Positions 1 to 64,000 of a stretch of 64,000 nucleotides of DNA are shown piece by piece. The position numbers and the translations under genes are program-made. Location: positions 41,497 to 105,496 of the forward strand of contig JAACMV010000021.1 in the NCBI GenBank assembly GCA_010909725.1. The letters run 5' to 3'. The DNA is from Picochlorum sp. 'celeri'. Lineage: Eukaryota; Chlorophyta; Trebouxiophyceae. The notes under the pieces are model-generated. The model did not search any database. It had not been told where the DNA came from and saw nothing but the letters and a program-made list of their open reading frames with translations. The number at the start of each line of letters is the position of its first letter. Position 1 is the first letter of the stretch.

Positions 1-3000
1 GATTCCCTTGGGCCCGCCAAGGAAGAGGAGGAGCAGGCGATGGTCGGAGCAGCCGAACCGAGGAGAACAACGCACGCCAAGGATCGAAACCCTTCAACGT
101 TCTTGCCACATGGAACATCACCACGGCTGCCAACAAACGAGGCGAGCTCAATTGGCGCTTTAAAGCTCGCAGATTCGGAGTGGTGGGGCTGCAAGAACAT
201 CAGGTTGAAGAAGACTCCTTCCCGCTGGCCTTCAGCCACTATAACGTCATACAGAGGTACAAGACGGGGCCAGGGGTCAGAGGAGTAGCACTAGTGACAC
301 ACAGGAGCTTGCCCACGACAGAGCTCAGAGAAGTGTATGCCCATCCCAACATCATATGGGCCCAAGTGCACCAATTGATGCCAGTCACCTGCTACATCGC
401 CACCATATATGTACCAGGGGAGCATCTGAGAGACGATCGGCGTGAGACGTTGAACAAACTGGATGCAGACATACACAGGATCACAGCGGAGCGACCGGGG
501 ACTCCCATCGTCATCATGGGGGACTTCAATCACGACTTGGAGGCCATGAGCACACTTATAGCACGGAGAGGATGGCCATTAGATTTGCTGCCAGTGCGAG
601 GAGATGCCACGACATTCTGGAGGCCGTACACACAAGGAAGCGCTATAGACCACATTCTGGTGAACGAACATGCCCGGGCTCAACTGCTATCAGCCAGGGT
701 ACTCACCACAGAAGCATCCTCAGACCACTGGCCACTCGCTGTGAAATGTAGATACGAAGGACAACGCGATATCCCGCCGCCACCAAGGAAGAAACTGCGG
801 CTGGATCACATTGGGACTGCCAAAGACATTACGGAGCACAACTATTGGGACAACTTGCTACAGACTACGGAGGACATGGAGGCTGACATGGAACACACAG
901 ACTCAGACGACACACAAACAGAAAGCCTTACAGGAAAATTCAAAGACACATTGCACAGGATTCTTGACCAGCAAGAATGCTTCCAAACCACATGCCATCG
1001 AGAAAAGCCCATCAGAAAGCTCGCACACAGAACGCGCACAGTGCTACGAAAACGAAACCAGGCACGACTGGAGATGTACAGAAACCTCAACACAGATACG
1101 ATGGCAACATACAAGGCATTACACCAGGAAGCGAGGCGATTGGTCAGGCGTGACCAGACATCCAGTTTCCACAAATTTGTACACAGGGCTGCAGCATCAG
1201 GACCTTCCAGTCCCATCTTCTGGAAGTTCATCAATATTCTACAAGGCAAACAGAGACGCCCACAGACACTGCAGCCCGTGAAAGGACCAAATAACCAGCT
1301 GCAACTGAGCAACGAAGCCATTTTGCACACGACGGAGCAGCATTACAGCACATTGGCAGGAGACGCAGATACCACCCCCCTTGCGTCCTGGGCCGAGCGA
1401 TGCCCCTTGCCCCAGCGACCAACTGTTTTGGAACTGAATAGAGACATCACGTGGCCGGAGATACAAGCAGCTCTCGCCACCTCTGCAACAGGCAAAGCAC
1501 CAGGAATGGATGGCATCACAAACGAGGTGTACAAACTCTGCAAAGAAGACACCCCTAGGTTGGAACCCACAACGCCAATGGGAAGAATGCTACTGGAAGC
1601 CGTCAACTCTATCTTTCATGGCGACATCCCAGAAGACATGCACAGCAGCCTGATCATTAGCATCCCCAAGCCACACAAAGATGCTACGCTGTTGGATAAT
1701 CACCGAGGCATCTCACTCATCGACTGCCTCCTCAAACTCACTACCAGGGTGATATCAGACAGGCTGCACACACATCTTATAGAAGGACCCAGAGGACTCA
1801 GAAAGGAACAAGCTGGATTCAGGAGACTACAGGAATGCCCAGCTCAAGCTGCGACGCTCTACGAGATTGCCCTCCGCCGACGCCAAGTGGACCAGGTCAC
1901 CTTTGCTGCATTTATAGATCTGAGGAAGGCATTCGATATGGTCCCCCATCGGTGCCTTCTTCATGTACTTAGTTCTCGGGGGATCAACGGCGCGTGTTTG
2001 AACTTCATCTCCACGCTGTATTCTCACGCTGGTTTCAAATGCTCTGCAGGTACTCTTACTTCCACAGGTACGTTCCCATTGCATAGAGGCGTCAAGCAAG
2101 GCGATACGTTGAGCCCAGTCCTGTTCGATCTCTTCATCGACTCGGCACTGGATGGGATCCGAGGCGTGACGGTACCGAATCTTCGCGACCCGCACGCCGA
2201 TGAAGACCCCCGTATTCCTGGCCTGCTCTTCGCAGACGACACAGTCATCCTGGCCGAGTCGGAAGCAGAGCTGCAGGACTCGCTCAACACGTTCGGAGAC
2301 TGGTGTGACCGCTTCGGCATGGAGGTGGGACACGCCAAGTGTGGCGTCATGGCACTGGGCGTAGGTGATTCTACACAGCTGCCTCGACCCACCATTGGCC
2401 CCTTCACCATCCAACGCGGTACCATTCCAGTAGTCGACAAGTACACGTATCTCGGGATTGTTGTCACCCCACGCCTCGACGTGAGGGACATCATCCTCGA
2501 CAGACGTGCCAAAGGCTTGGCGACGCTCCGAGCCATGCGACCTATGCTGGCGACGCCCTCTATCCCCCTGAAGAGCAAGCTGCTGGCCATCAAGGGACAA
2601 CTGATCCCTCAATTGGCATACGGAGGCGAACTGTTTGGCTCGAGCGGGCGCACCGCGATGCAACCGCTCCAACGAGTGCTCTCCATGGCTCTCAACATGG
2701 CTGTCAGGGGCAAGGCCACTCATACGATAGCGTCCGCGACACTATCCACTGAGCTGGAACTCCCCACCCTTCCTGCCATCGCTGCAGGGAGAGCAGCCCG
2801 AGCCTGGAGGAAGTGGCCAGACCTTGGGACTTGGATTGGCACCTTGTTTAGCCTCCCAGCCAGGAGGGGCAAACACACGCTGGTCCAACGCACCAAGGCC
2901 TTCATGACGAGGTTACAGAATCGACATGGATTCTCGCCCCTCGACAAGACCCCCAAGCAACTCGCCAAACAGGTCCAATTCCTCACGTGGGAACGCCACC

Positions 3001-4018
3001 TCGCCACCGACAGGAGCCACTCTTCAGGGTACAACGCCTATGTGGAAGCTAATTATTCATCTACAAATAATTATCTTTCATATTCGACTGCGGAGGGGTA
3101 CTCTCGTGGCTTTCACTGGCTTGCACGGGCCCGCACAGGAGGGATCTGGAATGCTGCCCGAGGCTCTCGAGCTCGGCTGCTTCCTCCCTCCTATCGCTCC
3201 TGGTGCGCCAGCTGCGAAAGCCACACGGAGGACTCTCTCGAACATCTCTTGCTTCACTGCCCGGCATACGCGGTGATTCGCGACCAAGTGCTGGGAGATT
3301 GGATCGCCAAGGCCATCACCGCTCATCAGGAAACTGGAGTGGACCCTTGGCAATGGTTGTTGGGGTCAGCCAGAGGAGAACATCCAGAGTTTGCTCCTAC
3401 AGCATCCTCCGAGCATGTTACTCAAGCCCCTGTCCCCCTGTGCATCGCCACAGCCCATTTTTTGGGGATTAGTATGCCCACCCATATGGGAAAGCTGTGG
3501 GGATCAGAGGAAGTGGTGTCTTTGATGGAGGCACGGGACAGGGCGAGGGAGGAGGCAACCTCCCCTCACAACATAGGTCACCGAGAGTCAAGTGGTGCCC
3601 ATGATCTTTCGTTGGAAGATCATGGTGGCTCTCAACCACAGGCCTCAGCTCTTTTGGAGAGTCATGCTGAGGCGCCCACTACCCCAAGAGCCGACGCCCC
3701 CTGGGTACGGCAGTTCTCACGGCGCACTTCCAGTGAGGTTTCTGAGACTCCTCTCGGAGACCCCACGCCGAGGCGCCCTGTGGAACACGTGGACTGTGGT
3801 ATATAAGGAGTGAGTTTTTAGTGGGTGCAACCCCCACATCACCTGGGCAGGTATCTGGGCACCTGTGCATGGTTGGCTTCATGCACACGTGGCAGAGCTC
3901 CACATGGTCGAGGTTCTCTTGATTCAGGAGCCCTGCTGGGAGGACCACCTGCATTTGAGGCAGCAGGCCAACTCCGTGTCAGTCGAGATTTTCTCACTTC
4001 TTTGTATGCTTACAGAAC

Positions 4019-4054
<36 letters not shown>
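1..4054 (+). mobile_element. LINE retrotransposon copy 1 (5' end outside window)
   Basis: Non-LTR retrotransposon: one long ORF, a 3' UTR of about 210 bp (3807-4020) and a poly(A) run at 4021-4054. The 3' UTR ends in CTTACAGAACC immediately before the A-run, as in the other copies. The window begins inside the element, in the basic N-terminal region of the ORF. Its coding differences from the other copies are shared with the minus-strand copy at 51265-54686, so those two are the closest pair. Confidence 0.95.
3..3806 (+). CDS. LINE endonuclease-reverse transcriptase polyprotein (copy 1, 5' partial, ORF intact)
   Basis: Open from the window edge to 3806. An APE-type endonuclease comes first: strand motif FNVLATWNI near 93-119, GLQEH near 186, the GDFNHD catalytic motif near 520-537 and SDHWPL near 719-736. 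A reverse transcriptase follows: QAGFRRL near 1809, AFIDLRKAFD near 1910, GVKQGDTLSP near 2089 and the catalytic FADDT at about 2228-2242. A C-terminal Cys-His cluster of C-x2-C...H-x4-C type (CASCESHTED... near 3208-3262) is typical of LINE ORF2. No RNase H domain was recognised. The protein would nick target DNA and copy its own RNA by target-primed reverse transcription. No frameshift is seen, so the copy looks young. Exact LINE clade not assigned. Confidence 0.93.
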   Translation, partial: FPWARQGRGGAGDGRSSRTEENNARQGSKPFNVLATWNITTAANKRGELNWRFKARRFGVVGLQEHQVEEDSFPLAFSHYNVIQRYKTGPGVRGVALVTHRSLPTTELREVYAHPNIIWAQVHQLMPVTCYIATIYVPGEHLRDDRRETLNKLDADIHRITAERPGTPIVIMGDFNHDLEAMSTLIARRGWPLDLLPVRGDATTFWRPYTQGSAIDHILVNEHARAQLLSARVLTTEASSDHWPLAVKCRYEGQRDIPPPPRKKLRLDHIGTAKDITEHNYWDNLLQTTEDMEADMEHTDSDDTQTESLTGKFKDTLHRILDQQECFQTTCHREKPIRKLAHRTRTVLRKRNQARLEMYRNLNTDTMATYKALHQEARRLVRRDQTSSFHKFVHRAAASGPSSPIFWKFINILQGKQRRPQTLQPVKGPNNQLQLSNEAILHTTEQHYSTLAGDADTTPLASWAERCPLPQRPTVLELNRDITWPEIQAALATSATGKAPGMDGITNEVYKLCKEDTPRLEPTTPMGRMLLEAVNSIFHGDIPEDMHSSLIISIPKPHKDATLLDNHRGISLIDCLLKLTTRVISDRLHTHLIEGPRGLRKEQAGFRRLQECPAQAATLYEIALRRRQVDQVTFAAFIDLRKAFDMVPHRCLLHVLSSRGINGACLNFISTLYSHAGFKCSAGTLTSTGTFPLHRGVKQGDTLSPVLFDLFIDSALDGIRGVTVPNLRDPHADEDPRIPGLLFADDTVILAESEAELQDSLNTFGDWCDRFGMEVGHAKCGVMALGVGDSTQLPRPTIGPFTIQRGTIPVVDKYTYLGIVVTPRLDVRDIILDRRAKGLATLRAMRPMLATPSIPLKSKLLAIKGQLIPQLAYGGELFGSSGRTAMQPLQRVLSMALNMAVRGKATHTIASATLSTELELPTLPAIAAGRAARAWRKWPDLGTWIGTLFSLPARRGKHTLVQRTKAFMTRLQNRHGFSPLDKTPKQLAKQVQFLTWERHLATDRSHSSGYNAYVEANYSSTNNYLSYSTAEGYSRGFHWLARARTGGIWNAARGSRARLLPPSYRSWCASCESHTEDSLEHLLLHCPAYAVIRDQVLGDWIAKAITAHQETGVDPWQWLLGSARGEHPEFAPTASSEHVTQAPVPLCIATAHFLGISMPTHMGKLWGSEEVVSLMEARDRAREEATSPHNIGHRESSGAHDLSLEDHGGSQPQASALLESHAEAPTTPRADAPWVRQFSRRTSSEVSETPLGDPTPRRPVEHVDCGI

Positions 4055-4055
<1 letters not shown>

Positions 4056-4414
4056 CAGGCGATGGTCGGAGCAGCCGAACCGAGGAGAACAACGCACGCC
4101 AAGGATCGAAACCCTTCAACGTTCTTGCCACATGGAACATCAACCACGGCTGCCAACAAACGAGGCGAGCTCAATTGGCGCTTTAAAGCTCGCAGATTCG
4201 GAGTGGTGGGGCTGCAAGAACATCAGGTTGAAGAAGACTCCTTCCCGCTGGCCTTCAGCCACTATAACGTCATACAGAGGTACAAGACGGGGCCAGGGGT
4301 CAGAGGAGTAGCACTAGTGACACACAGGAGCTTGCCCACGACAGAGCTCAGAGAAGTGTATGCCCATCCCAACATCATATGGGCCCAAGTGCACCAATTG
4401 ATGCCAGTCACCTG
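4055..4414 (+). mobile_element. LINE fragment, truncated at both ends
   Basis: Directly after the poly(A) of copy 1 the sequence restarts at GCAGGCGATGG, the same LINE position as base 34 of the window. It follows the LINE for about 360 bp, through the first part of the endonuclease, and stops abruptly at CCAGTCACCT. It has no 3' end of its own. It carries a 1-base insertion relative to copy 1 (CATCAACCACGG against CATCACCACGG). Confidence 0.9.
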
Positions 4415-7400
4415 GAAAAAAAAAGAAAATTTTTCTTTTTTATGGCTCAACCTTGCGAAACAGCTAGAAATGTAGCCAATTCCACGTCTTCTGGAAGAAA
4501 TTCTCTCGAATCTCGCATTGAGCTGCTGTTGCAGTTGCGCCGCGCACATGGACATTCCCCATTGGGAAATCGAATTTGCGTCTGGGGCCCGCAGCACCAA
4601 TCTGGCGAGCGATTCTGGAGGTTTTTAGAAAGAAACGTGGATGCGGCCACACTTCGTCACGTGAAACAAGTTCGAGCGGCTAGGCAAAGGATTGACCAAC
4701 GGGTCCGCTTTGACGTCTGGATCGAGGGTGCTCCCGAAGGGCTGATCAGCCAGATCGCGGCATCCCGAACGGCTTGGAAGTGGCATATTCGACGCCACAA
4801 AAACTACAGGCGCAGAATGAAGGAGCAGGCACGACGACACGGGCCGGAAGACACTGGAGCTGGACATACTCGGACCCGCCGAGTTGGGGCTGGATTCCCT
4901 TGGGCCCGCCAAGGAAGAGGAGGAGCAGGCGATGGTCGGAGCAGCCGAACCGAGGAGAACAACGCACGCCAAGGATCGAAACCCTTCAACGTTCTTGCCA
5001 CATGGAACATCACCACGGCTGCCAACAAACGAGGCGAGCTCAATTGGCGCTTTAAAGCTCGCAGATTCGGAGTGGTGGGGCTGCAAGAACATCAGGTTGA
5101 AGAAGACTCCTTCCCGCTGGCCTTCAGCCACTATAACGTCATACAGAGGTACAAGACGGGGCCAGGGGTCAGAGGAGTAGCACTAGTGACACACAGGAGC
5201 TTGCCCACGACAGAGCTCAGAGAAGTGTATGCCCATCCCAACATCATATGGGCCCAAGTGCACCAATTGATGCCAGTCACCTGCTACATCGCCACCATAT
5301 ATGTACCAGGGGAGCATCTGAGAGACGATCGGCGTGAGACGTTGAACAAACTGGATGCAGACATACACAGGATCACAGCGGAAGCGACCGGGGACTCCCA
5401 TCGTCATCATGGGGGACTTCAATCACGACTTGGAGGCCATGAGCACACTTATAGCACGGAGAGGATGGCCATTAGATTTGCTGCCAGTGCGAGGAGATGC
5501 CACGACATTCTGGAGGCCGTACACACAAGGAAGCGCGATAGACCACATTCTGGTGAACGAACATGCCCGGGCTCAACTGCTATCAGCCAGGGTACTCACC
5601 ACAGAAGCATCCTCAGACCACTGGCCACTCGCTGTGAAATGTAGATACGAAGGACAACGCGATATCCCGCCGCCACCAAGGAAGAAACTGCGGCTGGATC
5701 ACATAGGGACTGCCAAAGACATTACGGAGCACAACTATTGGGACGACTTGCTACAGACTACGGAGGAGATGGAGGCTGACATGGAACACACAGACTCAGG
5801 ACGACACACAAGCAGAAAGCCTTACAGGGAAATTCAAAGACACATTGCACAGGATTGCTTGACCAGCAAGAATGCTTCCAGACCACATGCCATCGAGAAA
5901 AGCCCATCAGAAAGCTTGCACACAGAACGCGCACAGTGCTACGGAAACGAAACAAGGCGCGACTGGAGATGTACAGAAACCTCAACACAGATACGATGGC
6001 AACATATAAGGCATTACACCAGGAAGCGAGGCGATTGGTCAGGCGTGACCAGACATCCAGTTTTCACAAATTTGTGCACCGGGCTGCAGCATCAGGACCT
6101 TCCAGTCCCATCTTCTGGAAGTTCATCAATATCCTACAAGGCAAACAGAGACGCCCACAGACACTGCAGCCCGTGAAAGGACCAAATAATCAGCTGCAAC
6201 TTGAGCAACGAAGCCATCTTGCACACGACGGAGCAGCACTACAGCACATTGGCAGGAGACGCAGACACCACCACCCTTGCGTCCTGGGCCGAGCGATGCC
6301 CCCTTGCCACAGCGACCAACTGTTTTGGAACTGAATAGAGACATCACGTGGCCGGAGATACAAGCAGCTCTCGCCACATCCTGCAACAGGCAAAGCACCA
6401 GGAATGGATGGCATCACCAACGAGGTGTACAAACTCTGCAAAGAAGACACCCCCTAGGTTGGAACCCACAACGCCAATGGGAAGAATGCTACTGGAAGCC
6501 GTCAACTCTATCTTTCATGGCGACATCCCAGAAGACATGCACAGCAGCCTGATCATTAGCATCCCCAAGCCACACAAAGATGCTACGCTGTTGGATAATC
6601 ACCGAGGCATCTCACTCATCGACTGCCTCCTCAAACTCACTACCAGGGTGATATCAGACAGGCTGCACACACATCTTATAGAAGGACCCAGAGGACTCAG
6701 AAAGGAACAAGCTGGATTCAGGAGACTACAGGAATGCCCAGCTCAAGCTGCGACGCTCTACGAGATTGCCCTCCGCCGACGCCAAGTGGACCAGGTCACC
6801 TTTGCTGCATTTATAGATCTGAGGAAGGCATTCGATATGGTCCCCCATCGGTGCCTTCTTCATGTACTTAGTTCTCGGGGGATCAACGGCGCGTGTTTGA
6901 ACTTCATCTCCACGCTGTATTCTCACGCTGGTTTCAAATGCTCTGCAGGTACTCTTACTTCCACAGGTACGTTCCCATTGCATAGAGGCGTCAAGCAAGG
7001 CGATACGTTGAGCCCAGTCCTGTTCGATCTCTTCATCGACTCGGCACTGGATGGGATCCGAGGCGTGACGGTCCCGAATCTTCGCGACCCGCACGCTGAT
7101 GAAGACCCTCGTATTCCTGGCCTGCTCTTCGCAGACGACACAGTCATCCTGGCCGAGTCAGAAGCAGAGCTGCAGGACTCGCTCAACACGCTCGGAGACT
7201 GGTGTGACCGCTTCGGCATGGAGGTGGGACACGCCAAGTGTGGCGTCATGGCACTGGGCGTAGGTGATTCTACACAGCTGCCTCGACCCACCATTGGCCC
7301 CTTCACCATCCAACGCGGTACCATTCCAGTAGTCGACAAGTACACGTATCTCGGGATTGTTGTCACCCCACGCCTCGACGTGAGGGACATCATCCTCGAC

Positions 7401-8944
7401 AGACGTGCCAAAGGCTTGGCGACGCTCCGAGCCATGCGACCTATGCTGGCGACGCCCTCTATCCCCCTGAAGAGCAAGCTGCTGGCCATCAAGGGACAAC
7501 TGATCCCTCAATTGGCATACGGAGGCGAACTGTTTGGCTCGAGCGGGCGCACCGCGATGCAACCGCTCCAACGAGTGCTCTCCATGGCTCTCAACGTGGC
7601 TGTCAGGGGCAAGGCCACTCATACGATAGCGTCCGCGACACTATCCACTGAGCTGGAACTCCCCACCCTTCCTGCCATCGCTGCAGGGAGAGCAGCCCGA
7701 GCCTGGAGGAAGTGGCCAGACCTTGGGACTTGGATTGGCACCTTGTTTAGCCTTCCAGCCAGGAGGGGCAAACACACGCTGGTCCAACGCACCAAGGCCT
7801 TCATGACGAGGTTACAGAATCGACATGGATTCTCGCCCCTCGACAAGACCCCCAAGCAACTCGCCAAACAGGTCCAATTCATCACATGGGAACGTCACCT
7901 CGCCGCCGACAGGAGCCACTCTTCAGGGTACAACGCATATATGGAAGCTAATTATTCCTCTACAAATAATTATCTTTCATATTCGACTGCGGAGGGGTAC
8001 TCTCGTGGCTTTCACTGGCTGGCACGGGCCCGCACAGGAGGGATCTGGAATGCTGCCCGAGGCTCTCGAGCTCGGCTGCTTCCTCCCTCCTATCGCTCCT
8101 GGTGCGCCAGCTGCGACAGCCACACGGAGGACTCTCTCGAACATCTCTTGCTTCACTGCCCGGCATACGCGGTGATTCGCGACCAAGTGCTGGGAGATTG
8201 GATCGCCAAGGCCATCACCGCTCATCAGGAAACTGGAGTGGACCCTTGGCAATGGTTGTTGGGGTCAGCCAGAGGAGAACATCCAGAGTTTGCTCCTACA
8301 GCATCCTCCGAGCATGTTACTCAAGCCCCTGTCCCCCTGTGCATCGCCACAGCCCATTTTTTGGGGATTAGTATGCCCACCCATATGGGAAAGCTGTGGG
8401 GATCAGAGGAAGTGGTGTCTTTGATGGAGGCACGGGACAGGGCGAGGGAGGAGGCAACCTCCCCTCACAACATCGGTCACCGAGAGTCAAGTGGTGCCCA
8501 TGGTCTTTCGTTGGAAGATCATGGTGGCTCTCAACCACAGGCCTCAGCTCTTTTGGAGAGTCATGCTGAGGCGCCCACTACCCCAAGAGCCGACGCCCCC
8601 TGGGTACGGCAGTTCTCACGGAGCACTTCCAGTGAGGTTTCTGAGACTCCTCTCAGAGACCCCACGCCGAGGCGCTCTGTGGAACACGTGGACTGTGGTA
8701 TATAAGGAGTGAGTTTTTAGTGGGTGCAACCCCCACATCACCTGGGCAGGTATCTGGGCACCTGTGCATGGTTGGCTTCATGCACATGTGGCAGAGCTCC
8801 ATCTGGTCAAGGTTCTCTTGATTCAGGAGCCCTGCTGGGAGGACCACCTGCATTTGAGGCAGCAGGCCAACTCCGTGTCAGTCGAGATTTTCTCACTTCT
8901 TTGTATGCTTACAGAACCAAAAAAAAAAAAAAAAAAAAAAAAAA
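4415..8944 (+). mobile_element. LINE copy 2, apparently with its full 5' end
   Basis: This is the longest copy, with about 200 bp of N-terminal coding sequence that copy 3 lacks. It starts after an A/T palindrome at 4416-4441. The first in-frame ATG is at 4443, the 3' UTR is 8706-8918 and the poly(A) is 8919-8944. It therefore shows the complete architecture: a very short 5' UTR, a single ORF of about 1,420 codons, a 3' UTR of about 210 bp and a poly(A) tail. Confidence 0.88.
4443..8705 (+). pseudogene. LINE polyprotein of copy 2, broken by several 1-base indels
   Basis: The ORF starts MAQPCETARN. Its N-terminal ~170 residues are Arg/Lys-rich and may bind RNA, followed by the APE endonuclease and reverse transcriptase as in copy 1. 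The frame shifts near 5381 (extra A in GCGGAAGCGACC), near 5797, near 5855, near 6200, near 6295, near 6381 and near 6452. From about 6470 to the stop at 8705 the frame is intact and nearly identical to copies 1 and 3. All breaks lie in the first 2 kb and are single-base indels. That fits either decay of a recent insertion or uncorrected sequencing error. As read it cannot make a full protein. Confidence 0.85.
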
Positions 8945-11900
8945 TGCGGCTACACTTCGTCACGTGAAACAAGTTCGAGCGGCTAGGCAAAGGATTGACC
9001 AACGGGTCCGCTTTGACGTCTGGATCGAGGGTGCTCCCGAAGGGCTGATCAGCCAGATCGCGGCATCCCGAACGGCTTGGAAGTGGCATATTCGATGTCA
9101 CAACAACTACAGGCGCAGAATGAAGGAGCAGGCACGGCGACAAGGGCTGGAAGGAACTGGAGCTGGACATACTCGGACCCGCCGAGTTGGGGCTGGATTC
9201 CCTTGGGCCCGCCAAGGAAGAGGAGGAACAGGCGATGTTCGGAGCAGCCGAATCGAGGAGAACAACGCACGCCAAGGATCGAAACCCTTTAACGTTCTTG
9301 CCACATGGAACATCACCACGGCTACCAACAAACGAGGCGAGCTCAACTGGTGCTTTAAAGCTCGCAGATTTGGGGTCGTGGGGCTGCAAGAACACCAGGT
9401 TAAAGAAGACTCCTTCCCGCTGGCCTTCAGCCACTATAACGTCATACAGAGGTACAAGACAGGGCCAGGGGTCAGAGGAGTAGCATTGGTGACACACAGG
9501 AGCTTGCCTACGACAGAGCTCAGAGAAGTGTATGCCCATCCCAACATCATATGGGCCCAAGTGCACCAATTGATGCCAGTCACCTGCTACATCGCCACTA
9601 TATATGTACCAGGGGAACATCTGAGAGACGATCGGCGTGAAACGTTGAACAAACTGGATGCAGACATACACAGGATCACCGCGGAGCGACCGGGGACTCC
9701 CATCGTCATCATGGGGGACTTCAATCATGACTTGGAGGCCATGAGCACACTTATAGCACGAAGAGGATGGCCATTAGACTTGCTGCCAGTACGAGGAGAC
9801 GCCACGACATTCTGGAGGCCATACACACAAGGAAGCGCCATAGACCACATCCTGGTGAACGAACATGCCCGGGCTCAACTGCTCTCAGCCAGGGTACTCA
9901 CCACAGAAGCATCCTCAGACCACTGGCCACTCGCTGTGAAATGTAGATACGAAGGACAACGCGATATCCCGCCGCCACCAAGGAAGAAACTGCGGCTGGA
10001 TCACATTGGGACTGCCAAAGATATTACGGAGCACAACTATTGGGACGACTTGCTACAGACTACCACGGAGGACATGGAGGCTGATATGGAACACACAGAC
10101 TCGGACGACACACAAGCAGAAAGCTTTACAGGGAAATTCGAGGACACATTGCACAGGATTCTTGACCAGCAAGAATGCTTCCAAACTACATGCCATCGAG
10201 AAAAGCCCATCAGAAAGCTCGCACACAGAACGCGCACAGTGCTACGAAAACGAAACCAGGCGCGACTGGAGATGTACAGAAACCTCAACACAGATACGAT
10301 GGCAACATACAAGGCATTACACAAGGAAGCGAGGCGATTGGTCAGGCGTGACCAGACATCCAGTTTTCACAAATTTGTGCACAGGGCAGCAGCATCAGGA
10401 CCTTCCAGTCCCATCTTCTGGAAGTTCATTAATATCCTACAAGGCAAACAGAGACGCCCACAGACACTGCAGCCCGTGAAAGGACCAAATAATCAGCTGC
10501 AACTGAGCAATGAAGCCATTTTGCACACGACGGAGCAGCATTACAGCACATTGGCAGGCGACGCAGATACCACCCCCCTTGCGTACTGGGCCGAGCGATG
10601 CCCCTTGCCACAGCGACCAACTGTTTTGGAACTGAATAGAGACATCACGTGGCCGGAGATACAAGCAGCTCTGGCCACCTCTGCAACAGGCAAAGCACCA
10701 GGAATGGATGGCATCACAAACGAGGTGTACAAACTCTGCAAAGAAGACACCCCTAGGTTGGAACCCACAACACCAATGGGAAGAATGCTACTGGAAGCCG
10801 TCAACTCTATCTTTCATGGCGACATCCCAGAAGACATGCACAGCAGCCTGATCATTAGCATCCCCAAGCCACACAAAGATGCTACGCTGTTGGATAATCA
10901 CCGAGGCATCTCACTCATCGACTGCCTCCTCAAACTCACTACCAGGGTGATATCAGACAGGCTGCACACACATCTTATAGAAGGACCCAGAGGACTCAGA
11001 AAGGAACAAGCTGGATTCAGGAGACTACAGGAATGCCCAGCTCAAGCTGCGACGCTCTACGAGATTGCCCTCCGCCGACGCCAAGTGGACCAGGTCACCT
11101 TTGCTGCATTTATAGATCTGAGGAAGGCATTCGATATGGTCCCCCATCGGTGCCTTCTTCATGTACTTAGTTCTCGGGGGATCAACGGCGCGTGTTTGAA
11201 CTTCATCTCCACGCTGTATTCTCACGCTGGTTTCAAATGCTCTGCAGGTACTCTTACTTCCACAGGTACGTTCCCATTGCATAGAGGCGTCAAGCAAGGC
11301 GATACGTTGAGCCCAGTCCTGTTCGATCTCTTCATCGACTCGGCACTGGATGGGATCCGAGGCGTGACGGTCCCGAATCTTCCAGACCCGCACGCTGATG
11401 AAGACCCTCGTATTCCTGGCCCGCTCTTCGCAGACGACACAGTCATCCTGGCCGAGTCAGAAGCAGAGCTGCAGGACTCGCTCAACACGTTCGGAGACTG
11501 GTGTGACCGCTTCGGCATGGAGGTGGGACACGCCAAGTGTGGCGTCATGGCACTGGGCGTAGGTGATTCTACACAGCTGCCTCGACCCACCATTGGCCCC
11601 TTCACCCTCCAACGCGGTACCATTCCAGTAGTCGACAAGTACACGTATCTCGGGATTGTTGTCACCCCACGCCTCGACGTGAGGGACATCATCCTCGACA
11701 GACGTGCCAAAGGCTTGGCGACGCTCCGAGCCATGCGCCCCATGCTGGCGACGCCCTCTATCCCCCTGAAGAGCAAGCTGCTGGCCATCAAGGGACAACT
11801 GATCCCTCAATTGGCCTACGGAGGCGAACTGTTTGGCTCGAGCGGGCGCACGGCGATGCAACCGCTCCAACGAGTGCTCTCCATGGCTCTCAACATGGCT

Positions 11901-13234
11901 GTCAGGGGCAAGGCCACTCATACGATAGCGTCCTCGACACTATCCACTGAGCTGGAACTCCCCACCCTCCCTGCCATCGCTGCAGGGAGAGCAGCCCGAG
12001 CCTGGAGGAAGTGGCCAGACCTTGGGACTTGGATTGGCACCTTGTTTAGCCTTCCAGCCAGGAGGGGCAAACACACGCTGGTCCAACGCACCAAGGCCTT
12101 CATGACGAGGTTACAGAATCGACACCGATTCTCGACCCTCGACAAGACCCCCAAGCAACTCGCCAAACTGGTCCAATTCCTCACGTGGGAACGCCACCTC
12201 GCCGCCGACAGGAGCCACTCTTCAGGATACAACGCCTATATGGAAGCTAATTATTCCTCTACGAATAATTATCTTTCATATTCGACTGCGGAGGGGTACT
12301 CTCGTGGCTTTCACTGGCTGGCACGGGCCCGCACAGGAGGGATCTGGAATGCTGCCCGAGGCTCTCGAGCTCGGCTGCTTCCTCCCTCCTATCGCTCCTG
12401 GTGCGCCAGCTGCGAAAGCCACACGGAGGACTCTCTCGAACATCTCTTGCTTCACTGCCCGGCATACGCGGTGATTCGCGACCAAGTGCTGGGAGATTGG
12501 ATCGCCAAGGCCATCACCGCTCATCAGGAAACTGGAGTGGACCCTTGGCAATGGTTGTTGGGGTCAGCCAGAGGAGAACATCCAGAGTTTGCTCCTACAG
12601 CATCCTCCGAGCATGTTACTCAAGCCCCTGTCCCCCTGTGCATCGCCACAGCCCATTTTTTGGGGATTAGTATGCCCACCCATATGGGAAAGCTGTGGGG
12701 ATCAGAGGAAGTGGTGTCTTTGATGGAGGCACGGGACAGGGCGAGGGAGGAGGCAACCTCCCCTCACAACATCGGTCACCGAGAGTCAAGTGGTGCCCAT
12801 GGTCTTTCGTTGGAAGATCATGGTGGCTCTCAACCACAGGCCTCAGCTCTTTTGGAGAGTCATGCTGAGGCGCCCACTACCCCAAGAGCCGACGCCCCCT
12901 GGGTACGGCAGTTCTCACGGAGCACTTCCAGTGAGGTTTCTGAGACTCCTCTCAGAGACCCCACGCCGAGGCGCTCTGTGGAACACGTGGACTGTGGTAT
13001 ATAAGGAGTGAGTTTTTAGTGGGTGCAACCCCCACATCACCTGGGCAGGTATCTGGGCACCTGTGCATGGTTGGGTTCATGCACACGTGGCAGAGCTCCA
13101 CTTGGTCAAGGTTCTCTTGATTCAGGAGCCCTGCTGGGAGGACCACCTGCATTTGAGGCAGCAGACCAACTCCGTGTCAGTCGAGATTTTCTCACTTCTT
13201 TGTATGCTTACAGAACCAAAAAAAAAAAAAAAAA
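8945..13234 (+). mobile_element. LINE copy 3, 5'-truncated, inserted at the poly(A) of copy 2
   Basis: It begins at TGCGGCTACACTTCGTCACG right after the A-run of copy 2, equivalent to position 4641 of copy 2, so about 200 bp of the 5' end are missing. Its poly(A) is at 13219-13234. It differs from copies 1 and 2 at scattered bases and is a slightly older relative. Confidence 0.93.
8946..13004 (+). CDS. LINE endonuclease-reverse transcriptase (copy 3, lacks the first ~65 residues, no frameshift)
   Basis: An uninterrupted frame of about 1,350 codons holds the basic region, APE endonuclease (FNVLATWNI near 9289, GDFNHD near 9715) and reverse transcriptase with FADDT near 11427. In this copy LLFADDT reads PLFADDT. 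The C-terminal Cys-His cluster follows. No own ATG is near the truncated start. The same frame reads upstream through the poly(A) of copy 2 as a Lys run, joining the two elements into one long open frame from 8724. Endonuclease and RT motifs are complete, so only the N-terminal RNA-binding part is lost. Confidence 0.9.
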   Translation, partial: AATLRHVKQVRAARQRIDQRVRFDVWIEGAPEGLISQIAASRTAWKWHIRCHNNYRRRMKEQARRQGLEGTGAGHTRTRRVGAGFPWARQGRGGTGDVRSSRIEENNARQGSKPFNVLATWNITTATNKRGELNWCFKARRFGVVGLQEHQVKEDSFPLAFSHYNVIQRYKTGPGVRGVALVTHRSLPTTELREVYAHPNIIWAQVHQLMPVTCYIATIYVPGEHLRDDRRETLNKLDADIHRITAERPGTPIVIMGDFNHDLEAMSTLIARRGWPLDLLPVRGDATTFWRPYTQGSAIDHILVNEHARAQLLSARVLTTEASSDHWPLAVKCRYEGQRDIPPPPRKKLRLDHIGTAKDITEHNYWDDLLQTTTEDMEADMEHTDSDDTQAESFTGKFEDTLHRILDQQECFQTTCHREKPIRKLAHRTRTVLRKRNQARLEMYRNLNTDTMATYKALHKEARRLVRRDQTSSFHKFVHRAAASGPSSPIFWKFINILQGKQRRPQTLQPVKGPNNQLQLSNEAILHTTEQHYSTLAGDADTTPLAYWAERCPLPQRPTVLELNRDITWPEIQAALATSATGKAPGMDGITNEVYKLCKEDTPRLEPTTPMGRMLLEAVNSIFHGDIPEDMHSSLIISIPKPHKDATLLDNHRGISLIDCLLKLTTRVISDRLHTHLIEGPRGLRKEQAGFRRLQECPAQAATLYEIALRRRQVDQVTFAAFIDLRKAFDMVPHRCLLHVLSSRGINGACLNFISTLYSHAGFKCSAGTLTSTGTFPLHRGVKQGDTLSPVLFDLFIDSALDGIRGVTVPNLPDPHADEDPRIPGPLFADDTVILAESEAELQDSLNTFGDWCDRFGMEVGHAKCGVMALGVGDSTQLPRPTIGPFTLQRGTIPVVDKYTYLGIVVTPRLDVRDIILDRRAKGLATLRAMRPMLATPSIPLKSKLLAIKGQLIPQLAYGGELFGSSGRTAMQPLQRVLSMALNMAVRGKATHTIASSTLSTELELPTLPAIAAGRAARAWRKWPDLGTWIGTLFSLPARRGKHTLVQRTKAFMTRLQNRHRFSTLDKTPKQLAKLVQFLTWERHLAADRSHSSGYNAYMEANYSSTNNYLSYSTAEGYSRGFHWLARARTGGIWNAARGSRARLLPPSYRSWCASCESHTEDSLEHLLLHCPAYAVIRDQVLGDWIAKAITAHQETGVDPWQWLLGSARGEHPEFAPTASSEHVTQAPVPLCIATAHFLGISMPTHMGKLWGSEEVVSLMEARDRAREEATSPHNIGHRESSGAHGLSLEDHGGSQPQASALLESHAEAPTTPRADAPWVRQFSRSTSSEVSETPLRDPTPRRSVEHVDCGI

Positions 13235-13279
13235 CCTCTCTACCAACGCCTGTGGGGATACACCCGACGCCGCACAAAA

Positions 13280-13395
13280 GATTCGTCACCGGGGCTTCCC
13301 GTGTCATCTCTGTCCACAGTACTGGTCCGGCCCAATCCAGCTTAACTTCCGAGATCGGACGGGATCGGGTGTATTCTGGATGGTGTGAACGAATC
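13280..13395 (-). rRNA. 5S ribosomal RNA gene
   Basis: Read on the minus strand this 116-nt segment contains the 5S hallmarks in order: CACCCGATCCCGTCCGATCT, then CGGAAGTTAAGC, then TTGGGCC, then AGTACT, then a GGGAA box before the 3' arm. The first seven bases (GATTCGT) pair perfectly with the last seven (ACGAATC) to form helix I. A TTTT pol III terminator follows at once (13279-13276). The 5' end at 13395 is set by the helix I pairing. It is a lone copy, 45 bp beyond the poly(A) of LINE copy 3. Confidence 0.93.
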
Positions 13396-13467
13396 ATGCC
13401 GTCGGAGAATTGTTCACGTATACAAAGTCGAATCACGAATTTCCCGGGAGTTTCTAAATACGGAAAC

Positions 13468-13508
13468 AAACGCTCTCTTCGTCTTTCGATTGGTTTATTA
13501 CATGCGGC
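13468..13508. repeat. 41-bp motif shared with 47479-47519 (left copy)
   Basis: The sequence from AAACGCTCTC to ATGCGGC recurs in reverse complement at 47479-47519 with one mismatch. Here it lies 73-113 bp upstream of the 5S gene (relative to 5S transcription) and also just past the stop of the WD40 gene. It may be part of a 5S upstream region or a shared 3' UTR. Confidence 0.75.
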
Positions 13509-13578
13509 AGTGCATATTGTAACATGGAATGCAAGATTTTATACAAATATGTCGCCAACGAAGATAGTCATAGCTGCT

Positions 13579-15251
13579 CTACTCGTCCTCCTCCTGCTCC
13601 TCTTCACTTGCTTCATCAAGCCACTTCACCATGGGTTCCAAATCCTTCTTGGGGAGTTTTTTTCTGTCAGCCAAAAAACCCACCACGCAACAGAGGTTTC
13701 TTCTCCTTCTTCTCAAAGCTACATGCCCAACCGGCGAGGGTAGAATCGCTTGCTGCAGTGAATACTGTGCTGCCATCGGCTGCAATGCAAAGCGCTGTGC
13801 ATCTTCCTTTATGATCGAAACGCAGCTGCGCAAATGTTACCAGACAATTTCCAGAATCGATATCGAATATTTTAACGTGCTTCCTCCAAATAACCCCGTT
13901 CGATCCAGACACAAGGAACCTAGGGCCTTCCGTTCCCGTTGGGCTCATGAATATCCATGCAGACAGGCCAAGTTGCATCCTCATGCCCTGCCATGCAAAT
14001 GTCTCATACACATCCACGTGGATGTAGACCATACCTACAGATAGAATAAAAGTTCAAATGATGCATTTCGTTGCACATGGGCATATCACACGTCCACATA
14101 CCCTGATAGTGTTGTCAGAGGAGGTTGAAAACAGCAGAGATCCCGTCTCGAGTAAACACCAAGCTTTTGATGCCACCACCATGACCTTTTAATACTTTTA
14201 GACATTTCCAAGTACGGGTATCCCATACGCGAATAGTCTGGTCGTATGAGCCTGATACAACGTATGTACCATCAGGAGATGCAGGCAAGACACAGCACCC
14301 CGCTCGCGTGACCCCAATAGTCCCTTCTCACACGAGAACAACGATTTCCCGTTTTCTAGCAGCTTCCAAGAGCAAAGATACAAAACACCGTCCTCTGGGC
14401 CCCGCGAAACTAATGATGCACTCAGATGACGCACTTCCCAAGGGCAACAAACACCGTATAAAACTCTTGTACACAGTCTCCAGAGTATCACATCTCACGT
14501 CGTCAGACTCCTCCTCTCCATCTTCATGTACCGTTTTTTGATTCATAATGCCCTGCATGACATCGTCTCTGTAGTAGCCTTGCTCCCCATTTGGTGGTGC
14601 CAATATGTGTATCCATCCATTGGCCCTCTATATCCGAGCTGCGGAATAAACCTTGGCCCCAGTGTGATTAACGACAACCTCATCCATGTGATCTTTTTCT
14701 TCGTCATGCTGCCGGGTAGGCTCTGACAAAGCATCCTCTACCACAGCCTCCATGGGTGAATCTTCTCTGCCCGCATCAATGAAATTCCCCATATAGTCGA
14801 TGATCTCAGCGATAACTCCTCGTCTCCGACGTCGAGATGCGCCTTCCATACGTATCCTTGGATGTCACAAAAATCACTTCTACACCTCCTCTATTGGGTT
14901 TGATTTCCAGGGAGACAATATCATCACGAGAACTCCCCTTCTGAACTGGCACACTCACATCACATACAATCCTGCCGTCACGACAATCCACCACCAAAAT
15001 GCCAGTGCTTTGAACATCTCGAGGCTTGTCCACATCAATACCATCCGAAGACGTCTTCCCCCGTGTGGGCAAGGGACAGTCTCCATACCCACACAGCAGG
15101 TATTTGTCCCTAAAACATTCAAACGCCTGAACTCGCCTGTTACTACCCAACTGCATCAATAATGTAGATATTGTACAGGAATATGACAGAACAAGCACAA
15201 GTACGGCCCAAGGAGCACAAGGTTTCCCTCAAATATTTGCTCTGCTACCAT
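13579..15251 (-). CDS. WD40-repeat protein, unidentified family, with apparent frameshifts
   Basis: The start ATG at 15251 opens MVAEQIFEGN. A short intron (GTACTTGTGC...GGGTAG) leads into a ~110-residue segment with Asp/Arg-rich stretches. The middle (about 14850-14330) holds an acidic, Glu-rich region. The C-terminal part has clear WD40 strands: a repeat ending SGSYDQTIRVWDT near 14240, one ending SSDNTIRV near 14110, and later repeats with a KIFDIDSG strand near 13880. It ends in an acidic tail, EEEQEEDE. The frame changes near 14807, near 14275 and near 14150. The last is an extra G within GACGGGATCT, and correcting it would join two perfect WD40 strands. So this is a WD40 scaffold protein with about three single-base breaks. 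No specific orthologue is claimed. Confidence 0.6.
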
Positions 15252-15518
15252 GACTGTCACCTCACACGCACCTCCACGTGCCACAATGACTCCACACGAC
15301 CCTGTACTGTCATTATCCTATGAAATGAAATATTCGTTGGTATCAGAAGGAGTGTATGGCCATCTATACGTGATTGGTCAACGTTGCTGACTTTTTTAAT
15401 GTTTTATTTACAGATGATTCCTGACCTCGTGGCGATATCCTAACGGCTCTTCCGCGATTACAACCGTACTTAATGACCATACTACTTTCTATATACATAA
15501 TCAAATCATGCATGGCTG

Positions 15519-17110
<1,592 letters not shown>

Positions 17111-17144
17111 CAGGTGCCACCTGTGCCCACTTCCTCCACTTTGC

Positions 17145-18760
17145 CCACCGTCGGGCTCATGAACCGAAACAAATCTAAAACCCAGCGTCGAAATATTAAA
17201 CAATTTTAGGCTGATCCAGATAGTGAATAAATCGTCAGCAATGCACCAAGCGCTATCAGGGGAACACTGCTGCAGCTGCAGAACGTGTTGCAATCCATGT
17301 GGTGTCTGCTGCTCCCAATGATTCCACCTTCAAGCGATAAACCACGGCATCAAGAGGCTACACATGTCAATAAAGAGATATAGAATGATAAGGATGTGTG
17401 CACCAATATGAAGAAGAAGAGAATCATGATGACATACCATGAGTATGAGGAGCAGAGGCAACACCCCGACAACGTCCTATTCACTGTCAAACTATCTGTA
17501 AAAATAAATGGAATTTGCCCTTCGAGGCATAAAGACCATACCGAGCGGAATACTCGTCAAAACTGCGAGATGGCATATTCTTTCCATGATCTCTGCTGCG
17601 GTGCCCATCCCCTGGGCTGTTCTCTTGCTCAGAGACGATGCCACCATGCTGTGGGCAGTTGCATTGTAAGCCATGAACAACTGCAACCAGAAACTGCTAA
17701 TCTGACGTAACACAGTATGAGCAGCTAAATTATTCGGACCTAAGCTCGTAGCTATTGAACTAGATGCCAACATGGGCATGAAAACTGCAGCCTGCCCCAA
17801 GGCCAGTGATGGCGCCATCTTCACGTATGGCATGGCATCTGACACAGTGGGCATGTCGACGAGATCTTCAAGCATCAGCTGACCCTTCCGGTGAAGCATG
17901 TACAGGACAGTACATGCACCAATCCACTGCGATATTGAGGCAGCGTAGCCAGCTCCTTCCACCCCCATGTCTAAACCATAGACAAAGAGCACATCAAACA
18001 ATCCCAGGAACAAGCCATACAATGCTGACCCTACAAAAGGGGATACCATATCCTTGTGACCACGAGCCGCACCTATCCCAACCATCATAATCAACGCAGC
18101 TGGTATACCCCAACACCGAGCTTCGAGGTATCCGCTCGCCAGACTGGCTATATGGGCATCGCTCGACACCAACCCCATCACATGGGGTGATGCCATCATG
18201 AGCACAGCTTGCATCACCATGCCAAAGAGCAATGCTACCCTCGCTCCTTTGCTCGTAACTTTGGAAGCCATTGCAAGATTCTTTGACGACGCGTGATCGG
18301 CGACCAATGGTGTCGTTCCAAAGATGAACACACCGAGTGTCCCAAGGGCAAACTGAAACACCACCGTACCCAACCCCACAGCACCCAGCTCCGATGGCCC
18401 CAATCGCCCTACAATAGACGTATCTATCAGAGCCTGAACAGGTTCTAATACTAGTGCGAGTAACGCTGGGAAAAACAGCCTCGCAATCTCCTCATCTTCA
18501 GTACACTTGAGCACTGGAAGGGGAGCCTTTGCCAGGAACAATGCCCCAGTACGCCTGTAAAACGCCTGCGCTAATTTCAAATCCCCTGGCTTCATTCGCT
18601 CAACAAATCGTACGTTCTGAGCGTCAAGAGCCCGCAATTCTTTCGATGACACTGTCTTTGCCCTTGCAATGACCGTTGTTGTTCTTCTTCTTCTTCCTCT
18701 GCTGCTGCTTTCACGAAAGAAATGATCCCTTCTACTGCCCCACGTGACTCTCGACACCAT
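17145..18760 (-). CDS. MATE-family transporter, plastid type (EDS5/DTX46-like)
   Basis: The ATG at 18760 begins a basic, Ser/Arg-rich leader of about 35 residues that looks like a plastid transit peptide. The MATE core follows: EEIARLFFPALLALVLEPVQ, then IDTSIVGRLGP near 18430 and repeated hydrophobic helices with GVEGAGYAASISQW near 17950. One frame is continuous from 18760 to 17492 (422 codons), but that ends about 80 residues short of a MATE protein. The missing C-terminus is readable downstream in other frames: LDAVVY...GAADTTWIATRSAAAAV near 17350-17260 and IWISLKLF near 17200. A final intron (acceptor TTTTTACAG near 17476) and/or a frameshift is therefore likely, and the exact 3' end near 17145 is uncertain. 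It probably exports an organic anion or metabolite across the plastid envelope by cation antiport. It converges on the flavoprotein gene. Confidence 0.82.
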
Positions 18761-19107
18761 ATTTAGAAGCAGTACGAATCGTGTTCATATTCGTCGACAT
18801 CCATCGGGGCAAAAGCCCAAAACTTGTGCCACATGGCTCAGGGTCGTTCGATTACTTTCTCTGCCCCTCAAATGATATTACGGGGTCGATATCGTATGAA
18901 TCTCATAATGTAAACAATTAATGCATGTGTATACTCTTCCGAAACCCACCTCTGAACCCTCATGCTTCTCGACTTTCTTGCCTGTTCCTTCATTAGCTAC
19001 TATAAGAATTTGAACAATTTCATTCCTGTCCGCTCTCAAACGCACACGAGAGTACCATTGATGTAAAATAATTAATTATATACTATACAGTGGTATGCAC
19101 GAGCATC
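18761..19107. other. Divergent intergenic region
   Basis: About 350 bp between the MATE gene (leftward) and YidD (rightward). AT-rich near 19010-19085. No ORF, RNA gene or repeat was recognised; it presumably holds both promoters. Confidence 0.5.
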
Positions 19108-19696
19108 ATGGCAGTCGACATTGTCCATAAAGTACCCACGTGTTCTGCTTCTAGTTCTTCCTTCTTCTCTCCCAGTCTTGCACCAATAGCACTGCGTCGT
19201 AGAAACCTCAGAAGAAGAGAATGTAGAGAGCAGAATCGTTTGGTTACGTCGAGCTGCTTGGAATGTATGCGCTTGAAACAGCAGCAGAGACGTGCCCTTC
19301 AACCACTTCAGTCAGTCCCTCCAGAGACAAAGGGAGAACCCTCTGTGGATGAAGATGTACCGAATCAGGAAAAGGTTGGCGTCAGGTACGCGGGATGATA
19401 TGCCATACTACTATGGCGCATTCTTTCATGTTGTTGTGCGCATGCTGTACAGGATTGCATTGAGTATGCTTCGGTTTTATAAGACTGCTATATCTCCCAT
19501 CCTGCCTCCTTCGTGTCGATTTGTGCCCACCTGTTCTTCGTATGCCATGGAAGCGTACACTGAATATGGTGTGGGAAAGGGAACGATCATGACGGCATGG
19601 AGGCTGCTACGGTGTACTCCTTGGGGCGACTCTGGGTATGATCCTGCAGTCTGGCCACCGCGAGGTTTAGGGTGGATGACATCATTCTTAAAATAA
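19108..19696 (+). CDS. Plastid YidD-like membrane protein insertion factor
   Basis: A small YidD/UPF0161 protein. The first exon (ATG 19108) encodes a Ser- and Arg-rich plastid transit peptide. An intron at 19386-19452 (GTACGCGG...TGTACAG, 67 nt) joins VGVR to IALSMLRFYK, matching the plant arrangement; the spliced length is 522 nt, an exact multiple of three. The second exon has the family signature: FYKTAISPILPPSCRFVPTC, SYAMEAYTEYGVGKGT and W..RCTPWG...DP. In bacteria YidD helps YidC/Oxa1 insert inner-membrane proteins; here it would act beside the thylakoid insertase Alb3. That is a functional parallel with cpSRP43, whose fragments lie at the right end of the window. A pure second-frame start at 19292 is rejected in favour of the spliced model. 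Confidence 0.9.
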
Positions 19697-19720
19697 CCAG
19701 CGAATGAACGTGGTGGATCA

Positions 19721-20480
19721 TCACCGGCCCTCTGACTCCTGTTGCCCATCCTCGTCGTCCAAGTTGAGCTCATCTATCAGATCCTCAATTATCTGAAGCA
19801 TGTCCTCTCTGCTCGCATTCTTGGATACATCCGCTGCATGCCATTTGAAAATACACATGAACTCAACAGCATTGCCTATTTGATACGCACAAATGATACA
19901 TGTATGTAAACACGTACCTAGTCGACCAAATATAGCCTCCATCACGAGGCGATCATCCTCATCATCCGTGTCGCTGCTGGCAGAAGGATTCACCTCACCA
20001 TGCATATGGGACTTCATCACCGCCCCCGGCCACATGTGCGCCTGAAGAGCATCCTCTAAACGCACAACACCAGTCTCGCAATCAGCAATACCCTGCTCAT
20101 CATACCGTTGCTCTTCGATGAGCTCAAATCCCTGATCCACGCACCAATCTCGTGCCTGCACCAGAAAAGGAGCATGCTCCTCCTGACCCATATTCATACC
20201 ACGGCAGAACACCAACGATATCTCCACAGATGTACCCTGATAAGCTTTCAGCGTATCCTCCCACCAAGGAGCAAACCGATCGAATAAATAGTCCTTTTGA
20301 GCCAGCATCAATCACAACAACCAGTGCCTCTACACCCTGAAACACCTCCTCTACGAGCACCTCCACATCTGAATCGAATCGAATTAGGCACAGAAGCACT
20401 ATAGTATTTATTATCTATGCAGATATACACCACGCGTAGGTTGGAGATTCGAGAGTTCTTCCGCAACGGATTTCAAATGT
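19721..20480 (-). CDS. AAGAB: Alpha/gamma-adaptin-binding protein p34-like (AAGAB), small GTPase-like fold
   Basis: Recognised from three blocks that follow AAGAB order: IDNKYYSASV near 20420-20391, FQGVEALVVVIDA near 20345-20307, and RDWCVDQGFELIE...ETGVVRLEDALQAHMWPGAVMKS near 20160-20010. It has an acidic C-terminus (IIEDLIDELNLDDEDGQ). In mammals p34 is a chaperone for assembly of AP-1/AP-2 clathrin adaptors. An intron of 84 nt (19834-19917, GTACGTG...CATGCAG) is in frame. The frame shifts by one base near 20385 and near 20302, between perfectly matching blocks. The N-terminal P-loop region was not located, so the 5' end is approximate. Confidence 0.72.
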
Positions 20481-20714
20481 CGTCAGAGGTACCCAGAAAG
20501 GCGATACCGCGATCCGAGGGCATTTGGGATGCATACGCGTGTACTATACTAGTAAAAATAGTTTTTAATGTATGTATGAATGGGTATATTCGCAGAAACC
20601 TTCCCTTGAATGCGAACAGTCTGGATCCTGAGAGATGAATCTGCCCAGGCTACAGGAGCTGATCAGAGGAGTTGGTTGAAGGACATTGTATACGCTGCTG
20701 GGTACGTCGTGGTA

Positions 20715-21048
20715 TTACATGATACACAAGTGTGTTTTCATTTCATTCTCACTGGAAAAAGAGAGCGGGAAAACTCTGTTTTCAGACAGCAACAAAAGCA
20801 CAAAGAAGAAGCAAGCAACAGTCAGCCTTGCTGTTGCAGCAGATGTAGCATCTCCTTCCATGTCAAAATCATCTGGAGAGGGGGCGCAGCATCCATCCTG
20901 GCATGTCTGAGATGCCCCCACATTATCCGCTACCCACTGGCAGTCACTGTCCGCCGAGCACGTGAAAGGGCAATCATCTCCCATACTGTGCTGCCACAAA
21001 GAGAAGCACGTACAGAAGCAAAACTTTACTAAACAAAGAGACTCTCAT
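20715..21048 (-). CDS. Small secreted or membrane Cys-rich protein (unknown)
   Basis: The ATG at 21048 opens a clear signal peptide (MRVSLFSKVL followed by LLYVLLFVAAQ). After a one-base frame change near 20995 comes a Cys-rich module, CPFTCSADSDC then about ten residues then TCQDGCC, an acidic linker (PSPDDFDMEG), and a second hydrophobic helix (TVACFFFVLLLL near 20815). Not assigned to a family; the Cys spacing resembles small disulfide-knot domains. Without the frame correction only the Cys-rich part is open. Moderate confidence that it is a gene. Confidence 0.45.
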
Positions 21049-21334
21049 TCGTTCGTCCGTGGAAAAGGAGATGCACGAATTAACACCCTACGTCGATGTT
21101 CTCACTCAATACTATTTTATTTACTTTTGATTGCAACAACATCAGTATGTTGCCAATTACTGTATTATTGGCTGATGATCGACACCGCGGCCTGTTCCTT
21201 ATATAGAAAGAAAAAAGGCCATGCCATGATGGCGCCATGGCCATGACAAAATAAATATGTCCCATACGGCTTAACGCTGTAGTCGTAAAATGTATACATG
21301 ATGATGATTCGCATTTTACTCTTGAGTTGTGAAT

Positions 21335-23138
21335 ATGGTGGTCTGTGGAGGGGTCTTCTCGAGGCCTAGAAGCAAATGCTTTGACGGGGGTCAACGCCTT
21401 CTCTTTGGGGTATTGCTTTCTGTGCTCCTCGTGTTTCCCGGTCTAATCGCACTGTCCAGGGACACATCCATCATTACAAATACGAGAATCGCTCTTGATA
21501 GACAATCTCAGGACAATGTCAACAAGCCGAGGCACGAACAAGTTCCTCTTGTCACTGGTTGTGGACCTTCAGGAACCATGTTTGTGAAAGAGCTTCTCGA
21601 GGCCCACGGCATTCCTGCATTGCATGAGGAAATGGAAATTGGTCATGTATCTGTATCATGGCTATATGGGGCCTATAATCAATCGAATATTCCGTTTGAA
21701 TCTGAGCAATCAAAGGCACTGCGGACACGGTTTTTGAAAGGGGGTCTCCAACCGTTTGGCCCGGTTGTTCACCTCGTCCGCAACCCATTGGATGTGATCA
21801 GTAGTGTGTCTCGGTGTTTCTGCGGGAAGGGCGTGCTCAGAGGGCCTGGTATCAAAAGAGATCGGATGTCATGGGAGTTTTTTTGAAACTGCCACGTCTG
21901 GGGAGGAGAGGATGGTTGTGCATGATAGACTTGGGTCTCTTGATGATAGAATTCGGTTGGGAATGGAATACTACTATCGCTGGAATGCGATGATTCGAAT
22001 GAATTTTCCAAATGCAACGTTGATACACTCCGAGGATGTATCAATAGATGATTTGACAATGGCACTGAATTTGCCACACAGGCCAAGGGATCCTCATCCA
22101 TCGCCCAAGGATAGTGGTCATGCTGGTCGAGTGACATGGTTAAAACTCTTGTCTTTGGATGAATCCATGGCAGAAAAGGTATACGAGGAGGCACGTCGGT
22201 ATGGGTACATCACATCAGCTGAATGGAAATCCACCTGGATGGTTCATCGCATGGTGAGTTCATCACATTCCATTGTGGATGCCATTGCCCACACAAGGGT
22301 TCGAATCAACAGAGTTCCTCTGGCACTCTCTATCTTTGATTGGCTTGTTTATAGCAGGGGGCCCATACAACAGGAAAGAGGTGTGAGGAAGAGAATTGCA
22401 ACTCCGAAGCATGTCTTTTGTGAGGCCAAAGCAGTCAGCGTAAATTTGCTCATACAGGAATTAGATACCATTCGTGATTTCAACGGAAGAACTCTTTTGA
22501 TAGGTGGTGAAGACACCAACCTTTCAAAACTGATGCACACAACCAACTTGACCAAACTTGTTGAATATTTTGACACGGTCAAGTATGAGGCCAAGGATAT
22601 ACCGCATGAGACCATCGATACCTTTCCAATGGGTCTGCTGCCTCACTACACACAGAAGCATAATGAAAAGAATATACGAGAAGCAATCATCAGAGCATCC
22701 ATACAAGATAAGCCAAACCTCTTGATCGCTTCATGGGGCAAAATGCAGCCTGGCCTCGATTGGTTACCGTCAAGGGTGGAAGCCCAATCATTTGTTGACA
22801 ACACACCATGGATCAGCAAAATCTCTGTACAGCCTCGTCATTGGTGGAACGAACTGAGGCATTACAAATTCATGCTGTGTCCCTCAGGAAATGGCATTCA
22901 AAGTCCAAAATTTGTTGAGGCATTACTGGTCTTGACCATTCCAATCGCTCAAAACGTATCAGCCTATCATGATCTTGCTCGGCAGGGATTTCCGATACTC
23001 ATCGTGAATCAGTGGGAAGACTTGAACCCTCAGTATCTAGAGGAACAATGGGAGCTACTGTCTCCAAAACTCTCAACTGCCAGATCATACTTTGGCACAG
23101 ACAGATGGTTTGAATATGTCACGTCTTCTGCCAACTGA
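21335..23138 (+). CDS. Sulfotransferase-exostosin-like glycosyltransferase fusion (Golgi type II membrane protein)
   Basis: The ATG at 21335 is followed by a basic stretch and one hydrophobic helix (RLLFGVLLSVLLVF near 21400), typical of a Golgi type II anchor. Residues ~65-190 look like a P-loop sulfotransferase: VTGCGPSGTMFVKELL near 21555 (PAPS 5'-phosphosulfate loop) and VVHLVRNPLDVISS near 21765 (3'-phosphate loop). The second half (about 22400-23130) ends in an exostosin/GT47-like segment: HYKFMLCPSGNGIQSPKFVEALL near 22860, then TIPIAQ. The frame breaks once near 21882 in a run of seven T; six T would give WEFFETATS and join the two parts, so one gene is called. Likely role: glycan synthesis and sulfation for wall or extracellular matrix. 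Donor and acceptor unknown. Confidence 0.7.
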
Positions 23139-23392
23139 GCTGATGAGATCTATATTATTTATATACATACCGGTATATATTATTTACTATTATCCGTTGA
23201 TATAGTACGTACATACGACAGTATTCTGGCAAGAAAATTTTCTAAAAGTCCGGGTGACGCAAATGGATACGGAGTCTTTTTTCACATGAATACTGCAGTA
23301 AATAATAAATAAATACTGAGAAGAAGGAGGGGCATTGCATTTGGATCGAAAGAGGACTGAACCCAGCCTCTGTTTCTTTGAAACGTTTCAAC

Positions 23393-23812
23393 ATGATTCA
23401 AACACTGACTCTCGAATTTGAAGAGGGCACGGTGAGGGTATTCGTTCAGATCTTGGCATTAGAGAAGCAGACATATGTGTATGTAGGCATGGGATCATTG
23501 GATTCCATGAGTGTGGCTGTGCCTGGCATAGGGCAAGAAGAGGTGTGTTTCTTGAGTATGGGTGCCCTTCTTCTCTGCAGATTGATGATGTTTGACAAGG
23601 TATCACAAATTCTGCAGACAACGCCTCCGGCATCGACAATCGTATTATCGAGTCGTGAGATGAATGCGGATTCGAAACGGCTGTCGGACATGTTGTGTCG
23701 AAAGAGTGGCACCTCTGTTGTGGCCTCGTACAACATTCCACCACAGGATGCCTCGGTCACAGAGAGCATGAAGCAACAGATATTCGCAGCGCTGGTCAAA
23801 CATATTTGTTAA
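23393..23812 (+). CDS. PSMG4: Proteasome assembly chaperone 4-like protein
   Basis: The ATG at 23393 is in the TTTCAACATGATT context. Pattern matches PAC4: LEFEEGTVRVFVQILAL, YVYVGMGSL, then STIVLSSRE, a Lys/Arg-rich helix (SKRLSDMLCRKSGTSVVASYNI) and a C-terminal helix (MKQQIFAALVKHIC). The stretch 23543-23617 begins GTGTGTTT and ends TTCTGCAG. It is 75 nt, phase 0, and its 25 encoded residues have no counterpart in PAC4, so it is read as an in-frame intron; the spliced protein is 114 residues, close to the family size. PAC3-PAC4 guides alpha-ring assembly of the 20S proteasome. The 3' end abuts the convergent next gene. Confidence 0.72.
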   Translation: MIQTLTLEFEEGTVRVFVQILALEKQTYVYVGMGSLDSMSVAVPGIGQEEVCFLSMGALLLCRLMMFDKVSQILQTTPPASTIVLSSREMNADSKRLSDMLCRKSGTSVVASYNIPPQDASVTESMKQQIFAALVKHIC

Positions 23813-24789
23813 TCATCTTCATTAGAAAAATCAAAATCATTGTCGAAATCAGAAAATTCAGAGGTGAGCAGAGCTGCCTCGGCCTCGTCATCAACAATAT
23901 CCTTGGCATCCTGTTCGTGCATCAGTTTCCCCTGGGCCTCCAACCATTCTGGAACACCGGGATGGTGCACGTACCCTTCAGCTACAAAATTTGTCCGCGA
24001 TCCAGGCTTTCTCACCTCAAATGGAATATCTCGTGGATCGGCGGCCTCGCCGTTCTGCGTGATGAGGTCCCAGATTTCCTTCATAGTCCATTCTTTGTAG
24101 TCTACTTCTGCAGGATCCAAGGACTCTTGTATCCTAAGGTCCGTCCTCCAGTCCGACGCAACGAACGGATAGCTCCCTACAGTCTCTTCATTATGCTTCT
24201 GCCACTGCTCATAGTCGCGTTCAAACCACCGTTTTGTTTCCATGGAAGCACGCAGATCCCACTCTGACACATTGCCTCTGTCTGGGGCGAGGGGAAGACT
24301 GTCTCCATCGAAAAACCTGGCAGCCGAGGACTCCTGTACGACAGGATTTGAGCTACTCCCAGCGATATTGTCTCTGAAAATTACCTTTTCTTCCACATCC
24401 TGCGCTTCCGGGACACCGACGCTGCTCGCCGAGGACGGAGGTTCCTGTTCCAGGTCCTTCTGCATGTACCCAGCCCACTCCAACACTCTACACACATGAG
24501 ACATGTCAGCATGCATGATGCATGGGCCCATATTTAATCAAACGTACTCATCATCCTGTTCTTCCGTCAGATGCACGGAGACATTGTCGAAATCCGCCAC
24601 ATTAATTTCTGCCTCAATGTCGTCGCACTCTTCCAAAATTTCCTCCATAGAAAGCTCTTTATCGCTCTCACGTGATTTGACTTGTATACTTCTAGTAGGA
24701 TGGTGTAGTACATTGCGAGAACGGGGCAGGTGCGGTGTGGAGCACAGAGACGGGCTCACATGCCTCGTGACTGCTTGGAGGACTACCAT
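23809..24789 (-). CDS. Unidentified plastid-targeted acidic protein
   Basis: Two exons. The ATG at 24789 opens MVVLQAVTRHVSPSL, a transit-peptide-like leader without acidic residues for about 35 positions. The intron 24488-24547 (GTACGTTTG...GTGTGTAG, 60 nt) gives a 306-residue product that closes in frame. The mature part is rich in Glu, Asp and Trp, with EWTMKEIWDLITQNGE near 24070 and a conserved-looking EVRKPGSRTNFVAEGY near 23990. The C-terminus is strongly acidic (SDFDNDFDFSNEDD). A resemblance to acidic plastid transcription-associated proteins crossed my mind, but I cannot support a named family. It overlaps the end of the convergent PSMG4-like gene by 4 bp. Confidence 0.7.
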
Positions 24790-24844
24790 TGTCTCTATAC
24801 AATAATCTCTATACAATAATCTCTCTATAATAATCTCTATTTGG

Positions 24845-26364
24845 TTATTTCTGAGAAAGCTTTGGAATCGAGAATCCGCTGCCTGGCTTTAATCTCGGCA
24901 GGGCACCGGTATTGTTCTTATTCTGATGATGGGTTGTGACGGACAGCAACCGTCTCTTTGGTTGTGGAGCAGCAGCGGCAGAGACCCCGCTCGACGCCAC
25001 CACACCCTTCTTTGTAATCTTATTCTTCTCTGTTGTGGTGTTATCATTCGCCCTCGTAGCAAAGGACAGGGCCTTGCTGGGATCTCGTAGAATCTGAGGT
25101 GCATTTTCCTTGTCACTCGGAGCAGCTGAGGAGTCTGGATTCCAATGAGACACATCATCATCACCATCCCTCTTTGTCACTGAATTACTGATTCGACGCT
25201 TTCTTCTCTTGTTCCTACTACCTATACTCTCTGTATCCGCGAAACTCTTCGACGCTCCACTCATGGGACTTGCCCCGAGCTGATCCACAAGGTTGCCCAC
25301 AGCCTGCATGGCATGTGTGACTGCTTTTGGTGCGGACGGCGTCATCTGCGTCTGCGCCTTGAGAGACTCCTCCAACGATGTGATGCGCTTTGATTTCGCC
25401 GTGATATCCTTCTTCTGCTCTTTTACCGTCTTTTCTGCCTCTTTCCTCTTCTTTTCTTGCTCCTGACACGCCTTTTTCAATCGAGCAACCTCCTTCTCCA
25501 ACCCTTCATACCCCTTCACCCTCTTCACAACTTCATCCTTGCTGGAAACACCGCACTCTTTCATCATAGTATCCAAAAATGTCGTGTCACTATGTGGCTC
25601 ATTCGCTCGAGACTGGGCCCTCCGCAGATCAGAGTCCAACAGGTGCATCCTCTCATCATACTGTGTCCTTGTGAGCATCATCTGATTCTGCAGCTGATGC
25701 AGCATGTCATCCTTCATACCCAGCTCCTTCTTCAAGCTTTCCACCATGTGCCGAGCCTTGCTCAACCGACCACACGTGGAACGAGCCACGTCCATCATCC
25801 GGTGCAGCTCTTTCAACAAGACGGCATTCTGCCCTGCAATACACCTACCCACCTCCCTATCCGCAGCCATGTATCGCATCAACTGACCTATCAATTCCTT
25901 CTGCTGACTCAAACTATCAACAGCAGCATTGTATTTGATATTATCATGCATCTTATCCCTCTCCATGCCATGCTGAGCAACCTCATACTTGCTCACCAGA
26001 AACCTCAGCCAGGCTTCCTCCCGTGCCCCACGACGTTTCGTCTGAACATCACACATACATATTTACGACATCAAGCAGCAGTTATCGCAGAAAAGAAAAG
26101 ACACAAGCCCTGTCATTATAGATGAATGCCAAAACACCGCAACAACCAACTAACGACACCGCCCCAATAAAAGCCTACAACAACCCGCACCTCCTGTATA
26201 TCCTCCAATAAAGAATTTAAAACTATTTTTGAATCATGTGCCACCACAGCGACCTTTTTCTTCTCCGTTTCCACCACCTTGTTGGCATAATTCAACAACG
26301 TTCCCTGAACTGACACATCGCACCTCAGCGAGTCAATCTCCCTTGCCGTCTCTGTGTCCACCAT
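24845..26364 (-). CDS. Coiled-coil nuclear-type protein, unknown
   Basis: The ATG at 26364 begins MVDTETAREIDSL. The intron 26042-26190 (GTGCGGG...TGTTCAG, 149 nt) joins LLEDIQE to TKRRGAREE; total 456 residues, in frame. About residues 20-290 are almost continuous coiled coil, with heptads rich in Glu, Lys and Gln. The C-terminal third is low-complexity, basic and Ser-rich, with a bipartite NLS-like NKRRKRR near 25215, a SDKENAP stretch near 25110 and PKRRLLS near 24945. Architecture resembles spindle, kinetochore or chromatin scaffolds, but no family signature is visible. Confidence 0.75.
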
Positions 26365-26614
26365 TATTTTTGCTGGTATCTTTATATATCTTTTCCAAAC
26401 GCTGTCGTCACGGTTGGACGTCTGTATCAATGCGTCCAAACCCGTATTCCTTATATAAAGAGTATTTATATCTATTTATATGTATCAACCCATCAACAAG
26501 CATGTGTGATGGGAACCAATCTCAACAAGACGACGATGATTCCAAAAGATTGAGAATGTAGATGAGCTCCCTCGATACCCAGGATCATAGGACACTGCAA
26601 TAACAATTTAAAAA

Positions 26615-27121
26615 ATGTTGGTAACAAAGGCACAACCCCCTGTGGCGTTGCGTGGACAGCAGCATGCCGTGTCTGGCTGTGTGGGTCTTTCTCGTTCAAC
26701 AAGAACACTATCTAGGAATACTCGTATGCGAAGGGCTGCAGGTGAAAAAGACGGTGATACCAGCGATAGTAGTGCACTTGCAGAAGAAGAGAGAGTAGAG
26801 GCGTTTGAATCCCGACTGAGATCCGGAAAGATGCAGAATGCTCAGCAGCAAGAGGTGGGCAACTCTCCTGGTGCTGAACGGCGAGGTGGGCGAGCTGAAT
26901 GGAAGAAGGGGTCGTTGTTCCCAGAAGGATGGGATGAGATGGATCCGATTGAAAAGGCGACCGAGTTGTACTTGGGCGAACGAGGTATTCTGTACTGGTC
27001 TACCCAGCTGACTATTGGAGGGTTGGTGTTGCTGGTAGCTGCCTGGGTGGGCTTCCGTTTCATCGGGCCTGCGCTGGGGTTATATAATCTTACGAATGAT
27101 ATTTCTACACCGAATCTGTAA
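26615..27121 (+). CDS. Plastid membrane protein, green-lineage unknown
   Basis: 168 residues. The N-terminal ~45 are Ser/Arg/Thr-rich without acids (transit peptide). An acidic linker and then a conserved-looking block follow: LFPEGWDEMDPIEKATELYLGERGIL near 26920-26995. Next is one strong transmembrane helix (LTIGGLVLLVAAWVGFRF near 27010) and FIGPALGLYNL. This layout is that of a small thylakoid or envelope protein. I cannot name it. No intron. Confidence 0.75.
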   Translation: MLVTKAQPPVALRGQQHAVSGCVGLSRSTRTLSRNTRMRRAAGEKDGDTSDSSALAEEERVEAFESRLRSGKMQNAQQQEVGNSPGAERRGGRAEWKKGSLFPEGWDEMDPIEKATELYLGERGILYWSTQLTIGGLVLLVAAWVGFRFIGPALGLYNLTNDISTPNL

Positions 27122-27386
27122 TAATACAATCCTATATGGATACGGCAATCATGAATCGGATCCATTGCAGCAATGGCATTAATGCCATCTCCTTTGAATT
27201 CAAAAGGTCCCGTCTGGAGAAGAAGATTCTCGTCTGGCTCCTGGTTGGCACATTATTATTATTACAGAGAAATTAATTAATTAATATATATGTCCCATTT
27301 TAGTGTTGTATTTCTTCTTCTGTGAAGATTTCATCCTTCTTTGACAACTGCGTTGACCAAATTCGAATACACACCGAACACTTACC

Positions 27387-29100
27387 ATGGGAGCTGGAGA
27401 GGTTATATTGCACCGCGATAGTGATACAAAGACGGAATCCACATGGGTTGTGACGGCGACAAAGGGGAAAGGGAAGGTGATTGTTCCAAAGAGCTCCGAG
27501 GCTGAGGAGCATGTGGGCGGAGGGCCTGCGACTATTGCAGCGCTTTCAAACATGTACGTCCTGAATAGGCATTCTTTTCTGTATTTTTGTTGATACTCTA
27601 TGTATATTAATGGTGCAGAGATATTCAACATGGGGAGAAAATGGAGTATCCGAGTCCTCGGGTGGATCGGGCCTTGTCATACAGTTGGATACAGTATTAT
27701 ACGTTGGATTCTCCTCAGCAGGCGTATGCAGCGCTGGGGTGTATGTGGGACAAGGTCCCTGTGTTGATTCGAAAGAGTCAGGCTGTGAAGGACGTGGGTG
27801 GATTGACGTTTGATACTCTGGGTGTGTTGGCTGGGACAGGGGAGGTTGATGTCTTGTGTAGCGACGTGAAAAAGCATCGATTCATCGAGCCTGATCGGGA
27901 GAAGAATGACCCTCGAGGTCCATATTATGTGCGAGAGTTCGAAACGCAGGTGCTCAAAATGCCTGTGAAGGAGTTTGTGCAGTGCTCTCGGTCCTGGAGG
28001 AAGCAGAAATTGCATCTGACGGTGTGTTTGTATGCGTGTATTTGTCTGTTGCTGGGGATGCCTGATAAAGGTATATGTGATGCCCAATACAGGTTCCTAT
28101 TATGCGGTATTTCTCGGCAAAAAGTGGCGAGGGAAGCGGTGATGAGTCTTTCATCCAGCATAGGCAACAAGGTGCTTTGGAGGGAGTGGCAGAGCATGTG
28201 CAGCGCCATGTCATTGATTGGTCGTGGGTGCATGGATTGTTGTCATCCCAGAGATTTTATAATGCACGGCAGGTATTTTTAGAGGCGGGTGTGAAGAATG
28301 GTTTGTTGCCGACCAGGTATTCTACCGTGGATCAACTGTACATACAGCTGTGTGGGAGTTGCCGAGTGACCATGGTGGCACCCTCTGATGCACTTGGCGG
28401 GCTGTATCCGTATCCGACAGCGCATCCATACGATTCATATGCGATGGCATCGTTAGAGAAACTTGATCGGGATCATTGGCCCGGTGTGGGGAATATATCA
28501 GTGTTTAGAGGGATTGTCTCTCCTGGAGATGTCCTGTATGTGCCAGCATTTTGGTCGGTTCATGCCCACGATCTGGAGGATGAGAACATATGCCTTCGAA
28601 TGACATTATCTTCTGGAAAAAGAGCCCCAGATGCTCAAGCGACGTTGCTCAGATTGTCTCGAGCGATTGAGGAGAGAGTTGCAGATGTTGTTGGTGTTGC
28701 AGACGTCAAGCTCTGGCTCCGTCGTATTGCATCTGGACAGGAAACAAAATACATTGATTTGAGTACCGTGAAGGGTTACAAACGTGCTCGCATGTGCCAG
28801 GATATTCGGGATGAGATCACGTCGAGTATGGGGGAGGGGACTTGGGCTGATGCATTGCGCAGGATTATTGATGGCAGGCTTGAACCGACACCATGGTTGA
28901 ATGAGAATTTCAGAGAGCCGCTGTTGTTGACAGACACTCCTGTGCGAATAGAAGATACTAGGACAGAAGAAGAGAGGAAGTATCCAACTCTGTTTCGGCA
29001 AAAACTTGAGAAGGAGGGTTGGCATGTGCCAAAGACTGAGAGTACTGTTCCCATTCCCGGTGTCAACATGCCTCGTGATGCAGACTACCGTCTGCTGTGA
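27387..29100 (+). CDS. Cupin-8/JmjC-fold protein lacking the usual iron ligands
   Basis: Three exons: introns 27554-27618 (GTACGTCC...GGTGCAG) and 28022-28092 (GTGTGTTTG...AATACAG); the spliced frame closes at 525 residues. The C-terminal half has the cupin-8 (FIH-like) order: STVDQLYIQLCGSCRV near 28320-28370, GGLYPYPTAHPYDSYAMASLEKLDRD near 28398-28475, and the SPGDVLYVPAFW strand near 28520-28555. In active members the first block carries H-x-D and the last has W-W-H; here those columns read R-Y-S and W-S-V, so the Fe(II) site appears lost. It may be a non-catalytic binding or scaffold relative of protein hydroxylases. N-terminal ~170 residues unassigned. Confidence 0.75.
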
Positions 29101-29181
29101 TCTAGAATGCAGGTCTCTATTTTTCGATTGCGAATGGTATACGAACTAATTTGTTAATTAATCAATCAATCAATCCACATG

Positions 29182-30542
29182 TTATACATAAAAGTTTGTC
29201 TGCTTTGATGAGGCTCCCACCTCCTTGAGCTTTTTCAAAATTCTGGTAAAGTATTCCTGCAAGTAGTCCTCTAACGATGAGACAGAACTCTCATCCATTC
29301 CGAGAACTCTGTAGGTTTCTGTCATATCTGCAGTAAAGTCCTCGCCAGCGGAAAGCAAGTCAGCAAAAGCCAGTCTATCAGCAGCATCTCCTGCCCATTG
29401 GAAGGATCTCAAAAAGCTGCGGGCTGCTTTAAGGACCCAAACAGGTACATCACGAACTTCGGCATCACAGTCGGCTAATGTTTCACACAAGCGGACAACC
29501 TGTTCTGTCGTGTACCCACGTGGCCCTGCCAGAGGAAGTGTCTTTCCAATGGCCTCTGGCGATCTGAGCGATGCCATGGTCATCTTGGCAACGTCTTGGG
29601 TATCCAAGTATGCTGTACGGGTGGTATCAGAGGTTCCCCATACCGGCTTCTCTTCTAATATTGGTACTGCATAATTACCGATAATAGCCTGCATGAATCC
29701 GCAGAGGCGGAAAACTGTGTAATCGATTCCTGATTGCTCCAAAAACTCTTCTGTGCACCTCTTGATGTTCATGAGAGGTACCTCTGGGTGCTTGTCGCAG
29801 TGCAAGATGGAAAAGAAGATGTATCGTTGAATTCCCATTGCCTGAGCACTCTGAATCAAGGCCACCTTTCCTTCCCAATCGACGACATCAGCAGATTCCT
29901 CAGGACGAGCTGTACTGCAGTCAATAATGGTGTGGATACCAACCAAGGCAGCAGGGATGGATGTTGGGTCGGTGAGATCCATCTGGACTGTTGTCGCTCC
30001 CCAATCTCTCAAAAAGTCAGCTGGGTTCAGACGTGGGCGAACAGTACACCTCACTTCATACCCCTCGTCCAAGGCAAGTCGAACCACCTGGCGCCCAAGA
30101 GTTCCAGTGGCGCCAACCACAAGAATGGCATTCTTTGGAACCGGGGTACCGCCGGCAGAAGCTGCGCTATTCTCTGCTGCCATAACATGCACACTACTTC
30201 TCCTCATGCGACCTGTTGTGTGAAAAAATTGACGAAATTTAGAACATTCTGCAAAGCCACAAGTCAGCAACCAGAGGCACCAACCCACCCACGGCACGAC
30301 CCACATGTGCCGCCCTCATCAACCAGATCCCCTTGGATATTCATGAAACATCAACGATCAAAACCATGGGCACTGTACTGCGTACCTTGTCCCGGCATTG
30401 ATTGGAACCCACGAGCGGTGGTCCCTCCGACCACTCGACCAGCACCCAAGGCCCTGCCCTCCATCGCCTTCAGGCGAATACTATTGTGCCCAGATGGCCT
30501 GACATTGCTTAAATTGGTGCTACAGTGGACTGTCTTCATCAT
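29182..30542 (-). CDS. HCF244: HCF244/Ycf39-like atypical SDR, psbA translation and PSII assembly factor
   Basis: Exon 1 (ATG 30542) encodes a Ser/Arg-rich transit peptide. The intron 30249-30385 (GTACGCAG...CTTTGCAG, 137 nt) leads to exon 2; total 407 residues. The core begins AILVVGATGTLGRQVVR near 30125 (Rossmann G-x-x-G-x-x-G), RCTVRPR, and VQMDLTDPTS near 29985, with the family blocks IDYTVFRLCGFMQ near 29725 and YLDTQDVAKM near 29605. Substitution of the SDR catalytic Tyr/Lys pair is usual in this NmrA-like group. In plants HCF244 with OHP1/OHP2 inserts chlorophyll into newly made D1 and promotes psbA translation on the thylakoid. Confidence 0.88.
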
Positions 30543-30858
30543 CAGATCAATCTATCAAATGATTCGAGGGAACGGTAGAAATCAGGTGATGACACTGGGT
30601 GGACGACAAAAACTCGATGATCTCTGTCGTTGTCAGCAAAATTCCACTCTTAAAAAACAATGTGTTGTATTTAATGGCTCAGGGATGCCACATTGTCGGT
30701 CCCAAATTCTTGTGGTGGGGAGTCAAAGAGAGATCTCAAGATCTGCAATGGCCGATCAAAACTCAAAAATCGATGGCAACGAAAGGCCATTTCAAACACA
30801 TTAAAGTAACTATGTAAGCAAATACCAGCTGCAAATACGTGTGATACGATACATCAAC
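30543..30858. other. Divergent intergenic region
   Basis: 316 bp between the HCF244-like gene (leftward) and the OS-9-like gene (rightward). Nothing recognised apart from presumptive promoters. Confidence 0.5.
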
Positions 30859-31647
30859 ATGGTATGGAGGTTGAGTCGAGTCCTCTTCTGCTGGAGCCAG
30901 GTGATTGCTCTTGTGTGTCACGGAAGCGGTACCTTTGCCACTGCGTCGTTTCGAAAAGTGAAGAGTGGAATGTTAGATCTTGTTCAGACGCGCGGGGATA
31001 GCGTATCACTGGAGAGAGAGCTGGATGTCAAGTATTCGATAGGCTTTTTGCCAGCAGGTAGACGAGGAGAGGGGGGAGAGGATACCATACGAATGACTTT
31101 GCATAATGGCACCGTGTATAGCTGTAGAGGTAGATATATAGAATCAGATAGTGGTGCAGTTGATGTGACGGAAGATGCGGGAGAGCAGATTAGAAGTGCG
31201 TTAGAATCCCTTGGGGACTGGTGTGCTTACCGTATTGATGGGTGGTGGACCTATGAGATTTGTTATAGACAAGGTATTCGTCAGTTTCATACTGATACAG
31301 AGACAAGTAAGGTAACAAGCGAGTTTTTGTTGGGTAAATATCCAGAGACGCTGGACGCACCCATGATAGTAGAGGGCGACGACGGGGATGCATCGCAGCA
31401 CAACTATGCCTCTGATGTCTGTGGCGAGGGACATGTGTGTGATGTAGGAGACAGATTGGGAGCGAAAAGAGAAGTTGAAGTGAGATATTGGTGTGGTACA
31501 TCGAAGAAGCCGATTGTTGTTGATGTGAGGGAACCAAAGAGCTGCCATTATGTCTTTGATGTGCAGACTGCGGCTATCTGCAATCTCCCAGGGATGCAGC
31601 GTGATGTTGCGGTGCCAGCCCGTCAAATAGAGTGTTGGCAACAATAA
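30859..31647 (+). CDS. OS9: OS-9/Yos9-like ER lectin (MRH domain)
   Basis: The ATG at 30859 is followed by a signal peptide (MVWRLSRVLF... ending near HGSGTFA). The mature protein carries an MRH (mannose-6-phosphate receptor homology) domain, with the diagnostic GDWCAYRIDGWWTYEICYRQ near 31210-31270, GIRQFH, later EVEVRYWCGT near 31470 and a C-terminal CHYVFDVQTAAIC. The double-Trp motif and paired cysteines are those that bind trimmed N-glycans in OS-9, Yos9 and plant EBS6/OS9. Acts in the ER lumen with the Hrd1 ligase to select misfolded glycoproteins for degradation. 262 residues, no intron. Confidence 0.87.
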   Translation: MVWRLSRVLFCWSQVIALVCHGSGTFATASFRKVKSGMLDLVQTRGDSVSLERELDVKYSIGFLPAGRRGEGGEDTIRMTLHNGTVYSCRGRYIESDSGAVDVTEDAGEQIRSALESLGDWCAYRIDGWWTYEICYRQGIRQFHTDTETSKVTSEFLLGKYPETLDAPMIVEGDDGDASQHNYASDVCGEGHVCDVGDRLGAKREVEVRYWCGTSKKPIVVDVREPKSCHYVFDVQTAAICNLPGMQRDVAVPARQIECWQQ

Positions 31648-31674
31648 CTATTGTATTATATGTATGTAAGTAAC

Positions 31675-34600
31675 TTATGTCGGTTTTCTTCCCTGCACCT
31701 TTGGAAGTTTCTTTGCAGCCTTGTCCATAATTTCCTTTGACGAATAATAATGGGGTGCGAGCTCAACAAGCCATTCCGGTTTGATTTCTGTCACAACCCT
31801 CATCATAGGCTTTGACGTCAGAACAAGTTCATGATAAATGACCCAGCGAGGCATCAATTCAGAGAGGCCAGAGGATGGGTGAATGTGCACAGTTTGTGGG
31901 GATTTGACAGTCTTGTATGATCCGTTTCTCTGCAAACTAGCCGTGTGATAGAAGAAGCCTGATGTGATTGCTTTTCTGATACCCTCAAGATCTCCAACAT
32001 TGGTTTTGAGATCGATTTCGCATCGCTCCATAAGGCCAATGATTTGATCCCGTATATCACGTGCACGCTTCATGGACTTGACTTGGACAAAATTTTCATA
32101 ACACCACTGTGCGGCGAAATTTGTCTCTGCCCATCCATTGAATACATTCAACAAAGCAATATGGTCCCCGACATTGCCCATGTGGAATGCTTTGTGTGCA
32201 TTGTCAGCATGTACGGCTTTTTCTTTCGGCCTGTAGAACACAGATGCCCCCACAGACACCATAGCTGCAACAGTGGCAATCTCTTCACTAACACCAAACT
32301 TTTCACTCTGGATGATCATTTTAGCGAGCATTGGATCCACAGGAAATTCAGCCATTTTTCTCCCCATTGTTGTGAGTTCACCCCGATCATTCAGTGCTCC
32401 AAGAGCGTACAACTGCTCTAGTGCTCGGAACATTGTTTCAGACGGGGGAGGATCCATAAAGTCGAAATTAATGAGGTCGTTTATTCCGAGACTCTTCAAG
32501 AGCAGAACCACGTTTCCTAAATTAGTTCTTTGTATTTCTGGGACAGCATTGTCTTCCAATTCGTGCTGAAATGCCCATGCTGTGTAGAGTCTGAAACACT
32601 TACCAGGGGATGTTCTACCTGCCCTACCCGCCCTCTGCATTGCTGACGCTTTGGATATCGGAGTTACCTGCAGAGACTCCATACCAGTTCTGGGATTATA
32701 CGAGTTCTGCTTGCAGAATCCAGGATCGATGACATACTTGATGCCATCAATTGTGAGCGAAGTCTCTGCAATGTTTGTGGCAATGACAATCTTGCGTGCT
32801 CCAGGGGGCGTTGGCTCGAAAATTCGAGCCTGCATGTCCGACGGAAGATTGGCATAAATGGGACAAATCATCAGTTCACCAATCTTAGTGCCCAAACCTT
32901 TTGTTCTTTGTATCAACAGCTCTTCGCAAGTCTCGATCTCTTCCTGGCCACTCAAAAAGATCAATACATCTCCAGCAGGCTGGGTGACATGTATCTGGAG
33001 AGCAGTAATGGCTGATGCATGCAAATAATCTGCCTCTGGGGCTTTTGCATACAAAATCTCTACAGGATATCGTCGCCCAGGTATCCGAAAAATTGGTGCA
33101 TAATCAAAGTATTCTGAAAACTTCTCTGCATCAAGTGTTGCAGAAGAAATAAGCAATTTCAAATCCGGACGAAAGCGTGCAATATCTTTCACTAGACCGA
33201 ACAAGACATCTGTATGAAGAGTCCTCTCGTGTGCTTCGTCGACCATCATGCAACTGTATGATCCCAAATCAGGTTCCGAGAGAAATTCTCTCAGGAGCAT
33301 ACCATCAGTCATATACTTCACTTGCGTCTTCTCACTCGTACAGTCCTCGAATCTAATAGAGTATCCAACTTCATTGCCTAATTTCACACCCATTTCCTGG
33401 GCAACGCGAGCTGCCACGGACATTGCAGCAACTCGCCTAGGCTGAGTGCACCCAATCTTTCCGAGTTTATGGTAGCCTGCTTCATATAGATACTGAGGAA
33501 TCTGAGTCGTTTTCCCGCTCCCTGTTTCACCAACTATTATAATGACTTGATGCTCTGCAATTGCTTCTAGAAGTGAGTCTCTATAAGGATACATTGGTAA
33601 CTTTTTTCTATCAGCTTGGATTTGTTCAAAAGCCGACCTCTTCTCTGCTTCTCGCTCTTCCCTCTCCCTGATCAATCTCTCTTCCTTTGTCTCCTCTTTG
33701 TCCAATATTTCTCCTTTCATATACGAATCCACAATGAAGTCAATTTGATCTTCGAACACGAAATCATACGCATCTTGCTTGCGCTTCTTATCTTTTGTGC
33801 CAATGCTCACAACAGCCTTACTAATCTGTTCCCTTTCTAGCGCATCCTGCTGACCCCATGGAGTCTCTTCCAATGCTGCATCATCTTGGCTTTGATATCT
33901 GGCCGTCAAAACGTCGTATCGCTTCTCTGCACCTTGTTTATCTCCTTCATCATACGCTGTCGGCATATGGTAGGCATCATCATGCTCAAGCTCATCTAGC
34001 TGTTTCTTTCTCTCTTTTGCTAGATGAAGAACTCGCTCTTTGTACTCTAACTCGGCCCTTTCTTTATCCGTGAGATTTTCTCCTTCAAACAAGTACTTCT
34101 CATCCTCGATCTCCTGCTCAAGCTCTTCCAGCTTGGCCTCTTCACGCTTTTTCAAATATTCCCTCCGGGAAGCCTTTCTCAGTTCATTCACCACGGCTGC
34201 CTTGTCTTCAGCTTTCTCGGCCTCCTGTCTCCTTTCAATATCTCGGAGTTCTTCTTTCGAAAGCTTGCGCTCCACCAATTTTCTCGTTTGCTGCTCGTCT
34301 CTTTCCTTTAGACGCCTCTCAAATTCCTCCTTTTCCTCCTGATCTTTTCGCATCTTCTCCTCTTTTGACAAATGCTGCTCTTGCCCATCTCCACCAGAAA
34401 CTGCTTCAAACACACCCTCTTCTTCTTCTATGTTTTCCTCTCTGGATTTCTTCAAACGGCGCTTCTTCTTCTTCTCCCCCCTGTCAGCCTTGTCCTGCCC
34501 ACCAGACGTTGTCAAAACACCTCCTCCCCCTGGCTGACCCTGCCGCACGGGCAGCTCATCAATGCCTTCATCCAACAGTAAATCGTATCCTTCGTTCCGC

Positions 34601-34974
34601 TGCTGAAGCTTGAAAGCCTCCTTTTCCCTTTGCTTGTAGTCAGACACCTTTTGGCCAGAAGTTCGAGCAGGCAACCGACCCAGCAGATCGTTCGCAAAGC
34701 CTGTCGTCACAGAGGACGAAGGAAACCCCTGACTCTGTAATTTATCTGACAAACTACCCACATCAGATGACTTTTTTGCGATCGAAATGCAGTAATCAGC
34801 GAGAGCCTTTTCTGAAAGTCCTGCACAAGACCATCGAAATGCCAAAGCTGTCAGAACAGTCATTCTCACACTCCCGCAAGCGAATATATCAACTAGTAAT
34901 AACAATAACGCACCCAGAATATCATGCAAGCGACCTTCCACCCAACGACGAAGGTCTTTGTCGTTTCTAGACAT
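31675..34974 (-). CDS. DHX16: DEAH-box spliceosomal RNA helicase PRP2/DHX16
   Basis: The N-terminus has the DHX16-type start ([14 protein letters not shown]). A 93-nt intron at 34821-34913 (GTGCGTTATT...TTGTGCAG) keeps the frame open by chance; removing it joins HDILG to LSEKALADY as in the family and gives 1,068 residues. A long charged region (34600-33700) precedes the helicase core: [15 protein letters not shown] (motif I) near 33525, DEAH near 33240, SAT near 33145, and [18 protein letters not shown] (motif VI) near 32635-32585. Winged-helix, ratchet and OB-fold regions extend to the stop. PRP2/DHX16 remodels the B-act spliceosome before the first transesterification. Intact, no frameshift. 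Confidence 0.93.
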
Positions 34975-35058
34975 GCCTTGTCTCTCTCTACTGCTCTTCT
35001 AATTCAAACTGCTGAATTATAGTCATTACATTACGCGTCATAAAGTAAAAGCAAAAAA

Positions 35059-37368
35059 TCATAATGTTCTATCAAACATTCCTCCGCCACTTGCATGTGG
35101 CTTATAATCGAGCAGACTTTCAGGATTGTCTTTTGTGTTGATTCCAGCTCCTGCAGCTGCTCTCAAACTTTCCACTCCACATAAGGTATTGTGGGTCAAC
35201 CATGCCGCGGTATCAATGCTCGCGCTGATTGGATGAGGTGAAATATCCTTTTCGGTTAATTCGCTGACATTCAAGAAACGTTCCGTGGCTGCTTCCCATG
35301 TTAGCCTGGCTCTGTCTTCTCCCGTCATTGGTGCTGGATCATGGGTCAAGGCATACTGCATATGCTTCACGAATTCATCGGAATTTCTGTAAATCAGACA
35401 GTTTTGAAACTGGGAGAAAAATGCATTTGACGGGTGATCTGCGCAAACAACCCACTTGCCCATTGCCAGGGCTTCTGCGCTGGTGGTGGCGACGACATCT
35501 GATGTCGATGGATTGACAAAGACTTTGTAGTCATGCAACGATTCATCCAAGTGGTCTCTCGCTCCCATGAAATGAAGCCCTAAATGTTTCCTCTCTGACT
35601 CGGATTTGACTGCCGGAAGGTCCTCGCCTGTGCCATAGCAATCCACAGTGAGATCATCACCAAGCTTGTCCTTGTTCTCACTCATGAGGTTGATCAACTC
35701 AGTGTATCCCTTGGCCCAGACACATTTGCCCAAGAAGTAGGCACCTTTTGAGAACCTCGAGGTGCCATCTTTACCGATGGATGCCTTTTTCTCTCCCACT
35801 TTGAGGAAGGATTCGGCCACACCATGCACAAACTCTGTGGTCTGTCTTGGTAAATCTTGCACAGCATCACTCAGCTTGACCACTTTGTGACAATGGATAC
35901 GAGTCACCCAAGAATTGATATGTCGCAGCAGTAACTCTTTATTTGATCCACCTTCCTCTCGCCGAGCATAATCTAAATAATTGGTATGGACAACCCCAAC
36001 AACATGAGAAAACTTGTCTGTCCATCGTTTCCCATGATGGTACCACGTAAGATGCTCTGGTTCCTCCAAGATTGCTACATCCGCTGCAGAGTCGGGTACA
36101 TACTTTGTAGGATCCCCGACAGGCAATATCGAGCATTTTTCTGGGGCATACCTCCCTGGGTAGAATGTCAGCTGGAAATCTGGACTAAACCCAGTCCTCT
36201 TCTTCAACCAGTCCCGAACCCATACTTCTTGCTCCTGGGGAGAGTCAAAAGTCATTCCATTTGGAAATACGCGCTCTTGATCACACTTTGCGAGCCATGG
36301 AACCATTAGATTGACAGATTTCGACCCATCTTTGGCAAGATAGGCTGCCCTCAACAATGGGTTCACTGCCGTACCAGTCATCCAAGGCAAGGACGCCGTC
36401 GTCACTATCGTGATCTGTCGGCCATCCTCCTTTAAAGAACTCCCCAATCTCTTGCTCGCGTGTTCCCTCCTCTTCTGAACCTGCCTCTGAAACGGTCCCA
36501 ATGGCCGTTTTGCTGAGGCATCTCCATCCTCGTCTGCCACACTCGTGGGCGACATATCATCCATCGCATCACGCTCTCGATCTTGTACTAATATTTCTTG
36601 TAATCTTTCCCCACTTGTAAAAGGTGAACCTGGCTCCCCAAGAGCCTGCATCCTGTGTTCCACCACAGCTCTGCCCTCTGAAAAACTCTGCTGCAATGAA
36701 ACTTGAAGCAACTGGAGATTCTGCTGACAATTGGACAACGTCTGTTGCGCCGACGAAAGGGCTTCTTTTGGCTTTGTCATCAACGTCGCAGCCATCCTCT
36801 CAAAATGCTGTGCTGATTTGCTGTGAACCAACTTGGCCTGTTCCTGCAGCTCTGATGCCGAAGGCAACTGGAAACTGAAAAGCTGAGAGCCCTCCTGCCC
36901 CTCTTTCCGATTTCCAAAACTCGAAAACCACTCAAACGTATCTTTGGCATACGTTGGAGGCCCCAACTCCTCTGATACCTTTGGTTTCACAATGGTATTG
37001 TCACTTCGAGCTCTCCTCATTTTCCTACCACGCTGATTTTGTTTCTTGTATCCACGCCGAGGTGTGCCTGGTTTCACAAACGTGGATGTCTCCTTGGAAA
37101 CTGTAAGAGGCTCCACTTTCTTTGGCTCGCCAACCAAAATCCCTCCTTCCATCGAAGGTGGTCGTAGTTTTTGGAACGTACTGTGCGCAGAGAGCATAAG
37201 AGACTCACTATTTCGCTTCACATCCTCTAATGTCGTCGAAACTCGATCAAGAGGTACAACTTTTGCCATATTATCCCGACTAAAACTTCGCGTGAATTTT
37301 TTCAGTTCTTGGACGTGAGGTTCCCATACGGGACCCTCGTCTCGACTCTGTTGCTGATCACTTTTCAT
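35059..37368 (-). CDS. DGD1: Digalactosyldiacylglycerol synthase (DGD1 type)
   Basis: 769 residues from the ATG at 37368; Arabidopsis DGD1 is about 800. The N-terminal half is the DGD1-specific extension, with a Gln-rich helical stretch near 36850-36650. The GT4 glycosyltransferase half starts ITIVTTASLPWMTGTAVNPLLRAAYL near 36415, with VVHTNYLDYARRE near 35980, GAYFLGKCVWAKGY near 35745, and the donor-binding FVNPSTSDVVATTSAEALAMGKW near 35525-35455. It transfers galactose from UDP-Gal to MGDG at the outer plastid envelope, supplying the main thylakoid bilayer lipid. No introns or frameshifts. Confidence 0.94.
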   Translation of the reverse strand: MKSDQQQSRDEGPVWEPHVQELKKFTRSFSRDNMAKVVPLDRVSTTLEDVKRNSESLMLSAHSTFQKLRPPSMEGGILVGEPKKVEPLTVSKETSTFVKPGTPRRGYKKQNQRGRKMRRARSDNTIVKPKVSEELGPPTYAKDTFEWFSSFGNRKEGQEGSQLFSFQLPSASELQEQAKLVHSKSAQHFERMAATLMTKPKEALSSAQQTLSNCQQNLQLLQVSLQQSFSEGRAVVEHRMQALGEPGSPFTSGERLQEILVQDRERDAMDDMSPTSVADEDGDASAKRPLGPFQRQVQKRREHASKRLGSSLKEDGRQITIVTTASLPWMTGTAVNPLLRAAYLAKDGSKSVNLMVPWLAKCDQERVFPNGMTFDSPQEQEVWVRDWLKKRTGFSPDFQLTFYPGRYAPEKCSILPVGDPTKYVPDSAADVAILEEPEHLTWYHHGKRWTDKFSHVVGVVHTNYLDYARREEGGSNKELLLRHINSWVTRIHCHKVVKLSDAVQDLPRQTTEFVHGVAESFLKVGEKKASIGKDGTSRFSKGAYFLGKCVWAKGYTELINLMSENKDKLGDDLTVDCYGTGEDLPAVKSESERKHLGLHFMGARDHLDESLHDYKVFVNPSTSDVVATTSAEALAMGKWVVCADHPSNAFFSQFQNCLIYRNSDEFVKHMQYALTHDPAPMTGEDRARLTWEAATERFLNVSELTEKDISPHPISASIDTAAWLTHNTLCGVESLRAAAGAGINTKDNPESLLDYKPHASGGGMFDRTL

Positions 37369-37534
37369 TTTACACAATTCATTTCAATTTTGGCAGTCCA
37401 TGTCGGTGTAGGTCTGATTTCACACCAACCTCACATGCGCCAGCATCGTTTAGCATCAACACACACTACATCAATGACACTTGAGCATATGCTTGTCATG
37501 ATGGTGGGAGGAGGATCACCCACTGCTGGTACTC

Positions 37535-38374
37535 TTATTCATCTCCATTCTCTTCTCCTTCCTCATCAAAGGACAACAACAAGGAAGAACCCTTGGTCTT
37601 CTTTCCCTTTGGCTCCTGCAATGTGTCCTTGGTCGTCTGTGCCTGAGCGAGCAGTTCATCGATCCCTTGCATATCTGGATCCAAGGATTTGGCTTTCTTC
37701 AGCACATAGACTGCCTCAGCAGCTGTATGAGGCGACTGACACAGGGCAGTTCCGAGACGGACGTATCCTTTGGCCCAATCGGGTGCTCGTCTGACACACT
37801 CTCTACCATCTTGTATGGCATCCTCCCATGCCTCTATCCGAATATATGCCGCAGCTCTATTACTATAATATGTGTGATTGGTCGGATCGAGCTCGATGCA
37901 TTTTGAAAACAGATCGATTGCATCGCGATATGCTTCCTTCCTAAAAGCCTCATTGCCTTGTGCTTTCAACTGCACAGCATCCCGTTCCTTCTTCAAATCC
38001 AAAAGCTCTGGATATTCGTGCGCCAGCTCTGGATTCTGTTCCAAAGCCTGAAGCAGTGCCATGCGCTTCTCTTCCTCAGTTTCATCATCATCGCCATCGT
38101 CATTCTGAGGATGTATTTGAGCATCAGAAGCGTCCTCATCAGTGGTGCCAATATTGGCAGGTTTCTGCCCCAGTAGATGCGCGTGAGACTGCAGAAACTT
38201 GGGCACATGTTTCACATAGTGAAAAGGAGTGCTGCCTGGTACACTACCGCCCACACCGCCCTTGGAAGAGCCTGGTCCTCCGCTCCTGGGAGGTGCAAAC
38301 TCCTTGTCCTGACTCACCCCTCCCTCTCCGAACTGATCCTCAACGATATGAGTCTTCTTCCTTTTCTTGCCCAT
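37535..38374 (-). CDS. TPR-domain protein (HSP90/HSP70 co-chaperone type)
   Basis: Start chosen at the ATG at 38374 (MGKKRKKTHIVEDQFGEGG). About 280 residues: a basic N-terminus, a Gly/Ser/Pro linker, an acidic stretch (DDGDDDETEEEKR near 38095), then three TPR units: KAQGNEAFRKEAYRDAIDLFSKCIELDP, YYSNRAAAYIRIEAWEDAIQDG and KGYVRLGTALCQ (about 37955-37720). Lys, Asn and Arg at the clamp positions suggest binding of an EEVD C-terminus. It ends LLLSFDEEGEENGDE. Exact orthologue not decided. Confidence 0.8.
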   Translation of the reverse strand: MGKKRKKTHIVEDQFGEGGVSQDKEFAPPRSGGPGSSKGGVGGSVPGSTPFHYVKHVPKFLQSHAHLLGQKPANIGTTDEDASDAQIHPQNDDGDDDETEEEKRMALLQALEQNPELAHEYPELLDLKKERDAVQLKAQGNEAFRKEAYRDAIDLFSKCIELDPTNHTYYSNRAAAYIRIEAWEDAIQDGRECVRRAPDWAKGYVRLGTALCQSPHTAAEAVYVLKKAKSLDPDMQGIDELLAQAQTTKDTLQEPKGKKTKGSSLLLSFDEEGEENGDE

Positions 38375-38578
38375 CGCTATGAATATAATTGATACAGATG
38401 TGTCGAAAATTGAGCACACAGATTGAAAGAGATGGGGTTGAATTGGTGCAAACAAATATCTAAATACAGAATGCTTGAGGTGAGCAAAGGGTTTTCAATC
38501 CCTCGGTGCCCTTGTTGGCACCCCACACGCAGGCCTTGAACAATATATCAAATTTTTGAAACTAGTAACTCAAAAACA

Positions 38579-39558
38579 ATGTCAGTTGCCCCCACCCCAG
38601 GCCGCATTAAGCTGCCTGTCAAAGATCAACAGCGTATGTTCGATCGCGTTATTCCTCGCATTACAGAAACACTACAATAGTTATTCATATGTACATAAAT
38701 GATATCTGTGCCTTTATATTTGACTGCAGTGGAGGATTTGCTCCTATGGAGGGATGTGAAGAAGACTGGAATCGTCTTTGGAGGTGCGTGGGATTGATCT
38801 GGTTGCGTTTTATACCCATGAAGACCAGTTTTGCTAGGAGCATGGAATGAGACGGAGGCCTAGGCGCCTTGGATGGATTGAATGCGTTGAAACTGGCTGT
38901 TTCTGCCATGGGACTGATCTGCGAACGTGTTCTTGTTTGCAGCGGTTACTGCTGCATTTGTTTTGCTTTTTTGGGCGAAGAATAGCTTTTTGAGCGTGGC
39001 TGCGTTGCTGATGAGTCTCACGGTTGGTGTGATGCTCGTGTGGAGTATCATTGGAGGGTTCATTCATAGGTGCGTGGTCCTGGATTGACCGAATTTCTGG
39101 AATGGAGTGGAGTTTTCAATACTCATGGAGCTTTGTGTTGATGTAGACCCCCACCACCGATGCCTGCCTTTATGGTTGAAGGGATTCCAGAGGCAAAGAT
39201 CAGGGCTGTGGTTGATAAGGCAACACCATATGTGAACAAAGGACTGCACTTCACACATCGTATTCTGAGTGGAAAGGATGTGCTGATGTCTATTGTTGTG
39301 AGTGCTGGATTGTTTTTCTTGTCAAAGGTGCTTGCAACTGTGTCTCTGCTGGGGTTGGCATATGCATGTGTCGTCCTTGCATTTGCAGTGCCAAAGGTGT
39401 ATGAGATGTACCATGACCAGATTGATAATGTGATTGATATTGCTCGCCAGAAGGTGACGTTTATCCATGATGCGTACTTGTCAAAGTTGCTCAAGATGAT
39501 TCCAAGTGCGCAGACTGTGACACCTGCAGAGTCATCATCGGCAAGAAAGGAAGATTGA
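38579..39558 (+). CDS. Reticulon-domain ER membrane protein
   Basis: Four exons: 38579-38633, 38730-38783, 38943-39069 and 39147-39558, all with GT...AG introns; the 648-nt total closes in frame (215 residues). The spliced product shows the reticulon homology domain: EDLLLWRDVKKTGIVFG, a first hydrophobic hairpin (AVTAAFVLLFWAKN...LMSLTVGVMLVWSII), PPPPMPAF as in the Pro-rich hinge, a second hairpin (DVLMSIVVSAGLFFLSKVLA...LGLAYACVVLAFAVP) and KVYEMYHDQID at the C-terminal side. It shapes tubular ER. Only the last exon is visible as a long single frame. Confidence 0.9.
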
Positions 39559-39641
39559 TTTGATACACTACCGGATCTGTAACATACATATAGTGCATTA
39601 ATATATAAATAGGTAGGGTAGGGTCATACTAGTTGAATAGA

Positions 39642-40512
39642 CTACTGGGTTCTTTCAGGAACCCATCGTCTGACGAGGTATTCGGAGAGAGATACCCTGT
39701 CAATACATGTGTGGTCTTTGTAGCCAATGTGCTGCGCAGGATCGTGGATATGTACAACAAGAAGCCTTTTGCCTACTTGCCCCGTCAATCTATTGGTAAT
39801 TTGAAGGTCGTGCCATGACATGGGGGGTCGACCGTCTACCATGCCCGGTGTTTGAATCACCACAGAATAGTCAGAGTGTGCTAGAGCAGGGTGCTTCTGA
39901 TAGAGCACAAAATCCACCCCATACTGTAGCCCAGTCCGCGCGATCCATCCCTGTAGCATCAAACATAATAATAGGATACGTCATGCTATTCTCTCTTTCT
40001 CTCCCTCTCTTGGGCTGAAGGAAAGCCTGACACCAAAAAAAAAAACTCACCTTGCTCCTAAAGTGATGGTAACAGATGTAGAGTATGGGGAAATCAGAGC
40101 GCCCCTGAGCCATGTACTCCCATATCTGTTTCGTGTCCAGAATTTGTGAGGGCTGCCTGGAGGTGATATCAACTTTGCACAGGTCCAAAACTTTCAGAGC
40201 ATAGTGCATGAAAAATGCCTCGTCCAGGCTCAATCTGACAGTATTTCTACAAGTCTCTGGTAATTCTACATCAATGCTACTCATTACATCTCTAATATAC
40301 GCTGTCATTCCATGTCCGCCGTCCAAGTTTCCGAAACATGCATAATCCAGTTGTTTTACAACGTCGTCACTGACGCAGATCCAGACCGCAGCGTCCATCA
40401 AGATTCCTTTTAGACATGATTCTCGTAAATATTCGTAGATTTTCAACCTATCGTTTTGGATATCGTGTCTATGGCGCTTTTTATGCCTTGGTCGACGGAA
40501 CCCAACTTCCAT
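39642..40512 (-). CDS. TSEN2: tRNA-splicing endonuclease catalytic subunit Sen2
   Basis: Two exons; the intron 39951-40050 (GTGAGTTT...GCTACAG, 100 nt) joins YHHFRSK to GWIARTG and the 256-residue frame closes. The C-terminal nuclease fold has the invariant run LQYGVDFVLYQKHPALAHSD near 39918-39860 (catalytic Tyr and His) and QITNRLTGQVGKRLLVV near 39795-39745 (catalytic Lys). That Tyr-His-Lys set marks Sen2 rather than the structural subunits. It cuts the 5' splice site of intron-containing pre-tRNAs. The start at 40512 is only 28 bp after the stop of the TNPO3-like gene on the same strand. The intron carries an 11-T tract just after the donor. Confidence 0.9.
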
Positions 40513-40540
40513 GGTGAACGAGAAGGGCAATGCAACGCCC

Positions 40541-43500
40541 TCAGATGTTAAAATATTGATAATCCTTTGGTAATAAACTCTGCATGACGGTTTGTTGGAT
40601 TTTATGGTGGCGTCTGCAGATCTCTGAGAGTTCAAAGACTGCATCCATAAGCTGCTGCTCATCGTCTTCTTGAATTTCGTCAGCCACGATTGACTGGCAC
40701 GTGTGCAAAAACCGCTGTCTTGCTGTTTCCGGAAGGGCTGGTAAAGGAATGAGTGAGATCGATGCGTTGAACCACTGGAAGCTGTCTTGAGACGACTTCA
40801 GCAGGGCGTACAAGACGTCCACCATGTTGTACATTCTGGATGGCGGAAGGGCCCCAACCCCTCCAGCAAGTGCCAGTTGCGTGATGACGCCTCCATATGG
40901 GTAAAACGTCATTTCCAATGCTTTGACCTGCTGTGCATCACATTTTCGATGCGTTTCTGGATCTAAAAGGCGCACAAGGAAGGCTGACACGCTCGTACAT
41001 GCTTCCTTGTGCTGTATCAGCAAGGCATTTCGACTTGTTGGAACCATACTTGATAACAGCTCCTGGGTCATCATCAGGCGAGGGGCATAGCTCAAACCTC
41101 TACCAGCGAGTAAAAACATGTCATCCGTTAGTTCTGGATACGATGTAACCGCTTGAAGGGAAGTCAACATGGAGCAAGAGCTGACAAGCATTCTGTGCAG
41201 CATTGGCTTGATGTAGCCATCCTGAGCAGGGTCATGTCCGAATGCCTTGACCAATTCGCTAGCGACATAAAGATAGCAGGAATGCTTGGTTTGCTCAAAT
41301 CTTTGTGTCAGAGACTCAGACAAGGATGGCAAAGACCTATATGTTGCTTGCTTTGCACTCCGAACAGCATATCGTGGGACCCTGCAAATTTTCTCCGAGG
41401 CCATTGCATCCGCTGCAAACACAGACAATGCCACATTTATCCACGGCATGATTTTCTCCAACGTAATTGCCACGTCCTCTGGGTCATCAATGGTCTTTAA
41501 AATTGTTGTCACTCTCTCAAAGAGAGGCAGGACCATCAGCAACTGACTCTGATCACGTGTCACATATTGAGGGTTTCTAAGCGGATCTAAAATCACCTGT
41601 ATCGGATGAACGACTGAGTCAATCATTTGCTGCACAGTGGATCTCTTCAGGTCCTGAGGCATGGACGACACCACAAATGTCACAGCTTCGAGAACGCTTT
41701 CCACCTCCTCCTCATCCAAAAAGTTTGCTTCTCGTGCCTGTGAAATATCCCCCTGGTTTTGCACCTGACGATATAACTCTAATAATAACGGTACTGAGTC
41801 AGACAAAAGTGTTGCACAGCTCTCGCAAATGTTCCGCAGGGACAAAGCGCACGCAGAACTTGTATGCTCGTTTCCAAGGCCTGCAAGGGCACCAGATATC
41901 CATGAATACCAGAGACACAAAAGAAACATCTCAGATTATATATCGTACCTTTTATCATCAATTGCACCGATGTGGACACTAAAGGGCGTACTCTTTCGTT
42001 AGCATTCGCTGCTTCTGCCATCCACTCGGCATAGGAGCCCAACAAGACTGCAACCGAGTAATCCAGATGGGGAAACGACGGGAGGGACGGTAATGCAGAA
42101 AACAGGGACACAAGCGTCGTTGGATCACGCACACTCGATGCAGCCTTATGAATAGATCTCAGGGAGTATAAACAAGCCTCTGCTTTCCTCCAGTCGAACG
42201 TTCCTCCGGCCCGGACATTGGAGCTCAACTCTGACAATGGAGCTGTCAACACAGACATGCAGGCATCTGCCCCCAAGACATCCGTAGAATCTAACAACAG
42301 ATCCCCAACCACCATCCTGTTATATTTAAAGTCATTCTTTTCATCCCTGTGCCAGCCATCCCAATCAACCGGATACTCGATCCTCCTGCTCAAAATCTCT
42401 ACCAAACGCTTGAATGACGGACAGAAAGCATCCAACCGCCGTTGGGCCTCTTGCTCCGGCAAAGCTGGCCCCTCCCACTTTAATGAATGCGGCTTTTTCC
42501 CTGAAGATAATATATAGCTCAATCGATGCCAAAAGTTGAAAGAGACTGAGCACACTTCCATGTCAGGATACCTGCAGACGTCCAGTAGAGCTTCCACGGG
42601 ACCCATGACCTCTGGTGTTGCTTCAGAGATGAGATACGCATATGCTTCCCCCACCTCCGCAAACAATCGAGCTATGGCCTTGGCTTCCTCCTCATAATTA
42701 TCATGTAGTATGCCTTCGGGGGACGCTGTCCCTGTCTGCTCCTCAACAGCCTGTTGAATGCATATGTGGAACCTGGGCAACAGCCCCATTACCTGTGACA
42801 CAATGGCTTGCACCAACTGAGCCATTTCAGGCTTTGGTCTCCCCCGGAGCGAGGAGCAATAAATTATCTCTACGACTGCATCTACTGCGGAGAAGAACGA
42901 ATCCTCCTTCTTCAAGGCCTCCAAGGCCACATACACCAGCTTGCATTCCATCACTACAGACGGTGCAACCTTGTTCCCAACCAGCAGCAGCCATGCAGCG
43001 AAAGCCTCTAATACCTGGTCAGCCGTCTTTCCTCCAGCTTTATCTGAAACTATGCATAACAAATTCAGAGCTTGGGGAAGGGAATGCTGCAATTCATCTT
43101 CAATCTGCCGTCGCCTTTCTGGCACAATAGATGGCTGATACGATCCTGCCTCTTGTGGCAGAACAGTCAGAATTTCGAGCAAAATGTGCCGTGCGCTCTC
43201 ATCCGTGTACGCCCCAGACAACAACTTTTGCCCTATCCACGTCACAAAGTCTCCACCAGCCCACTCACCCGAGGGAATATGCATTGCCAATGCTGCAACA
43301 GCGAGACACAACTGCGTCCTGACAGCCCCTGGGCCCTTGGCATGTATTGACAGCAGTCCCAGAACATCGTCAGGCAATTTACGACCAATAGTATGCCCTA
43401 ATTCTTCAAAGTCGCGTAAAATTTTGGTCCGTAAGGTCTGAGCAGCGAAATAAAACGTCTCGAGTTCGCCTTGAGCATCGCCAAGCACCTCATAACACAC

Positions 43501-43620
43501 CGCCCACCCTCCCTCCGATCGCTGCCATTCTTCCAACCAATAATTTGCTTTCCTTTGAGCTTCTTTATTGGTATCGTGATACAGTGTATACACTGCTGAT
43601 TTGAGATCGGTTGAAGACAT
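40541..43620 (-). CDS. TNPO3: Transportin-3-like nuclear import receptor (TNPO3/MOS14, importin-beta family)
   Basis: Two exons; the intron 41881-41948 (GTACGATAT...CCCTTGCAG, 68 nt) joins QLMIKG to LGNEHTSS. The 1,003-residue product is all-helical. The N-terminus matches the family: LYHDTNKEAQRKANYWLEEWQ near 43585-43525, then FYFAAQTLRTKI near 43460, as in importin-beta N domains that bind Ran-GTP. HEAT-type helices follow to the C-terminus. TNPO3/MOS14 imports SR splicing factors, which fits the neighbouring PRP2 and TSEN2 only thematically. No frameshifts. Confidence 0.88.
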
Positions 43621-43818
43621 GTGAGAACATCCAATTTAGCAGTCTATCATGCCACTATGGCCATCCAAACACATGATGTATCGCTCTTTAAGAATGTAAT
43701 AATTTACTTTGATTGAATTGAATCGAAAAAGGAGGGGTTGAAACGCAGTACGCATGGCATCCATGCCATATTTAAACACAAAAAAATAGTGCACCCTATC
43801 CCTCCATGTGGTGCAGGG

Positions 43819-44657
43819 ATGTACCGCTGCTACAATTTCATAATACAGACATTGACAATGTTTGGTCGAATGAGCACGACGCTGTGTCATCGAACCACGG
43901 TGTTCCGACGAGCAAGCACACCTTGTTTCCAGAGGAATCGTTGCTCTTGGACCATTGTACCACGGAGTGTCGGATCAGGATCGAATACTTCAAACGTAGA
44001 TGGATCAAAGCCAAGGAAGATACCCCCTGTGAAGAGGATCACGAGAGGTGAGGTTGTATGACCTTTTTTTTTCTACCAGCAGTGGCAGTTTTGCTGCCAG
44101 TGTACAGGAGAGAGAGAGAGTGTGTGTGACTTGATCTGATGGACAACGATGCAACAATGTTTTGTAGATGATGTGACGATACAGTTTGCCCGAAGTTCTG
44201 GTGCCGGTGGGCAGAATGTGAACAAGGTGAATACCAAAGTTGATATGAGGCTCAATTTGACTGTGGACTGGTTGGATGAAGAGGTGGCTGATGCAGTTCG
44301 CAGGATGCAGAAGAAACGTATTAATAAAGATGGTGAACTAGTCATCATGTCCCAGCGGACGAGATCGCAACTGTGCGTTATTCGTGATACATTCATGCAT
44401 TCACTCCTACATGTGTGGTTGACTGATGTGTGGTTGACTCTTGTTGCAGAGGGAACATTGAAGACGCCCTAGAAAAGGTGCAAGAAATTTTAGATGATGC
44501 GCATCGGACGACGTTGCCGATTGAAGAAGACCCCGAGAAGAAGAAACAGATTGAAAAGCAGTTGCAAAAAGGTAACGAGGCCCGTTTGAAAAAGAAGCAG
44601 TTGAAAGGTGACAAGAAGAAGGAGAGGCGATCGGGTAAGAACATTAAAGATTGGTAA
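43819..44657 (+). CDS. ICT1/MRPL58-like peptidyl-tRNA hydrolase (ribosome rescue, GGQ)
   Basis: Three exons (introns 44048-44167 and 44373-44449); 642 spliced nt, in frame, 213 residues. The N-terminus (MYRCYNF..., Arg/Ser/Thr-rich) looks like an organelle-targeting peptide; later ATGs such as the one at 43858 are alternatives. The catalytic block IQFARSSGAGGQNVNKVNTK spans about 44180-44239, with GGQ essential for peptidyl-tRNA hydrolysis. SQRTRSQLGNIEDALEKVQ follows, with a Lys-rich C-terminal tail (KKQLKGDKKKERR) that inserts into the mRNA channel of stalled ribosomes. No codon-recognition domain, so a rescue factor rather than a true release factor. Confidence 0.9.
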
Positions 44658-44658
44658 T

Positions 44659-45338
44659 TTAGAAAGTCAGACCTTTTGATTTCAAATCTCGCTCGAGTTG
44701 CGAAGCATTCTTGAAGTGAATTGCCTGGAGTCCAGCATCCATCGCTGCTGCAATGTTGGGGTCTCTATCGTCTACAAACAACAAATCCCTCGGATTTCTT
44801 CGGGAATGTTTGATCACGCATTCAAAACTCTCTGCCTTTGGCTTTCTCTTGCCTTTTAGCGGCCCTTCACAACTCACGTATGTCCATTGAAGATACTTGC
44901 TCAGCTGTAATTTTTCCTCAATGTACTGGTACCACACAGGATAATTTGAGAATGCGCGTATTTCGTACCCAGATGCATTCAACCTGCATAATATATCCTC
45001 GATGCCGTCGATGTATTCGTACGAATCCCGCATCATGTGCACTAATCCATCCTTGTCAAACAACTCTCCCATCCTTGAAAAAGTTGGCAATCAGCTCATC
45101 CTCTGAAATCTCGCCGTGCTCAAACCGAACCCACATATCGGGATGTTTTTGTTCCAACAACTGCACATATGCGATGGGTCAACGAAGGGCATCATTTGAA
45201 CTGGACAATGGATACAATACCTCTTCAAAGGCAAGGCCAAAATGCGCGGGCATGCGCTCATAGAACGGGTCCCGCACTATAGTATCCATGATTATCGAAC
45301 AATAACAATGGATCTCGATGCTGCTGTGGCGCGGACAT
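44659..45338 (-). CDS. HAD-superfamily hydrolase with frameshifts
   Basis: The start is taken at ATG 45338 (MSAPQQHRD). LLLF(D) is followed after a one-base shift in ATAATC near 45293 by IMDTIVRDPFYERMP. The intron 45161-45220 (GTATTG...ATGTGCAG, 60 nt) leads to LLEQKHPDMWVRFEHGEISEDELIA. A second one-base shift occurs near 45075, then ELFDKDG, IRAFSNYPVWY (motif II) near 44950, the motif III Lys in KRKPKAESF near 44835 and DLLFVDDRDPNIAAA (motif IV) near 44780. All four HAD motifs are present. Substrate unknown; plant relatives are plastid phosphatases. An upstream leader from about 45440 would be transit-peptide-like but has no ATG. Confidence 0.75.
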
Positions 45339-45731
45339 GGTCGCCCGTGCTCTGGAACGTGGTGGTGTGACTCTGAGACAACAAGGTGCGGTGGACCCAT
45401 CCGTGATTTCTCGAGGACAGGAATCTCCGGGATGCCATATCACTCACACATTATCATGACATTAATAATTCAGCTCTGCTGTGGGCTACACAGTCTTCCT
45501 GTCCAAGGCATTGTCACAAGGGTGCCGTAAATAAAATTTCTTCTCGGTATCGGGTGAGAAGAACCCTGGCATTTCGCTTTCTAGAACAAAGAATCGTATT
45601 CAATAAAATTACTGATATATTACGTATGACTCTATGAGTGTACATTGTCTGTTCTGAGTCATCGTACGTGTTTCGAATGGGTCAATTCGCAGCAAGCAAC
45701 GGGTCCGAGGGAGTACATTGGTCCCAGATGT
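45339..45731. other. Intergenic region between HAD and WDR26-like genes
   Basis: 393 bp. The left 100 bp could encode an N-terminal leader of the HAD protein on the minus strand. The rest is AT-rich near 45590-45640. No RNA gene or repeat seen. Confidence 0.45.
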
Positions 45732-47448
45732 ATGATTGATAAAACCCAGTATATCCGATTGATTGAACAAGCTCTCGGGAACCTGGGGTACGGAGATGTT
45801 GCTGCGGAGCTCGAACGTGTCTCGGTGCGTGTTGAGAAGAATGTGGGTGATTTGTATGCATATGCATGCGAATAATGTGTCTATATGCTTATTTCAGGGC
45901 GTAGAAATGCAACCATTGGTAGCAAGGAGGTTCCGTGAGGCTGTTTTGAAAGGTGACGTGTCTACAGCGCTGTCCCTCCTGGGTGAGTTGGGCAGCGACG
46001 CGAATAGCGTTGAGCAGGCGAGGTATTTGCTATTGTGCAATCATTATGCGTCTTTAGTGGAGAGTGGAGAGTCCCAAGCGGCATTGAAGTATCTTAGGGA
46101 ACAGATTCAGCCGTTGGAGAGCCAGTTAGTTGCGAGGGATGGTCCTCGGCTTACCAATGCACCGCAGTCGTTGTCCTACCTTGCCGCCATGCTTCTCGAT
46201 AGAAGCTCTCATCCTTGTCCACCGAAGAGATTGAGGGATGACGTGAATGAGGAGAGGCAAGAGAGGCTTTTGTCTGATTTGCAGAGGCTTCTATCGCCAG
46301 AGGTTCTCATGCCTGAGAACAGGTTGGAAGTGTTGCTGGAGCAGGCTGTCACGTCGCAGATTGAAAAGTGCAGATATCATAATACTCGAAATCCTAGGGT
46401 TTCGTTGATGACGGATTATAAAGCTGGTCCCGAGTGCCTTCCGACGGTGCCGTATCACAGGTTGTCTTTCCACACGGATGAGGTGTGGGTGGTTCAATTT
46501 AGTCCCGATGGCAAGTTATTGCTGAGCGCATCTAAAGATGGGAGCGCTGTTTTATGGAATGTTCAAAATATAGAATCTGTGGCCCTCAAGGGGGTCCTGT
46601 ACAGTGGAAGTGCCCCAATAAATATTGCTGCGTTTAGTCCATCTGGTGAGGAGGTACTACTTGGATCAGGAGATGGGAAAATTCGTGTATTTGAAGTAAG
46701 CACTGCAAAGAAACTGATAGAGATACAAATAGGTAGTGTGACTGAAGGGATATCGGCCGCAATGTGGGCAAACGGTTCTTCAAGAATAGCTGTCACATGC
46801 AACAAAGAATTGCGTTTGATAAATATTGGTCCAGAGCAGGGGCAAAATGGAGAATGGCTGCTCGAGTATAGAACCCGACTGGATCAGCATGCATATGATA
46901 CTGTCCTCAGTGCAGATGGTGGGACGTTTGTGTCAGTGGGTCAGGATAGGATGCTGCGATTTACGAGAATGTCTGACAATAAGGTTGTCACTAGGGGCCC
47001 AGAGCCTACTGCTGTTACCTGTCTGTCAAGGTCACCAGATGGAAGATTTTTGGCATCAAACCTTTCAAATGGAGGCATACACGTCTGGCAGCTTGGAAAC
47101 TTGGAGCCTATCTCAGACGACAGGAATCCATTGGCGGAGAACGAGGACCCATTGGACAAGCTGCCCCATGAGCCACTGTACGTGCTCAAGGGTCTCAAAC
47201 TGTCTCATCCAGGAAGATTTGTCATTCGCAGCTCTTTTGGTGGGGCAAATAATGCATTTGTGGGGACAGGGAGCGAATCTTCCCTAATACACATTTGGCA
47301 CAGGGAGTCTTCTGCTCTTGTAGCCTCGGTAGAGGGCCACAGTGCCACTGTGAATGCAGTTGCATGGAACCCTCTGGACGACCATATGCTCGCATCCGCC
47401 TCAGACGACCATGAGGTGATTATTTGGGTGTCGCAAAAGTCCGTTTGA
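45732..47448 (+). CDS. WDR26: WDR26/GID7-like WD40 protein of the CTLH E3 ligase
   Basis: Start at ATG 45732 (MIDKTQYIRLIEQALGNLGYG), a LisH-like helix. The intron 45825-45897 (GTGCGTGTT...TATTTCAG, 73 nt) runs into GVEMQPLVARRFREAVLKGD (CTLH region). YHNTRNPRVSLMTDY precedes the propeller, with WD40 strands near 46470-46560 (DEVWVVQFSPDGKLLLSASKDGSAVLW), 46615, 46890-46950, 47010-47090 and 47335-47430 (NAVAWNPLDDHMLASASDDHEVIIW). 547 residues, in frame. WDR26/Gid7 bridges CTLH/GID complexes that ubiquitinate metabolic enzymes. An in-frame extension upstream to 45645 lacks ATG. The stop is 73 bp from a LINE. Confidence 0.88.
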
Positions 47449-47478
47449 CTTAATATCATTTACAGTAAATCTCGCACC

Positions 47479-47518
47479 GCCGCATGTAATAAACCAATCG
47501 CAAGACGAAGAGAGCGTT

Positions 47519-47519
<1 letters not shown>
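47479..47519. repeat. 41-bp motif shared with 13468-13508 (right copy)
   Basis: Reverse complement of the left copy with one mismatch, just after the WDR26-like stop and abutting the LINE poly(A) (as T-run) at 47521. Confidence 0.75.
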
Positions 47520-47520
<1 letters not shown>

Positions 47521-47552
<32 letters not shown>

Positions 47553-50500
47553 GTTCTGTAAGCATACAAAGAAGTGAGAAATCTCGACTGACACGGAGTT
47601 GGCCTGCTGCCTCAAATGCAGGTGGTCCTCCCAGCAGGGCTCCTGAATCAAGAGAACCTCGACCATGTGGAGCTCTGCCACGTGTGCATGAAGCCAACCA
47701 TGCACAGGTGCCCAGATACCTGCCCAGGTGATGTGGGGGTTGCACCCACTAAAAACTCACTCCTTATATACCACAGTCCACGTGTTCCACAGAGCGCCTC
47801 GGCGTGGGGTCTCTGAGAGGAGTCTCAGAAACCTCACTGGAAGTGCGCCGTGAGAACTGCCGTACCCAGGGGGCGTCGGCTCTTGGGGTAGTGGGCGCCT
47901 CAGCATGACTCTCCAAAAGAGCTGAGGCCTGTGGTTGAGAGCCACCATGATCTTCCAACGAAAGACCATGGGCACCACTTGACTCTCGGTGACCTATGTT
48001 GTGAGGGGAGGTTGCCTCCTCCCTCGCCCTGTCCCGTGCCTCCATCAAAGACACCACTTCCTCTGATCCCCACAGCTTTCCCATATGGGTGGGCATACTA
48101 ATCCCCAAAAAATGGGCTGTGGCGATGCACAGGGGGACAGGGGCTTGAGTAACATGCTCGGAGGATGCTGTAGGAGCAAACTCTGGATGTTCTCCTCTGG
48201 CTGACCCCAACAACCATTGCCAAGGGTCCACTCCAGTTTCCTGATGAGCGGTGATGGCCTTGGCGATCCAATCTCCCAGCACTTGGTCGCGAATCACCGC
48301 GTATGCCGGGCAGTGAAGCAAGAGATGTTCGAGAGAGTCCTCCGTGTGGCTTTCGCAGCTGGCGCACCAGGTACGATAGGAGGGAGGAAGCAGCCGAGCT
48401 CGAGAGCCTCGGGCAGCATTCCAGATCCCCCCTGTGCGGGGCCCGTGCGAGCCAGTGGAAGCCGCGAGAGTACCCCTCCGCAGTCGAGTAGGAAAGATAA
48501 TTATTTGTAGAGGAATAATTCGCTTCCATATAGGCGTTGTATCCTGAAGAATGGCTCCTGTCGGCGGCGAGGTGGCGTTCCCACGTGAGGAATTGGACCA
48601 GTTTGGCGAGTTGCTTGGGGGTCTTGTCGAGGGGCGAGAATCCATGTCGATTCTGTAACCTCGTCATGAAGGCCTTGGTGCGTTGGACCAGCGTGTGTTT
48701 GCCCCTCCTGGCTGGGAGGCTAAACAAGGTGCCAATCCAAGTCCCAAGGTCTGGCCACTTCCTCCAGGCTCGGGCTGCTCTCCCTGCAGCGATGGCAGGG
48801 AGGGTGGGGAGTTCCAGCTCAGTGGATAGTGTCGAGGACGCTATCGTATGAGTGGCCTTGCCCCTGACAGCCATGTTGAGAGCCATGGAGAGCACTCGTT
48901 GGAGCGGTTGCATCGCCGTGCGCCCGCTCGAGCCAAACAGTTCGCCTCCGTAGGCCAGCTGAGGGATCAGTTGTCCCTTGATGGCCAGCAGCTTGCTCTT
49001 CAGGGGGATAGAGGGCGTCGCCAGCATGGGGCGCATGGCTCGGAGCGTCGCCAAGCCTTTGGCACGTCTGTCGAGGATGATGTCCCTCACGTCGAGGCGT
49101 GGGGTGACAACAATCCCGAGATACGTGTACTTGTCGACTACTGGAATGGTACCGCGTTGGATGGTGAAGGGGCCAATGGTGGGTCGAGGCAGCTGTGTAG
49201 AATCACCTACGCCCAGTGCCATGACGCCACACTTGGCGTGTCCCACCTCCATGCCGAAGCGGTCACACCAGTCTCCGAACGTGTTGAGCGAGTCCTGCAG
49301 CTCTGCTTCCGACTCGGCCAGGATGACTGTGTCGTCTGCGAAGAGCAGGCCAGGAATACGAGGGTCTTCATCAGCGTGCGGGTCTCGAAGATTCGGGACC
49401 GTCACGCCTCGGATCCCATCCAGTGCCGAGTCGATGAAGAGATCGAACAGGACTGGGCTCAACGTATCGCCTTGCTTGACGCCTCTATGCAATGGGAACG
49501 TACCTGTGGAAGTAAGAGTACCTGCAGAGCATTTGAAACCAGCGTGAGAATACAGCGTGGAGATGAAGTTCAAACACGCGCCGTTGATCCCCCGAGAACT
49601 AAGTACATGAAGAAGGCACCGATGGGGGACCATATCGAATGCCTTCCTCAGATCTATAAATGCAGCAAAGGTGACCTGGTCCACTTGGCGTCGGCGGAGG
49701 GCAATCTCGTAGAGCGTCGCAGCTTGAGCTGGGCATTCCTGTAGTCTCCTGAATCCAGCTTGTTCCTTTCTGAGTCCTCTGGGTCCTTCTATAAGATGTG
49801 TGTGCAGCCTGTCTGATATCACCCTGGTAGTGAGTTTGAGGAGGCAGTCGATGAGTGAGATGCCTCGGTGATTATCCAACAACGTAGCATCTTTGTGTGG
49901 CTTGGGGATGCTGATGATCAGGCTGCTGTGCATGTCTTCTGGGATGTCGCCATGAAAGATAGAGTTGACGGCTTCCAACAGCATTCTTCCCATTGGTGTT
50001 GTGGGTTCCAACCTGGGGGTGTCTTCTTTGCAGAGTTTGTACACCTCGTTTGTGATGCCATCCATTCCTGGTGCTTTGCCTGTTGCAGAGGTGGCCAGAG
50101 CTGCTTGTATCTCCGGCCACGTGATGTCTCTATTCAGTTCCAAAACAGTTGGTCGCTGGGGCAAGGGGCATCGCTCGGCCCAGGACGCAAGGGGGGTGGT
50201 ATCTGCGTCTCCTGCCAATGTGCTGTAATGCTGCTCCGTCGTGTGCAAAATGGCTTCGTTGCTCAGTTGCAGCTGGTTATTTGGTCCTTTCACGGGCTGC
50301 AGTGTCTGTGGGCGTCTCTGTTTGCCTTGTAGAATATTGATGAACTTCCAGAAGATGGGACTGGAAGGTCCTGATGCTGCAGCCCTGTGTACAAATTTGT
50401 GGAAACTGGATGTCTGGTCACGCCTGACCAATCGCCTCGCTTCCTGGTGTAATGCCTTGTATGTTGCCATCGTATCTGTGTTGAGGTTTCTGTACATCTC

Positions 50501-51264
50501 CAGTCGTGCCTGGTTTCGTTTTCGTAGCACTGTGCGCGTTCTGTGTGCGAGCTTTCTGATGGGCTTTTCTCGATGGCATGTGGTTTGGAAGCATTCTTGC
50601 TGGTCAAGAATCCTGTGCAATGTGTCTTTGAATTTTCCTGTAAGGCTTTCTGTTTGTGTGTCGTCTGAGTCTGTGTGTTCCATGTCAGCCTCCATGTCCT
50701 CCGTAGTCTGTAGCAAGTCGTCCCAATAGTTGTGCTCCGTAATGTCTTTGGCAGTCCCAATGTGATCCAGCCGCAGTTTCTTCCTTGGTGGCGGCGGGAT
50801 ATCGCGTTGTCCTTCGTATCTGCATTTCACAGCGAGTGGCCAGTGGTCTGAGGATGCCTCTGTGGTGAGTACCCTGGCTGAGAGCAGGTGAGCCCGGGCA
50901 TGTTCGTTCACCAGAATGTGGTCTATCGCGCTTCCTTGTGTGTACGGCCTCCAGAATGTCGTGGCATCTCCTCGCACTGGCAGCAAATCTAATGGCCATC
51001 CTCTCCGTGCTATAAGTGTGCTCATGGCCTCCAAGTCGTGATTGAAGTCCCCCATGATGACGATGGGAGTTCCCGGTCGCTCCGCTGTGATCCTGTGTAT
51101 GTCTGCATCCAGTTTGTTCAACGTCTCACGCCGATCGTCTCTCAGATGCTCCCCTGGTACATATATGGTGGCGATGTAGCAGGTGACTGGCATCAATTGG
51201 TGCACTTGGGCCCATATGATGTTGGGATGGGCATACACTTCTCTGAGCTCTGTCGTGGGCAAGC
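47521..51264 (-). mobile_element. LINE copy A, 5'-truncated, minus strand
   Basis: The poly(A) appears as 31 T at 47521-47551; the 3' UTR is next to it. The 5' end is at GCTTGCCCACGACAG (51264), equivalent to about position 309 of the window, so the first ~100 residues of the endonuclease are gone. It is preceded (5') by the poly(A) of copy B, so it is another head-to-tail insertion. Confidence 0.93.
47764..51264 (-). pseudogene. LINE polyprotein of copy A (N-terminus lost, one frameshift)
   Basis: Reading from 51264, the endonuclease lacks its first catalytic strand but keeps GDFNHD near 51050 and SDHWPL near 50850. The reverse transcriptase is complete (FADDT near 49330). An extra G in GCGGGGCCCGTG near 48440 shifts the frame just before the C-terminal Cys-His cluster, which continues in a second frame to the stop at 47764. 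The first frame instead runs on to 48098. Loss of the N-terminal endonuclease makes this copy unable to nick DNA. Confidence 0.87.
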
Positions 51265-54200
51265 TTTTTTTTTTTTTTTTTTTTGGTTCTGTAAGCATAC
51301 AAAGAAGTGAGAAAATCTCGACTGACACGGAGTTGGCCTGCTGCCTCAAATGCAGGTGGTCCTCCCAGCAGGGCTCCTGAATCAAGAGAACCTCGACCAT
51401 GTGGAGCTCTGCCACGTGTGCATGAAGCCAACCATGCACAGGTGCCCAGATACCTGCCCAGGTGATGTGGGGGTTGCACCCACTAAAAACTCACTCCTTA
51501 TATACCACAGTCCACGTGTTCCACAGGGCGCCTCGGCGTGGGGTCTCCGAGAGGAGTCTCAGAAACCTCACTGGAAGTGCGCCGTGAGAACTGCCGTACC
51601 CAGGGGGCGTCGGCTCTTGGGGTAGTGGGCGCCTCAGCATGACTCTCCAAAAGAGCTGAGGCCTGTGGTTGAGAGCCACCATGATCTTCCAACGAAAGAT
51701 CATGGGCACCACTTGACTCTCGGTGACCTATGTTGTGAGGGGAGGTTGCCTCCTCCCTCGCCCTGTCCCGTGCCTCCATCAAAGACACCACTTCCTCTGA
51801 TCCCCACAGCTTTCCCATATGGGTGGGCATACTAATCCCCAAAAAATGGGCTGTGGCGATGCACAGGGGGACAGGGGCTTGAGTAACATGCTCGGAGGAT
51901 GCTGTAGGAGCAAACTCTGGATGTTCTCCTCTGGCTGACCCCAACAACCATTGCCAAGGGTCCACTCCAGTTTCCTGATGAGCGGTGATGGCCTTGGCGA
52001 TCCAATCTCCCAGCACTTGGTCGCGAATCACCGCGTATGCCGGGCAGTGAAGCAAGAGATGTTCGAGAGAGTCCTCCGTGTGGCTTTCGCAGCTGGCGCA
52101 CCAGGAGCGATAGGAGGGAGGAAGCAGCCGAGCTCGAGAGCCTCGGGCAGCATTCCAGATCCCTCCTGTGCGGGCCCGTGCAAGCCAGTGAAAGCCACGA
52201 GAGTACCCCTCCGCAGTCGAATATGAAAGATAATTATTTGTAGATGAATAATTAGCTTCCACATAGGCGTTGTACCCTGAAGAGTGGCTCCTGTCGGTGG
52301 CGAGGTGGCGTTCCCACGTGAGGAATTGGACCTGTTTGGCGAGTTGCTTGGGGGTCTTGTCGAGGGGCGAGAATCCATGTCGATTCTGTAACCTCGTCAT
52401 GAAGGCCTTGGTGCGTTGGACCAGCGTGTGTTTGCCCCTCCTGGCTGGGAGGCTAAACAAGGTGCCAATCCAAGTCCCAAGGTCTGGCCACTTCCTCCAG
52501 GCTCGGGCTGCTCTCCCTGCAGCGATGGCAGGAAGGGTGGGGAGTTCCAGCTCAGTGGATAGTGTCGCGGACGCTATCGTATGAGTGGCCTTGCCCCTGA
52601 CAGCCATGTTGAGAGCCATGGAGAGCACTCGTTGGAGCGGTTGCATCGCGGTGCGCCCGCTCGAGCCAAACAGTTCGCCTCCGTATGCCAATTGAGGGAT
52701 CAGTTGTCCCTTGATGGCCAGCAGCTTGCTCTTCAGGGGGATAGAGGGCGTCGCCAGCATAGGTCGCATGGCTCGGAGCGTCGCCAAGCCTTTGGCACGT
52801 CTGTCGAGGATGATGTCCCTCACGTCGAGGCGTGGGGTGACAACAATCCCGAGATACGTGTACTTGTCGACTACTGGAATGGTACCGCGTTGGATGGTGA
52901 AGGGGCCAATGGTGGGTCGAGGCAGCTGTGTAGAATCACCTACGCCCAGTGCCATGACGCCACACTTGGCGTGTCCCACCTCCATGCCGAAGCGGTCACA
53001 CCAGTCTCCGAACGTGTTGAGCGAGTCCTGCAGCTCTGCTTCCGACTCGGCCAGGATGACTGTGTCGTCTGCGAAGAGCAGGCCAGGAATACGGGGGTCT
53101 TCATCGGCGTGCGGGTCGCGAAGATTCGGTACCGTCACGCCTCGGATCCCATCCAGTGCCGAGTCGATGAAGAGATCGAACAGGACTGGGCTCAACGTAT
53201 CGCCTTGCTTGACGCCTCTATGCAATGGGAACGTACCTGTGGAAGTAAGAGTACCTGCAGAGCATTTGAAACCAGCGTGAGAATACAGCGTGGAGATGAA
53301 GTTCAAACACGCGCCGTTGATCCCCCGAGAACTAAGTACATGAAGAAGGCACCGATGGGGGACCATATCGAATGCCTTCCTCAGATCTATAAATGCAGCA
53401 AAGGTGACCTGGTCCACTTGGCGTCGGCGGAGGGCAATCTCGTAGAGCGTCGCAGCTTGAGCTGGGCATTCCTGTAGTCTCCTGAATCCAGCTTGTTCCT
53501 TTCTGAGTCCTCTGGGTCCTTCTATAAGATGTGTGTGCAGCCTGTCTGATATCACCCTGGTAGTGAGTTTGAGGAGGCAGTCGATGAGTGAGATGCCTCG
53601 GTGATTATCCAACAGCGTAGCATCTTTGTGTGGCTTGGGGATGCTAATGATCAGGCTGCTGTGCATGTCTTCTGGGATGTCGCCATGAAAGATAGAGTTG
53701 ACGGCTTCCAGTAGCATTCTTCCCATTGGCGTTGTGGGTTCCAACCTAGGGGTGTCTTCTTTGCAGAGTTTGTACACCTCGTTTGTGATGCCATCCATTC
53801 CTGGTGCTTTGCCTGTTGCAGAGGTGGCGAGAGCTGCTTGTATCTCCGGCCACGTGATGTCTCTATTCAGTTCCAAAACAGTTGGTCGCTGGGGCAAGGG
53901 GCATCGCTCGGCCCAGGACGCAAGGGGGGTGGTATCTGCGTCTCCTGCCAATGTGCTGTAATGCTGCTCCGTCGTGTGCAAAATGGCTTCGTTGCTCAGT
54001 TGCAGCTGGTTATTTGGTCCTTTCACGGGCTGCAGTGTCTGTGGGCGTCTCTGTTTGCCTTGTAGAATATTGATGAACTTCCAGAAGATGGGACTGGAAG
54101 GTCCTGATGCTGCAGCCCTGTGTACAAATTTGTGGAAACTGGATGTCTGGTCACGCCTGACCAATCGCCTCGCTTCCTGGTGTAATGCCTTGTATGTTTG

Positions 54201-54686
54201 CCATCGTATCTGTGTTGAGGTTTCTGTACATCTCCAGTCGTGCCTGGTTTCGTTTTCGTAGCACTGTGCGCGTTCTGTGTGCGAGCTTTCTGATGGGCTT
54301 TTCTCGATGGCATGTGGTTTGGAAGCATTCTTGCTGGTCAAGAATCCTGTGCAATGTGTCTTTGAATTTTCCTGTAAGGCTTTCTGTTTGTGTGTCGTCT
54401 GAGTCTGTGTGTTCCATGTCAGCCTCCATGTCCTCCGTAGTCTGTAGCAAGTTGTCCCAATAGTTGTGCTCCGTAATGTCTTTGGCAGTCCCAATGTGAT
54501 CCAGCCGCAGTTTCTTCCTTGGTGGCGGCGGGATATCGCGTTGTCCTTCGTATCTACATTTCACAGCGAGTGGCCAGTGGTCTGAGGATGCTTCTGTGGT
54601 GAGTACCCTGGCTGATAGCAGTTGAGCCCGGGCATGTTCGTTCACCCAGAATGTGGTCTATAGCGCTTCCTTGTGTGTAGGCCTCA
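51265..54686 (-). mobile_element. LINE copy B, minus strand, cut by the assembly gap
   Basis: The poly(A) is 20 T at 51265-51284. The body runs to 54686, where the run of N begins. Coding-sequence variants distinctive of copy 1 (for example DNLLQ, YVEANYSS, GAHDLSLEDH, TPLGDPTPRRPVEH) are all present, so it is nearly identical to copy 1 but inverted. Confidence 0.93.
51498..54686 (-). pseudogene. LINE polyprotein of copy B (partial, two frameshifts)
   Basis: Intact from about 54190 to the stop at 51498, covering the reverse transcriptase (FADDT near 53070) and C-terminal Cys-His cluster. An extra T near 54197 (TATGTTTGCC) and an extra C near 54646 (CACCCAG) break the frame towards the 5' end. 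The endonuclease N-terminus lies in or beyond the gap. Confidence 0.86.
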
Positions 54687-54786
54687 NNNNNNNNNNNNNN
54701 NNNNNNNNNNNNNNNNNNNNNNNNNNNNNNNNNNNNNNNNNNNNNNNNNNNNNNNNNNNNNNNNNNNNNNNNNNNNNNNNNNNNNN
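54687..54786. other. Assembly gap (100 N)
   Basis: Exactly 100 unknown bases separate the LINE from the Fanzor/cpSRP43 repeat, so the 5' end of LINE copy B and the start of the first tandem unit are missing. The true distance is unknown. Confidence 0.99.
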
Positions 54787-54789
54787 TAG

Positions 54790-55081
54790 AAAATGGCGAT
54801 GGAGCCAAGGAGTACTTGGTGAAATTTCCCGACGAAGATGAACCTGTGTGGGTCCACGAGAAGTACATGTCGGAAGAGTCGTAGCCGATTACCAAGATAA
54901 CCTGGAGTACGCGAAAGCTGAGAAGATTCTCGATGTCCGAAATAAGGGAGACTCTCGTGCGTATTTGGTGAGATGGATGGATGGATCAGAGGACACCTGG
55001 GAGCCAGAGGAACATGTCTCCCGAGATCTCATCTACATGTTTGAGAACAACGGTGCTCTGCCTCCAGGTGTCAAAATCTAA
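54790..55081 (+). pseudogene. CAO: cpSRP43 last-exon fragment, copy 1 (chromodomains 2-3)
   Basis: Begins at a splice-acceptor-like TAG and encodes KEYLVKFPDEDEPVWVHEKY, then DYQDNLEYAKAEKILDVRN and the chromodomain core AYLVRWMDGSEDTWEPEEHV. This is the arrangement at the C-terminus of cpSRP43, where tandem chromodomains contact cpSRP54 and Alb3. Relative to copy 2 a G is missing in GAAGAGTCG near 54879, and TATCC reads TAGCC near 54884, so a stop appears in the middle. The ankyrin repeats and first chromodomain are absent from the window. Stop at 55081, 33 bp before the Fanzor element. Confidence 0.72.
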
Positions 55082-55114
55082 TCATAATAATAAATAATAA
55101 GTAGCCATAAATTA

Positions 55115-55152
55115 CAGTAAAATTTTTTAATTTCGTTTGTCGGACGGAATGT
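55115..55152. repeat. Terminal inverted repeat, 3'-of-gene side, Fanzor element copy 1
   Basis: Starts CAGTAAAA after a flanking TA and pairs with 57652-57689. Together with the 120 bp up to the Fanzor stop codon, this is where a Fanzor omega-RNA would be expected to lie. Confidence 0.8.
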
Positions 55153-55235
55153 TCCAAACTTGGAAGTTCCATCGTTCTCTCTGCTGTATCTTGAAGCATA
55201 GCGTCTGCAAAAAGCAGCCGACTTACATGCCGAAT

Positions 55236-57596
55236 TCATTGCCGTGTTGATGTCCTTTGCCTTTTCCTCGTCCTCTTGAAAGCCTTGATTCGAGATCCAT
55301 TGTGACACTTTTCCAAAAACAAGTCTTTGATATTGATACTGGCATTGACATCACGGTCCCAAACATTTCGAATGCATTCATTGTTGTGACAACGTTTCAT
55401 CCTGAATTGTTTGTTGTACTGTTCCATTGCCTCATGACAGCAAGAACAGAGTTTGGACGTATTGAATTCATTAACCAACACAACTGTGGCACATTCCGAT
55501 ACCTTGTTGAACAGTTTTGTGCTCATGATAGGAGCAGTGCCCCTCATTGTGCCGTTATTATCACCATCACCATACGCCACGATGACTCTCTTCTGTGCCT
55601 CTTTGTTTCTTGTTCCACAGATTCGAGCAACCACATCCTCCATGGCCGACTTTTCCTTGCAAAATTTCCTCATCTTCTGTTTCTGATACCATTTTTTGTC
55701 ATCGAAGAAGGCTTGTTGCAGTTGGGGCCACATAGAAACTTGGAATCTGTAACTCTCAAAAATTTTCTCAAGATCTACTGTCTTGTATGTTGGCACAGAC
55801 ACCCATGCAGGACAGTATTCAGACATCCTTTTCTTTTTTGGCTGTATACTGTTTCTGACTAGATAAGAAGATCCATTCTCCTGACCCCAGAGAATCACTT
55901 TTATATCTGTCTTCCACCTCTGTATGACGACCATTTTCTGCATTCCACTTTGCATGGATCTTTTGCTTTTCCGAATCATGAAAAACCCACGTGGCCGCTG
56001 ACTTTTTACCTGGGTCCAAACCGACAATGATACAATCTGTGTGATATATACCATGGTCATCTTTGCGTATGCCAGCCAACCTTTTGATCCTTTCTGTGAT
56101 GACTGTCTTGTCTTTGTTTTTAGCCTTTCGTTTCTGTAGAACGTCCTTTTGTGACTTTAATGTATGCAACAATGGCTTCAGTAGAACATAATGTATGGTG
56201 GAAATGTCACCAAGGAGAATACGCAAAGGGTCATATCTGATCTTTTTTGCAATAATGTTGGTTGCAAACATCCCACAATAGGTGGCCCACAACTTTGCTT
56301 TGACGTAATTCATATCATCCTGCAGATGGATTATCTTGCATTCCCAGATCCGACTCACAGTGTCTATAACACAGCAGAAACAGAGACGCAATCAGTGCAT
56401 ATAGAGCATCCGAATCTGAGTTTCGTTTGGTCCTTCAATGTGCTTTTTTTTTCAATACTCGCTTCATGTTGAATATCGATTTCCAATAATAATACTTATT
56501 TGTATAGTCATCCAGTGCTGGACAGTCATCTACTATCTTTCTGATATATGGATATTTCTTTGCGAGTTGCTCAACCATAGTCTCACTGCTGTGCTGGAGA
56601 TATGGATTGCTTGGTTTCCAGGCCATCTGTGGACACAGACAAAATGTCCATTTCTGTCTTCCAAGTATACTCTTCTTCCCTTCAAACTCTCCGTTTCTGA
56701 ACCTTCTGTTGCAGTGATTCCCGAATGGCTCCAAGTGACCCCAAATCCAGAAGCAAATTCTGGATTTCTCAGAAAGAGTTGTCGTCTTTGGCACCAAACG
56801 AGCAAATGATATCCAAGGCTCTCTGTGCTTCATCCCATACTGACACATTCAGACGCAAATTCTGTCAATGATGGTCTACGTTCAACAATATCACTGACTT
56901 TCGTCCTCTCCCAGAATGCCTGTGTGATTGCAGAAAAATACTTGTCCAAACTTCTTCTTTGACAAATTTTTGATTTGGTCAAAGTCCGTGTCGTCTCGAA
57001 ATAGCAAAATATCTCAGATACCGTAATGCATATATACATTAAGATTGGTTTCCAAATGCGTGGTATGCATAACAGACGACTGCTGGGCCATCTGCCTCCA
57101 TTGTTTTGCCTCTCCAAGAAGAGAGACAACCCTGTGGCCAATCTGTTTTTAACCCAGTCTCCTCACAATATTCCTTGCACAAGTCGCGCAAGTTGGTATC
57201 AACATCCTTTCTCTCCTTCTTTTGTTGCAAATGATTAGCAAGGTGTCTGTAGATTTTGTTGTAGAGTTCGTAGAGAGTTTTCATCTTTGTGGTCTCTAAA
57301 TGCCCCCACCGTTCCTCAATAACAATAGATGCATGACATGATGCACATGAATCTGTAGTCTACTCAGATAGAATACACATTCTTCAATTTCGCGTTGAAC
57401 CACTTTGAACTTACAAAAAGGCTGCAAAGTGCACTTGACGACTGTCTTATTGAAAAAAACGGTCTTTATCCTTCTTTATAGCCACATCCAATCGAGTAAA
57501 CTTCTTTTTCTTCACCTTTTTCGATGGTGTGGCGGACACCTTTCTCTTTTTTTTCATTTTGAAATGACACGGTTGGCGATGGCGGCTCGACTTCAT
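55236..57596 (-). pseudogene. Fanzor (eukaryotic TnpB-like RNA-guided nuclease), copy 1, frameshifted
   Basis: The ATG at 57596 opens MKSSRHRQPCHF, then KMKKKRKVS and KKVKKKKF, a strong nuclear-localisation-type patch. A helical middle follows. The nuclease core is RuvC-I IIVGLDPGKKSAATWVF near 56035-55985, an Arg/Lys-rich stretch, VNEFNTSKLCSCCHEAME near 55480-55425 (zinc finger, first Cys pair), KRCHNNEC near 55396 (second pair), and RuvC-III WDRDVNASINI near 55360. It ends KRTRKRQR. The segment 55236-56060 (274 codons) is open without a break; upstream the frame shifts at least five times by single bases. Fanzors cut DNA guided by an omega-RNA transcribed from the 3' end of their element. 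The C-terminal stop at 55236 is preferred over a read-on frame to 55078. Confidence 0.85.
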
Positions 57597-57651
57597 ACCA
57601 ATCCAAGGTTCTAGAAGATTCGGATTGACCAGAGTCAAATGGACTAGATGT

Positions 57652-57689
57652 TACATTCCTTAATTAAACGAAATTTAAAATTTTTACGG
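57652..57689. repeat. Terminal inverted repeat, 5'-of-gene side, Fanzor element copy 1
   Basis: Ends TTTTTACGG before TA (57690-57691). The reverse complement matches the repeat at 55115-55152 over the outer ~25 bp with three or four mismatches. Confidence 0.8.
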
Positions 57690-57691
57690 TA

Positions 57692-58210
57692 TTTGCGATG
57701 CGTAGATTAAGGATTACAGCTGTAACCATAAAAAAATCGGGATTTCTTTAAATCGGGGCGTCCGGCACGAGACCGATCGAGCGGAAACGAGCCTCCCGAT
57801 CGAATAACACGCTCTATGACTGTGGGATTTTGCATTTCTCGCCGGCGGAGGTGCCGGGTGCGGGGGGCGGTGTCCGCCGATGTGCGCGATTTCCGGAAAT
57901 GGGCCGAAAATCGCGCCCTCGCCAGGCCCCGAAATTTCCTCGCTCGGCCCCCGACGAAAAGATATTTCAAAAAAACTGGGCTGGGGCTACGGTCCGGGCG
58001 GCAACGGGCGTTCCTGCTGGGCGGCCCAGCGCCGCAAAGGCGGGTTGCCGACACCTCCGAAACCGATCTTCTCCATCTGTCGCGGCCCTCGGTGGGCCGG
58101 CCGATACTCTCGATCGACCCACTCCCCAGAGTGCCCCCAACTTATTACGGAAACAGCAGTTGTGATGGACCCCCTCGGATCTCCCACGGGTCCATCCTAG
58201 AGATCTAGAG
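57692..58210. repeat. GC-rich, highly structured repeat segment (unit 1)
   Basis: Sharply GC-richer than its surroundings, and repeated at 63195-63708 with one-base differences. It contains perfect hairpins: GCTGGGC-G-GCCCAGC (58016-58030), GGCCC-TCGGT-GGGCC (58084-58098) and ATGGACCC...GGGTCCAT (58165-58172 with 58188-58195). Several frames are open over it because few stops occur in such sequence; none resembles a protein. It lies upstream of the Fanzor gene, outside the inverted repeat. Confidence 0.75.
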
Positions 58211-58600
58211 CATCTCTTATCATCTGAACGTATCCATGAAGATCACGATATATTATTCTACTTAAATCTATAATCAGGTCTTAATTAGATATATTAAGTA
58301 GGAGATCTTCCTTCCTACTTACAGCAGTAAAGCAAAGAAGATGAAACAAGATTTAATGAACAAGACCCTCTCAGAATCTCTGAGAACATCAGATCAATAT
58401 TTCATGGACATTCAACAAATATTTAAGATCATCAGAGAACATGTGATCGACATCTGGGAGCATTTGATGAAGCTCTAAGAACATCCAGGATCATCTGAAA
58501 ACACCTGACAAAACTCTAAGAACATCAGAGAGCACCTAAGAGCATTTCATGAACCTCTAAAGAGATGAGAGAAGATTCGATAATTGCTCATGCTTAAAGT
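58211..58600. repeat. Degenerate short-period repeats (AGAACATC / TCTAAGA words)
   Basis: Words such as GAGAACATCAGA, TCTAAGAACATC and AGAGCATTT recur irregularly every 25-40 bp. The first part is also present at 63709-64000. No ORF of interest. Confidence 0.5.
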
Positions 58601-59798
58601 GATCAGTTTACTCCTCAAAAAGCAAATGGTTACTGACATGGCACTGATTCTCATGAGGTGCATGAAAGGGTGCTGTCCTGTCAACACCCAACTGCCCTGC
58701 TCTGCATTCAGAGCATATCCTCCGTCCGCCCGCGACCAATATATGTCCCGATATTTTACTCATCGACCTCCAAGACCAGAATCAGGCAGCCCGGATCCTT
58801 TGAGCCCGGCACGTATGATCAAATTCGGGGGAATTGCATTAGACCACAAAGTTATACATGTATTCCTCCAGAACAGATGTCTTTTTTGACTGGCCCAACT
58901 GTTTCAAAAACAAATATTTTCATGGTTTTAGATGAAAAAGTCGGTTCATGAGTGCATTTAGCATGCAGAGAATGAATCAACACCGTCCAAAAGAGTGGCC
59001 AAATCTGAATTATTCAGCAGGGACCATCAGATGAAGGTTTTCCGTCTCAACGGTAGAGCATCAAGAATCTACCTGTGCCCTTTCTCACGGGATGCAACTT
59101 TCTAGCATATTGATACCATCAATATTGCTTCCGTTGGGACTCATTTCCATGGCTGAGTTTATTGAGTGTGGAATCTGATGGGGAGAAGGAAACTGAGACC
59201 TGCTAACAATTGTGGATCTGGGTCTAATTTTTTTGTACCCACCAAGGATTGATAGCCAAGCGAGTTTTCCAGGTGAGATAGTCATTGTGACCCCATTCAT
59301 AGCATCCTTGCTTCGATCCTATATGAGATACAACAAAAGGATGGAGAGAATCACGAAGATCTGCCGAAACAAAAGGAAGGTATGGGTTGGAAGGACATAC
59401 ATCCATACAGTGGGAAATAGAAGGCAAGAAGATTGTAATCAATCACACAGCGACCAAAGCGCCAAGCGATTCGCCTCTAAGAAACAATAGAACATTATCT
59501 AGAAGCGAAGGATACCGGATTGATGCACACCAAACATTGCAAGGAAAGGTATGACTGGAAGTGAGCAACTCTCAGGTACCCAAAAGGATGTATCAGGGAT
59601 ACTGCGACCAAACGCTGATATACGAAGAAGATAACACCGATCAAATGACTGAGGAATCATATATAGTATGATGAAAGGAATTAAAGGCGCTTAAGAGCAA
59701 GAGAATAGTGATGAATGCTCCACAGGACAGCTGATACAAGCCTCCTGCCCAACACACAGCAAACAAATTGCATTGTTAATTGCCTTGGGGACGTTGAA
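58601..59798. other. Spacer between the tandem units, no supported gene
   Basis: No convincing coding region. 58640-58880 is a diverged relative of 62810-63040 (shared words GACATGGCA, GTCAACAC, ACCAA-ATATGTCC). The right end, up to TTGAATAG at 59801, behaves as an intron before the cpSRP43 exon. Upstream cpSRP43 exons were looked for and not found. Confidence 0.5.
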
Positions 59799-59801
59799 TA
59801 G

Positions 59802-60109
59802 AAAATGGCGATGGAGCCAAGGAGTACTTGGTGAAATTTCCCGATGAAGATGAACCTGTGTGGGTCCACGAGAAGTACATGTCGGAAGAGGTCGTATCCG
59901 ATTACCAAGATAACCTGGAGTACGCGAAAGCTGAGAAGATTCTCGATGTCCGAAATAAGGGAGACTCTCGTGCGTATTTGGTGAGATGGATGGATGGATC
60001 AGAGGACACCTGGGAGCCAGAGGAACATGTCTCCCAAGATCTCATCTACATGTTTGAGAACAACGGTGCTCTGCCTCCAGGTGTCAAAAATCTAATCACA
60101 ATATCATAA
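59802..60109 (+). pseudogene. CAO: cpSRP43 last-exon fragment, copy 2 (chromodomains 2-3, frame intact)
   Basis: Follows the acceptor TTGAATAG. The frame is open throughout: ENGDGAKEYLVKFPDEDEPV, SEEVVSDYQDNLEYAKAEK, then AYLVRWMDGSEDTWEPEEHV and a C-terminus near LIYMFENNGALPPGV. The match to plant cpSRP43 covers the end of chromodomain 2 and all of chromodomain 3; aromatic-cage residues (Tyr, Trp, Trp) are kept. cpSRP43 with cpSRP54 carries light-harvesting proteins to Alb3 in the thylakoid. No ankyrin exons are found in the 1.3 kb upstream, so it is either the 3' end of a gene with a long intron or a duplicated fragment. One extra A near the stop (AAAAATC) lengthens the C-terminus relative to copy 1. 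Confidence 0.75.
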
Positions 60110-60171
60110 TCTAATCATAATAAATAATAAATCTAATCATAATATTAATCATAATAAGTAGCCATAAATTA

Positions 60172-62738
60172 CAGTAAAATTTTTTAATTTCGTTTGTCGG
60201 ACGGAATGTTCCAACTTGGAAGTTCCATCGTTCTCTCTGCTGTATCTTGAAGCATAGCGTCTGCAAAAAGCAGCCGACTTACATGCCGAATTCATTGCCG
60301 TGTTGATGTCCTTTGCCTTTTCCTCGTCCTCTTGAAAGCCTTGATTCGAGATCCATTGTGACACTTTTCCAAAAACAAGTCTTTGATATTGATACTGGCA
60401 TTGACATCACGGTCCCAAACATTTCGAATGCATTCATTGTTGTGACAAACGTTTCATCCTGAATTGTTTGTTGTACTGTTCCATTGCCTCATGACAGCAA
60501 GAACAGAGTTTGGACGTATTGAATTCATTAACCAACACAACTGTGGCACATTCCGATACCTTGTTGAACAGTTTTGTGCTCATGATAGGAGCAGTGCCCC
60601 TCATTGTGCCGTTATTATCACCATCACCATACGCCACGATGACTCTCTTCTGTGCCTCTTTGTTTCTTGTTCCACAGATTCGAGCAACCACATCCTCCAT
60701 GGCCGACTTTTCCTTGCAAAATTTCCTCATCTTCTGTTTCTGATACCATTTTTTGTCATCGAAGAAGGCTTGTTGCAGTTGGGGCCACATAGAAACTTGG
60801 AATCTGTAACTCTCAAAAATTTCTCAAGATCTACTGTCTTGTATGTTGGCACAGACACCCATGCAGGACAGTATTCAGACATCCTTTTCTTTATTTTGGC
60901 TGTATACTGTTTCTGACTAGATAAGAAGATCCATTCTCCTGACCCCAGAGAATCACTTTTATATCTGTCTTCCACCTCTGTATGACGACCATTTTCTGCA
61001 TTCCACTTTGCATGGATCTTTTGCTTTTCCGAATCATGAAAAACCCACGTGGCCGCTGACTTTTTACCTGGGTCCAAACCGACAATGATACAATCTGTGT
61101 GATATATACCATGGTCATCTTTGCGTATGCCAGCCAACCTTTTGATCCTTTCTGTGATGACTGTCTTGTCTTTGTTTTTAGCCTTTCGTTTCTGTAGAAC
61201 GTCCTTTTGTGACTTTAATGTATGCAACAATGGCTTCAGTAGAACATAATGTATGGTGGAAATGTCACCAAGGAGAATACGCAAAGGGTCATATCTGATC
61301 TTTTTTGCAATAATGTTGGTTGCAAACATCCCACTATAGGTGGCCCACAACTTTGCTTTGACGTAATTCATATCATCCTGCAGATGGATTATCTTGCATT
61401 CCAGATCCGACTTCACAGTGTCTATAACAGCAGAAACAGAGACGCCATCAGTGCATATAGAGCATCCGAATCTGAGTTTCGTTTGGTCCTTCATGTGCTT
61501 TTTTTTCAATACTCGCTTCATGTTGAATATCGATTTCCAATAATAATACTTATTTGTATAGTCATCCAGTGCTGGACAGTCATCTACTATCTTTCTGATA
61601 TATGGATATTTCTTTGCGAGTTGCTCAACCATAGTCTTCACTGCTGTGCTGGAGATATGGATATGCTTTGGTTTCCAGGCCATCTGTGGACACAGACAAA
61701 ATGTCCATTTCTGTCTTCCAAGTATACTCTTCTTCCCTTCAAACTCTCCGTTTCTGAACCTCTGTTGCAGTGATTCCACGAATGGCTCCAAGTGACCCAA
61801 AATGAAGAAGCAAATTCTGGATTTCTCAGAAAGAGTTGTCGTCTTTGGCACCAACGAGCAAATGATATCCAAGGCTCTCTGTGCTTCATCCCATACTGAC
61901 ACATCAGACGCAAATTCTGTCAATGATGGTCTACGTTCAACAATATCACTGACTTTCGTCCTCTCCCAGAATGCCTGTGTGATTGCAGAAAATACTTGTC
62001 CAAACTTCTTCTTTGACAAATTTTTGATTTGGTCAAAGTCCGTGTCGTCTCGAAATAGCAAATATCTCAGATACCGTAATGCATATACATTAAGATTGGT
62101 TTCCAAATGCGTGGTATGCATAACAGGATGACTGCTGGGCCATCTGCTCCATTGTTTTGCCTCTCCAAGAAGAGAGACAACCCTGTGGCCAATCTGTTTT
62201 TAAACCCAGTCTCCTCACAATATTCCTTGCACAAGTCGCGCAAGTTGGTATCAACATCCTTTCTCTCCTTCTTTTGTTGCAAATGATTAGCAAGGTGTCT
62301 GTAGATTTTGTTGTAGAGTTCGTAGAGAGTTTCATCTTTGTGGTCTCTAAATGCCCCACCGTTCCTCAATAACAATAGATGCATGACATGATGCACATGA
62401 ATCTGTAGTCTACTCAGATAGAATACACATTCTTCAATTTCGCGTTGAACCACTTTGAACTTACAAAAAGGCTGCAAGTGCACTTGACGACTGTCTTATT
62501 GAAAAAACGGTCTTTATCCTTCTTTATAGCCACATCCAATCGAGTAAACTTCTTTTTCTTCACCTTTTTCGATGGTGTGGCGGACACCTTTCTCTTTTTT
62601 TTCATTTTGAAATGACACGGTTGGCGATGGCGGCTCGACTTCATACCAATCCAAGGTTCTAGAAGATTCGGATTGACCAGAGGTCAAATGGACTAGATGT
62701 TACATTCCTTAATTAAACGAAATTTAAAATTTTTACGG
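60172..62738 (-). mobile_element. Fanzor-carrying terminal-inverted-repeat element, copy 2
   Basis: 2,567 bp, same inverted repeats and flanking TA (60170-60171 and 62739-62740) as copy 1. The left flank is the same cpSRP43 3' sequence; the right flank differs from copy 1 from the first base beyond TA. Confidence 0.85.
60292..62644 (-). pseudogene. Fanzor nuclease, copy 2, better preserved in the middle
   Basis: The ATG at 62644 (MKSSRHRQPC) opens the same Lys/Arg nuclear-localisation-like patch. One frame is open from 62121 to 60727 (464 codons): the helical recognition region, a CSIC motif near 61460, and RuvC-I IIVGLDPGKKSAATWV near 61097-61050. Frame breaks occur near 62480, near 62100, near 60822 and near 60446 (extra A in GACAAACG, within the zinc finger). 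These sites differ from those in copy 1, so every domain is intact in at least one copy. The canonical RuvC-II Glu position reads VAYGDGDNNG, without Glu, while Glu is present in VNEFNTSKLC, as expected for Fanzors. About 780 residues if unbroken. Confidence 0.86.
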
Positions 62739-62740
62739 TA

Positions 62741-63193
62741 TCACATAGACCATATATTTGATCCATCATAATGATATAGTTTTCTGTAACTGCCTTGGGA
62801 CTAGGGACATGGCATTGCCTTCAATATCGGTGCACACTCGAACTTCTACAGACCTGGCTACAGGTCTCTCTTGGTCAACACATCTGCCAGCTGGCATTTA
62901 GAGCACCTCTTCCGTCGGCAACGACCAACATATGTCCTCAAACTGCCCTGTATCATGTTCAAGTCCACAAGCAAACACTCGGTATGTTTGGAACCATCTG
63001 TGTATGTCCAAATTTGAAGTATTCGCATCAAACCATACGTTCAAACACATGAGCTGCACCATCCCATCTCGCATGAGGCTGGTCGGTCCAGAGACGCCCC
63101 CGAACGAATCCTCAAATCTATGTAGGAAATTTGAAATCAAGACACACATCCCGATGAAAGGCAGGTAATCAAAGACAGCATCGCGGGAATGGT
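62741..63193. other. Segment present only in unit 2
   Basis: About 450 bp between the right inverted repeat and the GC-rich segment, missing from unit 1, where the two are joined directly at 57691. No ORF, terminal repeats or poly(A). The middle resembles 58640-58880. Confidence 0.75.
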
Positions 63194-63194
63194 T

Positions 63195-63708
63195 GCGATG
63201 CGTAGATTAAGGATTACAGCTGTAACCATAAAAAAATCGGGATTTTCTTTAAATCGGGGCGTCCGGCACGAGACCGATCGAGCGGAAACGAGCCTCCCGA
63301 TCGAATAACACGCTCTATGACTGTGGGATTTTGCATTTCTCGCCGGCGGAGGTGCCGGGTGCGGGGGGCGGTGTCCGCCGATGTGCGCGATTTCCGGAAA
63401 TGGGCCGAAAATCGCGCCCTCGCCAGGCCCCGAAATTTCCTCGCTCGGCCCCCGACGAAAAGATATTTCAAAAAAACTGGGCTGGGCTACGGTCCGGGCG
63501 GCAACGGGCGTTCCTGCTGGGCGGCCCAGCGCCGCAAAGGCGGGTTGCCGACACCTCCGAAACCGATCTTCTCCATCTGTCGCGGCCCTCGGTGGGCCGG
63601 CCGATACTCTCGATCGACCCACTCCCCAGAGTGCCCCCAACTTATTACGGAAACAGCAGTTGTGATGGACCCCCTCGGATCTCCCACGGGTCCATCCTAG
63701 AGATCTAG
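63195..63708. repeat. GC-rich, highly structured repeat segment (unit 2)
   Basis: Second copy of 57692-58210, starting at TGCGATGCGTAGATTAAGG. Differs by single-base changes in homopolymers (GGGCTGGGCT against GGGCTGGGGCT). Same hairpins conserved. Confidence 0.75.
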
Positions 63709-64000
63709 AGCATCTCTTATCATCTGAACGTATCCATGAAGATCACGATATATTATTCTACTTAAATCTATAATCAGGTCTTAATTAGATATATTAAGTA
63801 GGAGATCTTCCTTCCTACTTACAGCAGTAAAGCAAAGAAGATGAAACAAGATTTAATGAACAAGACCCTCTCAGAATCTCTGAGAACATCAGATCAATAT
63901 TTCATGGACATTCAACAAATATTTAAGATCATCAGAGAACATGTGATCGACATCTGGGAGCATTTGATGAAGCTCTAAGAACATCCAGGATCATCTGAAA
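63709..64000. repeat. Degenerate short-period repeats (unit 2, runs out of the window)
   Basis: Copy of 58209-58500, continuing to the last base, so unit 2 extends beyond the window. Confidence 0.6.

Follow-up and report, generated by a model that had tools for sequence, protein, structure and literature searches.

The window, a stretch of 64,000 nucleotides from one contig of the Picochlorum sp. 'celeri' assembly, contains two TA-flanked elements bounded by terminal inverted repeats (TIRs), each carrying Fanzor coding sequence on the minus strand (Table 1). The earlier note had described two elements of about 2.57 kb, and their ends and flanking TA dinucleotides are borne out for both copies; every readable end of the other genomic copies also has a TA outside at the same boundaries, and the refuting outcome named in the note, copies ending elsewhere, was not observed. 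The GLDPG and WDRDVNA motifs and the cysteine motif listed there are present, the second cysteine pair being C-x4-C (CHNNEC) instead of C-x5-C. The single gene assigned to each copy was not recovered, both reading frames in the window being broken into pieces. Aligned to an intact copy, copy 2 shows 7 indels, each of 1 nt and each next to the same base, suggesting that its frame breaks may be consensus errors. The chromodomain-ankyrin gene adjoining copy 1 has a longer version beside the same insertion on contigs C29 and C13; its domains come from a domain search, and we take it to be cpSRP43-like, which is our basis for calling the host photosynthetic.

Table 1. Features of the Fanzor locus (window positions)
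Feature	Position	Strand	Remarks
Fanzor element copy 1, TIR to TIR	55115..57689	-	2575 bp; TA at 55113-55114 and 57690-57691
Fanzor element copy 2	60172..62738	-	2567 bp; TA at 60170-60171 and 62739-62740
TIR, 3' end of Fanzor gene: CAGTAAAATTTTTTAATTTCGTTT	55115..55138	+	same in 20/20 near-full copies
TIR, 5' end of Fanzor gene: AAACGAAATTTAAAATTTTTACGG	57666..57689	+	
Fanzor frame copy 1, 3' part	55236..56391	-	RuvC-I GLDPG, zinc ribbon, RuvC-III; two overlapping frames, broken; PF07282 match G000:C21:96825-96983
Fanzor frame copy 1, upstream pieces	56435..57141	-	frame broken
Fanzor frame copy 2, pieces	60434..62483	-	frame broken
Non-coding stretch, Fanzor stop codon to element end	55115..55235	-	candidate omega-RNA scaffold
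Chromodomain-ankyrin (cpSRP43-like) gene, last part and 3' flank	54787..55114	+	
Repeated block: gene end and element copy 2, inside a repeat unit	59799..62741		probable assembly duplicate of contig C29
100-N gap, left edge of repeated block	54687..54786		

Judged from the alignments, the pair described before as tandem elements is most likely a single insertion site that the assembly presents twice, next to the N gap. In BLAST comparisons copy 2, taken together with the 373 nt to its left (59799-62741), aligns to contig C29 with 0 mismatches and 9 gap openings, and copy 1 with the sequence following it (54787-59189) aligns to the end of contig C1 over a length of 4414 with 2 mismatches and 27 gap openings; MAFFT places 9 or 14 substitutions within the element between copy 1 and its contig C1 counterpart. 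Both blocks begin at the same base (54787 and 59799, respectively), at which contig C1 also stops. The uninterrupted repeat unit, with GTTGAA joined to TCACAT, is found at two loci (L051 and L040). We also considered that copy 2 had moved as a larger element capturing the gene end and rejected this in favour of assembly duplication, since a target duplication is absent and the match to contig C29 is free of mismatches. Other parts of the assembly look redundant or misjoined as well.

By its sequence, the gene is a Fanzor1-type nuclease, its relation to characterised Fanzor1 being weak. The Fanzor/TnpB reading of the earlier note is supported by profile PF07282 (TnpB zinc ribbon), for which 25 of 26 matches are over the cut-off, and by Fanzor1 motifs. 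The Fanzor1 pattern as worded by Bao and Jurka (2013), D-X(125,275)-[TS][TS]-X-X-C4 zinc finger-X(5,50)-RD (PMC3627910), occurs in the query protein with X=185, in a relative on contig C20 and in 11 of 12 homologs; the same proteins hold GLDPG and the zinc-finger/RD motif, the 12th homolog (557 aa) being without that region. Of two marks reported for Fanzor1 (PMC10711439), the DPG of RuvC-I corresponds to D524 of GLDPG, and the glutamate that precedes the zinc finger by six residues to E707-x6-C714; E-x6-C was seen by eye in all the proteins that hold GLDPG. The DPG-to-E distance of 180 lies outside the 120-160 of the search expression in that study. A profile search of the PDB gave a weak match to Guillardia theta Fanzor1 (GtFz1, 9cer; E 0.0017, profile positions 656-761 only; next match 0.086), and SpuFz1 was absent from its matches; the single protein searched alone against the PDB did not match GtFz1. 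NCBIfam gave no useful match for three proteins, and the AlphaFold model was poor (mean pLDDT 53.5). The protein set lists PF26935 for several homologs, a family absent from our Pfam scans.

Genome-wide there are 23 DNA matches. The 20 near-full copies among them are spread over 9 sites, and a tenth site has a fragment; 13 copies hold an intact 783-aa Fanzor gene. A TIR pattern allowing up to 3 mismatches gave 44 matches, versus 2 for the reversed control, and together with the TA outside readable ends this supports the mariner-like character proposed earlier; a 5' end was not readable in the examined loci of the C11, C15b and C27c copies. In our best reading the element is a TIR transposon of the Tc1/mariner-pogo type that targets TA, is non-autonomous and has Fanzor1 as its sole gene. 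The sites on contig C2 are empty and hold one TA; the corresponding copy on C22 is cut short at its opposite end, so that a complete filled partner is lacking, and the empty site on C15 is rearranged on its 5' side. Interrupted copies of 5.3 kb on C15 and C27 were considered as transposase carriers and dismissed, the extra 2.75 kb on C15 being the same repeat unit as the one next to copy 1. Among viral contigs, 39 pattern matches yielded no confirmed relative.

A relative of about 6 kb on contig C20 combines a Fanzor gene with a DDE_1 transposase gene (PF03184, 5.7e-13) and similar terminal sequence: its right TIR is similar and its left TIR decayed, by eye its 5' end resembles that of the Fanzor element over ~110 nt from the terminus, and its Fanzor is 50% identical. 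The transposase had no PDB match up to E 1. Between C20 and its counterpart on C5, the part compared from the left end onward differs by indels only, with 0 substitutions. The suggestion that the element depends on a transposase elsewhere in the genome thus gains a plausible source, cross-mobilisation itself being our inference.

The non-coding stretch between the stop codon and the element end is a candidate omega-RNA scaffold. In an intact copy it folds with a z of -2.1 (8 of 200 shuffles as good) and in the C20 relative the corresponding stretch reaches -2.9 (1 of 200); short motifs common to both were seen by eye. The guide would come from the flank past the TA that borders the CAGTAAAA end of the element, i.e. 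below 55113 in copy 1. An A precedes TA at 10 of 10 sites (background 0.36-0.38) and a T follows TA at 1 of 9, and the constant A is compatible with a predicted Fanzor target motif, ATA. SpuFz1 is described as cutting after guide nt 16/17 and 20/21, and MmeFz2 as cutting one of the strands after nt 9-14 (PMC10432273).

Both homologs of a diploid host seem to be represented in the assembly, allowing the element to be compared between alleles. At the C19/C11 locus the element shows 0 differences in 2501 positions while the flanks show 86 in 2947. Compared to all other copies, the C11 element has 0 differences in 2497 positions to C19, 1 to C27a and at least 8 to each of the remaining 17. The C11 copy is ragged: 65 nt are missing from the start of the element and nt 1-16 from the guide-side flank, and there is a 2-nt filler. 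The flanks begin to differ again at -18 on one side and +69 on the other (+17/+18 with the filler aligned). In the 3' flank, 45 of 56 substitutions lie more than 1 kb away, and 11 indels fall within 1447 aligned nt.

Across eight allelic pairs, the element differs at 6 of 20436 positions and the flanks at 171 of 24823. Flanks of 1.5 kb were compared, except for the C15/C27 first-site pair (8-kb loci) and for C27c/C15b, where one flank was used and the other side, 1.5 kb of repeat unit, has 0 differences. C1/C21, being probable duplicates, and C27a, for which a filled partner is lacking, were left out, as were the C22 fragment and the C20/C5 pair. The C8/C17 pairs, at two sites, show nothing, and C22/C2 (nearly) and C4/C30 differ on one side only. 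Guide-side allele indels were seen by eye at nt 21-23 in C4/C30 and from nt 20 in C29/C13, the latter sitting in an AT repeat, as do some of the C29/C13 flank substitutions. In a Fanzor-free control stretch of C2/C22, 129 substitutions fall within the first ~1.6 kb and 0 within the ~7.3 kb that follow, indicating that the haplotypes are mosaic (patchy loss of heterozygosity); Fisher tests on the pairs are therefore not independent, and C22/C2, C4/C30 and C27c/C15b prove little.

We propose a model according to which a DDE_1 transposase of the type found in the C20 relative would move the element, the 3' end of the Fanzor transcript would run past the element end into the flank to give a guide for that single site, the nuclease would cut the site when it lacks the element (ATA plus guide), either on the homolog or once excision has occurred, and repair would copy the element into the cut site. 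The Fanzor would thereby be a homing enzyme restoring or spreading the element at its own site. The sequences strongly indicate, for one site, that the element was recently copied from C19 to C11 by break repair, and the Fanzor may have made the C11 break. Mainly on the strength of this locus, we lean slightly towards a Fanzor1-only TA-target transposon whose Fanzor acts as a homing enzyme at its own site. A natural homing drive in full, with a guide from the own flank, cutting of the empty homologous ATA site, homolog-to-homolog copying and cut-position scars, is put forward tentatively, the balance tipping against it. Several observations count against homing: most of the C19/C11 3'-flank substitutions are more than 1 kb distant, the ragged C22 fragment joins the flank at guide nt 8/9 and not at the expected cut position (nt 16-21), although a cut near nt 8 would account for it, an empty C15 site that has AATA and differs from the guide only at nt 9 is still empty, and in the C20 relative the base ahead of TA is T instead of A.

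The Fanzor could instead be a passenger, a transposase having excised the element from C11 and the gap having been imperfectly repaired from C19. Imperfect gap repair after transposase excision is known for P elements, a transposase gene is present in the genome and the C11 breaks coincide with the element ends; we nevertheless regard this as unlikely, as it predicts neither the 16-nt guide-side loss nor the C4/C30 deletion at guide nt 21-23 and leaves the one-sided ATA unexplained, though the transposase itself could prefer ATA. Similarly improbable in our view is that old insertions underwent ordinary gene conversion or loss of heterozygosity and that the end deletions in C11 are unrelated to this: long identical tracts without a Fanzor exist here, as the C2/C22 control shows, and the indel density in the C19/C11 3' flank makes a chance indel near the junction conceivable, but the two alleles differ again within 18 bp of one end and 69 bp of the other, and the identical tract stops where C11 has its ragged ends. 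That the C11 copy was partly built from C19 reads would fit the redundant or misjoined-looking parts elsewhere in this assembly; its junctions, with their 65-nt and 16-nt losses and 2-nt filler, are unlike those of C19, and we give this artefact very little credence.

The biological roles of Fanzors remain unknown according to the account of Saito et al. (2023; PMC10432273), and a homing drive, if true, would give them one. Homing could be tested here in one organism: both homologs are apparently assembled, near-identical young copies and 13 intact genes are at hand, candidate guides can be read, a TAM candidate is available and one copy-in event is likely to be recent.

The element belongs to a known kind, and the apparent recent homolog-to-homolog copy is the new part. 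The earlier note's suggestion of an undescribed OMEGA-type system is not supported: Bao and Jurka (2013; PMC3627910) describe elements that have Mariner TIRs, TA duplications and Fanzor1 as their only gene, as well as Mariner elements with both genes. Going by these descriptions, PGv-1, PUl-1 and PUl-4 are like the element here in their Fanzor1 gene, which may or may not be accompanied by a transposase, their TA duplications and their TIRs of Mariner type, but come from other hosts; the PF03184 (DDE_1) transposase relative and the alleles on both homologs are the differences here. The uncharacterised Auxenochlorella Fanzor repeat, the most abundant repeat of a phased diploid green alga, is alike by description, the portions of that report at hand (PMC12633428) giving no termini, TAM or allele analysis. 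Spu-1 of Spizellomyces punctatus, encoding SpuFz1, likewise has a single Fanzor1 gene between inverted repeats and a non-coding 3' stretch, and is described with a conserved CA before the 5' repeat and the TAM CATA, whereas here only the A before TA is constant (PMC10432273). Closest in mechanism to the proposed homing are bacterial IS200/605 TnpB retention and a plasmid gene drive, with a flank guide, cutting of the empty site and copying by recombination, as set out in a preprint (PMC11870625): what is shown there for TnpB would apply here to a eukaryotic Fanzor element.

That the protein is a Fanzor, as the earlier note had proposed, is borne out on several levels. PF07282 is its sole Pfam match (1.1e-8), the spacing of D, zinc finger and RD is that of the definition in the excerpted text of Bao and Jurka (PMC3627910), a glutamate lies six residues ahead of the zinc finger, which is a Fanzor fingerprint according to an excerpt of PMC10711439, and a profile of 12 homologs searched against the PDB matched Guillardia theta Fanzor1 (E 0.0017; second-best E 0.086 among the 15 matches listed). 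Close homologs are few (12, 45-98% identity), a profile search adding two among the best 8000 candidates scored; structure prediction of the protein yielded a model of too low quality for use. The element is of an already known kind. Strongly diverged Fanzor-like genes are found elsewhere in the genome, several as open frames near 1000 aa.

The window covers positions 41497-105496 of contig C21. Searching the 27.4-Mb genome (30 contigs) with the element, bounded by TA-CAGTAAAATTTTTTAATTTCGTTT ... AAACGAAATTTAAAATTTTTACGG-TA, gave 23 matches, i.e. 20 near-full copies (at least 2501 of 2571 nt, 98-100% identity), one fragment on contig C22 and two diverged relatives. Grouped by flank, the near-full copies represent nine distinct sites, the C22 fragment being the tenth, and 13 of the 20 retain an intact 783-aa gene. 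Between sites, copies are 1-17 substitutions apart (range excluding the C11 and C21a copies), except for the C15b/C27c pair with 38-46; judged by so few substitutions, the spread is recent. The outermost bases of the terminal inverted repeat (TIR) at the Fanzor 5' end differ by site (CCG, ACG, TCG, CTCC), unlike the constant TIR at the 3' end (loci L018, L022, L011, L051). Of nine examined sites, six lie at most ~90 nt from the stop codon that ends a frame of at least 300 aa; at four of these six the neighbouring gene is tail to tail with the element, and guides would therefore be antisense to the host gene 3' end.

The earlier note had suggested a transposase-less element served by a transposase elsewhere. 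The genome-wide search supplied further copies and a partner candidate, a ~6-kb relative on C20 encoding a Fanzor 50% identical to that of the element and an 893-aa protein in which a DDE_1 domain is recognised (5.7e-13); the right end of this relative is of the element's type, the left end is decayed. The relative makes the proposal plausible. Since the two resemble each other by eye over the initial ~110 nt at the gene-5' end, the 2.57-kb element looks like a transposase-less form of a C20-type element. The C5 allele of this transposase is broken into three pieces, and decayed kin on C3 has stops, its best piece being 62% identical. C2 and C22 carry a 0.53-kb element, whose adjoining 949-aa frame has no Pfam match.

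Features and their coordinates (L, loci read around copies)
Feature	Location	Remark
N gap	window 54687-54786	100 N, left of copy 1
LINE-type repeat	window 51265-54685; 620-4039, 5513-8938, 9815-13234, 47532-50951	
~2.55-kb repeat unit	window 57693-59798, 62742-63192, 63193-64000	TTGCGATGC...GCATCGCGGGAATG
0.53-kb element	L048:4215-4741, L049:4353-4879	similar TIRs (CAGGAAAAATTTTAAATTTCGTTA), TA flanks
Decayed transposase kin	C3:884780-886460	
Diverged Fanzor-like genes	C14:386488, C10:1080231, C16:1071868, C4:78640	
Diverged Fanzor-like genes, paired contigs	C19:34530/C11:1142503, C20:45180-48233/C5:47520	
Sites near stop codons	L010, L012, L044, L018, L020, L023	

The two tandem elements described from the window most likely represent one site shown several times, in the 3' flank of a chromo- and ankyrin-domain gene that we take to be cpSRP43-like (C29/C13), because both window blocks start at an identical base, the end of contig C1, an N gap lies beside them, and the matches are near-exact: copy 2 plus left flank aligns to C29 with 9 gap openings and no mismatch, and copy 1 plus following sequence aligns to C1 with 27 gap openings and 2 mismatches in 4414 (by MAFFT, 9 or 14 substitutions fall inside the copy 1 element). 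The presence of this gene beside the element points to a photosynthetic eukaryote as host. Copy 2 splits, without target duplication, a ~2.55-kb repeat unit found whole in C1 and C15. This unit, presumably Helitron-like, has a palindrome near one end, forms head-to-tail arrays and gives 26 pattern matches; it also lies within the C15 Fanzor copy without clear duplication, the C27 copy, read in part, resembling this insertion. The LINE-type repeat encodes a reverse transcriptase in a frame of 998 aa (RVT_1, 8.2e-30) and has at least 51 genome matches, several close to contig ends, and these matches suggest C21 past the N gap being oriented opposite to its homolog C1. As the LINE array sits at the start of C1 and the Fanzor block at the opposite end of that contig, C21 may be misjoined at the gap or heterozygous for an inversion.

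Contigs pair by common element flanks (C15/C27, C8/C17, C2/C22, C4/C30, C13/C29) or other common matches (C5/C20, C11/C19, C1/C21), and pairs with both sizes read are alike in size (C15/C27, C2/C22, C11/C19, C1/C21), from which we infer that both homologs of a diploid are present in the assembly. At eight sites both homologs carry the element; taken together, 6 of 20436 aligned positions differ in the elements and 171 of 24823 in the flanks. Identical tracts are common in this genome, and pairs with one-sided divergence are weak, since a Fanzor-free C2/C22 stretch shows 129 substitutions in ~1.6 kb, then none in ~7.3 kb. The left flank of C22/C2 (L016/L019) has 11 substitutions, of which 10 are no farther than 185 bp from the guide side of the element.

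Differences between alleles (differing/aligned positions)
Pair	Element	Flanks
C29/C13	4/2563	35/2949
C17/C8	0/2566	2/3003
C15/C27	1/2566	19/5430
C22/C2	0/2566	12/2998
C4/C30	0/2565	8/3000
C8/C17, second site	1/2566	0/2996
C19/C11	0/2501	86/2947
C27/C15, second site	0/2543	9/1500 (one flank compared)

The C11 element equals that of C19 exactly; among the other 18 copies, C27a has 1 difference and 17 have at least 8. Among the 3' flank substitutions of this pair, 11 fall within 820 nt and 45 more than 1 kb away. C11 is missing the first 65 nt of the element and guide-side nt 1-16 and has a 2-nt filler; differences in the flanks begin again at -18 and at +69 (+17/+18 when the filler is aligned). 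Our reading is that the C11 element was probably pasted in from C19 after the chromosomes had diverged.

With the Fanzor as the possible cutter, a guide read from the flank past the CAGTAAAA end would make the empty target NATA plus that flank. A precedes TA at 10/10 sites (background 0.36-0.38) and the mirror position after TA is T in 1/9, a one-sided preference fitting a candidate TAM; possibly it is instead a preference of the transposase, and the C20 relative, having T there, speaks against the Fanzor-TAM view. The C22 fragment, joined to its flank at guide nt 8/9, and C15, where a site one mismatch away from the guide has remained empty, likewise count against the Fanzor as cutter. The fragment's flank is present empty in three identical C2 repeats; its precise TAM-side junction and the single TA of these empty sites fit a TA duplication on insertion without proving it, the C22 copy being cut short. 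For the 3' non-coding stretch, folding surpasses that of most shuffled versions (z -2.1, 8/200 shuffles as good); that of the C20 relative gives z -2.9 (1/200).

Among the titles and abstract openings listed for open-licence papers on Fanzor, alone or with homing, gene drive or transposase/excision/retention, none describes natural Fanzor homing. From the sequences, homing of this element by its Fanzor is plausible, being best indicated at one locus. Guide-side scars are a junction at nt 16/17 in C11, a 3-nt deletion at nt 21-23 in C4/C30 and a change from nt 20, inside an AT repeat, in C29/C13, compared with SpuFz1, which cuts after nt 16/17 and 20/21 according to an excerpt of PMC10432273.
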